A stretch of DNA of 64,000 nt. Source: [Mycobacterium] crassicus. Lineage in GTDB: Bacteria > Actinomycetota > Actinomycetes > Mycobacteriales > Mycobacteriaceae. Shown here one piece after another: positions 1 to 64,000 of this stretch. A program made the position numbers and the translations under genes. The notes under the pieces are model-generated. The model had not been told where the DNA came from and made no database searches. It worked only from the letters and a program-made list of their open reading frames with translations. Numbering within the stretch: position 1 is the first letter of the stretch; each line of letters starts with the position of its first letter. The stretch spans positions 3,133,693 through 3,197,692 of the forward strand of contig NZ_CP084029.1 of NCBI RefSeq assembly GCF_020181615.1, written 5' to 3'.

Positions 1-523
1 ACACGTAGGGGTCATAGGCGACGATGTGGGCGCCGAACGCGGCCAGCCGCTGGGCGACCAGCTGGCCGATACGGCCCAGGCCGACCACGCCGACGGTGTG
101 GTCGAAGATCTCGGTGCCGGAGAACGACGAGCGCTTCCACTCGCGGCCGTGCAGTGAGGCGTCGGCCGCCGGGATCTGTCGGGCGGCGGCCAGCATCAGC
201 GCGATCGCGTGTTCGGCGGCGCTGTGGATGTTGGAGGTCGGGGCGTTGACCACCAGCACCCCGCGCGCGGTGGCGGCGTCGACGTCGACGTTGTCCAGTC
301 CGACACCGGCGCGCGCCACGATCTTGAGCTTGGTGCCGGCCGCGAGCACTTCGGCGTCGACGGTGGTAGCCGATCGCACCAGTAGCGCGTCGGCTTCTGG
401 AACCGCGGCCAGGAGCTTTTCGCGGTCGGGTCCGTCCACCCAGCGCACTTCGACCTGGTCGCCGAGGGCAGCGACGGTGGATTGGGCGAGTTTGTCAGCG
501 ATCAAAACCACGGGCAGAGTCAC
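1..523 (-). CDS. serA: D-3-phosphoglycerate dehydrogenase, N-terminal part (runs off the window)
   Basis: First step of phosphorylated serine biosynthesis: 3-phosphoglycerate to 3-phosphohydroxypyruvate with NAD. About 174 N-terminal residues are visible, read leftwards from a GTG at 523 (VTLPVVLIADKLA). They cover the substrate-binding half and the start of the NAD-binding Rossmann fold (VGLGRIGQLVAQRL), and the gene then leaves the window inside the nucleotide-binding domain. Residues RAGVGLDNVD and the run NAPTSNIHSAAEHAIALML are typical of the mycobacterial enzyme. It is divergent from the repeat protein at 804, and its position next to ilvC matches the Rv2996c neighbourhood. The missing 3' part is a window edge effect, not a truncation. 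Confidence 0.95.
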   Translation of the reverse strand, partial: MTLPVVLIADKLAQSTVAALGDQVEVRWVDGPDREKLLAAVPEADALLVRSATTVDAEVLAAGTKLKIVARAGVGLDNVDVDAATARGVLVVNAPTSNIHSAAEHAIALMLAAARQIPAADASLHGREWKRSSFSGTEIFDHTVGVVGLGRIGQLVAQRLAAFGAHIVAYDPYV

Positions 524-744
524 CCGAACAGCGTAGTGGGCCGCAATCGGCGCGGCGGAGCCGGGCGCAGCGGGCGATGCACGACCGGGTTGAGATCGCA
601 CGCGAACGCGGTTTGGGTGACACAGCCCGAGTCCGCGGAAGGTAGTCGGCTGCAGCTAAACGGTCAACTTTTCTGGTCGATACCACAGAAGATTCCCAGT
701 GAATTACAGACAGACATACAGCTCTGTTGTACCCTCAGCTAACT

Positions 745-760
745 TGTGTCAATCATCACA
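745..760. promoter_or_regulatory. CRP-like palindrome upstream of the repeat protein
   Basis: TGTGT-CAATCA-TCACA matches the cAMP-receptor-protein pattern TGTGA-N6-TCACA at 9 of 10 half-site positions. It lies about 45 nt before the start codon at 804, in the serA/repeat-protein intergenic region. Similar elements occur upstream of three other exported-protein genes in the window. Binding by the mycobacterial Crp (Rv3676 homologue) is inferred. Confidence 0.4.
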
Positions 761-803
761 CTCCTCCTCATTAGTGACACAGGTCATATTTAAGGAGAGG
801 CCC

Positions 804-1460
804 ATGTACGCCAGTCTTCGTCCGTTTGCCTTGGCAGGTGCCGCGATCATCGGCGCCGGAGCAATCGCCGCTACTCCGGTGGTGGTGACACCGGTGAGCC
901 TGCCGATACCCGCTATCGAGCTCACCGCGGGCAGCGCTGACCTGGCCGGTAGTGCGGTCGACCTCCTGGGAGGCATTGATTTCTCGGGCATCTTCAACGG
1001 CCTCGGCAGCTTCCTGAGCAACCTTGACCTGTCGGCGATCTTCGGCGACCTGCTGGCCAACCTTGACCTGTCGGCCATCTTCGGCGATCTGCTGGCCAAC
1101 TTCGATCTGTCGGGCATCTTCGACGGCTTCGGCAACTTCCTGAGCAATTTCGATCTGTCGGGCATCTTCAACGGCCTCAGCGGCTTCCTGAGCAACTTCG
1201 ATCTGTCAGGAATCTTCAACGGCCTCAGCGACTTCCTGGCCAACTTGAACCTGTCCGCCATCTTCAACGGCCTCAGCGACTTCCTGACCAACTTGAACCT
1301 GTCCGCCATCTTCAACGGCCTCAGCGACTTCCTGACCAACTTCGACCTGTCCGCCATCTTCAACGGCCTCAGCGACTTCCTGGCCAACTTCGACCTGTCG
1401 GAGCTGTTCACCGGATTGGGTCTGTCCAGCTTGTTCGACGACTTGTTCGGCGGCCTGTAA
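804..1460 (+). CDS. Exported protein built of 16-residue tandem repeats
   Basis: A 218-aa protein with no function I recognise. The ATG at 804 follows a strong ribosome site (AAGGAGAGG, 792-800), so it is preferred over any upstream in-frame start. Residues 1-25 look like a signal sequence or membrane anchor (LAGAAIIGAGAIAATP), followed by a Pro/Val linker ending ELTAG. Residues 61-198 are nine repeats of S-[GA]-I-F-N-G-L-S-D-F-L-x-N-[LF]-[DN]-L: seven of 16 residues and two (units 2 and 3) shortened to 13. The C-terminus is a short hydrophobic/acidic tail. Leu/Phe spacing suggests an amphipathic solenoid. The N-terminal pattern resembles the GjpA-like protein at 9645. It is not a PE, PPE or MPTR sequence. 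A palindromic terminator follows at 1475-1506. Confidence 0.8.
   Translation: MYASLRPFALAGAAIIGAGAIAATPVVVTPVSLPIPAIELTAGSADLAGSAVDLLGGIDFSGIFNGLGSFLSNLDLSAIFGDLLANLDLSAIFGDLLANFDLSGIFDGFGNFLSNFDLSGIFNGLSGFLSNFDLSGIFNGLSDFLANLNLSAIFNGLSDFLTNLNLSAIFNGLSDFLTNFDLSAIFNGLSDFLANFDLSELFTGLGLSSLFDDLFGGL
984..1397 (+). repeat. 48-bp (and two 39-bp) coding minisatellite, nine units
   Basis: Nine in-frame tandem units run from codon 61 to codon 198 of the exported repeat protein. Units 1 and 4-9 are 48 bp. Units 2 and 3 are 39 bp, lacking three codons. Units 6-9 are almost identical at the DNA level, which points to recent duplication. All unit lengths are multiples of three, so gain or loss keeps the frame. 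Confidence 0.9.
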
Positions 1461-1474
1461 ACCCCGGTAAAAAG

Positions 1475-1506
1475 CGAGTGGCCCCTTCCGCGGAAGGGGC
1501 CACTCG
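1475..1506. terminator. Bidirectional palindromic terminator between the repeat protein and ilvC
   Basis: Perfect inverted repeat, 16-nt arms (1475-1490 and 1491-1506) with core GTGGCCCCTTCC. An A-run precedes it and a short T-run follows. It sits between two convergent genes and can serve both strands. A closely related hairpin follows the exported-protein gene ending at 10694. Confidence 0.75.
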
Positions 1507-1525
1507 TTTCTTGGATTGTCGTCGA

Positions 1526-2551
<1,026 letters not shown>

Positions 2552-2581
2552 TTACTATCTCTACTGGCTATTTCTGGGGGA

Positions 2582-3094
2582 CTATTTGGCCGTGCCGATG
2601 CCGCGCGGGCCGCGCGACAACGATACGAGACCGGATTGGACGATCTCGCGGATGCCATAGGGCTCCAGCACCCGCAGCAGCGCCTCGAACTTGGCCGGGG
2701 TGCCGGTGGCCTCGACGATCAGCGACTCCGGAGAGACGTCGATCACCCTGGCGCGGAACAGGTTCACCGCCTCGACGATCTGCCCGCGGGTGCCGGCGTC
2801 GGCACGGACTTTGATCAAGGCGATCTCGCGGGCCACCGAATTGTCGTCTTCCTGCTCGACGATCTTGATGACGTTGATCAGCTTGTTGAGCTGCTTGGTG
2901 ATCTGCTCGAGCGGGGTGTCCTCCACCGAGACGACGATCGTCATCCGGGACATGTTCTTGGTCTCGGTAGCACCGACGGCCAGCGACTCGATGTTGAAGC
3001 CGCGCCGCGAGAACAGCGCCGCGACCCGGGCCAGCACGCCGGGCTTGTCTTCGACCAGCACCGACAGGGTGTGTGTCTTCCAGCCGGTGGTCAT
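2582..3094 (-). CDS. ilvN: Acetolactate synthase small (regulatory) subunit
   Basis: A 170-aa regulatory subunit that binds branched-chain amino acids and makes IlvB feedback sensitive. It has an N-terminal ACT domain (THTLSVLVEDKPGVLARVAALFSR begins at about residue 6; the full match is visible across residues 6-80) and the C-terminal ALS_ss_C region ending GPRGIGTAK. The start is ATG 3094 (MTTGWKTHT), chosen because its A is shared with the ilvB stop (TGATG, 1-nt overlap), which indicates translational coupling. Longer upstream reading in this frame is ilvB shadow and is rejected. Confidence 0.96.
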   Translation of the reverse strand: MTTGWKTHTLSVLVEDKPGVLARVAALFSRRGFNIESLAVGATETKNMSRMTIVVSVEDTPLEQITKQLNKLINVIKIVEQEDDNSVAREIALIKVRADAGTRGQIVEAVNLFRARVIDVSPESLIVEATGTPAKFEALLRVLEPYGIREIVQSGLVSLSRGPRGIGTAK

Positions 3095-4938
3095 CAGGCG
3101 TGTCCTTCGTTGTCGTCGTCGTCGAACAGCGGCCGGATGCCGCGGGCGGCCTGGATCTCGTCGTTGCTGGTGCCGGCGGCCACCATCGGCCACACCTGGG
3201 CATCCGCACCGACGATGAAGTCGATCACCACCGGCCGGTCGGTGACCGCCCGGGCCGCCTTGATCACGTCTTCGACGTCTTCTTCACGCTCACAACGCAA
3301 TCCGACACAGCCGAGCGCCTCGGCCAGCATCACGAAGTCGGGGATGCGGTGCGAGTGGGTGGCCAGGTCGGTCTGGCTGTAGCGCTCCCCGTAGAACAGG
3401 GTCTGCCACTGCCGCACCATGCCCAGGTTGCCGTTGTTGATCAACGCCACCTTGATCGGGACGCCCTCGATCGCACAGGTGGCCAACTCCTGGTTGGTCA
3501 TCTGGAAGCAGCCGTCGCCGTCGATCGCCCACACCTCGGCGTCCGGGCGACCCATCTTGGCGCCCATCGCCGCCGGGATCGCGAAACCCATGGTGCCCAG
3601 TCCCCCGGAGTTCAGCCAGGTGCGCGGCTTCTCGTACTTGACGAACTGCGCGGCCCACATCTGGTGCTGGCCCACGCCGGCGACATAGATCGCATCGGGT
3701 CCGGCGATCTGGCCCAGCTTCTCGATGACGAACTCCGGGCCGAGGCTGCCGTCGCTCTGCGGGCCGTAGCTCAGCGGATAGGTGGTGCGCATCTCGTCGA
3801 GGAAGGCCCACCAGTCATCCAACGGCAGGTTGATCTCGTCGTTGCGCAGCGCGGCGATCAGCTCGACGATGACGGCCTTGACGTCGCCGACGATCGGCAC
3901 GTCGGCGTGCCGGTTCTTGCCGATCTCGGCCGGGTCGATGTCGGCGTGAATCACCTTGGCGTCCGGGGCGAATGAATCCAGCTGGCCGGTGACCCGGTCG
4001 TCGAACCGGGCGCCGAGGGTGATCAGCAGATCGGAGCGCTGCAGGCCGGCAACCGCCGACACCGTGCCGTGCATACCGGGCATACCCAGGTGCTGACGGT
4101 GGCTGTCGGGGAAGGCGCCGCGCGCCATCAGGGTGGTGACCACCGGGATGCCGGTCAGCTCGGCCAGCTCACGCAGCTCCTCGCAGGCGTCACCGCGGAT
4201 CACGCCGCCGCCGACGTAGAGCACCGGCCGGCGCGCCGCGGCGATCAGCTTGGCTGCCTCGCGGACCTGCCGGTTGTGCGGCTTGGTGGTGGGCTTGTAG
4301 CCGGGCAGGTCCAGCCGTGGCGGCCAGGCGAACGTGCACTGACCCTGCAGCACGTCCTTGGGGATATCGACGAGAACTGCTCCAGGCCGTCCACTTGCCG
4401 CGATGTGGAACGCCTCCGCCAGCGCCCGTGGGATGTCGTCGCCGTTGCGAACCAGGAAGTTGTGCTTGGTGATCGGCATGGTGATGCCGGAGATGTCGGC
4501 CTCCTGGAAGGCGTCGGTGCCGATCAGCTGACGCCCGACCTGCCCGGTGATGGCGACCACCGGGATGGAGTCCATCTGCGCGTCCGCCAGCGGCGTGACC
4601 AGGTTGGTGGCGCCGGGGCCGGAGGTGGCCATGCACACCCCGACCCTGCCGGTGGCGTGCGCGTAGCCGCTGGCGGCGTGCCCGGCGCCCTGCTCGTGGC
4701 GGACCAGCACGTGGCGCAGCTTCTTTGAGTCGTACAGCGGGTCATAGACCGGCAGCACGGCGCCGCCCGGGATGCCGAAGATGACGTCGACGTCGAGTTC
4801 CTCCAGCGACCGGATCACCGACTGGGCGCCGGTCATCTGCTCGGGTGGGATGCGAGTAGCAGGGGTCTTCGCCGCCGCGCCGTTGGCCGACTCCTGCGCT
4901 GCCGACCGCTCCGGCGGTCGCGTTGTGGGTGCGCTCAC
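3094..4938 (-). CDS. ilvB: Acetolactate synthase large (catalytic) subunit
   Basis: ThDP- and FAD-dependent acetohydroxyacid synthase, the committed step of branched-chain amino acid synthesis. It has 614 residues from GTG 4938 ([10 protein letters not shown]), which follows GAGGAAA and matches the start of M. tuberculosis IlvB1. The ThDP-activating glutamate lies in [18 protein letters not shown]/substrate-domain motifs run through the middle ([18 protein letters not shown]), and the ThDP motif GDGCF...[10 protein letters not shown] is near the C-terminus. The first 35 residues are a variable Pro/Ala extension usual in mycobacteria. The gene is coupled to ilvN by a 1-nt stop/start overlap. 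It is preceded by a leader peptide and intrinsic terminator, so transcription attenuation by Leu/Val supply is likely. Confidence 0.97.
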
Positions 4939-4981
4939 GGTTTCCTCTTCAATTGCTCTGATGCTCTGGGCTGGTGGCAAC

Positions 4982-5018
4982 AAAAAACCCCCGCCAGCTC
5001 AGCTGCTGCACGAGGGTT
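4982..5018 (-). terminator. Attenuator terminator in the ilvB leader
   Basis: On the minus strand a GC-rich stem (ACCCTCG pairing with CGGGGGT across an inner CAGC/GCTG stem) ends in TTTTTT, a canonical Rho-independent terminator that is rare in mycobacteria. It lies about 44 nt before the ilvB GTG and just after a short Leu/Val-rich reading frame, so it would stop transcription before ilvB unless antitermination occurs. Confidence 0.8.
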
Positions 5019-5058
5019 GCGCGTTGATGGTTGAAAGCTCAGGCAACAACCAACGCGC
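5019..5058 (-). promoter_or_regulatory. Leader hairpin overlapping the ilv leader-peptide codons
   Basis: Arms 5019-5033 and 5044-5058 pair at 13 of 15 positions, including GCGCGTTG/CAACGCGC. One arm lies inside the last codons of the leader peptide; the other lies immediately upstream of the terminator. A ribosome stalled on the Leu/Val codons would break this hairpin and free the second arm, the usual layout of amino-acid attenuation. The competing antiterminator pairing is inferred, not shown. Confidence 0.6.
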
Positions 5059-5089
5059 AGGAGGCTACTACGAGCATGCCGTTGTCCAT
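5039..5089 (-). CDS. ilv operon leader peptide (Leu/Val-rich)
   Basis: A 16-codon frame MDNGMLVVASCALVVA ending in TGA just before the attenuator structures. Starting at the internal ATG (5077) it would be MLVVASCALVVA, 12 residues with two Leu and four Val. This is the expected control peptide of a branched-chain amino acid attenuator: ribosome stalling at Leu/Val codons reports charged tRNA levels. A GGAGGGA lies 15-20 nt upstream of the first ATG. Which ATG is used is uncertain. Leu/Val-coding leaders before ilvB are known in actinobacteria; this assignment is from sequence layout. Confidence 0.7.
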   Translation of the reverse strand: MDNGMLVVASCALVVA

Positions 5090-5214
5090 AGCCGAAGACG
5101 GTAGTCCCTCCACCGACCGGGCGTCAAATGCCCGGCGGTTAGCGAACCTCGACGAAGGAGAGGCGAAGCTGGACCGCCGAATCCAAACCCGGTCGGTGGA
5201 CCCGCTGGGCATGA

Positions 5215-6081
5215 TCAGTGCAGATGATCGACCAGCGTTCCCTGCTCGCCGAAGAGCGCCGCCTCCCAACGCCCCAGCAGCTCGGTGTTGTCGTGATCGT
5301 CGGGATGGAAGCCGGGCTCGATGTAGTCGCCCAGCCGGCGGAAGACCGCTCGGGTCAAGAACGGCGAATGCCGAAAGGCCGCGAAGCTGCGAACCACCCG
5401 CACCGGATGGTAGGCGGCTCGATCGCCGAACAGCGAGATGATGGTGTTCACCAGAACGGCGAAGGGGAAGGTGAACCGGATGACCCGCATCGCCCGGATG
5501 CGCCGGGTCTCGTCACCGCCGACGGCACGGTAGACATCGAATGCCACCGAACGATGCTCGGATTCCTCGATCGCATGCCACAGCAGCATTGACCGCACCT
5601 CCGTGCTGCCCAGTAGTTCCTGGGCCCGTTCGTCGGCGAGCAGAGTCTCGGCGAAGACCGCGGTGAAATGCTCGAGTGCGGCCGTGATGGCCAGGCAGGT
5701 CAGCGGGGAGAAACGTCGTTCGGCGGCCTGCAGGCGGCGGTGCACGAGCCGGTCGATCCTGCGGGTCGGGTAGCCCATCTCGTGCAGGCGCTCGTTGAGC
5801 GCGCGGTGCTCGCGGCCGTGGGTGACCTCCTGGCCGATGAACCCTTTGACCTGATCTTTCAGGTCGGGGTCGGTGATCTCATCGGCGTAGCGGCGCACCG
5901 AACGTATGAAGAAGTCCTCGCCCTCCGGGAACACCGCCGACAGGTGCGCGATCATGTGGCTCATCACCAGGTCGCCCTGAACAAAGTGACGATCCAGCGC
6001 CGCCACCGGGTAGTTGAACCGGATGCGGCGGGGCTGCACCGCCGGCTGTACGGGGTGAAAGCCGTTTTCGTTCGCGGTCAT
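5215..6081 (-). CDS. Predicted metal-dependent hydrolase family protein (PF10118-like)
   Basis: 288 aa from ATG 6081 (MTANENGFHP). It resembles the COG3687 'predicted metal-dependent hydrolase' family, whose biochemical role is not settled. Candidate metal ligands are visible as a helical E/H pattern: GQEVTHGREHRAL, ALEHFTAVFAETL and HAIEESEHRSVAFDVY, reminiscent of ferritin-like di-iron helices. The long upstream reading in this frame lies inside tetR and is rejected. It starts within the stop of the tetR gene (ATGA overlap), so it is translationally coupled to that regulator and probably controlled by it. Confidence 0.7.
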   Translation of the reverse strand: MTANENGFHPVQPAVQPRRIRFNYPVAALDRHFVQGDLVMSHMIAHLSAVFPEGEDFFIRSVRRYADEITDPDLKDQVKGFIGQEVTHGREHRALNERLHEMGYPTRRIDRLVHRRLQAAERRFSPLTCLAITAALEHFTAVFAETLLADERAQELLGSTEVRSMLLWHAIEESEHRSVAFDVYRAVGGDETRRIRAMRVIRFTFPFAVLVNTIISLFGDRAAYHPVRVVRSFAAFRHSPFLTRAVFRRLGDYIEPGFHPDDHDNTELLGRWEAALFGEQGTLVDHLH

Positions 6082-6773
6082 CGCGTTCCCTCTTCTTGTT
6101 GGTCTTCTTGTTGGTCTTGTTGTTGGTCTGCTTGTGGGTCGGGGAAGCCCGCCTGCAGCGGCCGGGCCAGGATCTTGAAGGCGGCGAGAATGTCGTTGGC
6201 GGCCAACGGCTCGTAACCCTCGATCGAGCGGGACAGTGCCAGGCCGTTCATCAGAGCGAAGGCCATCTGTGGGCCGAGTCGCGAGTGCGGCGTGTCCGCG
6301 TCGGCAGGACCATCCGGACCCAGCAACTCGGCATAGACCCGGTCGCAGGCCTCCGCGAACCGCCGATCCGTCTCGATGACCGCGGGCGCCAACTCCGCGT
6401 CGGTGCGCGCCGCCACCCACAGTTCGTGCATGGCGGTGAAAGTCGGGCCGGAGAACATCGACCACAACAGGTCGATCGCTTCGTCGAGCTTGTCGGCGGA
6501 CGGATCCAGCCCCGCCATCAACACCTCGAACTCCTCGATGCGGCGGTTGAGGGCGAACTCGACGGCGGCGGTCAAGAGCCCGATCTTCGACGGGAAATGA
6601 CCTTGCAGTGCGCCCACCGACACCCCGGCTCGACGGGCCACCTCGGTGGTCGTGGTCCCCTTGAAACCGACCTCGTCCAGGGCATCAAGCGTCGCGTCCA
6701 GCAGCGCATGCCGGGTCTCCGCGGTCCGCTCCGCCTGCGTCCGGCGGGGCTTCATCGACACCATGCCCCCCAT
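6078..6773 (-). CDS. TetR-family regulator with DQQE-repeat tail
   Basis: 231 aa. The N-terminal helix-turn-helix contains VARRAGVSVGALQGHFPSK (about residues 45-63), with a TetR ligand-binding domain after it. The last 20 residues are hydrophilic repeats of a four-residue unit (DPQA, DQQQ, DQQE, DQQE) encoded by 12-bp tandem repeats. Alternative starts exist at codons 4 and 7 (MGGMVSM). The gene overlaps the downstream hydrolase by ATGA. A perfect palindrome at 6780-6796 just upstream of the start is the likely autoregulatory operator. Ligand unknown. Confidence 0.88.
   Translation of the reverse strand: MGGMVSMKPRRTQAERTAETRHALLDATLDALDEVGFKGTTTTEVARRAGVSVGALQGHFPSKIGLLTAAVEFALNRRIEEFEVLMAGLDPSADKLDEAIDLLWSMFSGPTFTAMHELWVAARTDAELAPAVIETDRRFAEACDRVYAELLGPDGPADADTPHSRLGPQMAFALMNGLALSRSIEGYEPLAANDILAAFKILARPLQAGFPDPQADQQQDQQEDQQEEGTR
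6093..6140. repeat. 12-bp tandem repeat, four units, in the tetR 3' end
   Basis: Four head-to-tail 12-bp units (TTCTTGTTGGTC twice exactly, then two diverged copies) encode the Asp-Gln-Gln-Glu tail of the TetR protein, next to the ATGA junction with the hydrolase gene. The unit length preserves frame. Confidence 0.85.
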
Positions 6774-6779
6774 GCTGGT

Positions 6780-6796
6780 CTACTTAAAATAAGTAG
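6780..6796. promoter_or_regulatory. Palindromic operator upstream of tetR
   Basis: CTACTTA-AAA-TAAGTAG, a perfect 7-3-7 inverted repeat in an AT-rich patch 7 nt upstream of the tetR start. This is typical of a TetR autoregulatory site that would also control the coupled hydrolase gene. cfp6 lies divergently at 6871 and could be affected. Confidence 0.6.
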
Positions 6797-6870
6797 TCAA
6801 TATTTATTTTTTCCCGGGCCTCGTGCCCGCTCACGCGCACCACCGATTCCGGCGGTGACATCATGCGGGG

Positions 6871-7260
6871 GTGACGTCGCCCTCCGCCGATTCCGAACCG
6901 CTGGTGATCCGAATCTCGCCGATGGCCCACTTCGCGGTCGGCTTCTTGGCCCTGGGCCTGCTGATTCCGGTGTTGACCTGGCCGCTCACCGCGCCGCTGA
7001 TGGCGATACCGCTGCTGCTGTCGGCGCAGATCGCACGGTGGCGCACCGTCGCCGACACCCACCAGGTCACCGTGCGGACCCTGTTCTCCAGTCGCTCGGT
7101 GCCCTGGGACGCGATCGACGGGCTGGGCTTCAGCCGGGGATCGTGGGCGCGGGCCCACCTCAACGATGGTGAGCAACTGCGCCTGCCCGCGGTCAGCTTC
7201 GCGACGCTGCCGCTGCTCACCGAGGCCAGCGGCGGACGGGTGCCCAACCCGTATCGCTGA
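6871..7260 (+). CDS. cfp6: Low molecular weight antigen CFP-6 homologue (PH-domain-like membrane protein)
   Basis: 129 aa from GTG 6871, or 112 aa from the internal MAHFAVGFL as in M. tuberculosis Rv3004 (CFP-6). Two hydrophobic segments (FAVGFLALGLLIPVLTW and PLMAIPLLLSAQIA) are followed by a bacterial PH-like region, VTVRTLFSSRSVPWDAIDGL to the conserved end TEASGGRVPNPYR. Family members are culture-filtrate or envelope proteins of unknown role. It lies between a divergent tetR and a convergent doxX, as in the Rv3004-Rv3005c order. Confidence 0.85.
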   Translation: MTSPSADSEPLVIRISPMAHFAVGFLALGLLIPVLTWPLTAPLMAIPLLLSAQIARWRTVADTHQVTVRTLFSSRSVPWDAIDGLGFSRGSWARAHLNDGEQLRLPAVSFATLPLLTEASGGRVPNPYR

Positions 7261-7274
7261 TCGGCATGCGACGG

Positions 7275-7991
7275 TCAGCCCAGCGGGTTCGCCCCGTTGA
7301 GGAAGACCCACATCGCCACGCCGCCGGCGATCCCGAGCAGCAGTGCCGCAGCGGATCCGATGAACGGACGCCGGGCCCAGCCGCGGTCACCGTCGAGCCC
7401 GTACCGACCGGGGCCGACCAGCACGACCGCCACCGCCACCACGATCAGCATGATGTGGAACTCGTGGCCGTCCGGCAGGAAGATCTCGAAGCGCCCCTGG
7501 TCGTGCGACGACACGCCGGCCAGTACGCCGTTGATCAGGTAGGCCAGCGCACCGGCAGCGGCCAAGGGCGTGAAAAGCCCGAGCACCAGCAGCAGACCGG
7601 CGGCGATCTGTCCGCCGCCGGCGGCGTAGGTCAGGATGTCGGCGTGCTGGTAGCCGGCGGCCGAGATCGAACTCTGGAACCCGCTCAGACCCTGACCACC
7701 CCACCATCCGAACAGCTGGCGCAACCCGTGGGCCACCAGCAGCACACCCAGACCCAGACGCAGGATCAGTAGGCCCAGGTCCTGGGTGCCGCGCCGGTCC
7801 ACGGCGCGGAACGGCCCGTCGGCATCGGCGTCGGCGCCTGCGCCGACGATTCCGGGCGCTCGCCCACCGGCGGGCTGCGGCTCGGCGTAGGGCAACGGGT
7901 GGTAGTCGCCGCCGATGCCGCGCGCACCGGTCGGGTCGTAGGGCGGGATGGCAGCAGTTTCGAAATCACCGGTATAGGTCGGTGATGGCAT
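7275..7991 (-). CDS. DoxX-family membrane protein (Rv3005c homologue)
   Basis: 238 aa from ATG 7991 (MPSPTYTGDF), preceded by GGAGGA. An N-terminal Pro/Gly-rich cytoplasmic stretch of about 90 residues is followed by a four-helix DoxX domain: LLILRLGLGVLLVAHGLRQL, the GGQIAAGLLLVLGLFTP segment, and two C-terminal helices. In M. tuberculosis the DoxX protein Rv3005c works with SodA and SseA in an oxidant-defence membrane complex; that role is carried over by homology. It is convergent with cfp6, with only 14 nt between stops. Confidence 0.85.
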   Translation of the reverse strand: MPSPTYTGDFETAAIPPYDPTGARGIGGDYHPLPYAEPQPAGGRAPGIVGAGADADADGPFRAVDRRGTQDLGLLILRLGLGVLLVAHGLRQLFGWWGGQGLSGFQSSISAAGYQHADILTYAAGGGQIAAGLLLVLGLFTPLAAAGALAYLINGVLAGVSSHDQGRFEIFLPDGHEFHIMLIVVAVAVVLVGPGRYGLDGDRGWARRPFIGSAAALLLGIAGGVAMWVFLNGANPLG

Positions 7992-8243
7992 GTCGTCCTC
8001 CGGATCTACCAGACGTGCCGACTTGGGACGTCTATTACCTGCGTCGGCGGTCCCACCCGGCCTGCGCCAGCGTGAACCCTCACCTTGACTGGTCACCCCG
8101 CCAGCGTAAAGGCAACCCAGACGGGATTGGGGATTTGAACGGCTTCGTTAGCGAATCGAATCCGGCCCGGTGCGGCCCCGACGACGCGGCGCTACCGCAG
8201 CCATCGTGGCGGGATCGGACCCGGTGTCCGTACCCTGACGGGC

Positions 8244-9365
8244 ATGCGGATGCGCGGGGCGGTTCACCGGGTGCCAGTTGTCCTGTGCGCGGCGCTGATG
8301 GTTCTGACCGGTTGCGCGCACTTCGACGACGCGCAGTCGCAGCCCTTCACCACCGTGCCGCGCCGCGGTATGGCGCCCACCACCACACCCCCGCCGCCCC
8401 CGCCGCTGCCCGCGAACCCGTTCCCCAAGCAATGCCCGGCCCCCGGCGTGATGCAGGGCTGCCTGGAGAGCACCAGCGGCTTGATCATGCACGGCGACAG
8501 CAAATCGGCACTGGTAGCCGAGCGGACCACCGGCGCGGTCAAAGAGGTCTCGCTGAGCGCCGAGCCGAAGGTCAAGACCGTCATCGGTGTCGATCCGGCG
8601 GGTGACGGCGGACTGATGGACATCGTGCTGTCACCGACCTACTCCCAGGATCGGCTGATGTACGCCTACATCAGCACCCCCACCGACAACCGGGTGATCC
8701 GAGTCGCCGACGGCGACGTTCCCAAGGACATCTTGACCGGAATCCCCAAGGGCGCGACCGGAAACACCGGCGCGCTGATCTTCACCAGCCCGACCACGCT
8801 GGTGGTGCTGACCGGCGACGCGGGGAATCCGGGCGCCGCCGCCGACCCGGGGTCGACGGCGGGCAAAGTGCTGCGCATCGAGCAGCCGACGACGATCGGG
8901 CAGGCCGCCCCCACCACCGCACTGAGCGGATTGGGCGCCGGCGGCGGGTTGTGTGTCGACCACGTCGACGGCTCGCTCTACGTCACCGACCGCAGTCCCA
9001 GCGGCGACCGTCTGCAGCGCATCACCAAAGATTCCCGGGTTTCGACGGTGTGGACCTGGCCGGACAAACCGGGCGTCGCCGGCTGCGCGGCGATGGACGG
9101 CATAGTGCTGGTCAATCTGATCAACACCAAACAGACGGTGGCGGTCCGACTGGCCTCGGGTACCGGATCGGTCACCAGCGAGCCCGAGGTCATGCGCCAG
9201 GACACCCACGGCCATGTCTGGGCCGTGAAGATGTCGCCGGACGGCAACGTCTGGGGCGCAACGGTGAACAAGACCGCCGGCGACGCCGAGAAGCTCGACG
9301 ACGTGGTGTTCCCGCTCTTCCCGTCCGGCGGCGGTTTCCCGCGTGCCAACGACGACAAGGATTAG
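8244..9365 (+). CDS. lppZ: Lipoprotein LppZ (sugar-dehydrogenase-like beta-propeller)
   Basis: 373 aa, the same length as M. tuberculosis Rv3006. The signal peptide ends in a lipobox (MVLTGC, Cys at about 25), so the protein should be lipidated and extracytoplasmic. A Pro-rich linker (TTTPPPPPPLP) leads into a beta-propeller of the glucose/sorbosone-dehydrogenase type (GGLMDIVLSPTYSQDRLMY, GDAGNPGAAADPGSTAGKVL). The enzymatic activity of mycobacterial LppZ is unproven. It is separated from doxX by a 250-bp divergent region. Confidence 0.92.
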   Translation: MRMRGAVHRVPVVLCAALMVLTGCAHFDDAQSQPFTTVPRRGMAPTTTPPPPPPLPANPFPKQCPAPGVMQGCLESTSGLIMHGDSKSALVAERTTGAVKEVSLSAEPKVKTVIGVDPAGDGGLMDIVLSPTYSQDRLMYAYISTPTDNRVIRVADGDVPKDILTGIPKGATGNTGALIFTSPTTLVVLTGDAGNPGAAADPGSTAGKVLRIEQPTTIGQAAPTTALSGLGAGGGLCVDHVDGSLYVTDRSPSGDRLQRITKDSRVSTVWTWPDKPGVAGCAAMDGIVLVNLINTKQTVAVRLASGTGSVTSEPEVMRQDTHGHVWAVKMSPDGNVWGATVNKTAGDAEKLDDVVFPLFPSGGGFPRANDDKD

Positions 9366-9608
9366 ACACCCCTCGGGGCGCCCTTCGCCGCGTTCAGCAA
9401 CTGTGGGCTCCCTCATGCCACTTCAGCCCACCTGAGTGATTGGCCTTCCGCGCCGTCGCCACCAATCTCCTGAAAATATCCTGTCAATTATCTGGCTAGC
9501 GCAACCCCGTTTTCGCGGTTAATTATGAGCAAAATGGCCTTGAACTCGTCTTTTTGCCAGCAGTCAGTTCATTTTCTCCTAAATTACTTTCAAGTAGCGT
9601 TACGCCAA

Positions 9609-9624
9609 CGTGGCAACCGTCACA
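9609..9624. promoter_or_regulatory. Weak CRP-like site before the GjpA-like gene
   Basis: CGTGG-CAACCG-TCACA has a perfect right half (TCACA) and a partial left half of the TGTGA-N6-TCACA pattern. It lies about 21 nt upstream of the start codon at 9645, close to the ribosome site. Taken alone it is weak; it is listed because related sites precede the other exported-protein genes here. Confidence 0.25.
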
Positions 9625-9644
9625 CTCACGTAACAAGGAGACTC

Positions 9645-10694
9645 ATGCAACATCTCACCCCCTCCCCTTGGGTCGCAGCCAGCATCGCGCTCGTCGGCGC
9701 CGGCGCCATCGCCGCCACCCCGATCACCGCACCACCGCCCGGCCTGCCCGCGATCCACTCGCCGGCCGTCGCGCTGACAGCCGACTTCGACCCGTTCGGC
9801 GCGTGGCAGGACGTTTTCGACACGGCCAAGGCCAACATGACCGCCCTGACGGACGCCATGTCCGCGGCCCCCATGGTGGCGGGGCAACAGCTCATCTACG
9901 ACCTGATGCACGGTGTGTCGATCGACCCGCAGGCCGTCATCGACGCCATCGCGCAGCCCAGCATGCAAACCGACCTGCCGATGTCTCCGCTACTGCTGAG
10001 CAACGACGCGTTGCAGGCCCTTATCACCCTGCTGATGCCGCAGTTCATGCCCAGTGACTTCCCCCTGACCACCGATGAGCTCACGCCGATTCTCTCTTTC
10101 CTGGCATCACCGCTCAGCGGGGTGCTGATCGGCGCGCTCGGCCCGTCCATCAGCCCGCTGGTGGCGATGTACAACGACGTCACTCAGATCAGCACCGACC
10201 TCTCCGGCACCGCCCCGGATTGGACGGCGGCGCTGCAGGACATGGCCAACCTCCCTGCCGACATGGTCGGCGGGCTCCTCAACGGGGCCACCCTCAACCT
10301 GGACGCGCTGCTGCCGAGTCTGACCGAGGGCGGCCTGCTGTCCCCGGACCTGGACGTCACCGCGCTCAGCTACACCTTCGGCGGCCTGCTGTCCCCCGGC
10401 CTCACCGGCACCAACGTCGAGGGCTTCGTCAACTTGATCAACGACGGCAGCTCCCCCGGAATCGGCGGCTCGATCATCAACGGGCTGGGGCTGACCACCG
10501 GCCTGATGGGCTTCCCGCTGGTGGTTGAGGGCCAAGGCGTCGGTCTGATGGGCGCGTGGCAGAGCCTGCAGGAGATCATGGCCAACGCGCTCGGCTGGGA
10601 TGGCGTGGGCAACCCGCTCGGCGACCTGGCCAGCAGTGGCAGCTCCGCGGCGAGCGACCTGTTCGCCGAACTGGCCGGTTCACTCGGCCTGTAG
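9645..10694 (+). CDS. Exported protein of the GjpA-like mycobacterial family
   Basis: 349 aa from ATG 9645, preceded by AAGGAG. The N-terminus is a signal-like segment (WVAASIALVGAGAIAATPIT) followed by a Pro linker and the block PAIHSPAVALTADFDPFGAWQ (positions 28-48), a pattern found in many non-tuberculous mycobacterial proteins annotated as 'outer membrane porin GjpA'. The following DVFDTAKANMTALTD region fits that family. The rest is Leu/Gly/Asp-rich, with paired segments around GGLLSPDLDV and GGLLSPGLTG. Porin function is not demonstrated. A strong hairpin terminator follows at 10719-10749. The N-terminal motif is shared with the repeat protein at 804. Confidence 0.7.
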   Translation: MQHLTPSPWVAASIALVGAGAIAATPITAPPPGLPAIHSPAVALTADFDPFGAWQDVFDTAKANMTALTDAMSAAPMVAGQQLIYDLMHGVSIDPQAVIDAIAQPSMQTDLPMSPLLLSNDALQALITLLMPQFMPSDFPLTTDELTPILSFLASPLSGVLIGALGPSISPLVAMYNDVTQISTDLSGTAPDWTAALQDMANLPADMVGGLLNGATLNLDALLPSLTEGGLLSPDLDVTALSYTFGGLLSPGLTGTNVEGFVNLINDGSSPGIGGSIINGLGLTTGLMGFPLVVEGQGVGLMGAWQSLQEIMANALGWDGVGNPLGDLASSGSSAASDLFAELAGSLGL

Positions 10695-10718
10695 GTCTGT
10701 CCTCATAGAACGTCGCAG

Positions 10719-10749
10719 AAGTGGCCCCCTTCACCGAAGGGGGCCACTT
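10719..10749 (+). terminator. Hairpin terminator after the GjpA-like gene
   Basis: Perfect 14-bp stem (AAGTGGCCCCCTTC / GAAGGGGGCCACTT) with a three-base loop and a short T-run, 24 nt after the stop. The stem closely resembles the terminator at 1475-1506. Confidence 0.75.
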
Positions 10750-10886
10750 TCGTCGTGAGCGCCGGACCCGTCGGTTCTCACAGAAGCTTTACCGACTCCG
10801 CCCGGCTGCCTTAAAAATCCCGCTTACGTTAGAAGTCGGGTCCAGTGGTCACAGCACGGCTGCCTAGCGAAAGGGATGACACCACA

Positions 10887-10982
10887 ATGTTGATCGACGT
10901 TCGGTGGCTGCAGTTCATCTTCGATCACCTGGGCCACCAGCCGGCCCGCCGGTTGCCGCAGCTCCACGCCACCGCCGGCTGA
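10887..10982 (+). CDS. Possible 31-aa short ORF convergent with gatB
   Basis: ATG-initiated frame beginning MLIDVRWLQFIFDHLG and rich in Arg/His/Pro toward the end. It is preceded by GAAAGGGATG at a workable distance and by an AT-rich patch (TTAAAAATCC, 10811-10820) that could be a promoter. It ends 12 nt from the gatB stop. No family is recognised, so it may be a small protein or chance. It is reported because it fills the only unexplained part of this intergenic stretch. Confidence 0.3.
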   Translation: MLIDVRWLQFIFDHLGHQPARRLPQLHATAG

Positions 10983-10993
10983 GGCGGCCGGGA

Positions 10994-12496
10994 CTATCCG
11001 CAGGCTGCGAGCACCAGCTCGCGCACCCGGGCGGCGTCCGCCTGGCCCTTGGTGGCCTTCATCACCGCACCCACGATCGCACCCGCGGCCTGAATCTTGC
11101 CGCCCCGAATCTTCTCGGCCACATCCGGATTGGCAGCCAACGCCTCGTCGATCGCCGCCTGGATCACCGAGTCGTCGCGCACCACGACCAGGCCCCGGTC
11201 GGTCATCACCTGCTCGGGCTCGCCCTCACCGGCCAGCACGCCCTCGACCACCTGCCGGGCCAGCTTGTTGGAGAGCTTGCCCGAATCCACCAGCGCCACC
11301 ACCGCGGCGACCTGCGTGGGCGTGATGCCCAGCGCGTCGAGTTCGACGCCGGCCTCGTTGGCCTTCTGCACCAGGAAGTTTCCCCACCAGGCCCGGGCCG
11401 CCTCACTGGACGCCCCGGCGGCCACGGTGGCGGTGACCATCTCGACCGCACCGGCGTTGACCAGGTCGCGCATCACCTCGTCGGAGACGCCCCACTCGTC
11501 CTGAATCTTCTTGCGCGACAGCCACGGCAGCTCCGGGATGGTGCCGCGCAGCTCGTCGACCCATTCCGCACTCGGCGCCACCGGCTCCAGGTCGGGTTCG
11601 GGAAAGTAGCGGTAGTCCTCGGCGGTCTCCTTGGCCCGGCCCGGGCTGGTGTAGCCGGCCTCGTGGAAGTGCCGGGTCTCCTGGACCACGGTGCCGCCGC
11701 CGGTCAACACCGCGCCCTGGCGACGCATCTCGTAGCCGACGGCCACCTCGACGCTCTTGAGCGAGTTGACGTTCTTGGTCTCGGTACGGGTGCCGAATTC
11801 GGTTGCACCGGTTGGCTTCAGCGACACGTTGGCGTCGCAGCGCATGGACCCCTGGTCCATCCGGACGTCGGAGACGTCCAGTCCGCGAAGCAGATCCCGC
11901 AGTGCGGTCACATACGCCCGGGCGATCTGCGGGGCACGCTCGGCGGTTCCGGTGATCGGCTTGGTGACGATCTCGATCAGCGGCACCCCGGCCCGGTTGT
12001 AGTCGACCAGTGATTCGCTGGCGCCCTCGATGCGGCCGGTGTCACTGCCCACGTGGGTGAGCTTGCCGGTGTCCTCCTCCATGTGGGCGCGCTCGATGTC
12101 GACCCGCCAGACCGTGCCGTCGTCGAGCGGCACATCCAGGTAGCCGTTGAAGGCGATCGGCTCGTCGTACTGGGAGATCTGGTAGTTCTTCGGCTGATCG
12201 GGATAGAAGTAGTTCTTCCGCGCGAACCGGCACCAGGAGGCGATCTCGCAGTTCAGCGCTAGCCCGATCCGGATCGCGGACTCGACCGCGGCCCCGTTGA
12301 GCACGGGCAGCGAACCGGGCAGACCCAGACACACCGGACACACCTGGGTGTTGGGTTCGGCACCGAACTCCGTGGAGCAGCCGCAGAACATCTTGGTGGC
12401 CGTGGACAGCTCGACATGCACTTCCAGACCCAGCACCGGGTCGAAGCGGGCGACGACGTCGTCGTAATCGAGCAGTTCAGCGACAGCAGCGGTCAT
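10994..12496 (-). CDS. gatB: Aspartyl/glutamyl-tRNA(Asn/Gln) amidotransferase subunit B
   Basis: 500 aa. With GatA and GatC it converts Glu-tRNA(Gln) (and Asp-tRNA(Asn)) to the cognate amide; GatB carries the kinase/tRNA-binding function. The cradle domain shows [18 protein letters not shown], the second zinc-type pair [12 protein letters not shown], and [17 protein letters not shown]. The C-terminal YqeY-type tail ends [21 protein letters not shown]. Here gatB is separated from gatC-gatA by tenA, two small genes and pfkA. In M. tuberculosis pfkA alone sits between, so gene insertion has occurred. Confidence 0.97.
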
Positions 12497-12523
12497 GCCC
12501 GGAATTCTAGGCGACCGGCGTGA

Positions 12524-13192
12524 TCACACCGGCCAGTCCTCCATCCGGTGGGCGGCGTCGAAGAACATCCACTCGTAACGTGCGGTGGTGTGGAAATGCC
12601 GGCGCATCAGGTCCCACTCGGCCGAGGACACCTGCGCACCGATCCGGTCGGTGACCGCGAGCACGTCGTCGACCACCGCCTGATACTCCGGTCCGGCGTA
12701 GGTGTCGATCCAGCGCTGGAACAGCGGCTCCGGCGAGCCGAGGCGTTGCAGGTGTTCACCCACCCGCGCGTAGATCCAGTAGCAGGGCAGCACCGCGGCG
12801 ACCGCCTCGGCGTAGGAGCCGGACGCGGTGACGGCCAGCAGGTAACTCGTGTAGGCCTGGGTGGTCGGGCCCACCGGCAACGCCGCGGCCCGCTCGGCGT
12901 CCAGACCCAGATCGGCGAGCAGCCCGGCGTGCAGCTCGTTCTCGGCGGTGATGGCCACGCCGGCGTGTTCGGCGAACATCGTCAGCTCCGCATCGACCGG
13001 AGCCTTGGCCGCGCAGCCGGCCAGCGCACGCGCATAAGCCCGCAGATAGTGGGCGTCCTGGATGATGTAGTAGCGGAATCGATCGCGGCCCAACGAGCCG
13101 TCGGTCAGTCCGGTGATGAACGGGTGCGCGCAGATTCGTTGATAGATCTCGGCGGCTTGATCCCAGAGTGCGTCACGTGTCCGGTCGGCCAT
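12524..13192 (-). CDS. tenA: TenA-type aminopyrimidine aminohydrolase (thiaminase II)
   Basis: 222 aa of the TenA/PQQC fold. TenA salvages thiamin breakdown products by hydrolysing aminomethyl-pyrimidine to HMP. The expected active-site residues are visible: Asp46 in IIQDAHYLRAY, catalytic Cys137 in VLPCYWIYARVGE and Glu207 in TARYEWMFFDAAH. Conserved YYxxQDxxY and late YxEW features are intact. The gene stands 27 nt upstream of gatB on the same strand. No TPP riboswitch was seen upstream. Confidence 0.88.
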   Translation of the reverse strand: MADRTRDALWDQAAEIYQRICAHPFITGLTDGSLGRDRFRYYIIQDAHYLRAYARALAGCAAKAPVDAELTMFAEHAGVAITAENELHAGLLADLGLDAERAAALPVGPTTQAYTSYLLAVTASGSYAEAVAAVLPCYWIYARVGEHLQRLGSPEPLFQRWIDTYAGPEYQAVVDDVLAVTDRIGAQVSSAEWDLMRRHFHTTARYEWMFFDAAHRMEDWPV

Positions 13193-13226
13193 GCCCCACC
13201 GTAGCCCGCCGCACTAAACTGACCGG

Positions 13227-13613
13227 ATGTCCGACCGCAACGTACTGGGCCAGCCGCTGCAACCGTGCGGCACCGACCCGCTCACCGGTTTCTATCGCGA
13301 CGGCTGCTGCTCGTCAGGGCCGGAAGATATCGGACGGCACACCATCTGCGCGGTCGTGACCGGGGAGTTCCTCGAGCACCAGCGCTCGATCGGCAACGAC
13401 CTGTCCACGCCGATGCCGGCCTACCGGTTTCCGGGCCTGACCCCCGGGGACCGCTGGTGCGTCACCGCGGTCAACTGGCTGCGGGCGCATCGCGCCGGCT
13501 GCGCCGCTCCGGTGGTGCTGGCCGCCAGCCACGAGCGCACCCTCGACGTGGTGTCGCTGGATGTGTTGCGCGCGTACGCGGTTGACGTGCCCGACAACCC
13601 GGGCGACCTGTGA
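13227..13613 (+). CDS. DUF2237 family protein
   Basis: 128 aa. It matches the conserved uncharacterised DUF2237 family (COG3651) throughout: NVLGQPLQPCGTDPLTGFYR, GCCSSGPEDIGRHTICAVVT and GDRWCVTAVNWLRA. Five cysteines, including a CC pair, are conserved features of the family; no function is known. It is divergent from tenA with only 34 nt between starts. Confidence 0.85.
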   Translation: MSDRNVLGQPLQPCGTDPLTGFYRDGCCSSGPEDIGRHTICAVVTGEFLEHQRSIGNDLSTPMPAYRFPGLTPGDRWCVTAVNWLRAHRAGCAAPVVLAASHERTLDVVSLDVLRAYAVDVPDNPGDL

Positions 13614-13639
13614 CCGGCGTTCGCCGGCAGCCAACGTAG

Positions 13640-13987
13640 TTAGAAGCCGAGTGTGCCGGCGCTACCGGTGCTGCTCTGCTGGCGGCGATGGACGTACCAG
13701 ACGAATTCCTCGACCAGCTCACCGTTTTCGGGGCAGTCCGCCGACACCGACCCGGCCAGTAACCGTCCGGTCTGGTCCTGGTCCAGGCCACTGGTCGCCA
13801 GGATGTGGTCGACCGCGTGCTTGACCCCCGCCAGATTCGGCTGGTCGCGCATGAACCCGCAGACCTCGGCACCGTGATCGTCGACGTATCCGCTGACCGC
13901 GTCGCCGCTGCCGTGGGCCGGTGCGGCGAGGACAAGCCCGACCGGCAGACCGCACAACACGGCGGCCGCCCATGACAACTTCTCCAT
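13640..13987 (-). CDS. Small secreted DUF732-like protein
   Basis: 115 aa from ATG 13987 (MEKLSWAAAVLCG); a start five codons upstream is also open. The signal peptide is followed by a mature region of about 88 residues with two cysteines (GAEVCGFM and SADCPEN), the DUF732 pattern of small secreted mycobacterial proteins. No enzymatic residues are evident. It is convergent with the DUF2237 gene and lies downstream of pfkA in reverse orientation order. Confidence 0.7.
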   Translation of the reverse strand: MEKLSWAAAVLCGLPVGLVLAAPAHGSGDAVSGYVDDHGAEVCGFMRDQPNLAGVKHAVDHILATSGLDQDQTGRLLAGSVSADCPENGELVEEFVWYVHRRQQSSTGSAGTLGF

Positions 13988-14096
13988 CTCCACCTCCACC
14001 ATTACCCGCCGGAACGGCGAACGACATCGGTCGAACGCGCGCTGACCATTGTGCGACTATTTCCCGCCGTTGTCATGCTCAAACGTCGATGAAATC

Positions 14097-15128
14097 TCAG
14101 CCGAAGAACGCCGCCGCATCGTCGTAGCGGCTCTGCGGCACCACCTTGAGTTGGCGCACCGCGTCGGCCAGCGCCACGCGACCGATCTCCTGGCCGCGCA
14201 GCGACACCATCATCCCGTACTCGCCGGCGTGCGCCGCGTCGGCGGCGTTGACGCCGAACCGGGTGGCCAGCACCCGGTCGTAGGCGGTCGGGGTGCCACC
14301 GCGCTGCACATGCCCGAGCACGGTGGTGCGCACCTCTTTCTTGACCCGCCGCTCGATCTCGACCGCCAACTGCGCGGCGACCCCGGTGAACCGCTCGTGG
14401 CCGAACTCGTCGACGCCACCGGCCCGCAGCTCCATCGATCCGGCAGCGGGCTTGGCTCCTTCGGCCACCACGCAGATGAAGTGCGACGAACCGTGCTGGA
14501 AGCGCTGTTTGACCAGCCGGCACACTTCCTCGACATCGAAGGGCTGCTCGGGGATCAGCGTCATATGCGCACCGGACGCCAGGCCGGCGTTCAGCGCGAT
14601 CCACCCGGCGTGGCGGCCCATCACCTCAACCAACATCACGCGCTGGTGCGATTCAGCGGTGGAATGCAGCCGGTCGATGGCCTCGGTGGCCACTTGCAGG
14701 GCGGTGTCATGGCCGAAAGTGACGTCGGTGCAATCGATGTCGTTGTCGATGGTCTTCGGCACCCCGACCACCGGGACGTTCTCCTGCGACAGCCAGTGCG
14801 CGGCGGTCAGAGTGCCCTCCCCACCGATCGGGATGAGCACATCGATGCCGTTGTCGTCGAGGGTCGCCTTGACCTGGTCGAGGCCGGCGCGCAACTTGTC
14901 CGGATTCACCCGGGCGGTGCCGAGCATGGTGCCGCCCTTGGCCAGCAACCGATCGTTGCGGTCGTCGTTGGCCAGCTGGATTCGCCGGTTCTCCAACAGG
15001 CCGCGCCAACCGTCCTGGAATCCGACCACTGTTGAGCCGTAGCGGGAGTCGCAGGTGCGCACCACTGCCCGGATGACGGCGTTCAAGCCGGGGCAGTCGC
15101 CGCCGCCGGTGAGGACTCCGATCCGCAT
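14097..15128 (-). CDS. pfkA: ATP-dependent 6-phosphofructokinase
   Basis: 343 aa, equal to M. tuberculosis Rv3010c. It phosphorylates fructose 6-phosphate in glycolysis. It begins [17 protein letters not shown]. The nucleotide loop IPIGGEGTL carries Gly at the position that distinguishes ATP from PPi enzymes, and catalytic [12 protein letters not shown] and substrate-binding [12 protein letters not shown] are intact. The start at 15128 is chosen because the Rossmann strand begins there; the longer upstream reading is gatA shadow. It lies 35 nt after gatA on the same strand. Confidence 0.96.
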
Positions 15129-15163
15129 GGTGCCCATCTTGCCGGGAACGGCACCGCCGTGGG

Positions 15164-16645
15164 TCAGATCGCGGCGGCCATCTCCCCGCGGGCGGCTTCG
15201 TAGGCGGCGCCCACCCGGTAGAGCCGGTCGTCGGCCAGTGCCGGCGCCATGATCTGCAAGCCGACCGGCAGCCCGTCGTCGCCGGACAGCCCGGACGGCA
15301 CCGACATGCCGCAGTGCCCGGCCAGGTTCAGCGGCAGGGTGCACAGGTCGAACAGGTACATCGCCAGCGGGTCGTCGACCTTCTCCCCCAGCCGGAACGC
15401 CGTGGTGGGCGTCGTCGGCGAGATCAGCACATCGACGGACTTGTACGCCTCGTCGAGGTCGCGCGCGATCAGCGTGCGCACCTTCTGGGCCTGGTTGTAG
15501 TAGGCGTCGTAGTAGCCGGCCGACAGCGCGTAGGTGCCGAGCATGATGCGGCGCTTGACCTCAGGACCGAAGCCGGCCGCCCGGGTCAACGCCATCACCT
15601 CCTCGGCGCTGTGGGTGCCGTCGTCGCCGACCCGCAGCCCGAAACGCATCGCATCGAAGCGGGCCAGATTGGACGACACCTCCGAGGGCAGGATCAGGTA
15701 GTAGGCGCTCAGCGAGTAGTCGAAGTGCGGGCAGTCCACCTCGGAGATCTGCGCGCCCAACGCCTTCAGCTGATCGACCGCGGCGTTGAACGACGCCAGC
15801 ACGCCCGGCTGGTAGCCCTCGCCGCTGTGCAGCTGGCGAACCACGCCGATCCGCACACCCGACAGGTCCCCGCTGGCCCCGGCGCGCGCGGCGCCGACGA
15901 CGTCGGGCACCGGTACGTCCAGTGAGGTGGAGTCGCGCGGGTCGTAGCCGGCGATCACCGAGTGCAGCAGCGCGGTGTCGGCCACGGTGCGCGCGCACGG
16001 TCCGCCCTGGTCCAGCGACGACGCACACGCCACCAACCCGTAGCGGCTCACGGTGCCGTAGGTGGGTTTGACGCCGACGGTGGCGGTCAGCGCGGCCGGC
16101 TGGCGAATCGAGCCGCCGGTGTCGGTGCCGATGGCCAGTGGCGCCTGGAACGCCGCCAGCGCCGCGGCACTGCCGCCGCCGGAGCCGCCCGGCACCCGCT
16201 CGACATCCCACGGGTTGCGGGTCGGGCCGTAGGCGGAGTTCTCCGTCGACGAGCCCATCGCGAACTCGTCCATGTTGGTCTTGCCCAGGATCGGGATGCC
16301 GGCCGCGCGCAGCCGCGCGGTGACGGTCGCGTCGTAGGGTGCCTGCCACCCTTCCAGGATCTTCGATCCGCAGGTGGTGGGCGCGTCGACGGTGGTGAAC
16401 ACGTCCTTGAGGGCCAGCGGGACCCCGGCCAGCGGCGACGGTGCCTCGCCGGCGGCGATCGCCTTGTCGGCGGCTTCGGCTGCGGCCAAGGCCTCGTCGG
16501 CGCCGACATACAGGAACGCCCGGTACCGGTCGTCGGTGGCCGCGATCTGTTCGAGGTGCGCGCGGGTGACCTCGACCGAGGACACCTCGCGGGCGGCGAT
16601 CTTGGCCGCCAGGGTGGCCGCGTCGGATCGGATCAGCTCACTCAC
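15164..16645 (-). CDS. gatA: Glutamyl-tRNA(Gln) amidotransferase subunit A
   Basis: 493-aa amidase-signature subunit that releases ammonia from glutamine or asparagine for the GatCAB complex. It starts at GTG 16645, overlapping the gatC stop (GTGA). The catalytic Ser-cisSer-Lys system is visible: Lys in [10 protein letters not shown], and the Gly/Ser-rich block [12 protein letters not shown] through [13 protein letters not shown]. Full length with the conserved end [15 protein letters not shown]. Confidence 0.97.
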
Positions 16646-16941
16646 TGGCTCTCCCCCAGGATCTGCGGGACCGCGAAGCGGCCTTCTTCGGCTCGGGGGG
16701 CTGCGGCGAGCGCCTGCTGCTGGGTCAGACAGGGCACGATCTCGTCGGCTCGGGTCACGTTGACGGCCTTGAGCGGGTTGTCGGTCGCCTCGACGCCGGT
16801 GACGTCGACAGCCTGAATCGTGCTGACATGGGTCAGGATCGCATCGAGCTGGCCTGCGAAGCCGTCCAACTCGGCGTCGGTCAGGGCCAGCCGGGCCAAC
16901 CGGGCCAGGTGAGCTACGTCGTCACGGGAGATCTGGGACAC
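16642..16941 (-). CDS. gatC: Glutamyl-tRNA(Gln) amidotransferase subunit C
   Basis: 99 aa from GTG 16941 ([20 protein letters not shown]), the start usual for GatC. It is the small subunit that stabilises GatA and bridges GatB. The C-terminal [16 protein letters not shown] and GRFAVPQIL motifs are intact. It is translationally coupled to gatA by a GTGA overlap and diverges from the ACT-domain gene with 41 nt between starts. Confidence 0.95.
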
Positions 16942-16982
16942 GGGTGCAAAGCCTAGTCGCCCGGCTGTGGGACAGTTTTCCT

Positions 16983-19756
<2,774 letters not shown>

Positions 19757-19843
19757 CTATCGGGTTGCATCTGGCTCGGATTTGGGCGCAGAGTGATTTT
19801 TGTCGCTTTGGGGCGTTGGCCAGCTGGTAAATGCCCGAACCGA

Positions 19844-19858
19844 AGTAAACCGTTTACT
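19844..19858. promoter_or_regulatory. Perfect palindrome in the ligA/transporter intergenic region
   Basis: AGTAAAC-C-GTTTACT, a 7-1-7 perfect inverted repeat about 97 nt upstream of the ligA start and 110 nt upstream of an ATG with a good ribosome site. It looks like an operator for a dimeric regulator; which gene it controls is unclear. Confidence 0.45.
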
Positions 19859-19967
19859 GTGCGTACACCAACGCTGATTAATGTGCGCTATGCGTAAGCC
19901 ATCGTGATGCATGAGAGCTTGCTCAACACCGCGGGTTAACTCACATCTGACAGGGGAACGAGCGAGC

Positions 19968-20003
19968 ATGGCGGCACGGCGGTCAATCAAGGGCGTGACC
20001 TGA
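19968..20003 (+). other. Short upstream ORF or displaced start of the transporter gene
   Basis: ATG 19968, preceded by AGGGGAACG, opens an 11-codon frame (MAARRSIKGVT) that stops at 20001-20003. The transporter frame reads on from here in a different phase without a canonical start until TTG 20033. This may be a real upstream ORF coupled to the transporter, or the true transporter start disconnected by a one-base frameshift or sequence error. Confidence 0.35.
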
Positions 20004-20032
20004 TCAGCCCGACCTCAAGCCCCTCACTGGCA

Positions 20033-20857
20033 TTGCTGTCAGCAGCCAGTTTCGGGGTCACCGACTTCGTCGGCGGGGTCGCCGCCCGCCAGGTCGCCGC
20101 CCTGCGCGTGATCATGATCTCCACACCGGTCTCGATGCTGCTGATCGGTGGCCTGGCCGCGATGTCCGGCGGATCGGTGACACCGAACGCGGCGATCTAC
20201 GGTGCGCTGGGCGGAATCAGCCAGGCGATCGGTATCTGGTGGTTCTTCTCGGCACTGGGCTCCGGGCCGATATCGGTGGTGTCGCCGCTGGCCGCGCTGG
20301 TCGACGCCTCGGTCCCGGTCGGATTCGGGCTGTTCTCCGGTGAGCACCTGAGCACGATCGCCATGGTGGGCATCGCGGTGGCGCTGACGGCGGTGGTCCT
20401 GATCAGCCGGGAAGCCACCGACGCGGACTCCCAGCCGCTGCGCTTCACCCGCAAAGTGGCGTGGCTGACGATCGGCTCGGGGGTCGCCCTCGGGCTCAAT
20501 TTCGTGTGCATCGACCACACCGAAGTCCAGTCGCGGCTGTGGCCACTGTTGTTCGCCCGGGCCGCCGCGACCGTTCTGGTGGTGGGCGTGGCGGCGGCCA
20601 CCCGCAACGCGACACCACCCTCGGGATTCCCACTGCGGTTGGCGTTGATCGCCGGCGTACTGGACACCGCGGCCAACGTGACGATGGTGCTGACGCTGCA
20701 CACCTCGCTGCTCTCGTTGGGCAGCGTGCTGATCTCGCTGTATCCGGCGGCCACGGTGGTGCTGGCGGTCGTGGTGCTGCGGGAGCGGGTACATCGTTGG
20801 CAGGTCGTCGGCATGGTGCTGGCGGCAATCGCGGTGACGATGATCACGAACGGCTGA
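20033..20857 (+). CDS. EamA/DMT-family membrane transporter
   Basis: At least 274 aa with ten predicted hydrophobic segments, typical of the drug/metabolite transporter superfamily (two EamA repeats of five helices). The second repeat begins near AWLTIGSGVALGLNF and ends with VLRERVHRWQVVGMVLAAIAV, a characteristic EamA close. Substrate unknown. TTG 20033 is the first usual start in frame but has no ribosome site and cuts into the first helix (LALLSAASFGVTDFVGG is in frame from 20024), so the real N-terminus is probably upstream through a non-standard start or a frameshift. Confidence 0.75.
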   Translation: MLSAASFGVTDFVGGVAARQVAALRVIMISTPVSMLLIGGLAAMSGGSVTPNAAIYGALGGISQAIGIWWFFSALGSGPISVVSPLAALVDASVPVGFGLFSGEHLSTIAMVGIAVALTAVVLISREATDADSQPLRFTRKVAWLTIGSGVALGLNFVCIDHTEVQSRLWPLLFARAAATVLVVGVAAATRNATPPSGFPLRLALIAGVLDTAANVTMVLTLHTSLLSLGSVLISLYPAATVVLAVVVLRERVHRWQVVGMVLAAIAVTMITNG

Positions 20858-20879
20858 GGCCCCTGGTTAGCCTGGGACG

Positions 20880-21275
20880 GTGCCGCACCCGATCATGTAT
20901 CGCGACGACGACCCGGGTCTGGCCGAGCTGCGCCGCATCGCGCTGAGGTTTCCCGAGGCGTTCGAGAAGATCTCCCACGGGCGCCCGGTGTTCTGCGTCC
21001 CCAAGATGTTCGCGATCTACGGCGGCAACGCCAAGGCCGACGGCACGATGGTGCCCTACCCGCACTCGCTGCTGGTCAAGGTCGACGAGTCCGAGCGACG
21101 TGCACTCGGCCAGGACAGCCGGTTCTTCTATCCGATGTACCTGGGACCGGCCGGGTGGCTGGGACTCGATTTCGGTGCCGCACCGGTGGATTGGGACGAG
21201 GTGGGTGAGCTGGTCGACGCATCGTTTCGGCTGACCGCGCCGGTGCGGTTGATCCGCAGGCTCGACGGGCTATGA
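20880..21275 (+). CDS. MmcQ/YjbR family protein
   Basis: 131 aa from GTG 20880. It matches the YjbR/MmcQ (DUF419) fold: FPEAFEKISHGRPVFCVPKMFA, then VPYPHSLLVKVDESERRAL and GWLGLDFGAAPVDWDEVGELV. The fold resembles a double-wing DNA-binding module, but the function is unproven. It lies 22 nt downstream of the transporter in the same direction. Its 3' end overlaps the arsR 3' end by 6 nt on the opposite strand. Confidence 0.82.
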   Translation: MPHPIMYRDDDPGLAELRRIALRFPEAFEKISHGRPVFCVPKMFAIYGGNAKADGTMVPYPHSLLVKVDESERRALGQDSRFFYPMYLGPAGWLGLDFGAAPVDWDEVGELVDASFRLTAPVRLIRRLDGL

Positions 21276-21581
21276 CCCGCCTTCGACGTGGGCGCGCAAC
21301 CGGCCGATCGTGGCGTCCCAGCGTCGTGACAGGACGGCAAGGTAGTCACCGGCTTCGGCCAGCGGCCGGGCCTGCACCTGCCAGATGCGTTCCCGGCCCC
21401 GGCGGGTGCTGCTGACCAGACCGACCGCCTCCAGCAGTTGCAGATGTTTGGCGGCGGCCTGACGTGTCACCGGAATCACCTGGGCGAGTTGGGACGTCGA
21501 ACAGGGGCCGCCCTCACACAGCCGGTTGACGATGCGGAGACGATTGGGGTCGCCGAGCGCGTCGAAGACCGGAGCCGTCAC
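21270..21581 (-). CDS. ArsR-family (winged helix) repressor
   Basis: 103 aa from GTG 21581 (VTAPVFDALGDPNRLRI). A compact ArsR/SmtB winged helix: recognition helix IPVTRQAAAKHLQLLEAVGLV and wing RRGRERIWQV. No metal-binding Cys box is evident. This is the SRPBCC-linked subgroup often annotated as an ArsR regulator next to an AHSA1-like gene. It overlaps the upstream SRPBCC stop by GTGA. Two palindromes upstream of the operon are likely operators. Confidence 0.88.
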   Translation of the reverse strand: MTAPVFDALGDPNRLRIVNRLCEGGPCSTSQLAQVIPVTRQAAAKHLQLLEAVGLVSSTRRGRERIWQVQARPLAEAGDYLAVLSRRWDATIGRLRAHVEGGS

Positions 21582-22066
21582 GCCGGCCGGCCCGGCACCA
21601 GGTACTTGCGCACCAGTTCGACCTGATGTGCCCAGCCGCCGGAGTTCGCCTCGAACGCGCTCGACCGCCGTGATGCGGGCAGCGCGTCGAATCCACTCTC
21701 GACGATGGTGAGCAGCACCCCGTCGGGCGTTTCGGCGAGGGTGAACTCGACCAGCGTCATCGGTTCGTCCTGCACATCGGCATCCACCGCGAAGGGGTGC
21801 CAGCGGTAGGCGAAGCGCCGCGGCGGTTCGACGGCGACGATGTGCCAGGTCGCCCGGTTTCCGGCGTGCGGTTCCTGCAGCCGCGCGACGTCGGCGTCGA
21901 CGGTCGTCGGACTGATCGTCCCGCTCACCGCGGTTCCGGCGACGAACGGGCCGTCGAACCGGACGCCGAACCACTGCCCGAATTCCGCCGAGTCGCTGAT
22001 CGCCCGCCAGACCCGGTCCAGCGATGCCCGCAATACGACCTGCTTCTCGATACGATCGGCACTCAT
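21578..22066 (-). CDS. SRPBCC (AHSA1-like) domain protein
   Basis: 162 aa from ATG 22066, preceded by AGGAGG at 6-nt spacing. It is a START/AHSA1 helix-grip fold protein that binds hydrophobic ligands: IEKQVVLRASLDRVWRAISD, WFGVRFDGPF and the C-terminal helix SGGWAHQVELVRKYLV. Genes of this type are commonly paired with ArsR regulators, as here (GTGA overlap). Its ribosome site and first codon lie inside a perfect palindrome (22065-22088), so expression is probably tightly autoregulated. Confidence 0.85.
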   Translation of the reverse strand: MSADRIEKQVVLRASLDRVWRAISDSAEFGQWFGVRFDGPFVAGTAVSGTISPTTVDADVARLQEPHAGNRATWHIVAVEPPRRFAYRWHPFAVDADVQDEPMTLVEFTLAETPDGVLLTIVESGFDALPASRRSSAFEANSGGWAHQVELVRKYLVPGRPA

Positions 22067-22088
22067 ACGCAACCTCCTGGTTGCGTAT
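22065..22088. promoter_or_regulatory. Operator palindrome over the SRPBCC start codon
   Basis: Perfect inverted repeat with 10-nt arms (ATACGCAACC / GGTTGCGTAT) around TCCT. The GCAACC-N4-GGTTGC core matches the boxes usually found before ArsR/SRPBCC pairs. The Shine-Dalgarno sequence is at its centre and the start codon at one edge, so the transcript could also fold over its own start. Confidence 0.7.
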
Positions 22089-22113
22089 CAGTAGAGCAGG
22101 CGTCGGGTCGATG

Positions 22114-22131
22114 CGCAACTGTTTGGTTGCG
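22114..22131. promoter_or_regulatory. Second ArsR-type operator candidate
   Basis: CGCAAC-TGTTTG-GTTGCG, 6-bp arms with the same half-site as the palindrome at 22065-22088. It lies 26 nt further upstream and probably overlaps the -35 region of the SRPBCC-arsR promoter. It also sits just after the stop of the MetE-like gene. Confidence 0.55.
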
Positions 22132-22134
22132 TTC

Positions 22135-23148
22135 TCAGACCACCGTCGGGTCCTCCGCCAGCACCTCGCCCGCCCGCCGCACCAGGCCGACCGCGGTGCG
22201 CGCCCACGCCGCGGTGGCACCGGCCATCCCGCAGACCGGGCTGATGCCGACCCGCTCAGCCAGCACCGAGCGCGCGAACCCGATCCGGTCGGTGATCGCG
22301 GCCGCCGCGGCCGCGAGTTCCTCCATCGACGGGTGCCGCGCCGGAGCAAGCGCCGGCACCAGCCCCAGCACCACGGTGCGGCCCGAGTCGATGAACGCAC
22401 CGATCTGGTCGTAGTCCCCCGACTCCAACGCGGTGCAGTCCACCGCCACGGCCGGGATCTTGCTGCGCTGCAACACACCCCACGGCAGCTCCGAGGCGCA
22501 GCTGTGCACCAGCACTTCCCCGCCCACCGCTTCGGCACACCCGTCGAGCAGCGCGGTGGCCACTGCCTCGTCGATCGCGGGCACCGGACTCAACACGGTG
22601 ACTCCGGCCAGCCGGCCGGCCACCGCGGCGCCCAGCGACGGCTCGTCGAGCTGCACCACCACCGGGGTGTCCAGGCGCCGGGACAGATCGGCCCGGCGCA
22701 CCCGCAGACCCTCGCCCAGCGAGGCGGCCAAATCCCGCACCGCGCCGGGGTCGGTGATGGCCCGGTGGCCGTTCGCCAACTCCAGCTCCGCGGCCAGGGT
22801 CAGCGGTCCGGGCCCCTGCAGCTTGACCGGGTGTCCGCTCCCCCGCAGGCCGGCGACCTCCCAGGCCTCCTCGAGAGCGTCGGTGTCCTCGCCGAGCAGG
22901 CTGACCGCACGCCGAGTGACCGCGCCCGGGCGCACCGACAGCCGGTAGCCGCGCGGGGCGGTGTCGATGGCGATGTCGACCAGCAGCGCGCCGGCCCGGC
23001 CGACCAGGTCCGCACCCACCCCACGGGCCGGCAACTCGACCAGATGGGCCAGGCCGCCGCCCAGCTCACCGACGACCACCTCGGCGGCCTGGCGCGCGGA
23101 TGTTCCCGGCCACGACCCCAGTCCGGTCCCGGTGGCGAAAGCACTCAC
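22135..23148 (-). CDS. MetE-like C-terminal domain protein (Rv3015c homologue)
   Basis: 337 aa, the same length as Rv3015c. It is a TIM barrel of the cobalamin-independent methionine synthase C-terminal family (VKLQGPGPLTLAAELELANG, LDEPSLGAAVAG, VHSCASELPWGVL, PVCGMAGATAAWA). It keeps the His-x-Cys zinc-type positions (HSC) and a late Cys but lacks the N-terminal half of full MetE, so it is probably not a complete methionine synthase; the methyl donor and acceptor are unknown. It is divergent from lpqA. Confidence 0.8.
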   Translation of the reverse strand: MSAFATGTGLGSWPGTSARQAAEVVVGELGGGLAHLVELPARGVGADLVGRAGALLVDIAIDTAPRGYRLSVRPGAVTRRAVSLLGEDTDALEEAWEVAGLRGSGHPVKLQGPGPLTLAAELELANGHRAITDPGAVRDLAASLGEGLRVRRADLSRRLDTPVVVQLDEPSLGAAVAGRLAGVTVLSPVPAIDEAVATALLDGCAEAVGGEVLVHSCASELPWGVLQRSKIPAVAVDCTALESGDYDQIGAFIDSGRTVVLGLVPALAPARHPSMEELAAAAAAITDRIGFARSVLAERVGISPVCGMAGATAAWARTAVGLVRRAGEVLAEDPTVV

Positions 23149-23205
23149 CGGCCAACCGTATTGAACAGGGGTAGCGCCGCGATACGGCGGGTTAGCCTTC
23201 GAGGC

Positions 23206-23835
23206 GTGAAGACACTGCGGTTGGCGGCGGTCTGCGCCGCATTGTCTGCCGCGGTCGGCTGCACCCGCCTGGTCGGCGGGGAAGCACTGCCACCCATCAC
23301 ACCGCCGACGCCGGACGGCACCGTCAACGCCGCCCGGATCATGCTCGACACGCCGCGGCTGCGCGCCATTGTCGGCGCCGGAGAAGAGCTGACCATCATC
23401 CCCACCATGGAATCGAGTGCGCCGGTGGACATCGACGAACTGGCCGCGACCGTCCCGCCGCCGTGCCGGTTCGTCTACGCCGAGACCGCGGTGGTCGGCA
23501 CCGGGTTCACCCAGTTCCGCAAGACCACCTACCAGTACCCGCCCAAGCGCGGGCTGATCTCCGAGGGAGTGACCGTTTACCCCGACCCCGATGCCGCCCG
23601 GGGCGCCTTCGACGCCCTGATGGGCACCGTCGCCGAGTGCGGCGACAGTCCGGCCGGACCCGGGCTAGTCGGCGACTGGACCGCCGACGAGCAGACCCTG
23701 CACACCCGCCCCGGCGATTGCGGCCGCTCCTACCGGCTCAAGTCGGTGGCCCTGCTGGAGGTCACCCACTGCGGCTTCTCGGAGTCGATCGCCGACCTGG
23801 TGCTGGTCAACATGGCGGCCGGGATCCCCGGCTAG
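23206..23835 (+). CDS. lpqA: Lipoprotein LpqA (PknH-like sensor domain)
   Basis: 209 aa from GTG 23206. The lipobox is AAVGC (Cys19), so it is a secreted lipoprotein. The mature part resembles the extracytoplasmic PknH sensor fold with four conserved cysteines (PPPCRFVY, TVAECGDS, PGDCGRSYR, VTHCGFSES). The position between the MetE-like gene and mnmA matches Rv3016. Ligand and function are unknown. Confidence 0.85.
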   Translation: MKTLRLAAVCAALSAAVGCTRLVGGEALPPITPPTPDGTVNAARIMLDTPRLRAIVGAGEELTIIPTMESSAPVDIDELAATVPPPCRFVYAETAVVGTGFTQFRKTTYQYPPKRGLISEGVTVYPDPDAARGAFDALMGTVAECGDSPAGPGLVGDWTADEQTLHTRPGDCGRSYRLKSVALLEVTHCGFSESIADLVLVNMAAGIPG

Positions 23836-23859
23836 GGATCGGTCCACGGCCGCTACGTC

Positions 23860-24327
23860 TCAGTCGTCGCGCCTGACCCAATGGGAGCCGGAGACGCCAC
23901 CGGCCTCGGGTTCGTTGACCCCGAACACGAAGGGGGCGAAAACAACCTCGCGACCGTCCGGGTCGCGATACGTCTCGGCGCCGGTTGCCGCCCAATAGGG
24001 GTGGGGCTCGACCGCCGCGACACCCGCGGCCCGAAGACGCCTCGTCGCCGCGTCCCGTGCCGTCTCGTCGGGAAAGTAGAGGCACAGCTGTTCATGTGTG
24101 TCCACCGCTACGCCGTGCGCAGCTTCGACGATTTCGAGGGTGAGAGCCGAGCCCGGCAGGCCGAATATCGCACCGTTGCTGCCGTAGCTTCCGGTGAACG
24201 TCGCATACAGCGGCAATCCGACCAAGTCGCGGTAGAACGCAACCGCCGCAGTGAAGTTGGGCGAGCGTCGAGCAAAACGGACGGCGCCGATCGAGCTCAA
24301 CTCTTCGGGCCAGTCCGCCATGCTCAC
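23860..24327 (-). CDS. VOC-family (glyoxalase/bleomycin-resistance fold) protein
   Basis: 155 aa; starts at 24327 or two codons later. Paired beta-alpha-beta modules of the vicinal-oxygen-chelate fold: AVRFARRSPNFTAAVAFYRDL, THEQLCLYFPDETA, and the closing TYRDPDGREVVFAPF with a metal-type acid position. The substrate cannot be assigned. It lies between lpqA and mnmA, where M. tuberculosis carries the esxQ/R/S-PPE genes, which are absent here. Confidence 0.8.
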   Translation of the reverse strand: MSMADWPEELSSIGAVRFARRSPNFTAAVAFYRDLVGLPLYATFTGSYGSNGAIFGLPGSALTLEIVEAAHGVAVDTHEQLCLYFPDETARDAATRRLRAAGVAAVEPHPYWAATGAETYRDPDGREVVFAPFVFGVNEPEAGGVSGSHWVRRDD

Positions 24328-24345
24328 TCCCCCGTGTGTGTTGGG

Positions 24346-25428
24346 TTAGAGCCGGGCCGAGGTGTCCGAGATCGTCGCGCTGGCGATCACCTCATCGCCT
24401 TGCGCATCGGGGCGGTAGCAGGCCAGGGTCTGGCCGCGAGCCACGCCGCGCAGCGGCTCATGCAGCCGCACCGTCAGCTCGTCGCCGACCAGTTCGGCCA
24501 CCGCGCCGACGGTCTCGCCGTGGGCGCGCACCTGCACTTCACATTCGACGGGCCCGCTCCAGGCGCTTCCCGAGGTGAACACCGGCTTACGCCCGGTCAG
24601 GGCCAACACATCCAGGTCACCTGCCGCGCCGACGGTGACGGTGCCACTGGTGGCGTCGATACCGGTCACATACCGCGGTTGTCCGTCCGGGCCCGGACCG
24701 GCGATACCCAGGCCCTTGCGCTGGCCGATGGTGAAGCCGTGCACACCGTCGTGCTCGGCCAGCACCGACCCGCCCGCGTCGACCACGGCCCCGGGCCGCA
24801 CCCCGATGTGGCTGCCCAGGAAGGTGCGGGTGTCCCCGGTGGGGATGAAGCAGATGTCGTGACTGTCGGGCTTGCTCGCCACCGCCAGGCCGCGCTCGGC
24901 AGCCTCGGCACGGATCTCCGGCTTGGGAGTGTCTCCGATCGGGAACGCGGCGTGGCTCAACTGTTCGGCGGTCAGCACCGCCAGCACGTAGGACTGGTCC
25001 TTGTCGGCGTCCACCGCGCGGCGCAGCCGACCGTCGGTCAGCCGGGCGTAGTGGCCGGTGGCCACCATGTCGAAGCCGAGCGCCAGGGCTCGGGCGGCCA
25101 CCGCGGAGAACTTGATCTTCTCGTTGCACCGCACGCACGGGTTCGGGGTCTCGCCGCGCGCATAGGACGCGACGAAGTCGTCGATGACCTCCTCCTGGAA
25201 CTGCTCGGAGAAGTCCCACACGTAGAACGGGATGCCGAGCACATCGGCGACCCGGCGGGCGTCGTCGGAATCCTCCCGCGAGCAGCATCCCCGCGAGCCG
25301 GTGCGCAGCGTGCCCGGGTTGCGCGACAGCGCCAGATGCACACCGACCACGTCGTGTCCGGCGTCGACCATGCGGGCCGCCGCGACCGACGAATCCACTC
25401 CGCCGCTCATCGCGGCTACGACCTTCAT
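24346..25428 (-). CDS. mnmA: tRNA-specific 2-thiouridylase
   Basis: 360 aa from ATG 25428. It installs s2U34 in Lys, Glu and Gln tRNAs using ATP and persulfide sulfur. PP-loop [15 protein letters not shown] lies at the N-terminus, catalytic cysteines are in [13 protein letters not shown] and the later [11 protein letters not shown], and the tRNA-binding C-terminal barrel begins near [13 protein letters not shown]. It overlaps the upstream cysteine desulfurase gene by ATGA, consistent with direct sulfur supply. Confidence 0.95.
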
Positions 25429-26618
25429 CGAGCCACCCTCATCGCGCTCACTCCCGCGGCGGCCAGCATGGCTTGGCGAGCCCGGTCCACCGCGCCGGGC
25501 AGCACCGCCAGCACCGCGTCGACGTCGTCGTCGACGCTGGTGTGCCCCAACGACAGTCGCAACGACCCTCGAGCGGCAACCGGGTCGGCGCCCATCGCCA
25601 TCAGCACGTGCGACGGCCGCGCCACCCCGGCGGTACACGCCGAGCCGGTGGAGCACTCGACGCCGTTGGCGTCCAGCAGCATCAGCAGTGAATCGCCCTC
25701 GCAGCCGGCGAAGGTGAAGTGTGCGTTGCCGGGCAGTCGCTCGGTGCGCGAGCCGTTGACACAGGTGTCGGAGATGCTCGCCAGCACCCCGTCGATGAGC
25801 CGGTCACGCAGCGCCGCAACCCGATCAGAGGTGACCTCGCGCGAACCCACTGCGATCTCCAGCGCGGCGGCCATCCCCACAGCGCCCGCGACATCGGGCG
25901 TGCCGGAACGGATGTCGCGTTCCTGACCGCCGCCGTGCGCCAGCGGAACACACGTCACATCCCGCCGCACCAGCAACGCACCTACCCCGCCGGGACCGCC
26001 GAACTTGTGTGCGGTCAGGGTCAGTGCCGACAGCCCGCTGGCGCCGAAGTCGACCGGCAGCGCCCCGACGGCCTGCACCGCATCCGAATGCATCGGCACC
26101 CCGAATTCGGCTGCGACCGACGCGAGTTCGGTGACCGGAAGCACGGTGCCGACCTCATTGTTGGCCCACATCACCGACACCAGCGCGACGTCATCGGAGT
26201 CACGCAGGGCTTCCCGCAGTGCAGCCGGTGACACCGAGCCGTCGGTCTCGGTGGGCAGCCAGGTGATCTCGGCGCCTTCGTGCTCGGCGAGCCAGTTGAC
26301 CGAGTCCAGCACCGCGTGATGCTCGACCTCGGTGGTGATGATCCGGCGCCGGCGCCCATCGGCGTCGCGGCGAGCCCAGTAGATGCCCTTGATCGCCAGG
26401 TTGTCGCCGTCGGTTCCGCCGGCGGTGAAGACCACCTCCGACGGGCGCGCACCCAGCTGGGCGGCGATGGACTCCCGGGACTCCTCCATCCGGCGACGCG
26501 CGGAGCGGCCGGCGGCGTGCAGCGACGACGCGTTGCCGACACTGCCCATCGCAGCCGTCATCGCCTCGATGGCCTCGGGGTACATCGGGGTGGTGGCTGC
26601 GTGATCCAGATAGACCAT
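25425..26618 (-). CDS. iscS: Cysteine desulfurase (IscS/NifS class)
   Basis: 397 aa from ATG 26618 ([11 protein letters not shown]). PLP enzyme that removes sulfur from cysteine for Fe-S clusters and tRNA thiolation. PLP lysine is in [11 protein letters not shown], the histidine in [13 protein letters not shown], and the catalytic persulfide cysteine in STGSACTAG. Homologous to Rv3025c. Coupled to mnmA (ATGA). The 11 upstream codons in frame are not needed; the family begins at the YLDHAATTP strand. Confidence 0.95.
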
Positions 26619-26666
26619 GACCCGCCCAGAATACCGGGCTCCCCACGTCACCCCGGAGGCCCGGCG

Positions 26667-27497
26667 TCAGCAGAAGACGCAGGCCTGCCGGTTCGGCCGC
26701 ACCCGGCAACCCGCCCGGCAACCCACCAGGGCCTGACAACGGGCCGCCAGCGCACGCCGGTCCGTCCCCGGCAACTGCAGGGACGCGACGTGGACGTGGG
26801 CAACAACACGGCGTGCGGTGATCAGCCGCCGCATCGAGGCCAGCAGGGTGTCATCACCCACGAAGGCCGGCAGCGTGGACGGCGAGCCGTCCCGGTGGTG
26901 GTAGGTGAGCCGCAACGGCTGCACCGGCCGCGCCGCGTCGACGGCGGCCTGGAACAGCGCCGGATAGAACCGGCCGTGGGTGCGTCCGCACCAGGTGGTG
27001 CCCTCCGGGAACGCCACCACGGTACGGCCGGACCGCAGCCGCTCCGCCACCGTGTCGACCACGGCCGGCAGCCGGCGCAGGTTGCCCCGATCGATCGGGA
27101 TGATCCTCATCAGGCGGGCCAACGCCCCGATGCCGGGCCAACTGATCAGATCGGCGCGTGCCACGAACACGCCCGGGCACACCGCACCGACGACGAACAC
27201 GTCCAGCCAGGACATGTGGGCGCTGACCACGAGCATGCCGCGCAGGTTGCGCACCGGTGCGCCGGTGGTCATCACCCGCACTCCGAAACAGCGCAACACC
27301 AGCCGACAGCCGCCGCGCTGAAACCGGGCCCGGCCCGGTATCGGCAAGGCCAGCAACGGCAACACCGGCAGCAGCAGGATCACCAGGGCCAGCCGCAGGG
27401 CCACCTCTGCCGGGGACAGCCGCTCGACATCGGTGGGCACACACGCCGGCGTGCAGGATGCCCGCGGCGCCCAGGCGTTGACGACCTCTTGGTTCAC
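26667..27497 (-). CDS. PlsC-type 1-acyl-glycerol-phosphate-like acyltransferase (Rv3026c homologue)
   Basis: 276 aa from GTG 27497, overlapping the upstream GNAT stop by GTGA. A hydrophobic helix (LRLALVILLLPVLPLLALPI) precedes the PlsC domain with the HX4D catalytic motif HMSWLD (His94/Asp99), the IPIDRGN strand and the FPEGTT substrate motif. The C-terminus carries a Cys cluster (CRAGC ... CVFC). Members acylate lysophosphatidate or related lipids. Coupling to an OlsB-type GNAT suggests the second acylation of an aminolipid; this is inference. Confidence 0.82.
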   Translation of the reverse strand: MNQEVVNAWAPRASCTPACVPTDVERLSPAEVALRLALVILLLPVLPLLALPIPGRARFQRGGCRLVLRCFGVRVMTTGAPVRNLRGMLVVSAHMSWLDVFVVGAVCPGVFVARADLISWPGIGALARLMRIIPIDRGNLRRLPAVVDTVAERLRSGRTVVAFPEGTTWCGRTHGRFYPALFQAAVDAARPVQPLRLTYHHRDGSPSTLPAFVGDDTLLASMRRLITARRVVAHVHVASLQLPGTDRRALAARCQALVGCRAGCRVRPNRQACVFC

Positions 27498-28324
27498 GCG
27501 TCCGCGGTGATATCGGCTGCCGCGGCCACCGAACGCAGGCGGTGCAGGTAGCGGGTGTCAGCTGCGCTTCGGCTCAACAGAGCCGGGAAGTCCGCCACCC
27601 CGAAGTCGGGGTCGTGGGCCGGTTCGCCGCAGATCCGCGCGCCAAGCCGCAGGTAGCCGCGCAGCAGCGGCGGAACGGTCGGGCGGGCCGGCGGGGTGAT
27701 CTCGTCGAGGGACACCCCGTCGAGCACCAGCGGCCGATACGGGGTCACCCGGTACGGCGACGCGTGACGACGCTGCACGAAGTCGCGGACGCCGCGGATC
27801 TGGCTGCCGGGTGCGCCTTCACCGTGAACGGGCACCGATACGCAGCCGGTGACGTAGTCGTATTCGTAGCGGTCCAGGTAGGCCAGGATTCCGGCCCACA
27901 TCAACAGCACGACGGCCCCGTTGCGGTGGCCCGGGCGGACCACCGCGCGGCCCATCTCGACCAGCGACGGCCGCAGCGGGTCGAGCGCATGGAGGTCGAA
28001 TTCGCTTGCGCTGTAAAGGCCTCCGGCGGCGATGGCACCGGTGGGCGGGAGCATCCGGTAGCAGCCGACCAGTGCACCGGAGTTGTCGTCGCGCACCAGC
28101 AGGTGGTCGCAGTACTGGTCGAATCGGTCGGCGTCACGGCCGTCGGCCGACGGCGGCAGGGTGAATCCCGGCTCGGTGCTGAACACCTCGTAACGCAGCC
28201 GCTGCGCGGCTTCGATCAAGTCGGCGTCGGTGGACAGCAACAGCGAATAGCGCGGGGTGTCGGTCCCGGAGGCGGGAGAGGTGGGCTTCGGGTCGGGGGC
28301 GATGAGAACAGAACCAGTGCTCAC
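27494..28324 (-). CDS. GNAT acyltransferase of the OlsB/hemolysin type (Rv3027c homologue)
   Basis: 276 aa. It resembles the Acetyltransf_5 family that includes ornithine N-acyltransferase OlsB: QRLRYEVFSTEPGF, DHLLVRDDNSGALVGCYRML, and VEMGRAVVRPGHRNGAVVLLMW, followed by YDYVTGCVSVP. The C-terminal part (PPLLRGYLRLGARICGEPA) also fits. It is upstream of and coupled to the PlsC gene. Likely substrate is an acyl-ACP or acyl-CoA plus an amino acid; unproven in mycobacteria. Confidence 0.75.
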   Translation of the reverse strand: MSTGSVLIAPDPKPTSPASGTDTPRYSLLLSTDADLIEAAQRLRYEVFSTEPGFTLPPSADGRDADRFDQYCDHLLVRDDNSGALVGCYRMLPPTGAIAAGGLYSASEFDLHALDPLRPSLVEMGRAVVRPGHRNGAVVLLMWAGILAYLDRYEYDYVTGCVSVPVHGEGAPGSQIRGVRDFVQRRHASPYRVTPYRPLVLDGVSLDEITPPARPTVPPLLRGYLRLGARICGEPAHDPDFGVADFPALLSRSAADTRYLHRLRSVAAAADITADA

Positions 28325-28419
28325 ATCTGCACTGTGGCGCGGCCGGGCAGCGTTGAGGCAAGCACCGTATGACGGGTTGGTGCATTTTCAGTGACGAAAT
28401 GTGGTGGCCTGCTTCGGCC

Positions 28420-29169
28420 TCAGGTGGCGGCGGAGTCCCAGTCGACGAGTGAGTGGTAGATCGACGGCCCCGCGTTGGTCATGATGATCTCCGGGACGAA
28501 GCAGCGCGCCGAGGTGCGCAGCAAGAACAGCACGGCTTCGGCCATATCGGAGGCCGGCAGCATCTGGTCGCGGACCGATGGTCCGGTCCATGCCGTTCCC
28601 GGAGTGTCCACGAAGCCGGGCAGCAGCGCCGTCACGTGTATCCCGTGGCGACTCAGTTCCGCATGCGCGCTGCGACTCAGCGATACCAGCGCTGCCTTGG
28701 TGGCGGCGTAGACCGAGCCGTTCGGTGGGTTTACCAGCGCCACAAGGGAACTGACGTTGATGATGTGCGCTTTGCCACGTTCGGCCGCGGCTCGGCGCAG
28801 CGCCGGAATCGCAGCCTGGATCATCAGATAGGCGCTGCGGAAATTGATGGCGAGCTCCAGGTCGAGCGCCTTGGCCGGTTTGTCGCCGATAGATCCGACC
28901 GAGCCCATGCCGGCATTGTTGACCAGCAGGTCCAGTCCGCCGAATCGGTCCAGGTGCGCCCCGATCGCCACGTCGACGGCGTCATCCTTGGCCAGATTCA
29001 CCGCGACCGTATTGACCTCGGACGCATCGAGCGAGGCCGCCGCGGCGGCGAGCTTGTCGGGGTCGCGGGCGGCAAGTGTGACCGCCCAGCCCTCCCGGAC
29101 CAGCGCCTGCGCGATGGCGAATCCGATGCCCGCAGAACCACCGGTGATCAGGGCACTGCGCTGACCCAT
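28420..29169 (-). CDS. Short-chain dehydrogenase/reductase
   Basis: 249 aa from ATG 29169 (MGQRSALITGGSAGIGFAIA). Classical SDR: TGGSAGIG cofactor loop, NNAG motif (LLVNNAGMGSVG), catalytic Ser in INVSSLV and the YAATK pair. Longer upstream reading covers the promoter region and is rejected. It is divergent from the amidohydrolase gene across a 99-bp AT-rich regulatory region and probably belongs to the same accessory catabolic cluster. Substrate unknown. Confidence 0.85.
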   Translation of the reverse strand: MGQRSALITGGSAGIGFAIAQALVREGWAVTLAARDPDKLAAAAASLDASEVNTVAVNLAKDDAVDVAIGAHLDRFGGLDLLVNNAGMGSVGSIGDKPAKALDLELAINFRSAYLMIQAAIPALRRAAAERGKAHIINVSSLVALVNPPNGSVYAATKAALVSLSRSAHAELSRHGIHVTALLPGFVDTPGTAWTGPSVRDQMLPASDMAEAVLFLLRTSARCFVPEIIMTNAGPSIYHSLVDWDSAAT

Positions 29170-29191
29170 CGTCGTTCCTCCGCCCGAATGC

Positions 29192-29208
29192 TTGACACGT
29201 CTCGTCAA
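29192..29208. promoter_or_regulatory. Inverted repeat in the SDR/amidohydrolase divergent promoter
   Basis: TTGAC-ACGTCTC-GTCAA, 5-bp arms. TTGACA here also fits a -35 element for the rightward operon, with AAAATT 17 nt on. The same TTGAC/GTCAA half-sites form the palindrome at 34559-34570 in this cluster, so both may bind the cluster's TetR. Confidence 0.4.
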
Positions 29209-29268
29209 TAATGCAAAATTATCGACGATTACGCAAAGTAATATGTTCGGCGGCGAAGGGAGTGTCAC

Positions 29269-30501
29269 GTGGGTGCAGGTGATTTCTTGGTCCACGACGT
29301 CCGACTGTTCGACGGCGATGATGTCGCCGATCGGACTTCGGTGCTGGTGCGCGACGGTTCGATCGCCGCGGTCGGCCCGGATCTGCCGGCGGCGGATCTG
29401 TCGGACCAGCAGCGGATCGACGGATCGGGCAAGACCCTGCTACCCGGCCTGATCGACGCTCACACCCATCCGAGGTCGCCGGCGCTGGAACTGGCGATCC
29501 TGTTCGGGGTGACCACCGAACTGGACATGTTCACCGATCCGGAGCGGATCGGTGATCAGCGCGAGCAGGCCCGCACCCGCGACGACGTCGCCGACATCCG
29601 TTCGGCCTCCACCGGGGCGACGGTGCTGGGCGGGCACCCGTCGATGCTGATCGGCCTGTCGTTCCGGGAGCAGTTTCCGGTGGTGTCCACCGCGGCCGAC
29701 GCCGCGGATTTCGTTGAGGCGCGCATCGCCGAGGGCGCCGATTTCATCAAGCTGTTGATCGACGACGGCACCGCGATCGGGCATGCCTCGCCGAGCCTGA
29801 CCCAGGACATGGCCGCCGCCATCGTCGACGAAGCCCACAAGCACGCACTACTGGCGGTGGCCCACGCGACGAGCCGGGACGGCGCCGCCCAGGCGGTGGC
29901 CGCGGGTGTCGACGGGCTGGTGCACATGTTCATCGATCGCCCCGCCGACGACGAGATCATCGAGCAGATCGTGCAATCCGGTGTATTCGTGGTTCCCACC
30001 CTGTGCACGATGGGTTCGATGGCCGGCGATATCACCGGCGAGGCGGTGGCCCACGATCCCCGCACCGAGGGCCTGATTCCCGCCGATTGGCGCAACAATA
30101 TGTGTCAGTGCTGGCAATTCGGCTCACCCAGCAGCCTCGCCAACGCAAGTCAGGCCACCGGACGACTGCACGAGGCCGGAGTTCGGATACTTGCCGGCAC
30201 CGACGCCGCCGACGTGGGCGTGCTGGGTACCGCGCACGGTGCCAGCCTGCATGCCGAGTTGGACCTGCTGGTGGCAGCGGGACTGTCACCGGTCGACGCG
30301 CTGCGGGCCGCCACCTCGGTACCCGCCGACAGCTTCGGCCTCACCGACCGCGGCCGGGTGCGTCAGGGACTGCAGGCCGATCTGGTGCTCATCGACGGTG
30401 ACCCGACCGCATCGATCACCGACTCCTTGTCCATTGCGGCGGTGTGGCGCCGAGGCAGCCTGCTCGACCGCACGGCACTGGCCGCGAAAGTCGGCGCGTG
30501 A
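29269..30501 (+). CDS. Amidohydrolase-superfamily protein
   Basis: 410 aa. Metal-dependent TIM-barrel hydrolase with a binuclear centre: His65 and His67 in DAHTHP, a carboxylatable Lys161 in FIKLLIDDG, His199 (AVAHAT), His219 (LVHMF) and Asp312 (AGTDAAD). It has N- and C-terminal beta-sandwich segments (GKTLLPGLID and DLVLIDGDPTASI). Members hydrolyse amides, lactones or cyclic imides. First gene of the rightward operon in the 28-37 kb cluster. The substrate may be an amide- or ester-linked aromatic, by context only. Confidence 0.85.
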   Translation: MGAGDFLVHDVRLFDGDDVADRTSVLVRDGSIAAVGPDLPAADLSDQQRIDGSGKTLLPGLIDAHTHPRSPALELAILFGVTTELDMFTDPERIGDQREQARTRDDVADIRSASTGATVLGGHPSMLIGLSFREQFPVVSTAADAADFVEARIAEGADFIKLLIDDGTAIGHASPSLTQDMAAAIVDEAHKHALLAVAHATSRDGAAQAVAAGVDGLVHMFIDRPADDEIIEQIVQSGVFVVPTLCTMGSMAGDITGEAVAHDPRTEGLIPADWRNNMCQCWQFGSPSSLANASQATGRLHEAGVRILAGTDAADVGVLGTAHGASLHAELDLLVAAGLSPVDALRAATSVPADSFGLTDRGRVRQGLQADLVLIDGDPTASITDSLSIAAVWRRGSLLDRTALAAKVGA

Positions 30502-30511
30502 GGGTACGAGC

Positions 30512-32119
30512 GTGACATCCACACTCGGCTCGCAGGCCGTCCGCCGGGTCGCCGTACTCGGCGGCGGGCCGGCGGGCCTGTATACGGCGCGCCTGCTCAA
30601 ACTGGCGCGGCCGGGTTGGGAGATCTCACTCTACGAGCAGTTCGATCCCACCGACACCTTCGGCTTCGGGGTCGGGTTGAGCCTGTCGACGCAGCGCAAC
30701 CTGGCGCAGTCCGACCCGGACACGCTCGCTGCGATCGTCGGCGCCGCGCATCGCGGCCACGGCAGCAGGATGTACACCCACCGCGGCATGATCCGCCTCG
30801 ACGGTCAGGAGACCCTGGCCATCGCTCGCTCGACGCTGTTGCAGATCCTCTGCGACCACGCCGAGTCCATCGGGGTCCGCATGCACATCGGAGCGCCCCG
30901 GCACCATCACGACGTCGACGCCGACATCATCGTCGCGGCCGACGGCGGGGGCAGCGCCACCCGCCGGGCACTTGCCGACGAACTGGGCGTGACGATCACC
31001 GAAGGCCGGCAACGTTACCTCTGGTGCGGAACCGATTTCGCCCTGTCCGATGCGTTGTTCGCCCCGGTCGCCACCGAGTTCGGCACATTCACCTGTCATG
31101 CCTACCCGTACGCCGCCGACCGCAGCACCTTCCTGGTGGAGACCGACGAGGCCACCTGGCAGGCAGCGGGACTTGAGACCGCCTCGGCCACCGTCGAAGC
31201 CGACCAGTCCGATCACACCGCCATCGCGTATCTGGAGGCGATCTTCACCGAGCAGCTGGGCGGACACCGACTGCTCGGAAACCGAAGTCGCTGGAACCGA
31301 TTTCGCACCGTGCGCTGCCAGAGCTGGTACACCGGAAATGTGGTGATGGTCGGAGACGCCGCGCATACCGCGCACTACTCGATCGGTTCCGGGACCAAGC
31401 TCGCGATGGAGGACGCGATCGCCCTCTGCGAAGCCTTGACCGCCATGACCTCCGCGGCGCCGGCGGACCTGACCGACGCATTCGCCCGCTATCAGGCCAC
31501 CCGTACGCCGACGGTGAATCGCCTACAACAGCTCGCCGATCGCAGCCAACTGTGGTGGGAGTCCTATCCGCGAAGGCTCGATTTCAGCCCCGAGAAGTTG
31601 GCGATGTCGTTCGTCAGTCGCGCGGGAAACGTCCCGCTCGAGGCTTTCACGAAGACCGCCCCCGACATCGTCGCGCCCGCCCTGACCGAATACGGGGCAG
31701 GTATGCCACCGGACGGCACATCGGTGGTGGACTGGGTTGTCGCCCAGCCGCTTACCCATTCGGGGCGGGTCTTCCCCAGCAGGGTGGTCAACCCGTCGGA
31801 GCTCGCCGGACCGGCCGGCGCCGTCATGACCCTGCACACCGACATCTCCGATACCTGGGGCGCCGATGCGGACCGATTCGTCGCGGACTGCGCCGCGCTA
31901 CTCCACGGCGGCGCCACCGGGGTGCGGCTGACCGGCAGTCCCGAACGCGACGCCATCCTGGCCCGGTTGGACCTGGCCGAGCGGCTGCGCCTGGAGTTGA
32001 CGGCGACCGATGCGCTGATCGTGGTGGACGGACCCCCGGCATTGCTGGCCGATCTGGCCTCGGGGCTGGTCAGCGCCCGGACCGACCTCATCTCGGTTCA
32101 GAGCGGACCCGGCCGATGA
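30512..32119 (+). CDS. FAD-dependent monooxygenase, salicylyl-CoA 5-hydroxylase-like
   Basis: 535 aa from GTG 30512. N-terminal FAD Rossmann loop LGGGPAGLYTARLL (16-29) and flavin-closing motif GDAAHTAHYSIGSGTKLAMEDA (starting at 281), a signature I associate with salicylyl-CoA 5-hydroxylase and 2-aminobenzoyl-CoA monooxygenase. In those enzymes the flavin domain is fused to a full old-yellow-enzyme barrel. Here only about 155 residues follow (380-535), ending in a piece (LDLAERLRLE ... LASGLVSARTDLI) that looks like a reduced barrel remnant. It overlaps the ligase gene by ATGA. Predicted to hydroxylate an aryl-CoA made by that ligase. Confidence 0.75.
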   Translation: MTSTLGSQAVRRVAVLGGGPAGLYTARLLKLARPGWEISLYEQFDPTDTFGFGVGLSLSTQRNLAQSDPDTLAAIVGAAHRGHGSRMYTHRGMIRLDGQETLAIARSTLLQILCDHAESIGVRMHIGAPRHHHDVDADIIVAADGGGSATRRALADELGVTITEGRQRYLWCGTDFALSDALFAPVATEFGTFTCHAYPYAADRSTFLVETDEATWQAAGLETASATVEADQSDHTAIAYLEAIFTEQLGGHRLLGNRSRWNRFRTVRCQSWYTGNVVMVGDAAHTAHYSIGSGTKLAMEDAIALCEALTAMTSAAPADLTDAFARYQATRTPTVNRLQQLADRSQLWWESYPRRLDFSPEKLAMSFVSRAGNVPLEAFTKTAPDIVAPALTEYGAGMPPDGTSVVDWVVAQPLTHSGRVFPSRVVNPSELAGPAGAVMTLHTDISDTWGADADRFVADCAALLHGGATGVRLTGSPERDAILARLDLAERLRLELTATDALIVVDGPPALLADLASGLVSARTDLISVQSGPGR

Positions 32120-33771
32120 GCCAGCAGGACGATCCCCGTCTGGTGCGCTACCCCGCATCGTTGGCCGACGAATACCGCCGGGCCGGGCTCTGGGGATCAC
32201 GCACCATCGCCGAGGAATTCCATCACCGGGCTACCTTGCGGGCGAATCACCCGGCACTCGAATACGGTTGCACCGTATACAGTTACGCTGAGTTGGATAC
32301 CCGCAGCGATCAGTTCGCCGCGGGCGCGCTGGAGCTGGGTCTGCGCCCCGGCGACCCGGTGCTACTGCAGGTGCACAACGGACCCTATCCGGTGATCGCC
32401 TGGTACGGGCTGCTCAAGGCCGGTCTGATCCCGGTCTGCACGCTGTCGCTCCATCGCCGCCACGAGATCAGCGAGATCTCCCGGCGCACCCGGGCCGTCG
32501 CCCACCTGGTGGATGCCACCGGGCCGGCGGGCGGATTCGATCTGGTCGGTTTCGCCCATGAACAGGCGCAGGGGCACCCGACCCTGCGCTATGTCCTCAC
32601 CATCGGGGCACCCGCCGCGGCCGATTCGACACCGGTCGAGCACCTCGGTTCGCACATCCCCGCCGAGGATGCCCGCGCACTGGTCGAACAGGTTCAGGAC
32701 GCTATCGCCGACGACGATCTCGCCGTGTTCCAGCTCTCCGGCGGCACCACCGGGGTGCCGAAGGTGATTCCGCGGCTGCAGGCCGAATACTGGTACAACG
32801 CAACGTCATACGCCGACTGGCTGGGCTGGGATGGCACCGAGCGGGTCGCCTTCGTGGGGCCGTTGATGCACAACGCCGGGATCATCTGCGGCCTGCACGG
32901 GCCGCACGCCGCCGGGGCGACCCTCGTGCTCGGCTCCCCGCACGACCCGATCCCCACCCTGCTGAAGGACACCGGCTCCACCGATATCGTGCTCGGCGGC
33001 GCCGCCTATGACGTCACACTCGATCCCAGTCTCGCCGAGGCGCACGCCCTGCGCCGGGTGGTCCTCAGCGGGAAGAAGGTGCCGGCTCCGCATTTCGCCG
33101 CACTGGAACGCCTCGGAGTCTGGGCGGGACAGCTCTTCGGAATGGGCGAAGGACTGTGCCTGACGACCCGGCGCGATGCACCTCGATCGGTACGCGCCGA
33201 CACCGTCGGCACACCGCTCTCCCCGCTCGACGAGGTCCGGGTATATGAGCCCGGTACTGAGGATCCGGTCCCCGACGGGCAGGCCGGTGAGTTGTGTTGC
33301 CGCGGGCCCTACACACTGCGCGGCTACTACGACGCCGCCGAGCACAATCGGCGCGCGTTCACCTCCGACGGGTTCTACCGCACCGGAGATCTCGTGGTAC
33401 GCCAAGACATCGAGGGCCACCAGTGCTACTCGGTGGAAGGCCGGATCAAGGATCTGATCAACCGCGGCGGTGAGAAGATCAACGCCGAAGAGGTCGAGGC
33501 ACTGCTGATCTCACATCCCGATGTCACCGAAGCCGCGCTGGTCGCCGTACCCGATGCCCGGCTCGGCGAGCGGGCCTGCGCATTTCTGGTCGGCACCCGT
33601 CACCTCACCCTCCCCGAGGTACGGGATCACCTCGACGCCCTGGGCGTCGCCAAATACAAGTGGCCCGAACGGCTGGAGTGGTTGTCGGAGATGCCCAAGG
33701 CCAATGAGGTCGGCAAGATCGACAAGAAGAAACTGCGCGCCCTGGCCACGGCACCCATCGAGGCTTCCTAG
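32116..33771 (+). CDS. Aryl-acid AMP ligase / (2,3-dihydroxybenzoyl)adenylate synthase-like
   Basis: 551 aa. ANL-superfamily adenylating enzyme. The N-terminal YPASLADEYRRAGLWGSRTI is typical of the DhbE/EntE/salicylate-ligase branch. P-loop SGGTTGVPK is at 208-216, the aryl-binding HN pair in PLMHNAG (252-253), FGMGEG at 341-346, YRTGD at 421-425, hinge GRIKDLINRGGEKI at 442-455, and the catalytic lysine in EVGKIDKK (about 534). There is no carrier domain, so the acyl acceptor is probably CoA. Coupled to the upstream monooxygenase (ATGA). Predicted to activate a salicylate-like acid for hydroxylation. Confidence 0.82.
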   Translation: MSQQDDPRLVRYPASLADEYRRAGLWGSRTIAEEFHHRATLRANHPALEYGCTVYSYAELDTRSDQFAAGALELGLRPGDPVLLQVHNGPYPVIAWYGLLKAGLIPVCTLSLHRRHEISEISRRTRAVAHLVDATGPAGGFDLVGFAHEQAQGHPTLRYVLTIGAPAAADSTPVEHLGSHIPAEDARALVEQVQDAIADDDLAVFQLSGGTTGVPKVIPRLQAEYWYNATSYADWLGWDGTERVAFVGPLMHNAGIICGLHGPHAAGATLVLGSPHDPIPTLLKDTGSTDIVLGGAAYDVTLDPSLAEAHALRRVVLSGKKVPAPHFAALERLGVWAGQLFGMGEGLCLTTRRDAPRSVRADTVGTPLSPLDEVRVYEPGTEDPVPDGQAGELCCRGPYTLRGYYDAAEHNRRAFTSDGFYRTGDLVVRQDIEGHQCYSVEGRIKDLINRGGEKINAEEVEALLISHPDVTEAALVAVPDARLGERACAFLVGTRHLTLPEVRDHLDALGVAKYKWPERLEWLSEMPKANEVGKIDKKKLRALATAPIEAS

Positions 33772-33821
33772 CGCCGTCGCGCTGCGCCGCGGGGCCTTAC
33801 TTGCACCGGTAACCTCACCAC

Positions 33822-34538
33822 ATGGCACAAGACAGCGCCGAGGCCGCCAATCAGCGGCGCACCACGGCACGCCGGGAGCTGATCGAAACCCAGATCCATG
33901 AACATGCCGCGCGATTGTTCGCCCAGCGCGGGTTCGCCGGAACAAGCCTGGGCGACATCGCCGAATCCGTGGGCATCACCCGACAGGCGCTCTACTACTA
34001 CGTCAAGAGCAAGGATGAGATCCTCGCCAAACTGGTCGCGGATCTGACCAGTTCGGTGGTGACCCGCACCCGGGAGATTCGTGCCGACACAACGCTCGGG
34101 CACGCCGAAAGACTGCGGCGGATCGCCTATTTGACCGTGATGGACCGCGCCCGTGACCGTACGCGTTTTCAACTGCTCGACCGATCCGCGTCGGCGCTGC
34201 CACCGGAACTGGCCGACGCCTTCCTCGAGGGGCGCCGGCTCGCACTGGCGGAGCTTCGCGGCGTCATCGAGGACGGCATCACCGCGGGCGAGTTCCGGCC
34301 GCTGGACGCCCGGGTCGGGGCTTTGAGCGTGTTGGGCATGTGCAATTGGGTCGCGTGGTGGTACGAGCCCGGACCCGATCACCCCGCGGAGCCCATCGCC
34401 GAGCAGATGTCGGACTGCGCGGTCGCCATGCTCCGATCCGAACCCACGGGAACAGATCCGCTCGCGGCGTTGGCGACGGCGCGAGCCAGCCTTGATCAGC
34501 TCGAACGCCAGCTGCGGATCGACAATCGCCGTGGTTGA
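33822..34538 (+). CDS. TetR-family regulator of the aryl-acid cluster
   Basis: 238 aa. Helix-turn-helix with FAGTSLGDIAESVGITRQAL then YYYVKSKDEIL (about residues 38-68); C-terminal ligand domain of the TetR_C type. It lies 50 nt after the ligase in the same direction and upstream of the second transcription unit of the cluster. Palindromes with TTGAC/GTCAA half-sites at 29192 and 34559 are candidate binding sites. The effector is likely a pathway CoA thioester or acid, by analogy. Confidence 0.87.
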   Translation: MAQDSAEAANQRRTTARRELIETQIHEHAARLFAQRGFAGTSLGDIAESVGITRQALYYYVKSKDEILAKLVADLTSSVVTRTREIRADTTLGHAERLRRIAYLTVMDRARDRTRFQLLDRSASALPPELADAFLEGRRLALAELRGVIEDGITAGEFRPLDARVGALSVLGMCNWVAWWYEPGPDHPAEPIAEQMSDCAVAMLRSEPTGTDPLAALATARASLDQLERQLRIDNRRG

Positions 34539-34558
34539 TTTTTCCATTCCGTCGAAAG

Positions 34559-34570
34559 TTTGACGTCAAA
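34559..34570. promoter_or_regulatory. Perfect palindrome overlapping a -35 element
   Basis: TTTGACGTCAAA, a 12-bp perfect palindrome 57 nt before the VOC gene start. TTGACG inside it is followed after 18 nt by TAGGGT, a workable promoter. The location suits repression by the adjacent TetR. Confidence 0.5.
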
Positions 34571-34626
34571 GATTAATCCCCATTAGGGTGGTGCTCACCC
34601 CCGCAGTCCGCGAAGGAGGCCGGCTG

Positions 34627-35241
34627 ATGACATCCACCACCGGTGACGCCCCACTCGAGCATCGGGTCCGCGGCGTCGACCATGCCGCCTTCCCGACCTT
34701 CGACCCGCGCGCCACCATCACGTTCTACCGTGATGTGCTGGGCTTCCCAGTTGTGCACGCCACCTGCGCGCTGGGATGGGGCGCTGCAGATCACCCCGAC
34801 TTCATCCACTTCTTCTTCGATATCGGCAACGGTGACCGGTTGGCCTTTTTCTACTACTTCGGCGTGACGCCCTACCGGGACGCCGATCTTCCCGAGTTGA
34901 TGTTCCGGGCACGCCATTTGGCCATCCACGTCGACTCAGAAGCCGACCTGCTGGAATACAAGCGGCGTCTGGACGCCAGCCAGTGGCCCTGCGAATTGCA
35001 GGTGCGCCACGAGACCGTCGAGTCGATCTACGTCACCGACCCCAATGGCTACCTGATGGAGATCGCACGTCCGCTGCGGAGCATCACCGCCGAAGACGAC
35101 ATCGACGCAAACCTCAGTGTGGATGCGCTGATGGACATCGCAGCCGGCGAGGAGCCGACCCTGCAGAAGTTCTATGCGCGTAAAGCAGAACTCATCGCCG
35201 AGCGCTATGCCGGCGAGCCGACGCAACCAAGCTTCGCATGA
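34627..35241 (+). CDS. VOC-family dioxygenase/glyoxalase-like protein
   Basis: 204 aa from ATG 34627, preceded by AAGGAGG. Vicinal-oxygen-chelate fold with a plausible metal triad: His19 (VDHAAF), His97 (RARHLAIHV) and Glu145 (GYLMEIARP). The central VTDPNGYLMEI resembles extradiol ring-cleavage dioxygenases and related isomerases. Placed in a cluster with an aryl-acid ligase and an aryl-CoA-type hydroxylase, it may act on the hydroxylated ring or its cleavage product. It overlaps the following 89-aa gene by ATGA. Confidence 0.78.
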   Translation: MTSTTGDAPLEHRVRGVDHAAFPTFDPRATITFYRDVLGFPVVHATCALGWGAADHPDFIHFFFDIGNGDRLAFFYYFGVTPYRDADLPELMFRARHLAIHVDSEADLLEYKRRLDASQWPCELQVRHETVESIYVTDPNGYLMEIARPLRSITAEDDIDANLSVDALMDIAAGEEPTLQKFYARKAELIAERYAGEPTQPSFA

Positions 35242-35507
35242 CCACGCTGTACGTTCTCGACGTCGAGGACTTCCGCCCACTGGCCGATGCCGCACGCACC
35301 GATCCGGCGGTCACCGTCCGGCGCCGCGGCCCGTACTTCGAAGTGAGCTGCCCCGGCACCATCACCATCGACCGCAATGCCACCGGCACACGCAATGCCG
35401 TGTGGTACAGCGCAATCGCCGCTGTCAGTGGGGGCCGAGTCACCCGATGGGACAGCAGCGCACTGGTGATCGAGGCTGAGCAGGACACGGCGGATCATGA
35501 GCGCTGA
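35238..35507 (+). CDS. Orphan 89-aa protein in the aryl-acid cluster
   Basis: No family recognised. It begins MTTLYVLDVEDFRPLADAAR and has a mixed beta pattern (VTVRRRGPYFEVSCPG, TITIDRNATGTRN, VWYSAIAAVSGG). No signal peptide or membrane segment and one cysteine. It is coupled on both sides: ATGA overlap with the VOC gene upstream and an 11-nt overlap with the alpha/beta hydrolase downstream. Coding is supported by these overlaps and by continuous GC3 bias. It could be a subunit or stabilising partner of the VOC protein; this is only inferred from the coupling. Confidence 0.7.
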   Translation: MTTLYVLDVEDFRPLADAARTDPAVTVRRRGPYFEVSCPGTITIDRNATGTRNAVWYSAIAAVSGGRVTRWDSSALVIEAEQDTADHER

Positions 35508-36774
35508 GACCGACAAACCGATCGCCGTAGACCGACTGGGTGCGGGCCGACACGTCGACAGCATCACCGCTCCCCCGCAGGTCGGCCTCACCGTGCACCA
35601 GCTGTCCACGTTCGACGGCGCCACGATTGAGGGTGTGCTGCACCGCCTGCCGGGTAGCGAGACCGTGGTGACCTTGATGCATCCGCGTCAGTCGGTGACT
35701 CACCATCCGATCATTCCGTTGTTGCTGCACGCCGGGGTTTCGGTCTGGACCCAGACGTCGCGGTCGGTGAACAACGACATCGCCTTGGTCCACGAACAGG
35801 CCCTGCTCGACGCCGCCGCCGGGATGTGTTTTCTGCGTGACAACGGATTCACCTCCCTGGTGACGTTCGGGCATTCCGGCGGCGGCACGCTGTACGCGTT
35901 CTACATCGAGCAGGCCGCCCTGGCTCCCGAACGACGTATCGACGTCACTCCGGCGGCGCGGCCGATCGCCCTAGCCGGCGCGGAGCTGCCCCTTCCGGAC
36001 GGCGCGATCTTCCTCGCCCCACATCCGGGGCAGGGCCAGGTGTTGTCGACCTGTATCGACCCCTCGGTCACCGACGAGAACGATCCGATGTCCTGCGACC
36101 CGGATCTGGACATGTACCACCCCGCCAACGGTTTTCGGACGCCTCCCGAACCATCGTGCTTCAGTGCCGAATTCCTGGCTCGCTACCGGGGCGCCCAGCG
36201 CGATCGGATCGCCCGCATCGACGAGCACGCCCGCGAACTGGCCGCAGAGGCGACGCAGGCGCGGGTACGGTTCGCCGCCTCCGGCGACCCCGATGACCGG
36301 CGGCGAAGCCTGGCCCCCCGGATTCTGACGACCTACCGCACCGACGCCGACCCCCGTTACATCGATCTGGCGATCGATCCCAACGACCGCCACTATGGTT
36401 CGCTGTTCGGTCGACGCCCGGATCTGATCAACTACGGGCTGGTCGGCTTCGGACGACTCACCACACCGGACGCCTGGTTGTCCACCTGGTCGGTCAACAC
36501 CACCAACGCGGACTTCGTCCGCTGCGCCGCCGGTGTGCACGTCCCCTCGGTCTTCATCGAGTTCAGCGGTGATTCAGCCGCGTTTCCCAGCGATAGCCAG
36601 CGAATGTACGAGGCCCTTGCGAGCACCGACAAGAGCCGCCACACGGTCCGGGGCCAGCACTTCGGGCAACCGCTGAGCAAAGGCGAACCCACCGGCTACG
36701 CCGCTGCCGCCGACCATATCGCCGAATGGCTCAACGCCCGGGGGTTCACCGCCCGCGGACCGCTTGCGGGCTGA
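35497..36774 (+). CDS. Large alpha/beta-hydrolase
   Basis: 425 aa. The nucleophile elbow GHSGGGTLYAF (serine at about 128) sits in an alpha/beta-hydrolase core that begins SETVVTLMHPRQSVTHHPIIP; the late histidine is probably in TVRGQHFGQPL. A lid-like insertion with DENDPMSCDPDLDMYHP separates core halves. No signal peptide. Last gene of the cluster; it could hydrolyse an ester, a lactone or a ring-cleavage product. Substrate unknown. Confidence 0.75.
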   Translation: MSAETDKPIAVDRLGAGRHVDSITAPPQVGLTVHQLSTFDGATIEGVLHRLPGSETVVTLMHPRQSVTHHPIIPLLLHAGVSVWTQTSRSVNNDIALVHEQALLDAAAGMCFLRDNGFTSLVTFGHSGGGTLYAFYIEQAALAPERRIDVTPAARPIALAGAELPLPDGAIFLAPHPGQGQVLSTCIDPSVTDENDPMSCDPDLDMYHPANGFRTPPEPSCFSAEFLARYRGAQRDRIARIDEHARELAAEATQARVRFAASGDPDDRRRSLAPRILTTYRTDADPRYIDLAIDPNDRHYGSLFGRRPDLINYGLVGFGRLTTPDAWLSTWSVNTTNADFVRCAAGVHVPSVFIEFSGDSAAFPSDSQRMYEALASTDKSRHTVRGQHFGQPLSKGEPTGYAAAADHIAEWLNARGFTARGPLAG

Positions 36775-36842
36775 CTAGTTGTGATGTCCAGGCATGCCGG
36801 CGGTGCCGCCGCTCACCAAGGCGGTCCGGCCGGCCAACTCCG

Positions 36843-37586
36843 TCACTGGGTGGCCAGCCAGTCCGCCAGGCGGGTCTGCGACAGCATCGCTCCGGGGCCG
36901 GTGATCAGTCCGGTCTCACCGACTTTCGTGCCGAAGTAGACCGCTTCCGGGTCGACGACGATCGACAACGTCTGCCCGCGGTGCGCCAGCGCCACCGCGG
37001 CCAGTTCGGCGAAGGTCATCTTCTCCGGGCCGCCGACATCGACGATCCCGTCGGCCGGTGCCCCCTGAGCGGCCCGGGCCACCGCGGCGGCCACGTCGGC
37101 GCCGGCGATCGGCTGGATCAGGCCCTCGGGGGCGCGCACCACGTCGTCGACGGTCAGCGATGTGGTGATCGCGTCGGCGAACTCGTGGAACTGGGTGGCG
37201 CGCACGATCGTGTAGGGCAGCCCCGATTCGGTGATGATCCGCTCCTGGGCGACTTTGGCGCGCATGTAGCCGCTGTCGGGCAGGGCGTCACAGCCCACGA
37301 TCGACAGCGCCACGTAGTGACTGACGTCGGCCTTCTTGGCAGCTGCCACCTGGTTGGTGGTCGAACGGGTGAAGAAGTCCAGCACCGGGCCGTCCGCGAA
37401 GTTCGGCGAGTTGACCACGTCGACCAGCACGTCGGCCCCCGCCAGCGCGTCCAGAAGCCCCTCGCCGGTGAGCACGTCGGCGCCGGTGTTACGCGACGCG
37501 GCCACCGTCTCATGTCCCGCGGCGGCCAGCAGCGCGACCACCTTCGTGCCGATCTGACCGCTGGCCCCCATCACGGTGATTCTCAT
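36843..37586 (-). CDS. NmrA-like atypical SDR / NAD(P)-binding protein
   Basis: 247 aa. N-terminal nucleotide loop MRITVMGASGQIGTKVVALL; no classical YxxxK, so atypical SDR of the NmrA/NAD-dependent-epimerase type. SHYVALSIVGCDALPDSGYMRAK and LPYTIVRATQFHEF are typical of this group. May be a redox sensor or a reductase. It is separated from the upstream etfBA operon by a perfect hairpin terminator at 37612-37661, so it should have its own promoter. Confidence 0.82.
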   Translation of the reverse strand: MRITVMGASGQIGTKVVALLAAAGHETVAASRNTGADVLTGEGLLDALAGADVLVDVVNSPNFADGPVLDFFTRSTTNQVAAAKKADVSHYVALSIVGCDALPDSGYMRAKVAQERIITESGLPYTIVRATQFHEFADAITTSLTVDDVVRAPEGLIQPIAGADVAAAVARAAQGAPADGIVDVGGPEKMTFAELAAVALAHRGQTLSIVVDPEAVYFGTKVGETGLITGPGAMLSQTRLADWLATQ

Positions 37587-37611
37587 GTCCCAGACCCTGC
37601 CACCTGCCGAA

Positions 37612-37661
37612 CAGACGCGAAAGCCCCCATTTCGTTGCAGAAATGGGGGCTTTCGCGTCTG
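37612..37661 (-). terminator. Terminator after etfA
   Basis: Perfect 22-bp stem (arms 37612-37633 and 37640-37661) with a 6-nt loop GTTGCA, located 38 nt past the etfA stop and before the NmrA-like gene. Strong enough to separate the two units. Confidence 0.8.
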
Positions 37662-37699
37662 GGCGGCCGGGCAGGCCCGGCGAACGCTGACAGAAGAAA

Positions 37700-38656
37700 T
37701 TAACCCTTGCGGGCCTTGACCGCCTCGGTCAGCTGCGGGGCGACCTTGAACAGGTCCCCGACGATGCCGTAGTCGGCGATCTCGAAGATCGGCGCTTCCT
37801 CGTCCTTGTTGACCACCACGATGGTCTTGGACGTCTGCATGCCGGCCCGGTGCTGGATCGCACCGGAGATGCCCAGCGCGATGTACAGCTGCGGCGAGAC
37901 CGTCTTGCCGGTCTGGCCGATCTGGAACTGGCCCGGGTAGTAGCCCGAGTCCACCGCGGCACGCGAAGCGCCCACGGCCGCACCGAGCGAGTCGGCCAGC
38001 TCCTCGACCACCGAGAAGCTCTCGGCGCTGCCGACACCGCGACCACCGGACACCACGATGGGGGCCTCGGTGAGCTCCGGACGGTCACCGACCACGGCCG
38101 GCTGACGCGAGGTGATCTTGGTCGCGTTCTCGGCGGCGGCAGGCACCTCCACGGTGACCTGCTCGCCCGCACCGGCGGCCGGTGCGGGCTCGACGGCCCC
38201 GGCCCGCACGGTGATGACCGGGGTGTCGCCGGTCGGCTCGGCCTCGACGGTGAACGCACCACCGAAGATCGAGTGGACCACCTTTCCGCCGGCCTTGACC
38301 TCGACCGCGTCGACCAGCAGACCGGATCCGATCCGGGCAGCCAGCCGGCCCGCCACCTCCTTGCCGTCCGCGTTGGCGGCGATCAGCACCGCGGCCGGGG
38401 TGGCCGACTCGATGAGCGCGGCCAGCACGTCGACGTAGGGGGTGATCAGGTAGCCGTCGACCACGTCGGACTCGGCGACGTAGATCTTGGCGGCGCCGGC
38501 CTCCTTGAGCCCATCGACCAGCGGGGCGGCGGTGCCGGGGGCACCGATGACGACCGCGGACGGTTCGCCGAGCGCGCGCGCGGCGGTGATCAGTTCGGAG
38601 CTGACCTTCTTCAGCGCTCCGTCGGCGTGCTCAACGAGCACAAGTACTTCAGCCAT
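37700..38656 (-). CDS. etfA: Electron transfer flavoprotein alpha subunit
   Basis: 318 aa. With EtfB it carries electrons from acyl-CoA dehydrogenases to the respiratory chain. N-terminal ETF domain ([17 protein letters not shown]). The C-terminal FAD-binding domain shows [44 protein letters not shown] and [23 protein letters not shown] across about 200-300. Corresponds to Rv3028c (FixB). It lies 31 nt after etfB on the same strand. Confidence 0.97.
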
Positions 38657-38687
38657 TTTTTATCTTCCTCAGTGTCCGGGGGGTCGC

Positions 38688-39479
38688 TTAGATGAGCTTC
38701 TGGGCAACCAGGTACTCGGCGATCTTGCTGCCGCCGTCGCCCTCGTCGGTCACCTTCTCGCCAGCGGCCTTCGGCGGCTTCGGCGTGGAAGCGGTCACCT
38801 TGGTGCCGGCGTTGGCGACACCGACCTCGTCGCCCTCAACCCCGATCTCAGCGAGGGTGAGCACGGTGACTTCCTTCTTCTTCGCGGCCATGATGCCCTT
38901 GAAGGACGGGAAGCGCGGTTCGTTGATCTTCTCGTTGACGCTCACCACCGCCGGCAGCGACGCCTCCAGGGTGAACACGCCCTCGTCGGTCTCACGCTCG
39001 CCGGTGACCTTTCCGCCTTCCACGGTCAGCTTGCGCAGGTGGGTCAGCTGCGGCAGGCCCAGGTACTCGGCGATGACGGCCGGAACCGCGCCGCCGACAC
39101 CGTCGGTCGACTCGTTGCCGGCGATGACCAGCTCGGTGCCCTCGATGGCGCCCAGCGCCCGGGCCAGCGCCCAGCCGGTCTGGACCAGGTCGGAGCCCTT
39201 CATGCCGTCGTCGAGGATGTGCACGGCCTTGTCGGCCCCCATCGACAGCGCCTTGCGGATCGCCTCGGTGGCCCGCTCGGGGCCGGCGGTCAGCACGGTG
39301 ACCGTGCCCTCGGCGCCTTCCTTCTCGCGGATCAGCAGCGCTTCTTCGACGGCCCGCTCGTTGATCTCGTCGAGCACGGCGTCGGCGGCGTCACGGTCCA
39401 GCGTGAAGTCACCGTCGGTGAGCTTGCGCTCCGACCAGGTGTCTGGGACCTGTTTGATCAGGACCACGATGTTCGTCAT
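38688..39479 (-). CDS. etfB: Electron transfer flavoprotein beta subunit
   Basis: 263 aa from ATG 39479 (MTNIVVLIKQVPDTWSERKL), matching Rv3029c (FixA). AMP-binding ETF beta fold: VLTAGPERATEAIRKALSMG, ELVIAGNESTDGVGGAVPA and VVSVNEKINEPRFPSFKGIM. First gene of the etfBA operon. A short inverted repeat at 39562-39577 lies upstream in the region shared with the divergent methyltransferase gene. Confidence 0.97.
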   Translation of the reverse strand: MTNIVVLIKQVPDTWSERKLTDGDFTLDRDAADAVLDEINERAVEEALLIREKEGAEGTVTVLTAGPERATEAIRKALSMGADKAVHILDDGMKGSDLVQTGWALARALGAIEGTELVIAGNESTDGVGGAVPAVIAEYLGLPQLTHLRKLTVEGGKVTGERETDEGVFTLEASLPAVVSVNEKINEPRFPSFKGIMAAKKKEVTVLTLAEIGVEGDEVGVANAGTKVTASTPKPPKAAGEKVTDEGDGGSKIAEYLVAQKLI

Positions 39480-39561
39480 GAGTGTGGTTCGTCCTCCTCG
39501 AAGGGGTCCTGCGGCGGCGGGCCACAAGACTGGGTCACGATTCACGCAGCCGCACGATTAT

Positions 39562-39577
39562 GTTACTCATCGGTAAC
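39562..39577. promoter_or_regulatory. Inverted repeat in the etfB/methyltransferase intergenic region
   Basis: GTTAC-TCATCG-GTAAC, 5-bp perfect arms 83 nt upstream of the etfB start. TetR regulators of fatty-acid genes often use TTAC/GTAA half-sites, so this is a candidate operator for etfBA. Confidence 0.4.
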
Positions 39578-39675
39578 TTAATGCGGTTCGCGTGTACAGA
39601 GTAGCGGGTCGTGATAGGGCGACTGCGGGGTAGCCGGTTCGCGGACGGTACCGTTCGCGTTAGCCTGCCTGTGCG

Positions 39676-40473
39676 ATGAATTCCACGAATCCCGCCGGGC
39701 GGCCTGCCGGCACGCCGCCCGGCGACACCGCGATGGTGTTGACCGGGGAACGCACCATCCCCGGACTAGATGTCGAGAACTACTGGTTCCGCCGCCACGA
39801 GGTGGTCTACCAGCAGTTGGCGGCGCGCTGCAGGGGCCGCGACGTGCTGGAGGCCGGGTTCGGCGAGGGCTATGGCGCTGACCTGATCGCCGGCGTGGCC
39901 CAGCGGGTGATCGGCGTGGATTACGACGACGCGGCGGTGGCGCACGTGCGCGCCCGCTACCCGCGAGTGGAGACCCTCCAGGGCAATCTGGCCGAGCTGC
40001 CGCTGCCCGACACCTCGGTGGACGTGGTGGTCAACTTCCAGGTCATCGAACACCTATGGGACCAGGCCCAATTCATCGCCGAATGCGCCCGGGTGCTGCG
40101 GCCCGGCGGCGTGCTGATGGTGTCCACCCCGAACCGGATCACCTTCTCCCCCGGCCGTGACACCCCGATCAACCCGTTCCACACCCGCGAACTCAACGCC
40201 GCCGAGCTGACCGAACTGCTGGTCGACGGCGGGTTCGTGATGGACGCGATGCTCGGCGTCTTTCACGGGCCGGTGCTGCGCGAGATGGATGCCCGGCACG
40301 GCGGCTCGATCATCGACGCGCAGATCGCGCGCGCGCTGGCCGACGCGCCCTGGCCGGACCAGCTGTTGGCCGACGTCGCCGGTGTCACCAGCGGCGATTT
40401 CGACATCCTCGACGCCGCCGAACGCGAAATCGATGACAGCCTGGATCTGGTCGCGATCGCGGTGCGGCCGTGA
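39676..40473 (+). CDS. SAM-dependent methyltransferase (Rv3030 homologue)
   Basis: 265 aa. Class I methyltransferase with SAM motif VLEAGFGEGYGADL (about 55-68), the acidic VIGVDYDD, and the post-motif VDVVVNFQVIEHLWD. In mycobacteria this gene forms a run with the GH57 and GT4 genes for 6-O-methylglucose lipopolysaccharide, so an O-methyltransferase role on that polymer is likely but unproven from sequence. It overlaps the GH57 gene by GTGA and diverges from etfB. Confidence 0.88.
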   Translation: MNSTNPAGRPAGTPPGDTAMVLTGERTIPGLDVENYWFRRHEVVYQQLAARCRGRDVLEAGFGEGYGADLIAGVAQRVIGVDYDDAAVAHVRARYPRVETLQGNLAELPLPDTSVDVVVNFQVIEHLWDQAQFIAECARVLRPGGVLMVSTPNRITFSPGRDTPINPFHTRELNAAELTELLVDGGFVMDAMLGVFHGPVLREMDARHGGSIIDAQIARALADAPWPDQLLADVAGVTSGDFDILDAAEREIDDSLDLVAIAVRP

Positions 40474-42008
40474 ACCAACGATCCAGCGGCTCGGTCCCGG
40501 GCCTGTTCACCCTGGTGCTGCACACCCACCTGCCGTGGCTGGCCCACCACGGCCGCTGGCCGGTCGGCGAGGAGTGGTTGTACCAGTCCTGGTCGGCGGC
40601 CTACCTGCCGCTGATGCGGGTGCTGCGCACGCTGGCCGCCGAGGGCCGGCGAAACCTGCTCACCCTCGGGATCACCCCGGTGGTCGCCGCCCAGCTCGAC
40701 GACCCGTACTGCCTCGACGGCATGCAGCACTGGCTGGCGAACTGGCAGCTGCGCGCCGCACAGGCCGGCACCCTGACCGATCTGCGCGACTTCGGCATGC
40801 GCGAATGCGCAGCGGCCGAGCAGGCCCTCGACGAGTTCGCGCTGCTGTGGCGGCACGGCGCCAGCCCGCTGCTGCGCGAACTGGCGCAGACCGGCACCGT
40901 CGAGATGCTCGGCGGCCCGCTGGCCCACCCGTTCCAGCCGCTGCTGGCGCCGCGGCTGCGGGATTTCGCGCTCCGCGAGGGGCTGGCCGACGCCCGTGCG
41001 CGGCTGGCCCACACCCCCGCCGGGATCTGGGCGCCGGAGTGTGCGTACGCGCCCGGCCTCGAACACGGTTACGCCGCCGCCGGCGTCTCGCACTTCATGG
41101 TCGACGGCCCGTCGCTGCACGGCGACACCACGCTGGGCCGGCCGGTGTCCGACACCAACGTCATCGCTTTCGGCCGTGACCTGCAGGTCAGCTACCGGGT
41201 GTGGTCGCCGAAGTCGGGCTACCCGGGGCACTCGGCATACCGCGACTTTCACACCTACGACCACCGCACCGGGCTGAAGCCGTCCCGGGTCACCGGCCGC
41301 AACGTCGCCCCCGAGGACAAGGCGCCCTATGACCCGCAGCGCGCCGACGCCGCGATCGACGCCCACGTCGCCGATTTCGTCGAGGTGGTCCGTGCCCGGC
41401 TGGCCGAGGAATCCGAGCGGATCGGCCGTCCTGCCCATGTGATCGCCGCGTTCGACACCGAACTGTTCGGGCACTGGTGGTACGAGGGACCCCTCTGGCT
41501 GGCCCGGGTGTTGCGGGCACTGCCCGAGGCCGGGGTTCGCGTCGGCACCCTGTCCGACGCGATCGACGGCGGATATGTCGGCGAGTCCGTCGAACTGCCG
41601 CCCAGCTCGTGGGGTTCCGGCAAGAACTGGCAGGTGTGGGCCGGTGAGAAGGTCGCCGACCTGGTGCAGCTCAACAACGAGGTGGTCGACACCGCGCTGG
41701 GCGCGGTCGACAAGTCGCTGGCCCAGGCGACCCAGCTGCCCTCGGGCCCCGTCCCGCGCGACCGGGCCGCCGACCAGATCCTGCGGGAGGCGCTGCTCAC
41801 CGTGTCCAGCGACTGGCCGTTCATGGTCAGCAAGGACTCCGCCGCCGACTACGCGCGCCACCGGGCGAACCTGCACGCGCACGCCACCCGGGAGATCGCC
41901 GACGCCCTGGAAACAGGGCGCCGGGACACCGCCGAGCGCCTGGCCGAGGACTGGAATCGGGCCGACGGACTGTTCGGCGCCCTGGATGCCCGTAGGCTGC
42001 CACGGTGA
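40470..42008 (+). CDS. GH57 alpha-1,4-glucan branching enzyme (Rv3031 homologue)
   Basis: 512 aa. Glycoside hydrolase family 57: N-terminal LVLHTHLPWLAHHGRWPVGE, nucleophile Glu190 in GIWAPECAYAPG, and general acid Asp329 in IAAFDTELFGHWWYEGP, followed by the C-terminal helical domain. Corresponds to Rv3031, linked to methylglucose-lipopolysaccharide or glucan branching. It starts inside the methyltransferase stop (GTGA) and is followed 115 nt later by the GT4 gene. Confidence 0.92.
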   Translation: MNQRSSGSVPGLFTLVLHTHLPWLAHHGRWPVGEEWLYQSWSAAYLPLMRVLRTLAAEGRRNLLTLGITPVVAAQLDDPYCLDGMQHWLANWQLRAAQAGTLTDLRDFGMRECAAAEQALDEFALLWRHGASPLLRELAQTGTVEMLGGPLAHPFQPLLAPRLRDFALREGLADARARLAHTPAGIWAPECAYAPGLEHGYAAAGVSHFMVDGPSLHGDTTLGRPVSDTNVIAFGRDLQVSYRVWSPKSGYPGHSAYRDFHTYDHRTGLKPSRVTGRNVAPEDKAPYDPQRADAAIDAHVADFVEVVRARLAEESERIGRPAHVIAAFDTELFGHWWYEGPLWLARVLRALPEAGVRVGTLSDAIDGGYVGESVELPPSSWGSGKNWQVWAGEKVADLVQLNNEVVDTALGAVDKSLAQATQLPSGPVPRDRAADQILREALLTVSSDWPFMVSKDSAADYARHRANLHAHATREIADALETGRRDTAERLAEDWNRADGLFGALDARRLPR

Positions 42009-42123
42009 ACCACCTCCTGCGGACCTGTGCCCCGCACGAGCGCGCCTTTCTCCGGTCGACACACCGGGCGAACGACTGCTTTTACACACGCACATACCGT
42101 GCGCGTCAGAACGGACCAGCTGC

Positions 42124-43368
42124 ATGAAGATCCTGATGGTGTCGTGGGAGTACCCGCCGGTGGTGATCGGCGGGTTGGGCCGACACGTCCACCACCTGTC
42201 CACGGCGCTGGCCGCCGCCGGCCACGACGTCGTGGTGCTGGCTCGCCGCCCGTCAGACACCGACCCGAGCACCCACCCGTCGTCCGACGAGATCAGCGAG
42301 GGCGTGCGGGTGGTCGCCGCGGCCCAGGATCCGCACGAGTTCTCCTTCGGAGACGACATGATGGCCTGGACGCTGGCGATGGGCCATTCGATGGTGCGCG
42401 CCGGCTTGTCGTTGAAGATCGATGGCGGCCAGACGCTGTGGCGTCCGGACCTGGTGCACGCTCATGACTGGCTGGTGGCGCACCCGGCTATTGCATTGGC
42501 CGAATTCTATGACGTGCCTTTGGCTTCCACGATCCACGCCACCGAAGCGGGTCGGCATTCCGGCTGGGTGTCCGGTCCGCTGAGCCGCCAGGTGCACGCG
42601 GTGGAGTCGTGGCTGGTCCGCGAGTCCGACTCGCTGATCACCTGTTCGGCGTCCATGCGCGACGAGATCACCGAACTGTTCGGCCCCGGACTGTCCGAGA
42701 CGACCGTGATCCGCAACGGAATCGACGCCGCCCGTTGGCCATTTGCCCGCCGCCGGACCCAAACCGGCCCGCCGGAGCTGCTTTTCGTGGGGCGGCTCGA
42801 ATACGAGAAGGGCGTGCACGACGCGATCGCGGCCCTGCCACGGATCCGGCGTGCCCACCCCGGGACCACCCTGACCATCGCCGGAGACGGCACCCAGCAG
42901 GACTGGCTGGTCGAGTGCGCCCGCAAGCATCGGGTGCTCAAAGCCACCCGATTCATCGGCCGGGTCGATCATGACGAACTCCTGACGCTGCTGCACCGGG
43001 CCGACGCCGCCGTGCTGCCAAGCCATTACGAGCCGTTCGGTCTGGCAGCGCTGGAGGCCGCCGCCGCCGGCACCCCGCTGGTGGCGTCGAACGTCGGCGG
43101 GCTGGGCGAGGCCGTGATCGACGGCGACACCGGGGTGTCGTTCCCGCCGCGCGACGTGCCGGCGCTGGCTTCGGCGGTGTGCCGGGTGCTCGACGACCCG
43201 GCCGCCGCCCAGCAGCGCGCCGTGGCCGCCCGGGATCGGCTCAGCGCCGACTTCGACTGGCACACCGTGGCCGACGAGACCGCGCAGGTGTACCTGGCGG
43301 CCAAACGCCGGGAGCGCGATCCGCAACCGCGCCGGCCGATCGTCGAGCACGCGCTGCCCGACCGGTAG
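42124..43368 (+). CDS. Alpha-1,4-glucosyltransferase, GT4 family (Rv3032 homologue)
   Basis: 414 aa, the same length as Rv3032. GT-B fold transferase: sugar-nucleotide loop MVSWEYPPVVIGGLGRHVH, C-terminal FVGRLEYEKGVHDAI, and the retaining E-x7-E motif in PSHYEPFGLAALEAA. In M. tuberculosis Rv3032 elongates the alpha-1,4-glucan of methylglucose lipopolysaccharide and contributes to glycogen. The ATG at 42124 starts at the first beta-strand; upstream in-frame reading is GH57 shadow. Confidence 0.93.
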   Translation: MKILMVSWEYPPVVIGGLGRHVHHLSTALAAAGHDVVVLARRPSDTDPSTHPSSDEISEGVRVVAAAQDPHEFSFGDDMMAWTLAMGHSMVRAGLSLKIDGGQTLWRPDLVHAHDWLVAHPAIALAEFYDVPLASTIHATEAGRHSGWVSGPLSRQVHAVESWLVRESDSLITCSASMRDEITELFGPGLSETTVIRNGIDAARWPFARRRTQTGPPELLFVGRLEYEKGVHDAIAALPRIRRAHPGTTLTIAGDGTQQDWLVECARKHRVLKATRFIGRVDHDELLTLLHRADAAVLPSHYEPFGLAALEAAAAGTPLVASNVGGLGEAVIDGDTGVSFPPRDVPALASAVCRVLDDPAAAQQRAVAARDRLSADFDWHTVADETAQVYLAAKRRERDPQPRRPIVEHALPDR

Positions 43369-43378
43369 AACCGGAGCG

Positions 43379-44512
43379 ATGAAGAGCCGCGCCGCGATCC
43401 TGCGCCACTACGGCGCCCCGTGGTCGATCGAGGAGTTCGAGCTCGATCCACCGCGCGCCGGCGAGGTTCTGGTCCGGATGGCCGCGGCGGGCCTGTGCCA
43501 TTCCGACGAGCACATCCGGCAGGGCCACCTCGCCACACCGTCGCAGAGCGTGCCGACAGCCCCGACGATCGGCGGCCATGAGGGCTCCGGAGTGGTCGTC
43601 GAGGTCGGCGACGGTGTCACCGACCTGCGTCCCGGCGATCATGTGGTGACGTCGTTCGTCGCGGTGTGCGGCCGATGCCGTTGGTGCGCTTCGGGTATGG
43701 AATACATCTGTGACGCCGGCGCGGGAACCCTGCTGCCCGGGATGCCCACTGACGGCACCTTCCGCCATCACGACCGCGACGGCCGCGATCTCGCGCACGT
43801 GTCGAAGATCGGCGCCTTCGCCGAGCACACCGTCGTTGCGGCCACCTCACTGGTCAAAGTCTCACCGGACCTGCCACTGCTGCCCGCCGCCCTGCTGGCC
43901 TGCGCGGTGCCGACCGGGTACGGCTCGGCGGCCTATCGCGCCGGTGTCCGCGGCGGAGACACCGTGGTCGTCATCGGGGTGGGCGGCATCGGGATGTCCG
44001 CCGTGCAGGGCGCCCGGATTCGGGGGGCCGCGCGGATCATCGCGGTGGATCCCGTTGCGTTCAAACGGGAGTCGGCGTCTGCTTTCGGCGCCACCCACTC
44101 CGCGACCAGTGCGGCCGAGGCTTTCGGATTGGTCGGCGAACTGACCCGCGGGGTGATGGCCGACGCGGTGGTGGTGTCGCCGTCGGCGATCACCGACGGC
44201 GATGTCGAGGACGCGTTGCGCCTGACCCGCAAGGGCGGGACCTGTGTGCTGACGGCGATGTCCGTGCAGGGCACCCGGACCGGTCTGGACCCCCAAGACC
44301 TGGCGCTGATGAACAAGAACCTGTGCGGCACGGTGTTCGGGTCGTGCAACCCGCGCACCGACATCCCGCTGCTGGCCGGCCTCTACGACGCGGGCAGTCT
44401 GCAGCTCGACGAGATGATCACCAAGCGCTACCGCCTGGACGACGTCAACGAGGCCTACCAGGCCCTCGCCGGCGGTGAATTGGTCAGGGGCGTCATCGAC
44501 TTCGGCCTCTAG
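43379..44512 (+). CDS. Zn-dependent alcohol dehydrogenase, NDMA-dependent type
   Basis: 377 aa. Medium-chain dehydrogenase: catalytic zinc ligands Cys40 (GLCHSDE) and His67-Glu68 (GGHEGSG), structural zinc cysteines 97, 100, 103 and 111, and Rossmann loop VIGVGGIGMSAVQ. The actinobacterial NDMA-dependent group (tightly bound cofactor) is the best match by overall layout. Only 10 nt after the Rv3032 homologue but part of an accessory block. It is convergent with the monooxygenase operon (4-nt stop overlap). Alcohol substrate unknown. Confidence 0.88.
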   Translation: MKSRAAILRHYGAPWSIEEFELDPPRAGEVLVRMAAAGLCHSDEHIRQGHLATPSQSVPTAPTIGGHEGSGVVVEVGDGVTDLRPGDHVVTSFVAVCGRCRWCASGMEYICDAGAGTLLPGMPTDGTFRHHDRDGRDLAHVSKIGAFAEHTVVAATSLVKVSPDLPLLPAALLACAVPTGYGSAAYRAGVRGGDTVVVIGVGGIGMSAVQGARIRGAARIIAVDPVAFKRESASAFGATHSATSAAEAFGLVGELTRGVMADAVVVSPSAITDGDVEDALRLTRKGGTCVLTAMSVQGTRTGLDPQDLALMNKNLCGTVFGSCNPRTDIPLLAGLYDAGSLQLDEMITKRYRLDDVNEAYQALAGGELVRGVIDFGL

Positions 44513-46296
44513 CGGGTCTCGATGGCCGATGTTGCGATGAGTTCCAGCCCGTCGAGCGTGCCCGCGGCACGCCAGGCGGCCAGGATGTCGCCGTATTCGG
44601 TCGGGCTGCCGAAGAAGAAGCTGTCCTGGCGCAGCCTGGCGTTGGCATGCCCTTCGCGGTTGTAGTAGCCCGGGGTGCATGTCTCGCGCCGGCCGGCGAT
44701 GACATCGGAGCGCTGCACCACGGCATCGACCCAGCCCTGCTCCGCGTCCGTGGTGGCCTCCAGCTCGGTGACACCATGCCGCAGCGCGCGGGCGATCACC
44801 CAGGCCACGTGACGGGACTGGGTGTCGATCAGATACGGGAAGTTCACCGTGAACCCGGACTGGGCGATGCTCTCGATGAAGCAGTTCGGGAATCCACTGA
44901 CGTGCAGGCCGTGGAAGGTGCGCACCCCGTCGGCCCACTTTTCGGTCAGCGTCACCCCGTCCCGGCCGATGACCTCGAAGCCGGTGCGCCGGCCGTAGTC
45001 GGTACCGACCTCGAAACCGGTGGCGAAGATCAGGCAGTCCAGCGGGTAGTCGACGCCGGCTACCACGACGCCGTCCGCGGTGATCTGCTCGACCCCAAGC
45101 CCTTTCGTGTCGACCAGGGTGACATCGTCGCGGTTGAAGGCCGGCAGATATGCGTCGTGGAAGCATGGCCGCTTGCAGTAGTACCCGTACCACGGCTTGA
45201 GTGCCTCGGCGGTGGCCGGATCGTCCACCAGCGCGTCGACGCGGCCTCGGATCTCCTCCATCTTGGCGAAGTCGGCCAACTCGGCGGCGTTCGGGCCACC
45301 CTCGTTGACGATCGGCATCTTCTTGGTGAGGCTGGTCCAGGCGTCGTCGACCAGATCCTCGTCGGCGGTGCCGCCGGCGGTGAGGATCTGGAAGTTCTCC
45401 ATGCGGCGCTGCTGCCATCCCGGCTCCAGCCCCGCCGCCCACTGCGGGTCGGTGGGCCGGTTGCCCCGTACGTCCACGGTCGACGGGGTGCGCTGAAAGA
45501 CGTACAGGTGGCCGGCCGCTCCGGCCAGTCGCGGCACGCACTGGATGGCCGTGGCACCGGTTCCGACGATGCCGACCCGCTTGTCGGCGAGGTGTTCCAA
45601 ATTCGCGCCGGTGTAGTCGTAGTCCCATCGGCTGGTGTGGAAGGTGCGACCAGCGAAGTCGCCGATGCCGGCAATACCAGGGAGTTTCGGCTTCTGCAGA
45701 TAACCGTTGGCCATCGACACGAATCGGGCCCGGATCGCATCACCGCGGTCGGTCGCGATCACCCAGCGCGATATGTCCGGCTCCCAACGGATTTCGCGGA
45801 CCTCGGTCTGCAGGCAGGCGTTGCGGTACAGATCGTAGTGGCGGGCGATCGCCTTGCAGTGCTCGAAGATCTCCGGGCCCTTGGCGTACTTCTCGGTGGG
45901 GACGTAGCCGAGTTCCTCCAGCAGTGGCATGTAGACGTAGGACTCCACGTCGCACGCGATGCCGGGGTACCGGTTCCAGTACCAGGTGCCGCCGACGTCG
46001 GCGGCCTTGTCGATCAGCCGGATGTCTTGCACGCCGAGTTCGCGCAGCCGTGCTCCCGTCAGCAGCCCGCCGAACCCGGCGCCGACGATCGCGACATCGA
46101 CGTCGTCGGACAGTGGTTCGCGGTCAAAGCCCGGCTGAGCCCACGGGTCGTCGGCGAACCGGGCGAATCGACCCGCCACCTCGACGTACTGATCGATCCC
46201 GTCGTCACGCAGCCGCCGTTGGCGTTCCCGGGTGTACTTGTCCCGCAAGGCGTTCAGATCAAGGCCCACGCCGTCAAATCCGTGGCCGCCGGTCAC
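44509..46296 (-). CDS. Flavin monooxygenase of Baeyer-Villiger type
   Basis: 595 aa from GTG 46296, overlapping the tfoX-like stop (GTGA). FAD loop VGAGFGGLLTG (71-81), GTWYWNRYPG, the Baeyer-Villiger fingerprint FAGRTFHTSRWD (FxGxxxHxxxW, 214-225) and a second NADPH loop IVGTGATAIQ (243-252). The C-terminal part matches type I BVMOs, including GFEVGTDYGRR. Converts ketones to esters or lactones. In a coupled operon with an aldehyde dehydrogenase and an HSL esterase, a ketone-to-ester-to-alcohol/acid route is plausible. Confidence 0.9.
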   Translation of the reverse strand: MTGGHGFDGVGLDLNALRDKYTRERQRRLRDDGIDQYVEVAGRFARFADDPWAQPGFDREPLSDDVDVAIVGAGFGGLLTGARLRELGVQDIRLIDKAADVGGTWYWNRYPGIACDVESYVYMPLLEELGYVPTEKYAKGPEIFEHCKAIARHYDLYRNACLQTEVREIRWEPDISRWVIATDRGDAIRARFVSMANGYLQKPKLPGIAGIGDFAGRTFHTSRWDYDYTGANLEHLADKRVGIVGTGATAIQCVPRLAGAAGHLYVFQRTPSTVDVRGNRPTDPQWAAGLEPGWQQRRMENFQILTAGGTADEDLVDDAWTSLTKKMPIVNEGGPNAAELADFAKMEEIRGRVDALVDDPATAEALKPWYGYYCKRPCFHDAYLPAFNRDDVTLVDTKGLGVEQITADGVVVAGVDYPLDCLIFATGFEVGTDYGRRTGFEVIGRDGVTLTEKWADGVRTFHGLHVSGFPNCFIESIAQSGFTVNFPYLIDTQSRHVAWVIARALRHGVTELEATTDAEQGWVDAVVQRSDVIAGRRETCTPGYYNREGHANARLRQDSFFFGSPTEYGDILAAWRAAGTLDGLELIATSAIETR

Positions 46297-46631
46297 GCTC
46301 GAGGACCTTTCGCGCGTGCGGCGGCGTCGATGCCGATGTCGACCCACTTGGCGAGCTCTCGCCGGGAGCGCACCTGCTCGCCGTCGACGTGCACCCAACC
46401 CCGCATGGTTCGCCCGCCCATCTCCATCGGCTCTGCTGTGGTGGTCGCCACCAGCCGTTCCGCACGCTCGGCGCCGACCCGAACCAGCAGTCCCCCGGCG
46501 GAAATCGCTGCGACAGAGATCCGGCCGTCCACCAGAAACGCCAGACCGCCGAACATCTTTTTTTCGAGCACCGGCGGGCCGACCGCGAATATCTCCCGCA
46601 CCCGGGCCGCCAACTCCGCGTCGTAGGCCAT
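46293..46631 (-). CDS. TfoX/Sxy N-terminal domain protein
   Basis: 112 aa from ATG 46631 (MAYDAELAARVREIF). It matches the TfoX N-terminal domain: EKKMFGGLAFLVDGRISVAA and MRGWVHVDGEQV. TfoX proteins are competence regulators in gammaproteobacteria, but stand-alone N-domain proteins in actinobacteria have no known function. It is embedded between an esterase (1-nt overlap, TAATG) and the Baeyer-Villiger enzyme (GTGA), so it is co-translated with them, which is unexpected for a regulator. Confidence 0.85.
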   Translation of the reverse strand: MAYDAELAARVREIFAVGPPVLEKKMFGGLAFLVDGRISVAAISAGGLLVRVGAERAERLVATTTAEPMEMGGRTMRGWVHVDGEQVRSRRELAKWVDIGIDAAARAKGPRA

Positions 46632-47587
46632 TACAGCGCTCTCAGATACCGTAGCCGGTGACCGATAACCCGTTGGGATACTTCGGCATCCGGTGCCATC
46701 AGCTCGAAAGCGTGTGGGCAGCCGGGGTACACATGCGCCTCGACGGGCACACCCGCGGCGATCAGCCGCCCGGCGTAGGTGACGTCCTCCTCGACGAAGA
46801 TGTCCAGCCCGCCGACGTCGAGATACGTCGGCGGTGAGCCGGCCAGCTCGGCGACCCGGGCCGGCGCCGCATAGCCGCTGGCCGGATGCCCGCCCAGCAG
46901 GGCCCCCCAACCGGTGGCGTTGTCGTCGTAGCTCCAGACCTGCAGCGGCGGCGGATCCGCAGGAGCATGGGTGGTGCGGTCGTCGAGCATCGGGTAGATC
47001 AGCAGCTGCGCGGCGATCGCCGGTCCACCGCGGTCGCGGGCCACCAGGCCCAGCCCGGCGGCCAGTCCCCCGCCGGCGCTGTCGCCCATCACCGCCAGCC
47101 GCGCCGTGTCCACACCCAACGACGTGGCGTGCTCGGCCAGCCAGCACAGCGCCGCATAGCAGTCCTCCAGCGGCGTGGGATAGGGGAATTCCGGCGCGAC
47201 ACGGTAACCCACCACCAGCATCGGCACCCCGCACGCGGCGACATAGCCGCGCACCGCCTGGTCATACAGCGGACCCATGTGTCCCCAGTCCAGGATCATG
47301 CCGCCGCCGTGCAGATACAACACCGCACTGCCGGGCTGATCCGCGCCGGCTTGCCGGTACCAGCGCAACGCGATCGTGCCGCCGTCGTCAAGGGTCAGCG
47401 AGAACTCCTGTGTATCAACGCCGGTGACCGGTGATCGCGCGGCCAGCACCTGGTTGAACATCCGGCCGGTGTTGGCGCGTCGGGTGGCGACGTCACCGAC
47501 CGGCGGGGGCGGCGCGTCGTCAGCACCGCTGCCGTCGCGCATCGCCAGCAGCGCCGCCAGCACCTCGGGATCGGGTGGGCCCGCCAT
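46631..47587 (-). CDS. HSL-family esterase/lipase
   Basis: 318 aa from ATG 47587. Hormone-sensitive-lipase type alpha/beta hydrolase: oxyanion loop YLHGGGMI (HGGG at 93-96), nucleophile GDSAGG (Ser170), acid Asp262 in DVGGLDIF and His292 in GCPHAFELM. No signal peptide. It shares one base with the upstream aldehyde dehydrogenase stop (TGATG) and one with the TfoX start. Likely hydrolyses the ester product of the Baeyer-Villiger enzyme. Confidence 0.9.
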   Translation of the reverse strand: MAGPPDPEVLAALLAMRDGSGADDAPPPPVGDVATRRANTGRMFNQVLAARSPVTGVDTQEFSLTLDDGGTIALRWYRQAGADQPGSAVLYLHGGGMILDWGHMGPLYDQAVRGYVAACGVPMLVVGYRVAPEFPYPTPLEDCYAALCWLAEHATSLGVDTARLAVMGDSAGGGLAAGLGLVARDRGGPAIAAQLLIYPMLDDRTTHAPADPPPLQVWSYDDNATGWGALLGGHPASGYAAPARVAELAGSPPTYLDVGGLDIFVEEDVTYAGRLIAAGVPVEAHVYPGCPHAFELMAPDAEVSQRVIGHRLRYLRAL

Positions 47588-49062
47588 CAACTCTCCGTTC
47601 CGGATCCGACCGCGGTCGCCACCACCTTGGTCTCCAGGTATTCCTCGAAGCCGGCCAGCCCCATCTCGCGGCCGATCCCGGACTGCTTGTAGCCGCCGAA
47701 CGGTACGTCGGCGGAGTACCACATACCGCCGTTGACGTTGACCGTCCCGGCCCGCAGCCGCGCGGCGACCCGGGCGGCGCGCTCTCCGTCGGCACCGAAC
47801 ACCGTGCCGGACAGCCCATACGGCGAATCGTTGGCGATCCGCACCGCATCGGCGTCGCCGTCGTGGGCCAGCACCACCAGCACCGGGCCGAAGATCTCTT
47901 CGCGAGCCGCCCGCGCATCGTTGGTCAGCCCGGCAATCACGGTCGGCTCGATGTAGAAACCCCGGTCGGCCCAGCCCGGCCGGCCGCCGCCGCAACCGAA
48001 CGTGCCGCCTTCGGCCACCGCCAGATCGAGATACGACTGCACCCGGTCGCGTTGCCGTGCCGAAATCAATGGCCCGCACAGGGTTTTCGGATCATTGGGG
48101 TCCCCGAACGGGATCGCCGATATGGCGGCCACCACCGCATCGACAGCGTCGCCGTAGCGCTCACGGGGCACCAACAGCCGGGTGGTCAGCGCACAGCCCT
48201 GCCCGGCGTGCGTCGTCACGGTGCGGGCCGCCGCCGCGCACGCCGCCCCCAGGTCGGCGTCGTCGAGCACCAGGAACGCCGATTTGCCGCCGAGTTCGAG
48301 GAACACCTTCTTGATGGTCGCCGCGGCGGCGGTCATCACCGAGCGGCCGGTGGCGGTCGAGCCGGTGAACGACACGGCATCCACCCGCGGGTCCTGGGCC
48401 AACAATCCGCCGATGCGGTGGTCGGCGGCGGTCACGATATCGACCACGCCCGGCGGGAAGTCGGTCTTCTCGGCGATGATGCGGCCGACTTCTGCTGCGC
48501 ACCAGGGGGTGTCGGGTGCCGGTTTGAGCACCACGGTGTTGCCGGCGGCCAGGGCCGGCCCGATCTTGGCCAGGGCCACCTGATGCGGGAAGTTCCACGG
48601 GGTGATGGCCCCGACCACCCCGAAGGGTTCGCGCACCATGGTCCGCCGGGTGGCGATGCCCAGCGGTGCCGCCTCCCCCAGATCCACCGTCCACGGGTAG
48701 TGCTCGGCGGTGTCGGCGGGGAATCCCAGATCGTCCACCGGTGTCTGCAACTGCCCGCTGTAGGTCAGCATCCGTGGTGCGCCGGCCTCGGCGATGGTGA
48801 TCTCGCGCAGGGCCTCGATCTGGTCATTGAGGGCGTCGCGCAGTTGACGCAGGCAGTGCACCCGCAGCGCGGTGTCGCGGCACCAGTCCGAGCTGTCGAA
48901 GGCGCGGCGGGCGGCAGCGACGGCCCGGTCGAGGTCGGCAGCGTCACCGTCCGCGGCCTGCCCGAGCGTTTCCTCGGTGGCCGGGTTGACGGTCGCAAAC
49001 GTCCCGCCCCCACCGGGTACCAGCGCGCCATCGATCAGCAACGAGGTCGGCGGGCCGGTCAC
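47587..49062 (-). CDS. NAD(P)-dependent aldehyde dehydrogenase
   Basis: 491 aa. ALDH superfamily with Asn157 (PWNFPH), Glu256 (LELGGK) and catalytic Cys290 (GQGCALT); the C-terminal YGLSGTVFGAD and GGYKQSGIGREMGLAGFEEYLE are intact. First gene of the coupled minus-strand operon aldehyde dehydrogenase - esterase - TfoX - monooxygenase. Should oxidise an aldehyde formed by alcohol release and the neighbouring alcohol dehydrogenase. Divergent from the LLM gene. Confidence 0.93.
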   Translation of the reverse strand: MTGPPTSLLIDGALVPGGGGTFATVNPATEETLGQAADGDAADLDRAVAAARRAFDSSDWCRDTALRVHCLRQLRDALNDQIEALREITIAEAGAPRMLTYSGQLQTPVDDLGFPADTAEHYPWTVDLGEAAPLGIATRRTMVREPFGVVGAITPWNFPHQVALAKIGPALAAGNTVVLKPAPDTPWCAAEVGRIIAEKTDFPPGVVDIVTAADHRIGGLLAQDPRVDAVSFTGSTATGRSVMTAAAATIKKVFLELGGKSAFLVLDDADLGAACAAAARTVTTHAGQGCALTTRLLVPRERYGDAVDAVVAAISAIPFGDPNDPKTLCGPLISARQRDRVQSYLDLAVAEGGTFGCGGGRPGWADRGFYIEPTVIAGLTNDARAAREEIFGPVLVVLAHDGDADAVRIANDSPYGLSGTVFGADGERAARVAARLRAGTVNVNGGMWYSADVPFGGYKQSGIGREMGLAGFEEYLETKVVATAVGSGTES

Positions 49063-49154
49063 GCACCCCAGGCTAACGGCGCGGCCATGACGTGATCGAT
49101 CGATTGACCAATTCGTGCGCTACGGTGACGCCCAGGAGGTGACCGGCCGATCTC

Positions 49155-50144
49155 ATGTCGCTACTGAGCGCCCTGCGCCTGAACATGACCAACGCCCCCG
49201 GCACCACCGCCGGGAGCGCCGAGCGGTATCGGGCCGCACTGGAGATGGCCTCCTACGCGGACGCGCACGGAATCACCGCAATCGGTTGCGAGGAGCATCA
49301 TCTCGCCGCCACCGGTTGGCTGCCCGCCCCGCTGTTGATGGCGGCTGCCGTCGCGGGTGCCACCCAGAGCATTCGCATCAGCATCAATGCGCTGCTGGTT
49401 CCGCTCTACGACCCGGTGCGCCTCGCCGAGGACATCGCGGTCCTCGATCAGCTCTCGGCCGGTCGGGTCAGCTTCGTCGCCGGAATCGGCTACCGCCCGC
49501 AGGAATACCACGCGGCCGGCAAGGATTTCCGGCGCCGGGGCGAGCTGATGGACGAGTCGCTGACCGTGCTTATGAAGGCCTGGGGCGACGAGCCTTTCGA
49601 GTACCACGGCAGGCGCATCGATGTGACGCCCAAACCACACACCAAGCCGCATCCGGTGTTCTTCATCGGCGGCATGAGCGCCGCGGCGGCCCGCCGGGCG
49701 GCCCGGTTCGGGTTGCCGTTCTCCCCGCCCATGCCGATGCCGGAGATCGAAGCGGTGTATCGGGCCGAACTGGACCGGCACGGCAAGCAGGGTTTCGTGT
49801 TCTGCCCCGAAAACGGCAACACCGTCACCCATCTGACCACCGATCCGGAGGCGGCCTGGGCCCGGTGCGGTCAGTACTTCCTCAACGAGGCAGCCGAGTA
49901 CAGCGCGTGGGCGGTTCCGGATGTGCCTCGTCCCAACGAGAGTCCGGTCGGCACCGTCGCAGAGCTGCGCCGCGCCGACAAGGTGGAGGTGCTCACCCCC
50001 GAGGAACTGATCGCGCAGTGCCGCGCCGGCCGGACCGGGGTGACCGTCCATCCGTTGATGGGCGGTCTGCCGCTCGACGCGGGCTGGGAAAGCCTGCGAC
50101 TGCTGGGCGAAAAGGTGTTACCCGCGCTTTGCGCGCAACCCTGA
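49155..50144 (+). CDS. Luciferase-like (LLM) flavin- or F420-dependent oxidoreductase
   Basis: 329 aa. LLM-class TIM barrel: EMASYADAHGITAIGCEEHH, ISINALLVPLYDPVRLAEDIAV, LSAGRVSFVAGIGYRPQEY and FFIGGMSAAAARRAARFG. Distinguishing FMN from F420 is not possible from sequence alone; many mycobacterial members use F420. Preceded by AGGAGG. It lies between the BVMO operon (divergent) and the CYP136-like gene. Confidence 0.85.
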   Translation: MSLLSALRLNMTNAPGTTAGSAERYRAALEMASYADAHGITAIGCEEHHLAATGWLPAPLLMAAAVAGATQSIRISINALLVPLYDPVRLAEDIAVLDQLSAGRVSFVAGIGYRPQEYHAAGKDFRRRGELMDESLTVLMKAWGDEPFEYHGRRIDVTPKPHTKPHPVFFIGGMSAAAARRAARFGLPFSPPMPMPEIEAVYRAELDRHGKQGFVFCPENGNTVTHLTTDPEAAWARCGQYFLNEAAEYSAWAVPDVPRPNESPVGTVAELRRADKVEVLTPEELIAQCRAGRTGVTVHPLMGGLPLDAGWESLRLLGEKVLPALCAQP

Positions 50145-50202
50145 CCGGTGGATGACCCGACACGGCAACTGCGACATGGGCTCGGTTGAGGAACGCCAAT
50201 CC

Positions 50203-50216
50203 TTGACAGGTGTCAA
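50203..50216. promoter_or_regulatory. Palindromic operator before the CYP136-like gene
   Basis: TTGACA-GG-TGTCAA, a 6-2-6 perfect inverted repeat. TTGACA also serves as a -35 candidate, with GAGGAT 17 nt downstream. Position and symmetry suggest a TetR-type operator. No regulator is adjacent here, although CYP136 in M. tuberculosis neighbours a TetR gene. Confidence 0.5.
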
Positions 50217-50288
50217 TTCCGACCCGAGGATAACCGTGAGGTCCGTCACAATTTTTGCGCACGGCCCGCTGCCCGCGAAGGAGCCTCG

Positions 50289-51764
50289 ATGACCACCATC
50301 AGCACCCCGCATTACCTACTCGATCAGGCCAAACGTCGGCTGACTCCGACGGTGAACAACATCCCCGGCATGGGGATGATCGAGAAACGCCTGATGGGCA
50401 TGAACTGGAAGACGAAGATCCTCGCCGAGCCACCACCGGGCAGTGGTCTCAAGCCGGTGCTCGGCGATTCCGGTCTGCCGATCATCGGCCACTCCATCGA
50501 GATGTTCCGTGAAGGACCCGAGTACGCGCTGCATCTGTACCGCAAATACGGGCCGGTGTTCTTCGCCGATTCGTCGATCTTGCCGTCGGTCGTCGCCCTG
50601 GGGCCCGACGCCACCCAAACGATCTTCGCCAACAAGGCGAAGGACTATTCGACCAAAGGCTGGATCAAGGCCATCGGCCCGTTCTTCCCGAGGGGCCTGA
50701 TGCTGTTGGACTTCGATGAGCACCTGGCGCACAAGCGAATCATGCAGGGGGCGTTCACCCGACCGCGGATAGCCAGCTACGTCGAGGACATGGATCGCGT
50801 GGCCACCTCGATCGTGGAAAGTTGGCCGACCGATGACGCCCGGTTCCTGTTCTACCCGGCGGTCAAGGAACTCACCCTCGATGTGGCGTCGGTGGTGTTC
50901 ATGGGGCAGGATCTGCGCGCCGACCGCAAGCTGGTCGCGGCGGTGAACCACGCGTTCGAGCAGACCATCCGCGCCGGCACCGCGACCATCCGGACCTCGG
51001 TGCCACCGTTCAAGTGGTGGCGCGGCCTGCAGGGCCGCAAGGTGCTCGAGGAGTACTTCTACGCCCGCGTCGCCGAACGTCGCAAGGTCGAGGGCACCGA
51101 CATGCTGACCGTGCTGTGCCACACCGCCGATGACGACGGCAACACCTTCACCGACGAGGACATCGTCAACCACATGATCTTCCTGATGATGGCCGCGCAC
51201 GACACCACGACATCGACCCTGACCACGATGGTCTATCAGCTGGCCGCCCACCCGCAGTGGCAGGAACGGGCCCGCGACGAGTCGGACCGGCTGGGTGACG
51301 GACCGCTGGACATCGAGTCGCTGGAGAAGCTGGAAACCCTGGACCTGGTGATGGACGAGTCGCTGCGACTGGTGACCCCACTGCCCCTGAACGTGCGGGA
51401 GACGGTACGCGACACCGACCTGCTGGGCCACTACCTGCCGGCCGGCACCCTTGTCACGACCTGGCCGTCAATGAACCATCTGCTGCCCGAGCTGTACACC
51501 AACCCGAACGAGTTCGACCCGGAGCGCTTTGTCGAACCGCGCGCCGAGCACAAAAGGCATCGCTATGCCTGGGCGCCGTTCGGCGGTGGCGCGCACAAGT
51601 GCATCGGGATGGTGTACGGGCGGCTGGAGGTCAAGACCGTCCTGCACCGCCTGCTGCGGAGCTATCGATTGGAGCTGGCGCACCCGGGTTACCGGCCGCG
51701 CTGGGACCGCACCGGCATGCCCTTCCCGATGGACGGTATGCCGATCGTGTTGCGGCGGCTGTAG
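50289..51764 (+). CDS. Cytochrome P450, CYP136 family-like
   Basis: 491 aa, close in length and sequence style to M. tuberculosis CYP136 (Rv3059): shared N-terminal YLLDQAKRR, LAEPPPGSGLKPVLGD and FPRGLMLLDFDEH patterns. Heme-binding FGGGAHKCIG with Cys438, ExxR at Glu357-Arg360 and I-helix AAHDTT (302-307). Soluble, with no membrane anchor. The native substrate of CYP136 is not known. Location differs from M. tuberculosis, where it is at Rv3059, so the gene has moved or been acquired separately. Preceded by AAGGAG. Confidence 0.88.
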   Translation: MTTISTPHYLLDQAKRRLTPTVNNIPGMGMIEKRLMGMNWKTKILAEPPPGSGLKPVLGDSGLPIIGHSIEMFREGPEYALHLYRKYGPVFFADSSILPSVVALGPDATQTIFANKAKDYSTKGWIKAIGPFFPRGLMLLDFDEHLAHKRIMQGAFTRPRIASYVEDMDRVATSIVESWPTDDARFLFYPAVKELTLDVASVVFMGQDLRADRKLVAAVNHAFEQTIRAGTATIRTSVPPFKWWRGLQGRKVLEEYFYARVAERRKVEGTDMLTVLCHTADDDGNTFTDEDIVNHMIFLMMAAHDTTTSTLTTMVYQLAAHPQWQERARDESDRLGDGPLDIESLEKLETLDLVMDESLRLVTPLPLNVRETVRDTDLLGHYLPAGTLVTTWPSMNHLLPELYTNPNEFDPERFVEPRAEHKRHRYAWAPFGGGAHKCIGMVYGRLEVKTVLHRLLRSYRLELAHPGYRPRWDRTGMPFPMDGMPIVLRRL

Positions 51765-51790
51765 TTTCTGCGGCCGGAGCGCCGCCACCA

Positions 51791-52531
51791 CTAGTTCTGC
51801 GAGGCCTTCTTACGTTCGATGTCGGCCAGTGAGGCGGCCAGCTCGGCGCGCTCGGCCGCCGAGGTCTCCCAGGCCAGCTTGCGGTTCTTGACCACCTTGG
51901 CCGGCGCTCCCACCGCGATCGAGTAGTCCGGGATGACACCCTTGACCACCGCGTGGGCGCCCAGCACACAGCCGCGACCGACGCTGGTGTCGCGCAGGAT
52001 GGTGACCTTCGCCGCGATCCAGGTGTCCGGCCCGATCCGCACCGGGCTCTTGATGATGCCCTGGTCCTTGATCGGCATGTCGATGTTGTCCATCTTGTGG
52101 TCGAAGTCGCAGACGTAGCACCAGTCCGCCATCAGCACCGAGTCCCCCAGCTCGATGTCGAGGTAGGTGTTGATGACGTTGTCGCGGCCCAGCACCACTT
52201 TGTCGCCGAATCGCAGCGATCCCTCGTGCGCCCGGATGGTGTTCTTGTCTCCGATGTGCACCCAGCGGCCGATCTCCATCTGGGACAGCTCCGGAGTGGC
52301 CTGGATCTCCACGCCTTTGCCCAGAAAGACCATGCCGCGGGTGATGATGTGCGGGTTGGCCAGTTTGAACTTCAGCAGCCGCCAGTACCGCACCAGGTAC
52401 CACGGGGTGTAGGCCCGATTTGCCAGCACCCAGCGCAGCGAGGCCACCGTGAGGAACTTGGCCTGGCGTGGATCCCGCAGCCGCGAACCCCGCCAGCGTT
52501 TGTGGATCGGCGCACCCCACATGGTCGTCAT
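51791..52531 (-). CDS. Left-handed beta-helix (hexapeptide) acyltransferase (Rv3034c homologue)
   Basis: 246 aa. N-terminal helical part, then LbetaH hexapeptide repeats (IGRWVHIGDKNTIRA, IGPDTWIAAKVTILRDTSVGRGCVLGAHAVV positions 158-188) and the acetyltransferase close IAVGAPAKVVKNRKL. The mature enzymes act as trimers on sugars with acyl-CoA. The position next to the methylglucose-lipopolysaccharide genes makes an acyl- or succinyltransferase for that polymer a reasonable guess. Corresponds to Rv3034c. Confidence 0.85.
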   Translation of the reverse strand: MTTMWGAPIHKRWRGSRLRDPRQAKFLTVASLRWVLANRAYTPWYLVRYWRLLKFKLANPHIITRGMVFLGKGVEIQATPELSQMEIGRWVHIGDKNTIRAHEGSLRFGDKVVLGRDNVINTYLDIELGDSVLMADWCYVCDFDHKMDNIDMPIKDQGIIKSPVRIGPDTWIAAKVTILRDTSVGRGCVLGAHAVVKGVIPDYSIAVGAPAKVVKNRKLAWETSAAERAELAASLADIERKKASQN

Positions 52532-52621
52532 GGCCGGAAAGCCTACGCGAGCGGCTTTGTGCCACGCGCTACCCTCACCTGGACTCGTTCACTGCCCGGC
52601 GACGGATTGGGGATTGCCACT

Positions 52622-53920
52622 GTGTTGCGGCGACGTGGTGTCCTGGCCGGGATCGCGGTGGCAGCGGTGGCAGGACTGCTGGGTGGCTGCTCCAACACCG
52701 ATTCGTGGGTGGATGCCGCCCCCGCACCGGGCTGGCCCGCCCAGTACGCCGACGCCGCCAACAGCAGCCACACCGCCACCACCGGGGCCTCCGACCTGCA
52801 GCTGGACTGGACTCGTTCGGTCAAGGGCGAGCTGGGCGCCGGCCCCGCCCTGGGCATTCACGGTTGGATGATGCTCAACGCCCAGACCGAGGCCGGTTGC
52901 TCGCTTATGCAGTGGGAGAACGCCGACCGCGGCCGGCAGCGCTGGTGCACCCGGCTGCATCAGGGCGGTGGGTTCTTCGGCGCGCTGATCGACGGCTTCG
53001 ACAACGTCTACGTCGGCCAGCCGGGCGCCATGCTGTCGTTTCCGCCCACCCAGTGGATTCGCTGGCGCGCTCCGGTGATCGGCATGCCGTCGACGCCGCG
53101 GATCCTCGGCGACGGCCTGCTGCTGGTGGTGACGCACCTGGGCCAGGTGCTGGTCTTCGACACCCACGAGGGCACCGTGGCCGGCACCCCGCTGGATCTG
53201 GTGGACGGCGTCGACCCGACCGACTTCCGGCGAGGACTGGCCGACTGCGCTGGCGCGCGCCCGGACTGCCCGGTCGCCGCCGCGCCAGCCTTTTCGCCGG
53301 TGAGCAACACCGTGGTGCTCAGCCTGTGGCAGCCCGGCGCCAAGGAGCCCGGACTGGTCGGGCTCAAGTACCACCCGGGCGGCACCCCGCTGCTCACCCA
53401 GGAATGGACCAGCGACGCCGTCGATGCCGGAGCGCTGGCCAGCCCGGTGCTGTCCTCCGACGGCTCCACCGTCTACGTCAACGGGCGCGACCAACGGTTG
53501 TGGGCGATCAACGCCGGCGACGGCAAGGCGAAATGGTCGGTGCCGCTGAAGTTCCTGGCGCAGACGCCGCCGGCGGTGACACCGGACGGGCTGATCGTCT
53601 CCGGCGGCGGCCCGGACACCGACCTGGTCGCCTTCGCCGACCGTGGTGAGTACGCCGAACAGGTGTGGCGCCGTGATGACGTCGCTCCGCTGTCCTCGTC
53701 AAGCCTGGCCGGGAAGGTCGGCTACACCGTGGTCGCCGGCACCAGTCTGGGGCCGGCCGGCCTGTCGCTGTTGGTGTTCGACCCGGCCGACGGGCACACC
53801 ATCAACAGCTACCCGCTGCCCGAGGCGCGCGGCTTCCCGGTCGGGGTAGCGGTCGGCCACGACCGGCGGGTGGTGGCCACCACCAGCGCCGGCCAGGTAT
53901 TCAGCTTCGCCCCGGCCTAG
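52622..53920 (+). CDS. Lipoprotein with PQQ/WD-type beta-propeller (Rv3035 homologue)
   Basis: 432 aa from GTG 52622 (VLRRRGVLAGIAVAAVAG). Signal peptide with lipobox LLGGC (Cys at about 23), so lipidated and exported. The remainder is a beta-propeller resembling PQQ-repeat proteins (GSTVYVNGRDQRLWAINAGDG, KAKWSVPLKF). Homologue of Rv3035, function unknown. Convergent with the TB22.2-like gene, stops overlapping by 4 nt. A TTG one codon downstream is an alternative start. Confidence 0.85.
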   Translation: MLRRRGVLAGIAVAAVAGLLGGCSNTDSWVDAAPAPGWPAQYADAANSSHTATTGASDLQLDWTRSVKGELGAGPALGIHGWMMLNAQTEAGCSLMQWENADRGRQRWCTRLHQGGGFFGALIDGFDNVYVGQPGAMLSFPPTQWIRWRAPVIGMPSTPRILGDGLLLVVTHLGQVLVFDTHEGTVAGTPLDLVDGVDPTDFRRGLADCAGARPDCPVAAAPAFSPVSNTVVLSLWQPGAKEPGLVGLKYHPGGTPLLTQEWTSDAVDAGALASPVLSSDGSTVYVNGRDQRLWAINAGDGKAKWSVPLKFLAQTPPAVTPDGLIVSGGGPDTDLVAFADRGEYAEQVWRRDDVAPLSSSSLAGKVGYTVVAGTSLGPAGLSLLVFDPADGHTINSYPLPEARGFPVGVAVGHDRRVVATTSAGQVFSFAPA

Positions 53921-54615
53921 ACGGCCAGCGGCGGGATCGCCGTGCGCGGCACCTTCACCGTGGTAGCGCCGGCGCTCAGCGGCAGCAGTTCGCCGGGCGC
54001 GAAGTAGAAGATCACTTCCTCGTTGGTGACGGCGAAGTTCTGGTAGTGCGACGGGTCCATCCCCGAGCCCGACGAAATCAGGATCGCCGGCACGCCGGTC
54101 TGGCGCTCGAGGTCGCGCTGCACGATCGGAAAGATGGCGTCCAGCGGCTTGGTGTTGGGCGCGAACAGCGTCTCGAAAGTGATCGGCTTGCGCGCCGCCA
54201 GGTCGTAGTTGAACGCCTTGAACCAGGTGGACGGCTGCGGGCCGCCGAGGTCCTGGAAGATTTTGAGCACGACGCTCTGGGTTCCCTTGGGCGCCTGGCC
54301 GGAACGATGCTGCTCGGAGGTCGCGTCCATCTCATAAGGCATGTCTCGCGAGCCGGGCGACTTGGCCACGGTCAGGAACCCGTCGCGGTTCTGGACCAGG
54401 TAGTCGGTGAGCGTCTGTTGGTCGGGGTAGTCGACCGGGAACCTCATGTCCAGGGTGTAGGTGCCCGTCGAAGAGTGCACGTGACACAGCCCGGAGTCGA
54501 GCGACCCGCCCAGCTCGGCGCAGGGCGAGATCGCCTGCGCCGTGGGGAGGCCCGCCATACCCAGCCAGCCGCCCGCTGCCCCGCCCACCATGAGGGCGGC
54601 CACCAGAATGCGCAT
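53917..54615 (-). CDS. TB22.2-like secreted protein (Rv3036c homologue)
   Basis: 232 aa with a clear signal peptide (LVAALMVGGAAGGWLGMAGLPTAQA, about residues 4-28). The MPT64/DUF3298-type fold has YTLDMRFPVDYPDQQTLTDYL, DLAARKPITFETLF and the C-terminal FAVTNEEVIFYFAPGELLP. M. tuberculosis Rv3036c (TB22.2) is a culture-filtrate protein with reported esterase activity; catalytic residues are not obvious here. Two cysteines in the mature part could form a disulfide. Confidence 0.88.
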   Translation of the reverse strand: MRILVAALMVGGAAGGWLGMAGLPTAQAISPCAELGGSLDSGLCHVHSSTGTYTLDMRFPVDYPDQQTLTDYLVQNRDGFLTVAKSPGSRDMPYEMDATSEQHRSGQAPKGTQSVVLKIFQDLGGPQPSTWFKAFNYDLAARKPITFETLFAPNTKPLDAIFPIVQRDLERQTGVPAILISSGSGMDPSHYQNFAVTNEEVIFYFAPGELLPLSAGATTVKVPRTAIPPLAV

Positions 54616-54762
54616 TGTCGGTTTGTCTCGCTTTGTCTCACCCTGCCGCAGAAAGCAGGAACTGGCCCGAAGCAGATAGCCTACCGGGCCGCTCAGCGCG
54701 ACGGACGGCAGACGAAAGCAAAGGGCTAATGACGACGGACGTCGGTGTCAGGGCGGGTCCAC

Positions 54763-55656
54763 TTACGAACTGAGCCGCTGTGCCGTCGCGTGGATCTCAC
54801 GGATGTAGCGGTCACGCTCAGGTGCGCTCGCCTGATCTTGCAGCGGCCCCAACTGCAGCTCGTAAACCGGTTCGCCCTTGTCGAACACCGGCGCGGCCAG
54901 ATAACTCACCGACAAGGCTTCCGAAGTATCGAGTTCTTCTGCGGTATAAGGGTTTCCGCCCACCCCAGTCAACATCTGTAAGACCCGCTGCCGAAGTGCA
55001 GCCCGCCGGGGGTGTTCGGTGAGCATCCCGGCAACCTCGGCCAGCACATCAAGCGCCGCTGGGTCGGCCTGCCCCATGCCGAATACCACGACACCGCCGT
55101 TCTTCGCCTGGTCCAGCAGGTCACTGAGGAATTGACGCTCGGGTACTGGCGCGGTGCCCAACCACCTCCGCCGCGTATGCGCGTCGCGGTGCGCGATCAC
55201 GGCGGCACCTGCGGGTGCGACAAGCGGTAGGCGGACCCCGACGCCGACAGCGGCCGGAATCTGGCCCTGCCCTCCGACCACGGTCAAGAAACTGATCTCG
55301 GTGGCGCCCACGAGGGCGAGCGCCACTCCACAACCCACCCGCTCCGACAGCTGTTCAATGACGTGGGTGTGCTCCGGGGACACCGGCCACAGCGCGCGAA
55401 CCGCGTCCGCGACGCCCATCAGCCCGGGCCCCAGCAGGTACCGGCGGTCGGGCTGGCGAACAACCCATCCCGCCCGCTCCAGCGTCAGCAGAATCGACGT
55501 CACCGTCGCACGGTTCAACTCCAACCGCGACGCGATCGATGCGACCGAACTCGGTTGTTGCTGGTCGGCAAGTAATCCCACGATGGCGACGACTCGATCG
55601 GTCGGTGGCGAACCCACTCGCTCGACTTCGTCGTGCCCCTCATCGAGCTGAGTCAT
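54763..55656 (-). CDS. IclR-family regulator
   Basis: 297 aa from ATG 55656 (MTQLDEGHDE); a GTG one codon upstream is possible. N-terminal winged helix (SSVASIASRLELNRATVTSILL, 47-68; wing VVRQPDRRYLLG) and C-terminal effector domain. Divergent from the exported protein - P450 - ferredoxin operon, which it probably controls. A palindrome at 55826-55839 is a candidate site. Effector unknown. Confidence 0.85.
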   Translation of the reverse strand: MTQLDEGHDEVERVGSPPTDRVVAIVGLLADQQQPSSVASIASRLELNRATVTSILLTLERAGWVVRQPDRRYLLGPGLMGVADAVRALWPVSPEHTHVIEQLSERVGCGVALALVGATEISFLTVVGGQGQIPAAVGVGVRLPLVAPAGAAVIAHRDAHTRRRWLGTAPVPERQFLSDLLDQAKNGGVVVFGMGQADPAALDVLAEVAGMLTEHPRRAALRQRVLQMLTGVGGNPYTAEELDTSEALSVSYLAAPVFDKGEPVYELQLGPLQDQASAPERDRYIREIHATAQRLSS

Positions 55657-55769
55657 CACACTCCTTATGCCGAGAACACCGGACCGAATCCTACGAGGAC
55701 AGGCCGCCTGCCGTGACCGGCACGCGGCGAACCGCAGCTCCGTTTCTGAGATTCGGCCCAACCAAATGC

Positions 55770-55798
55770 TTGCCTGGGCGATCACTCGGGCGTACAGT
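55770..55798 (+). promoter_or_regulatory. Sigma-A-like promoter for the exported protein - P450 operon
   Basis: TTGCCT (55770-55775) and TACAGT (55793-55798) with 17-nt spacing. It lies about 65 nt before the start codon at 55862, upstream of the IclR-type palindrome. Confidence 0.5.
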
Positions 55799-55825
55799 CC
55801 CGTATCAATATTCTGTCACACGACC

Positions 55826-55839
55826 GACAAATAGTTGTC
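55826..55839. promoter_or_regulatory. Candidate IclR operator
   Basis: GACAA-ATAG-TTGTC, 5-bp perfect arms between the predicted -10 and the start codon of the 702-aa exported protein. Position suits repression by the divergent IclR regulator. Confidence 0.45.
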
Positions 55840-55861
55840 ATCAAATTGGGAGAGGAGCCCC

Positions 55862-57970
55862 ATGAGCACGATGATGAGCGCTGGCCAGCCGGTTGGGTCC
55901 GCAGGCACAAGCAGGAAGCCGCTGCCCCGCACTGCGCAGCACCTGCGCACCAGGCGGATCGCGCCACCCCGCGTTAGCCGAGCGGCTCAGCTGGCGACGA
56001 CGGCGGTGACTGGGGCTTTGCTACTGGGGGTCACCGCACCTCATGCCGCCGCGGAGGCGGCCCTGCCGGTGCGGTTGACGTCGGCGGACAGTTCGTTGCA
56101 GCCGGTGATCGATCAGATCCTGGCCAACATGCAACAGACGCAGCAAGGATTCGAAGCGTTGCCGTTCGCCACCCCGGACAGCAACGCCATGCTGCTGGCC
56201 AGTCTGCAGGCCACCAACTTCCAACTCCTAATGTCCTCGGGCCTCTCGCAGCTCACCAATGGCCAGGTCTTCGTCCAGGTCCCCGAGGTGACCGCCGGGG
56301 ATTCGGCTGCCTATCGCCCGTACTTCCAGTTCTATACGCCCGACATCTACTACCGCACCGCCCAGGGATTCGACCCGAATGCGACCTACGAACTCACCGG
56401 CACCGTCGGCAAGGGCACCGGCGGCATGGCGCTCATGCCGATCACCGTCGGGGGATCCTCGGCTGAAGGCGGCGGCGCCCTGGAGCTCGGAAGCAGTTTG
56501 ACGGTCAATCCCGACGGGACGTTCACCGTCTTCATCGGCCCCGAAAAGCCGGACGGCGCAGTCAACTTCATCGACAGCAGCCACATCAACTCGCTGTTGA
56601 TCCGAGACATGCTGAGCCAGTGGGCATCGGGCGGCAGCAACTTTCACATCGACTGCGTGAGCGACTGCGCGCCAATCCCGGCCGGTATCACCGACACCGG
56701 GCTGTCCAGCGACATCATCAGTCAGCTCTTGAACAGGGTCGCTCCCGGCGTGATCCCGTTCAATCAGTTGAATATGCAACTCGCCGGTGCCGCCGGAATC
56801 CTGCAACCGCCCAATACGATGAGCGACCTGGCATCGCAAAGCGGTTACGGCGTCGCCCTGCCCAGCGCCGCCGTCTCGTCGGGCCATTTCGACCTGCAGC
56901 CCGGCGAGGCGCTGATCGTGAAGATTCCCCAGCTCGATTCCGCTGGAATGAACGGAATCGAGCTGATGAACGTTTATGCCACGAACCTGCCCGCCACGTT
57001 GGCGCAGACCAGCCTCAACGGCACCCAATCGTTCCTTTCCAACGATGGCTACACCTACTACGTCATCAGCGCCACCAACCCGGGAGTGGCGAACTGGCTG
57101 GACAGCGGCGGAGTCACCAGCGGCGAGATATATATGCGCTACCAGAACATTCCGCTCGCCGACCGACCTCCGGTTCCCCTGCCGGTGGAGACCCAGGTGG
57201 TGCCGGTCGACGACGTGGCGAAGTATCTGCCCACCGATACGCCGATCATCAGCCCCGCTCAATACGCCGCCGATATGAATGAGCGGGTGCTGTCCTACAA
57301 CTACGCGTTGGACACCGCCCGCATTGCCGGACAACCCGGTTGGGTCACGCAGCAGTTGTGGCTGCACGACATCGAGAACACCATGGGCACTGACAATTTC
57401 GCGGCGGTGTTCGGCGAGCAGCCGGCCACGCCGATGTGGTTGCGGTTCACTCCGGCCCTGGCTCCCGATTGGCTCGCCTTGAGCAAAGCATTCCTATCCG
57501 ATCCGTCGACCGCGATGACCGCGATCCACGACAACTGGGACCTGGCGATGAAGGACGTTTCGTTGCCTGTCCAGTTGGCTCAAGCCTTGTTGGAGAAGAA
57601 CTTCGAACACACCGCGGGCGCCGTAGAAAGTGCACTGTCGTCGGGCGACCTGGCCCAGGCGCTGACGGCGTTGTCCGCCGGCGGCCAGCAGTTCGGCACG
57701 ATCCTCAGCGACGCGCTGTTCGACCCCAACACCAGCATCATCTCGGGCCTGCTCAACGCCCGCGACGACCTGGCCACCTCGGTGTTCACCGCGACCGGCG
57801 GGTTCGGCGACGTGGCAAACCCGCTGGCAGCACTGGAATGGGCGTTCCTACCGGAGCTTTCCCGTTCGGGCTGGGACTTCAGCTCGCTGCTGGATCCGTC
57901 CAGCTGGACAGGCCTGGATCTGGCCACCGTGCTGAACCCGACCGACTATCTGGGGATGCTGCTCGGATGA
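55862..57970 (+). CDS. 702-aa exported protein of unknown function heading a P450/ferredoxin operon
   Basis: ATG 55862 follows GGAGAGGAG. A charged N-terminus of 40 residues leads into a hydrophobic segment (residues 43-60, GALLLGVTAPHAAAEA), so the protein is exported or anchored. Residues about 75-290 contain a beta-rich region with the pattern YELTGTVGKGTGG ... NPDGTFTVFIGPEKPDG, which resembles DUF1214 domains; low certainty. Two cysteines (DCVSDC) follow. The C-terminal 130 residues are Leu/Asp-rich helices ending NPTDYLGMLLG. It overlaps the P450 gene by ATGA, an unusual coupling of an exported protein to a cytoplasmic enzyme. Confidence 0.75.
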   Translation: MSTMMSAGQPVGSAGTSRKPLPRTAQHLRTRRIAPPRVSRAAQLATTAVTGALLLGVTAPHAAAEAALPVRLTSADSSLQPVIDQILANMQQTQQGFEALPFATPDSNAMLLASLQATNFQLLMSSGLSQLTNGQVFVQVPEVTAGDSAAYRPYFQFYTPDIYYRTAQGFDPNATYELTGTVGKGTGGMALMPITVGGSSAEGGGALELGSSLTVNPDGTFTVFIGPEKPDGAVNFIDSSHINSLLIRDMLSQWASGGSNFHIDCVSDCAPIPAGITDTGLSSDIISQLLNRVAPGVIPFNQLNMQLAGAAGILQPPNTMSDLASQSGYGVALPSAAVSSGHFDLQPGEALIVKIPQLDSAGMNGIELMNVYATNLPATLAQTSLNGTQSFLSNDGYTYYVISATNPGVANWLDSGGVTSGEIYMRYQNIPLADRPPVPLPVETQVVPVDDVAKYLPTDTPIISPAQYAADMNERVLSYNYALDTARIAGQPGWVTQQLWLHDIENTMGTDNFAAVFGEQPATPMWLRFTPALAPDWLALSKAFLSDPSTAMTAIHDNWDLAMKDVSLPVQLAQALLEKNFEHTAGAVESALSSGDLAQALTALSAGGQQFGTILSDALFDPNTSIISGLLNARDDLATSVFTATGGFGDVANPLAALEWAFLPELSRSGWDFSSLLDPSSWTGLDLATVLNPTDYLGMLLG

Positions 57971-59184
57971 CCGCGACGACACCTGACCAGGCGACTTTCA
58001 CACCACGCGGCGGCGAGTCCTGGCGCGATCCCTGGCCGATGTACGCCGCGCTGCGCGAATTTGACCCGGTCCACCAGGTGGTGCCCGACCATGCGCCACA
58101 CAACGATTACTGGGTGCTGTCACGGTATGCCGACATCAGCGCCGCCGCCCGGGACTGGGAGACATTCTCCTCCGCGCAGGGCCTGACCATCGACTACGGG
58201 GAGATGGAGCGCTTGGGTCTTGCCGAGGAGAACGCTCCGCTGGTGATGCTCGACCCGCCGGCGCACAGCGAGTTCCGCCGGGTGGTCCACAAGGGCTTCA
58301 CCCCGAGGCAGATCGTGACGATCGAGCCGGCGGTGCGTGAATTCGCGGCGGAGCGCATCGAGCGGCTACGCGCGCAAGGCGGCGGTGACATCGTCGCCGA
58401 ACTCTTCAAGCCGCTGGCCAACATGGTCGTCGCCCACTATCTGGGGGTGCCCGACACCGACCGAAGCCGGTTCAACGACTGGGCCGACAACATCGTCGAA
58501 GCCAACGCGACCGGGGAACAGGCCGGCGCCGTTGATGCGATTGTCGAACTCTTCGGCTACTTCACCGAGCTGGTCGAACGACGCAAGCAGGATCCGGGCG
58601 ACGACACCGTCTCGCACCTGATCGCCCTCGGCTTCGGCAACGACGCCGACAGCCTCGGGAGGGTCTTGGGATGGGCCTTCACCATGATTGCCGGCGGCAA
58701 CGACACGATCATCGGAATGCTCGGCGGCAGCGCCCAGTTGCTCACCCAACACCGCGATCAGCGGTCACAGTTGATCGCCGACCCAAGCAGCATCGCCGCG
58801 GCGGTTGAGGAGTTCCTCCGCCTGACCTCGCCGGTACAGGGGCTGGCCCGCCTGACCACTCGCGACGTGGAGATCGACGGTGTGACCATCCCGGCGGGGC
58901 GTAAGACATTGCTGTTGTACGCATCGGGGAACCGCGACCCGCGTCAGTACGGACCGGACGCCGAACAGCTGGACGTGCGACGCAAGCCGCAGGGAATCCT
59001 GAGCTTCAGTCAGGGTAACCACCACTGCATCGGCAATACCGCGGCGCGGATGCAGTCGCGGGTGGTGTTGGAGGAGCTGCTGGCCCGCTGCCCGAACTTC
59101 CATGTCGATTGCGATGCCGTCGAATACGCCGAGGGAATGTACGTTCGGCGTCCCGACCGCCTGACATTCGCTCCGGAAGCCTGA
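57967..59184 (+). CDS. Cytochrome P450
   Basis: 405 aa, soluble class I bacterial P450. Heme ligand Cys354 in FSQGNHHCIGN, ExxR at Glu282-Arg285 (EFLR), I-helix AGGNDT (242-247) with the oxygen-activating acid/Thr pair replaced by Asn-Asp-Thr. Substrate unknown. It starts inside the stop of the upstream exported-protein gene and is followed 16 nt later by a ferredoxin that is probably its electron donor. Not clearly assignable to a CYP family by inspection. Confidence 0.92.
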   Translation: MTATTPDQATFTPRGGESWRDPWPMYAALREFDPVHQVVPDHAPHNDYWVLSRYADISAAARDWETFSSAQGLTIDYGEMERLGLAEENAPLVMLDPPAHSEFRRVVHKGFTPRQIVTIEPAVREFAAERIERLRAQGGGDIVAELFKPLANMVVAHYLGVPDTDRSRFNDWADNIVEANATGEQAGAVDAIVELFGYFTELVERRKQDPGDDTVSHLIALGFGNDADSLGRVLGWAFTMIAGGNDTIIGMLGGSAQLLTQHRDQRSQLIADPSSIAAAVEEFLRLTSPVQGLARLTTRDVEIDGVTIPAGRKTLLLYASGNRDPRQYGPDAEQLDVRRKPQGILSFSQGNHHCIGNTAARMQSRVVLEELLARCPNFHVDCDAVEYAEGMYVRRPDRLTFAPEA

Positions 59185-59200
59185 ACAGTAGGGAGACACG

Positions 59201-59398
59201 ATGAGGGTCGTCGCCGACCGGGAGAAGTGCATGGGAAACGGCCTTTGCGAGGCGGTCCATCCGGCCGTCTTCGAAGTCGCAGATGACGGTGTCGTCGTCG
59301 TCCACCATGAGAACGTTCACGCGGAGGACCGCAAGTTGCTCGAACAGGCGGTCGCGGCCTGCCCCGCTTTCGCATTGCGGCTCGTCGACGACGACTGA
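59201..59398 (+). CDS. Ferredoxin, 3Fe-4S type
   Basis: 65 aa. Three cluster cysteines: Cys10 and Cys16 (KCMGNGLCE) and Cys54 (AACPAF). The second cysteine of a 4Fe box is replaced by Asn, so a [3Fe-4S] centre is expected, as in other P450 partner ferredoxins of mycobacteria. Preceded by GTAGGGAGA. Downstream of and in the same direction as the P450. A ferredoxin reductase is not encoded nearby. Confidence 0.92.
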   Translation: MRVVADREKCMGNGLCEAVHPAVFEVADDGVVVVHHENVHAEDRKLLEQAVAACPAFALRLVDDD

Positions 59399-59405
59399 GG
59401 AGCCA

Positions 59406-60515
59406 TCAGCGAGACGGACGGCAGATGTAGGCCACCGCACGCGCCGCGGCCCCGGCCCCGATTCGGGTGATCACGACCGACAGCGCCACCTGCCCGCGCA
59501 GCCGCAGCCGGCGACGCAGTGCGTCGGGGTCGGCCTGCACGTCACGCACGCCGCGGACCAGGATTTCCAGCGTGCCGCAGTCAAGTGCAGCCAGGGCCTG
59601 CCGCAGGCGTTTCTCGCTGTAGGCCAGGGTCTCGAGCACCTCGAATCCGCGTACGCCGTCCGGTAATTCGTCACCGGAGAGATAGGCGATGTCGGGATCG
59701 AGCTGCCAGAGCCCGTGCCGGGCGCCGTACTGGCGGACCAGGCCGGCCCGCACCACCGCACCGTCCGGATCGATGATCCAGCGCCCCGCCGGCCGCACGT
59801 CGCAGTCGTCGGGCTCGGCGTCGGTGACCTGCTCACCGCGGTCGAGGATCACCGCGCGGCGGCGCACCCCAGGTCCGGCCAGGCCGGGTGACCACAGGCA
59901 GGATTCCCGCACCGAGGCGCGCCACGAGGTGACTTCGATCTCGCCGGCAAAACCGAGCAGCCCGATCTTTTCGAAATCGATTCCGGGAGCAGCCTTTACG
60001 ACGATGTCGCGCCCCGTGTAGACCTCGAACAGACGGTCCAGGGCGGGCTGGTAGTCGGCCGGATCGAAGCGCCGCCGCCCACCGCTTCGCCGTGCCGGGT
60101 CGGCCAAGACGACGGTGTCTCGGGTGACCGGAACCAGCGCATCGGCACGACACAGCGCCACCGCACCGGCCAGGTTGTGCTGTGCCATCGCCAGCCGGAC
60201 CGGGTCGATGTCGCTGCCGATCAGCCCCGCCGCCGTGCCCCGCAGCGCCGCCAGCTCGGTGCCGATCGAGCAGGTCACGTCATGCACGACGCGCCCGGCC
60301 AGGCGCGCCGCGCGATGAACCGCCACCGCCGCCGCGCTGGCCTGTTGCAGTGCCTCATCGGTGAACAGCCAGTCGCCGGCGTCCGGCAACTTGGCGGCCG
60401 CGCGGCGACGCAGCAGGGTGGTCTCGACCAGCGCCGGAGTGCGGTCGCCGAACCGGGCACGCACGCCTGCGATGTCGGTGACCTTGGTGGCCTCGGTCAA
60501 CGCCAGGCCCGCCAC
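59406..60515 (-). CDS. THUMP-like class I methyltransferase (Rv3037c homologue)
   Basis: 369 aa from GTG 60515, the first usual start in frame. SAM-binding HDVTCSIGTELAALRGTA (167-184 region), catalytic-type LADPARR and GRRRFDPADYQPAL, and the C-terminal THUMP-like part. Homologue of Rv3037c. The conserved family N-terminus (LTLDQVTYLRST) lies in frame upstream at 60539-60575 but has no ATG, GTG or TTG, so the true start may be a rare codon near 60575-60578, right at the stop of the upstream methyltransferase. RNA methylation is a likely role. Confidence 0.8.
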   Translation of the reverse strand: MAGLALTEATKVTDIAGVRARFGDRTPALVETTLLRRRAAAKLPDAGDWLFTDEALQQASAAAVAVHRAARLAGRVVHDVTCSIGTELAALRGTAAGLIGSDIDPVRLAMAQHNLAGAVALCRADALVPVTRDTVVLADPARRSGGRRRFDPADYQPALDRLFEVYTGRDIVVKAAPGIDFEKIGLLGFAGEIEVTSWRASVRESCLWSPGLAGPGVRRRAVILDRGEQVTDAEPDDCDVRPAGRWIIDPDGAVVRAGLVRQYGARHGLWQLDPDIAYLSGDELPDGVRGFEVLETLAYSEKRLRQALAALDCGTLEILVRGVRDVQADPDALRRRLRLRGQVALSVVITRIGAGAAARAVAYICRPSR

Positions 60516-60571
60516 CTCCCGTAGCGCGTCCTGGCCGACCGTCGACCGCAGGTAGGTGACCTGGTCGAGGG

Positions 60572-61546
60572 TTAGGACGGTTTGACCCCGGTGATCATCA
60601 GGTTGTAGAACCAGCCCTTGGGCACCACCCGGCGCCAGATGTTGGCGTCTACCCAGCTCAGGGCCGTCCAGCTGCCGAAGGCGAACCGCGCCCAGCCCCA
60701 GCCGAGCTTGCCCGGCGGGACCGTCGACTCGAAGGTCCGAACCGGCCAGCCCAGCATGGCGGCGGTGAACTCTTCGCTGGCCGTGCTCACCTCGACCGCG
60801 CCGGCGTTGGCAGCCATCCGCTCCAGGTCGGCGGGCTCGAAGGTGTGCAGGTCCACGATCCACTCGAGCGCGGCGGCGCGGGAGTTCTCATCGAGCTCTT
60901 CCTGCGGCCGGCGCCAGGAGCCCATGCCGGGCAGCTTCATCGCGGCGACCGTGGTCTTCCAGGTCAGGTCGGCCAGCCGGCGAGCGTAGAAGTTGCCGAC
61001 CGTGGTGGGCTCGCCGGCGAAGATGAAGCGGCCGCCGGGCTTGAGCACCCGGACCACTTCGCGCAGCGACAGCTCGACGTCGGGAATGTGGTGCAGCACC
61101 GCGTGGCCGACCACCAGGTCGAAGGTGTTGTCCTCGTACGGGATGCCCTCGGCGTCGGCGACCCGACCGTCGACGTCCAGGCCGAGGGCCTGACCGTTGC
61201 GGGTGGCTACCTTGACCATGCCCGGCGACAGGTCGGTGACCGAGCCGCGCTGCGCCACCCCGGACTGCATCAGGTTGAGCAGGAAGAAACCGGTGCCACA
61301 GCCCAGTTCCAGCGCCCGGTCATAGAGAGGCGCGGGCCCGCTGCGTTCGGCGGCCGGCACGATCGCATCGAAACGGCCCCGGGCGTACTCGATACAGCGC
61401 TCGTCGTAGGAGATCGACCACTTCTCGTCGTACTGCTCGGCCTCCCAGTCGTGGTAGAGCACCTGAGCGAGCTTGCTGTCGTGCCGGGCGGCCTCCACCT
61501 GCTCGGCGGTGGCGTGCGGGTTCGGCGTCGGGTCCGTGCTCGTCAT
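60572..61546 (-). CDS. SAM-dependent methyltransferase (Rv3038c homologue)
   Basis: 324 aa. Class I fold: SAM motif ALELGCGTGFFLLNL (about 77-91), VTDLSPGM, and DLVVGHAVLHHIPDVELSL; the post-catalytic VLKPGGRFIFAGEPTTVG is typical. Corresponds to Rv3038c, beside Rv3037c. Function unproven. It is immediately upstream of the THUMP-like gene (stop and possible start overlapping). Start codon at 61546 (ATG, MTSTDPTPNP). Confidence 0.88.
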   Translation of the reverse strand: MTSTDPTPNPHATAEQVEAARHDSKLAQVLYHDWEAEQYDEKWSISYDERCIEYARGRFDAIVPAAERSGPAPLYDRALELGCGTGFFLLNLMQSGVAQRGSVTDLSPGMVKVATRNGQALGLDVDGRVADAEGIPYEDNTFDLVVGHAVLHHIPDVELSLREVVRVLKPGGRFIFAGEPTTVGNFYARRLADLTWKTTVAAMKLPGMGSWRRPQEELDENSRAAALEWIVDLHTFEPADLERMAANAGAVEVSTASEEFTAAMLGWPVRTFESTVPPGKLGWGWARFAFGSWTALSWVDANIWRRVVPKGWFYNLMITGVKPS

Positions 61547-61605
61547 GGTGAGTCAGCCTAACGGTCATCGTCGGCACGACGAAGTCGGGCGCTGGGGTCA
61601 TACCG

Positions 61606-62604
61606 TCACGCCGCCGTGAGGGTGTCCATCACTGCCTGCGGGAACGCTGCGACCGCGGCGACAACCTGGTCGAAGCCGGTCTGCATCGCCGCTGCGATGT
61701 CGGCCTGGTCGCCGCCCTGGATGGCCTCCCAGATGTGCCAGAGCGCGATCTGCGGCACGGTGACCAGGTCGCGGTAGTCGACGAACAATCCGGTGATCAG
61801 ATCCGGCGTCGCCGGCACGGCTATACCGTCCCAGCTGACCAGGGTCCAGCCGTCGGTCGGGTTGCCCTCCAGGATGGCCTGGCCCGCGTTGGGGGGCGGA
61901 CCTCCGTTCTCGAGGACCGTCTGAAGAATCGGCCAGACATCCGGGTTCCTGACGTTCATCAGCGTCCAGATCGCGATGTCCCCGCCGCTGGACGACGCCA
62001 CCGCGGTCGTGGCACCGTCACCCGCAATGGTGTTGTCGTACATCGTCTGGACGGCTTGGTTGACCTGATCCTCGAACACCACCCCGTTGTAATTGGTGCC
62101 GGGTTCCGAGGCGAAGAGGTTGCCGAGGATCCATGAGGCCATCGGCAAGAAAAAAGCGGCCTCGCTGATCAGGTTGCGGGGTTGTTCTTCGAAGAGGCCG
62201 GCGGGGATCTCGTTGAGATCCGCGAGCACCTGGACACTGGGCATCCCGGGCAGCTGGGCCAGGGCGGCCATCGTCTCCTGTGTCCGGACCAGTTCCGAGG
62301 CGTAGATGCCGGCGATACCGCCCGGGAACTCCTGCTGAATGGCCTGGGCGACCTGGGCCGCCTGTTGTTCGCCAAGGTCAGTCAGGTGAGCGCCGGGCGG
62401 GAGCGTGCCGAGAATGTTGTTGAGGTCATCAGTCGACTGCCCGTGCCGCACAAAGTCCAGCGTGATGTCCTCAGTATCCGCGGTGAGCCGTATGCCGAAG
62501 GCCGACGCTGCCGCTGCCGCTGCCGGTATCACGGTGGTCACGCCCCCGAGACCGGCCAGCGTGATGCCGGTGGTTATCCAGGTAAGGCTGATGACTCTCC
62601 GCAT
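61606..62604 (-). CDS. Exported histidine-phosphatase-fold protein, copy 1
   Basis: 332 aa from ATG 62604, preceded by GGGGAG at 6-nt spacing. Signal-like N-terminus (ITTGITLAGLGGVTTVIPAAAAA, about residues 10-32), then an LTAD block. The histidine-phosphatase core has RHG (53-55, FVRHGQST) and the second Arg in SELVRTQET, but the position of the second catalytic His (usually xHGG) reads SSSGGDIAIW, Ser206. The C-terminal 100 residues are helical, including WEAIQGGDQADIAAAMQTGF. About 60% identical in style to the copy at 62735; tandem duplication. Confidence 0.82.
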   Translation of the reverse strand: MRRVISLTWITTGITLAGLGGVTTVIPAAAAAASAFGIRLTADTEDITLDFVRHGQSTDDLNNILGTLPPGAHLTDLGEQQAAQVAQAIQQEFPGGIAGIYASELVRTQETMAALAQLPGMPSVQVLADLNEIPAGLFEEQPRNLISEAAFFLPMASWILGNLFASEPGTNYNGVVFEDQVNQAVQTMYDNTIAGDGATTAVASSSGGDIAIWTLMNVRNPDVWPILQTVLENGGPPPNAGQAILEGNPTDGWTLVSWDGIAVPATPDLITGLFVDYRDLVTVPQIALWHIWEAIQGGDQADIAAAMQTGFDQVVAAVAAFPQAVMDTLTAA

Positions 62605-62629
62605 GTTCATCTCCCCAGACAAGGTGTGA

Positions 62630-62646
62630 CGTGACCGGCTTTCACA
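62630..62646. promoter_or_regulatory. CRP-like element upstream of copy 1
   Basis: CGTGA-CCGGCTT-TCACA. The GTGA and TCACA half-sites match but the spacer is 7, one more than the usual 6. It shares GTGACCGG with the perfect site before copy 2, so the two may have a common origin. Confidence 0.3.
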
Positions 62647-62734
62647 TCATCGGCATGGCGGCAATACCCGGCTTTCAGCGAGGCCAAACGTGCCTGCCAG
62701 AAAAACGTCCGAAAGACGCAGCCGGTGCTGCGAC

Positions 62735-63796
62735 TCAGATCCCGATGGACGCCAGCGCATCGCCGATCGCATCACCCGCACCGCTGCCGCCGGCGTCAGC
62801 CATGGCCCCGGTGAGGGTGTCGATCACCGCCTGCGGGAACGCCGCGAACGCGTTGAGCACGTCGTTGAAGCCGGTCTGCAGCGCCGCGGTGACGTCAGCG
62901 GAATTGCCGCCCTGGATGGCCTCCCAGATGTTCCAGACGGCCACCTGCGGCGCGACGATCAGGTCGCGGAAGTCGACAAACAAACCGGTGAAGACATCCG
63001 GGGTCTGCGGAACGGGTGTCCCGTCCCAGCTGACCATTGTCCAACCGTCCGTGGGGCTGCCCTGCAGTACGGCTTGGCCCGCATTGGGGGGCGGGCCCAG
63101 GGTCTCGAGTAACTGCTGCGCAAGCAGCGCAATCGGAGGGTTCTTGACATTCATCAGCGCCCAGATGGCGATCACTCCGCCGCTGGTATACGCCACGTCG
63201 GCCATCGGGCCGTCACCTGCAATGGTGTTGGCGTAGATGGTGTCGATGGCGCCGCCGACCTGCTCATCGAACTGCACCCCGTTGATGCCGCCGAGTTCAG
63301 GGACCAGGACGAAGCCCAGCACCCACGCCGCCATCGGCGCGAAATAGCCGATCTCGGTCAACAGGTCGCGTGGTTGGCCTTCGAAGATGCCGGCGCCCAC
63401 CTCGTTAAGTCCCGCCAGCACCTGCACATCCATGTCCAGCGCCTGCGCCAGCGGGGCGGCGGTCTCCTGGGTGCGGATGAGCTCCGAAGCGTAGATCCCG
63501 GCGATGCCGTTCGGGAACTCGCCCTGGATGGCCTGGGCGACAGCGTTCGCCTGTTGCACTCCCGCCTCGGTGAGTGGTGCACCGGGCGGGAGCGTGCCGA
63601 GGATGTTGTTGAGGTCGTCGGTCGATTGCCCATGTCGCACCAAGTCCAGCGTTATCTGCCCGGCTTCCGCGGTCAGCTGGATGCCGAAGGCCGGCGCTGC
63701 GTTGAGCGCAGGCGCCACCGGTACGACGTTGACGATCCCCAGACCGGCCAGCGTGATACCGGCGGTGACCCCTATGCGGTTGACGACTCGCTGCAT
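62735..63796 (-). CDS. Exported histidine-phosphatase-fold protein, copy 2
   Basis: 353 aa from ATG 63796, preceded by GGGGAGAG. N-terminal signal-like region (TAGITLAGLGIVNVVPVAPA) followed by PAFGIQLTAE. RHG at 54-56 (LVRHGQST), second Arg in SELIRTQET, expected second His again replaced (AYTSGGVIAIW, Ser205). The C-terminal tail after 330 is Gly/Asp/Ala-rich. Adjacent paralogue of the gene at 61606, same strand, 130 nt upstream. Function as an active phosphatase is doubtful without the second His. Corresponding proteins occur in other non-tuberculous mycobacteria. Confidence 0.82.
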   Translation of the reverse strand: MQRVVNRIGVTAGITLAGLGIVNVVPVAPALNAAPAFGIQLTAEAGQITLDLVRHGQSTDDLNNILGTLPPGAPLTEAGVQQANAVAQAIQGEFPNGIAGIYASELIRTQETAAPLAQALDMDVQVLAGLNEVGAGIFEGQPRDLLTEIGYFAPMAAWVLGFVLVPELGGINGVQFDEQVGGAIDTIYANTIAGDGPMADVAYTSGGVIAIWALMNVKNPPIALLAQQLLETLGPPPNAGQAVLQGSPTDGWTMVSWDGTPVPQTPDVFTGLFVDFRDLIVAPQVAVWNIWEAIQGGNSADVTAALQTGFNDVLNAFAAFPQAVIDTLTGAMADAGGSGAGDAIGDALASIGI

Positions 63797-63819
63797 GTCT
63801 CTCCCCAGACAGGACGCGA

Positions 63820-63835
63820 TGTGACCGGTATCACA
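63820..63835. promoter_or_regulatory. Perfect CRP-type site upstream of copy 2
   Basis: TGTGA-CCGGTA-TCACA, an exact match to TGTGA-N6-TCACA. It lies 24-39 nt upstream of the start codon at 63796, close to where transcription should begin, so it may repress as well as activate. Binding by the mycobacterial Crp is inferred. Confidence 0.55.
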
Positions 63836-63949
63836 TCCTATCGATAAGACGGAGAGCTGAGCAATACCCGGAGTTCAGCGAATCCCGCGCTCGCGTTCAG
63901 GTGCCGGCGTGTCGGTCGACGGCGAGAGGGCTGCAAATACCGCGGCCGG

Positions 63950-64000
<51 letters not shown>

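Follow-up and report, generated by a model that had tools for sequence, protein, structure and literature searches.

A candidate IclR-controlled operon joining a predicted exported DUF1214-type protein to a CYP130-type P450 and ferredoxin in [Mycobacterium] crassicus

Analysis of a 64,000-nucleotide stretch of the [Mycobacterium] crassicus genome (hereafter, the window) identified a block in which the gene for an IclR-type regulator diverges from three genes, encoding a 702-aa protein with signal-peptide features, a soluble cytochrome P450 and a ferredoxin. With a probability of about one half, the block may be read as an IclR-controlled operon through which a hydrophobic substrate, perhaps a steroid-like or aromatic one, is acquired and oxidised. 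The gene order, its recurrence in related genomes, the fold and signal-peptide features of the large protein and a conserved operator were all established computationally. Regulated P450-ferredoxin operons are already known. A preliminary description of this DNA knew of no system that unites an IclR regulator, an exported protein and a P450, and none was found among the open-licence literature matches listed; nor did these describe an exported partner of DUF1214 type or the operator that the loci share.

The four-gene block and its insertion site

The window belongs to a single-contig genome of 4.87 Mb (G000), and the closest named proteins to its own are those of Mycolicibacter virginiensis and [Mycobacterium] nativiensis. 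In the ORF list, the divergent block spans 54763-59398, with the IclR gene on the minus strand and the exported-protein, P450 and ferredoxin genes all on the plus strand (Table 1). All four ORFs lie where the preliminary description had located them, except that homology places the start of the IclR gene near 55656 rather than at 55785. The P450 gene overlaps the exported-protein gene by 4 bp (ATGA), and the ferredoxin gene begins 16 nt past the P450 gene. HTH_IclR, p450 and Fer4_13 profiles score above their Pfam cut-offs in the window proteins. Point estimates of dN/dS between the window and the corresponding genes of a related genome, G150, rise from 0.15 (P450) through 0.21 (IclR) and 0.23 (exported protein) to 0.39 in the ferredoxin, which is short; genes in use would show such values.

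Table 1. Positions of the block's features and flanking genes in the window
Feature	Position	Strand	Basis
IclR-type regulator	54763..55665	-	HTH_IclR; start by homology ~55656
Promoter-like block TTGCCT-N17-TACAGT	55770..55798	+	8-locus alignment and sequence; suggestive only
Operator palindrome CGACAAATAGTTGTCA (candidate)	55825..55840	.	Alignment, genome scan
Exported protein (predicted), 702 aa	55862..57970	+	Signal features, DUF1254/DUF1214-type fold
Soluble P450, CYP130 type, 405 aa	57967..59184	+	p450 profile, CYP130 structure matches
Single-cluster ferredoxin, 65 aa, CMGNGLC...CP	59201..59398	+	Fer4_13, motif
Left flank, Rv3036c-type esterase homologue, outside system	53917..54615	-	NCBIfam EstaseRv3036c
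Right flank, Thump_like (Rv3037c-type), outside system	59406..60620	-	Thump_like; 5' end approximate, frame open to 60863

The block has a G+C content of 64.6%, compared with 68.7% and 70.6% in its flanks. The flanking genes, of which the Thump_like gene is presumably of the Rv3037c type, are adjacent and about 80 nt apart, without the block, in all eight hand-picked relatives. Because the site is empty in these relatives, the block is considered an insertion in this lineage, as had been proposed from the Rv3036c and Rv3037c homologues on either side. The two edges of the block (54700-54712 and 59413-59425) share a 13-mer, GACGGACGGCAGA, which belongs to the terminal part of the Rv3037c-type gene; an exact copy occurs once in three of the eight empty-site loci and is absent from the other five. 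This repeat may be a trace of the mode of insertion. No integrase was seen within the block and no tRNA in window positions 45000-64000; the exported protein matched no phage record in the origin check, and its 17 plasmid matches cover 19-45% of the protein at 25-33% identity. Phage or plasmid origin was set aside on the missing phage match, the partial plasmid matches and the lack of a nearby tRNA.

At a distance of 3 kb from the block is a second P450 gene (50289-51764), whose 491-aa product has 28% identity to CYP130. Further to the right (61606-63796, where the window stops) is a tandem run of at least two genes for histidine-phosphatase-type proteins whose starts are signal-like, and the loci L050 and L051 have three such genes each.

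Regulator and operator

The naming of the regulator rests on its HTH domain because its C-terminal half is divergent: HTH_IclR scores 40.8 bits against a cut-off of 22, and the IclR_C effector domain 19.6 bits against a cut-off of 24. Alignment of eight divergent regions revealed one conserved palindrome, TGACAAATA-N-TTGTCA, whose end in the window lies 21 nt ahead of the start of the exported protein. The IclR-type palindrome noted earlier at this place is real and conserved. With at most one mismatch, TGACAAN4TTGTCA has a single site in the 4.87-Mb genome, versus four for the reversed pattern. An operator-like site within one mismatch is present in all eight motif-defining loci, and a site within two mismatches in nine of 12 held-out IclR loci (L132-L135, L159-L162 and L199), where it precedes IclR, exported-protein, PPE or PE starts; L168, L200 and L201, the other held-out loci, show no operator within two mismatches. 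Fourteen hits differ from the motif by no more than one base, and 12 of them fall within 13,006 of 368,056 bases, a count that is circular for the eight defining loci. Among the hits beyond the counted zones, some precede PE genes (L133 at 13028, L134 at 5686, L135 at 13716) and one precedes IclR (L160 at 5943). The single genomic site, the held-out loci and the linkage to IclR genes back a dedicated regulator and operator.

A wider regulon in the window genome was rejected: with up to three mismatches to the refined pattern there were 22 hits, compared with 25 for the control, so relaxed operator matches represent background. These sequence comparisons support a narrow, local role for the window IclR. 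The promoter reported in the preliminary description fared less well; TTGCCT-N17-TACAGT can be read there, matching the consensus at 8 of 12 bases, and the eight aligned loci partly conserve the surrounding stretch, but a scan with a threshold of nine consensus bases found no promoter.

Relatives of the operon and its proteins

Recurrence was assessed in a sample of 396 genomes of the genus, with thresholds of E ≤1e-170 for the P450 and E ≤1e-75 for the IclR subfamily. Genes of relatives were called by an ORF picker using G+C at codon positions, by which some genes were missed or misplaced, and the P450 genes of the window, L161 and L162 were added by hand. Eight of the 396 genomes contain a P450 within the threshold: G000, G069 and G150, which have the window operon, together with G204, G206, G223, G380 and G332. 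The exported-protein gene of G069 is split over two frames in the assembly; there is a full-length relative, P0002 (87%).

A second type of full operon, ordered IclR, exported protein, P450, ferredoxin and AMP-binding CoA ligase, is found in G204, G206, G223 and G380. Its proteins are 56-58% (IclR), 27-29% over about 395 residues (exported protein), 66-67% (P450) and 35-37% (ferredoxin) identical to those of the window. The exported proteins are 812-849 aa in length, and the two that were scanned contain both Ig/cadherin-like and DUF1214 parts; the best PDB matches of the ligase (L160 copy) are 4-coumarate-CoA ligases. None of these four ligase-bearing operons showed steroid genes. The exported-protein, P450 and ferredoxin genes are joined by 4-bp overlaps, and IclR is co-directional with the operon, unlike the divergent IclR of the window. 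The ATGA overlap, from which translational coupling had earlier been argued, is missing from both sister genomes of the window type (G069 and G150), where the genes are instead separated by some 15-40 nt, according to which start codon is taken; coupling is therefore not essential. A functional meaning of the overlap was set aside on this account, although the ligase-bearing operons do have 4-bp overlaps.

The IclR subfamily comprises 19 genes in 17 of the 396 genomes. The exported protein and the P450 had been expected to be conserved together, and 13 of the 19 loci do pair a DUF1214-type exported protein with a P450, including the clade at 27-29% identity. In nine of these the P450 is close (G000, G069, G150, G223, G380, and twice each in G204 and G206), where the second IclR of G204 and of G206 adjoins a different kind of P450 (28-29%) and has another exported protein no more than two genes away. 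The other four (G022, G101, G309, G321) have the P450 further downstream: the IclR/exported-protein pair lies upstream of an FAD-oxidase gene, presumably of the Rv1257c type, at the canonical CYP130 locus, and CYP130 follows, co-directional with them, in G101, G309 and G321, whereas in G022 it lies beyond an MMPL gene at a distance of about 6 kb. The remaining loci are a remnant in G332, a truncated P450 only in G117, and PPE/PE loci in G007, G023, G064 and G272; a PPE/PE pair thus replaces the DUF1214 protein in four of the five loci without one, the G332 remnant excluded. In L133 (G023), L134 (G064), L135 (G007) and L199 (G272), operator-like sites lie ahead of the PPE and PE genes beside IclR.

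In G332, a P450-ferredoxin pair (70% and 56%) is found 2.8 kb ahead of a gene for a KshA_C-domain oxygenase, and HsaA- and HsaC-like genes come after it. Also on this contig (C36; L158, L168, L170) are Mce genes (Mce4_CUP1-domain), KstD- and HsaD-like genes and, about 21 kb from the P450 pair, a window-type IclR with remnants of the exported protein. The ring-degradation proteins (Hsa and KstD models) score below their NCBIfam equivalog cut-offs.

A P450 heme signature has the form FxxGxHxCxG, which in the window P450 (PF00067, E 1.6e-19) was read as FSQGNHHCIG, and over 40% identity defines a P450 family. CYP130 entries lead the PDB list (E 6e-155), and on its 62% identity to the other, canonical-type CYP130 of the same genome the window P450 can be assigned to the CYP130 family. 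It is not orthologous to canonical mycobacterial CYP130, since it falls in a separate clade and the canonical-type gene lies elsewhere in the genome. In the P450 tree, the window clade (21 rows) has support of 81/87, drawn as weak, and the canonical CYP130 clade (17 rows) 99/99; on these separate clades, a recent duplication of the canonical gene was rejected. This tree included a row that was mistranslated, L039_cyp, and OUT_window491 as a distant outgroup; a second tree left out both as well as the long-branched P0140. In the second, grouping the P450s of the two full-operon types in a single clade was weakly rejected (p-AU 0.0206), and recurrence of the operon may therefore reflect re-assembly. 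The ferredoxin motif, CMGNGLC...CP, is the Asn variant of the CXX?XXC(X)nCP type, and with a non-Cys residue at the variable position and a P450 gene adjacent, the protein is predicted to be a P450 ferredoxin.

The 702-aa protein begins with a basic n-region, hydrophobic residues 44-59 and an Ala-rich cleavage region, and appears from these features to be Sec-exported. Its signal region (about 1-65) is followed by a DUF1254/DUF1214-type fold (75-452), with a CxxxC pair at residues 265-269 (C265/C269), and by a helical C-terminal region from about 465. By a heuristic devised for this analysis, all 22 of the 22 aligned rows, the window protein counted, share this CxxxC pair and have a hydrophobic segment near the N terminus. 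The protein shares the fold of the DUF1254/DUF1214 family and scores 15.8 bits against the PF06742 gathering score of 25, which its relatives in L160 and L161 exceed (25.1 and 25.6 bits). No title dealing with DUF1254/DUF1214 function, VPA0735 included, was seen among the open-licence matches listed.

The exported-protein family is multicopy, with six matches in the window genome at five places listed. FMO-like genes are neighbours of paralogues in this genome, and a PhyH-type gene adjoins that of another relative. Of 17 plasmid neighbourhoods, five were viewed; in four of these a gene for a Rieske oxygenase, an extradiol dioxygenase or a P450 is at most two genes away, and an oxygenase is absent from the fifth. 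At 17 of 29 closer loci the gene diverges from that of a DUF1254/DUF1214 protein, often with a phosphoesterase; with the limited reference set used, no adjoining oxygenase was recognised there. These loci and L052 encode a second kind of exported DUF1214-type protein, often upstream of the phosphoesterase. IclR-type and PhyH-type genes recur together in L167/L079 (G292) and L168 (G332), next to an exported protein of DUF1214 type or what remains of one. A 2788-aa ORF with an adenylation-like match comes after a related exported protein in L049 (G148, contig C116), and in G387 such a protein lies two small genes away from an MmpL-like gene.

Proposed function and comparison with known systems

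In the proposed mechanism, IclR would bind the palindrome just downstream of the exported-protein promoter and repress the exported-protein gene and, probably, its own, until a ligand derived from the substrate binds IclR and lifts repression. The DUF1214-type protein would then be made and sent across the membrane, where it may capture, hand over or first modify a hydrophobic compound at the envelope, and the P450 with its dedicated ferredoxin would oxidise the compound inside the cell. It is inferred here that transport is inward and that the exported protein and the P450 share one compound, which is probably oily. Uptake is favoured over export because the same type of IclR, judged by operator position, controls PPE/PE genes, and PPE51 has been described as mediating uptake across the mycomembrane (PMC8826857). 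Catabolism is favoured because of the neighbours of relatives, namely the ring-degradation region of G332, FMO-like and PhyH-type genes and plasmid oxygenases. These neighbours, which differ between lineages, suggest a ring-bearing substrate; to name it steroid-like, terpenoid or aromatic is a guess from the same neighbours.

Alternatively, the P450 might finish an endogenous lipid or secondary metabolite, which the exported protein would carry or display at the envelope. The association of CXX?XXC ferredoxins with secondary-metabolism P450s (PMC6237146) would suit such tailoring, as would the adenylation-like and MmpL-like neighbours of relatives in G148 and G387. However, no synthase gene was recognised beside the seven full operons in the part of their ORFs scanned for families, and IclR control and the PPE/PE and ring-degradation neighbours fit acquisition better; tailoring and export is considered unlikely. 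Detoxification or defence, in which the operon would sense and oxidise a toxic hydrophobic compound that the exported protein sequesters outside the cell, is a remoter prospect still. It is in keeping with the FMO-like neighbours of paralogues and with the location of the orphan CYP130A1 gene in M. tuberculosis, where an efflux pump gene adjoins it (PMC6469627), but the operon genes include no efflux gene, and the CoA ligase and ring-degradation neighbours point to carbon use.

A further explanation is that the exported protein and the P450 share a regulator and a locus without acting on one compound. Most copies of the multicopy exported-protein family have no recognised P450 neighbour, the ATGA overlap is not conserved and the P450s of the two full-operon types are not sisters, as separate functions would predict. 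That the pairing recurs at 27-29% exported-protein identity, and in two genomes with a P450 of another kind, makes this explanation rather improbable.

Acquisition and oxidation of a hydrophobic substrate, if correct, would provide the first role for exported DUF1214-type proteins. The defined operator and exported partner make inducer screening possible for a CYP130-type enzyme. A more tentative and less probable proposal is that these loci form a new class of mycobacterial acquisition system, in which one dedicated IclR switch governs both an exported DUF1214-type envelope receptor or carrier for a hydrophobic substrate, replaced in other species by PPE/PE under the same operator, and the cytoplasmic oxygenase that consumes this substrate. 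If so, PPE transporters would have functional counterparts in the DUF1214 proteins, and a first handle on the substrate of CYP130-type enzymes would be gained.

Several components have known counterparts. The best NCBIfam model for the window IclR (E 8e-14) describes PcaR/PcaU/PobR-type regulators of aromatic catabolism, but its score of 51.6 bits against the TIGR02431 cut-off of 284.75 means that it is not a member of that subfamily. The P450 is of the same family, by sequence (E 6e-155), as CYP130A1 (Rv1256c) of M. tuberculosis, described as an orphan enzyme that lacks a physiological substrate (PMC6469627); unlike CYP130A1, it represents a separate lineage with its own ferredoxin and IclR. 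The ferredoxin shares its motif class, the Asn variant and a gene beside a P450 with P450-associated ferredoxins of M. marinum, from which this class is known (PMC6237146), and the available part of that account mentions neither an exported protein nor IclR. Structures of DUF1254/DUF1214 proteins, 6ans from B. cenocepacia and VPA0735 and VPA0106 from V. parahaemolyticus, have entry titles that give no function, and the window protein differs from them in two ways, by its signal-peptide features and by a tail of some 240 residues that is helical. Finally, PPE/PE envelope proteins such as PPE51 have no Pfam domain in common with the window DUF1214 protein, but they are of an exported type like it and are linked in four genomes to the same IclR type and operator, and the system suggests an envelope route for compound handling in mycobacteria besides PPE proteins.
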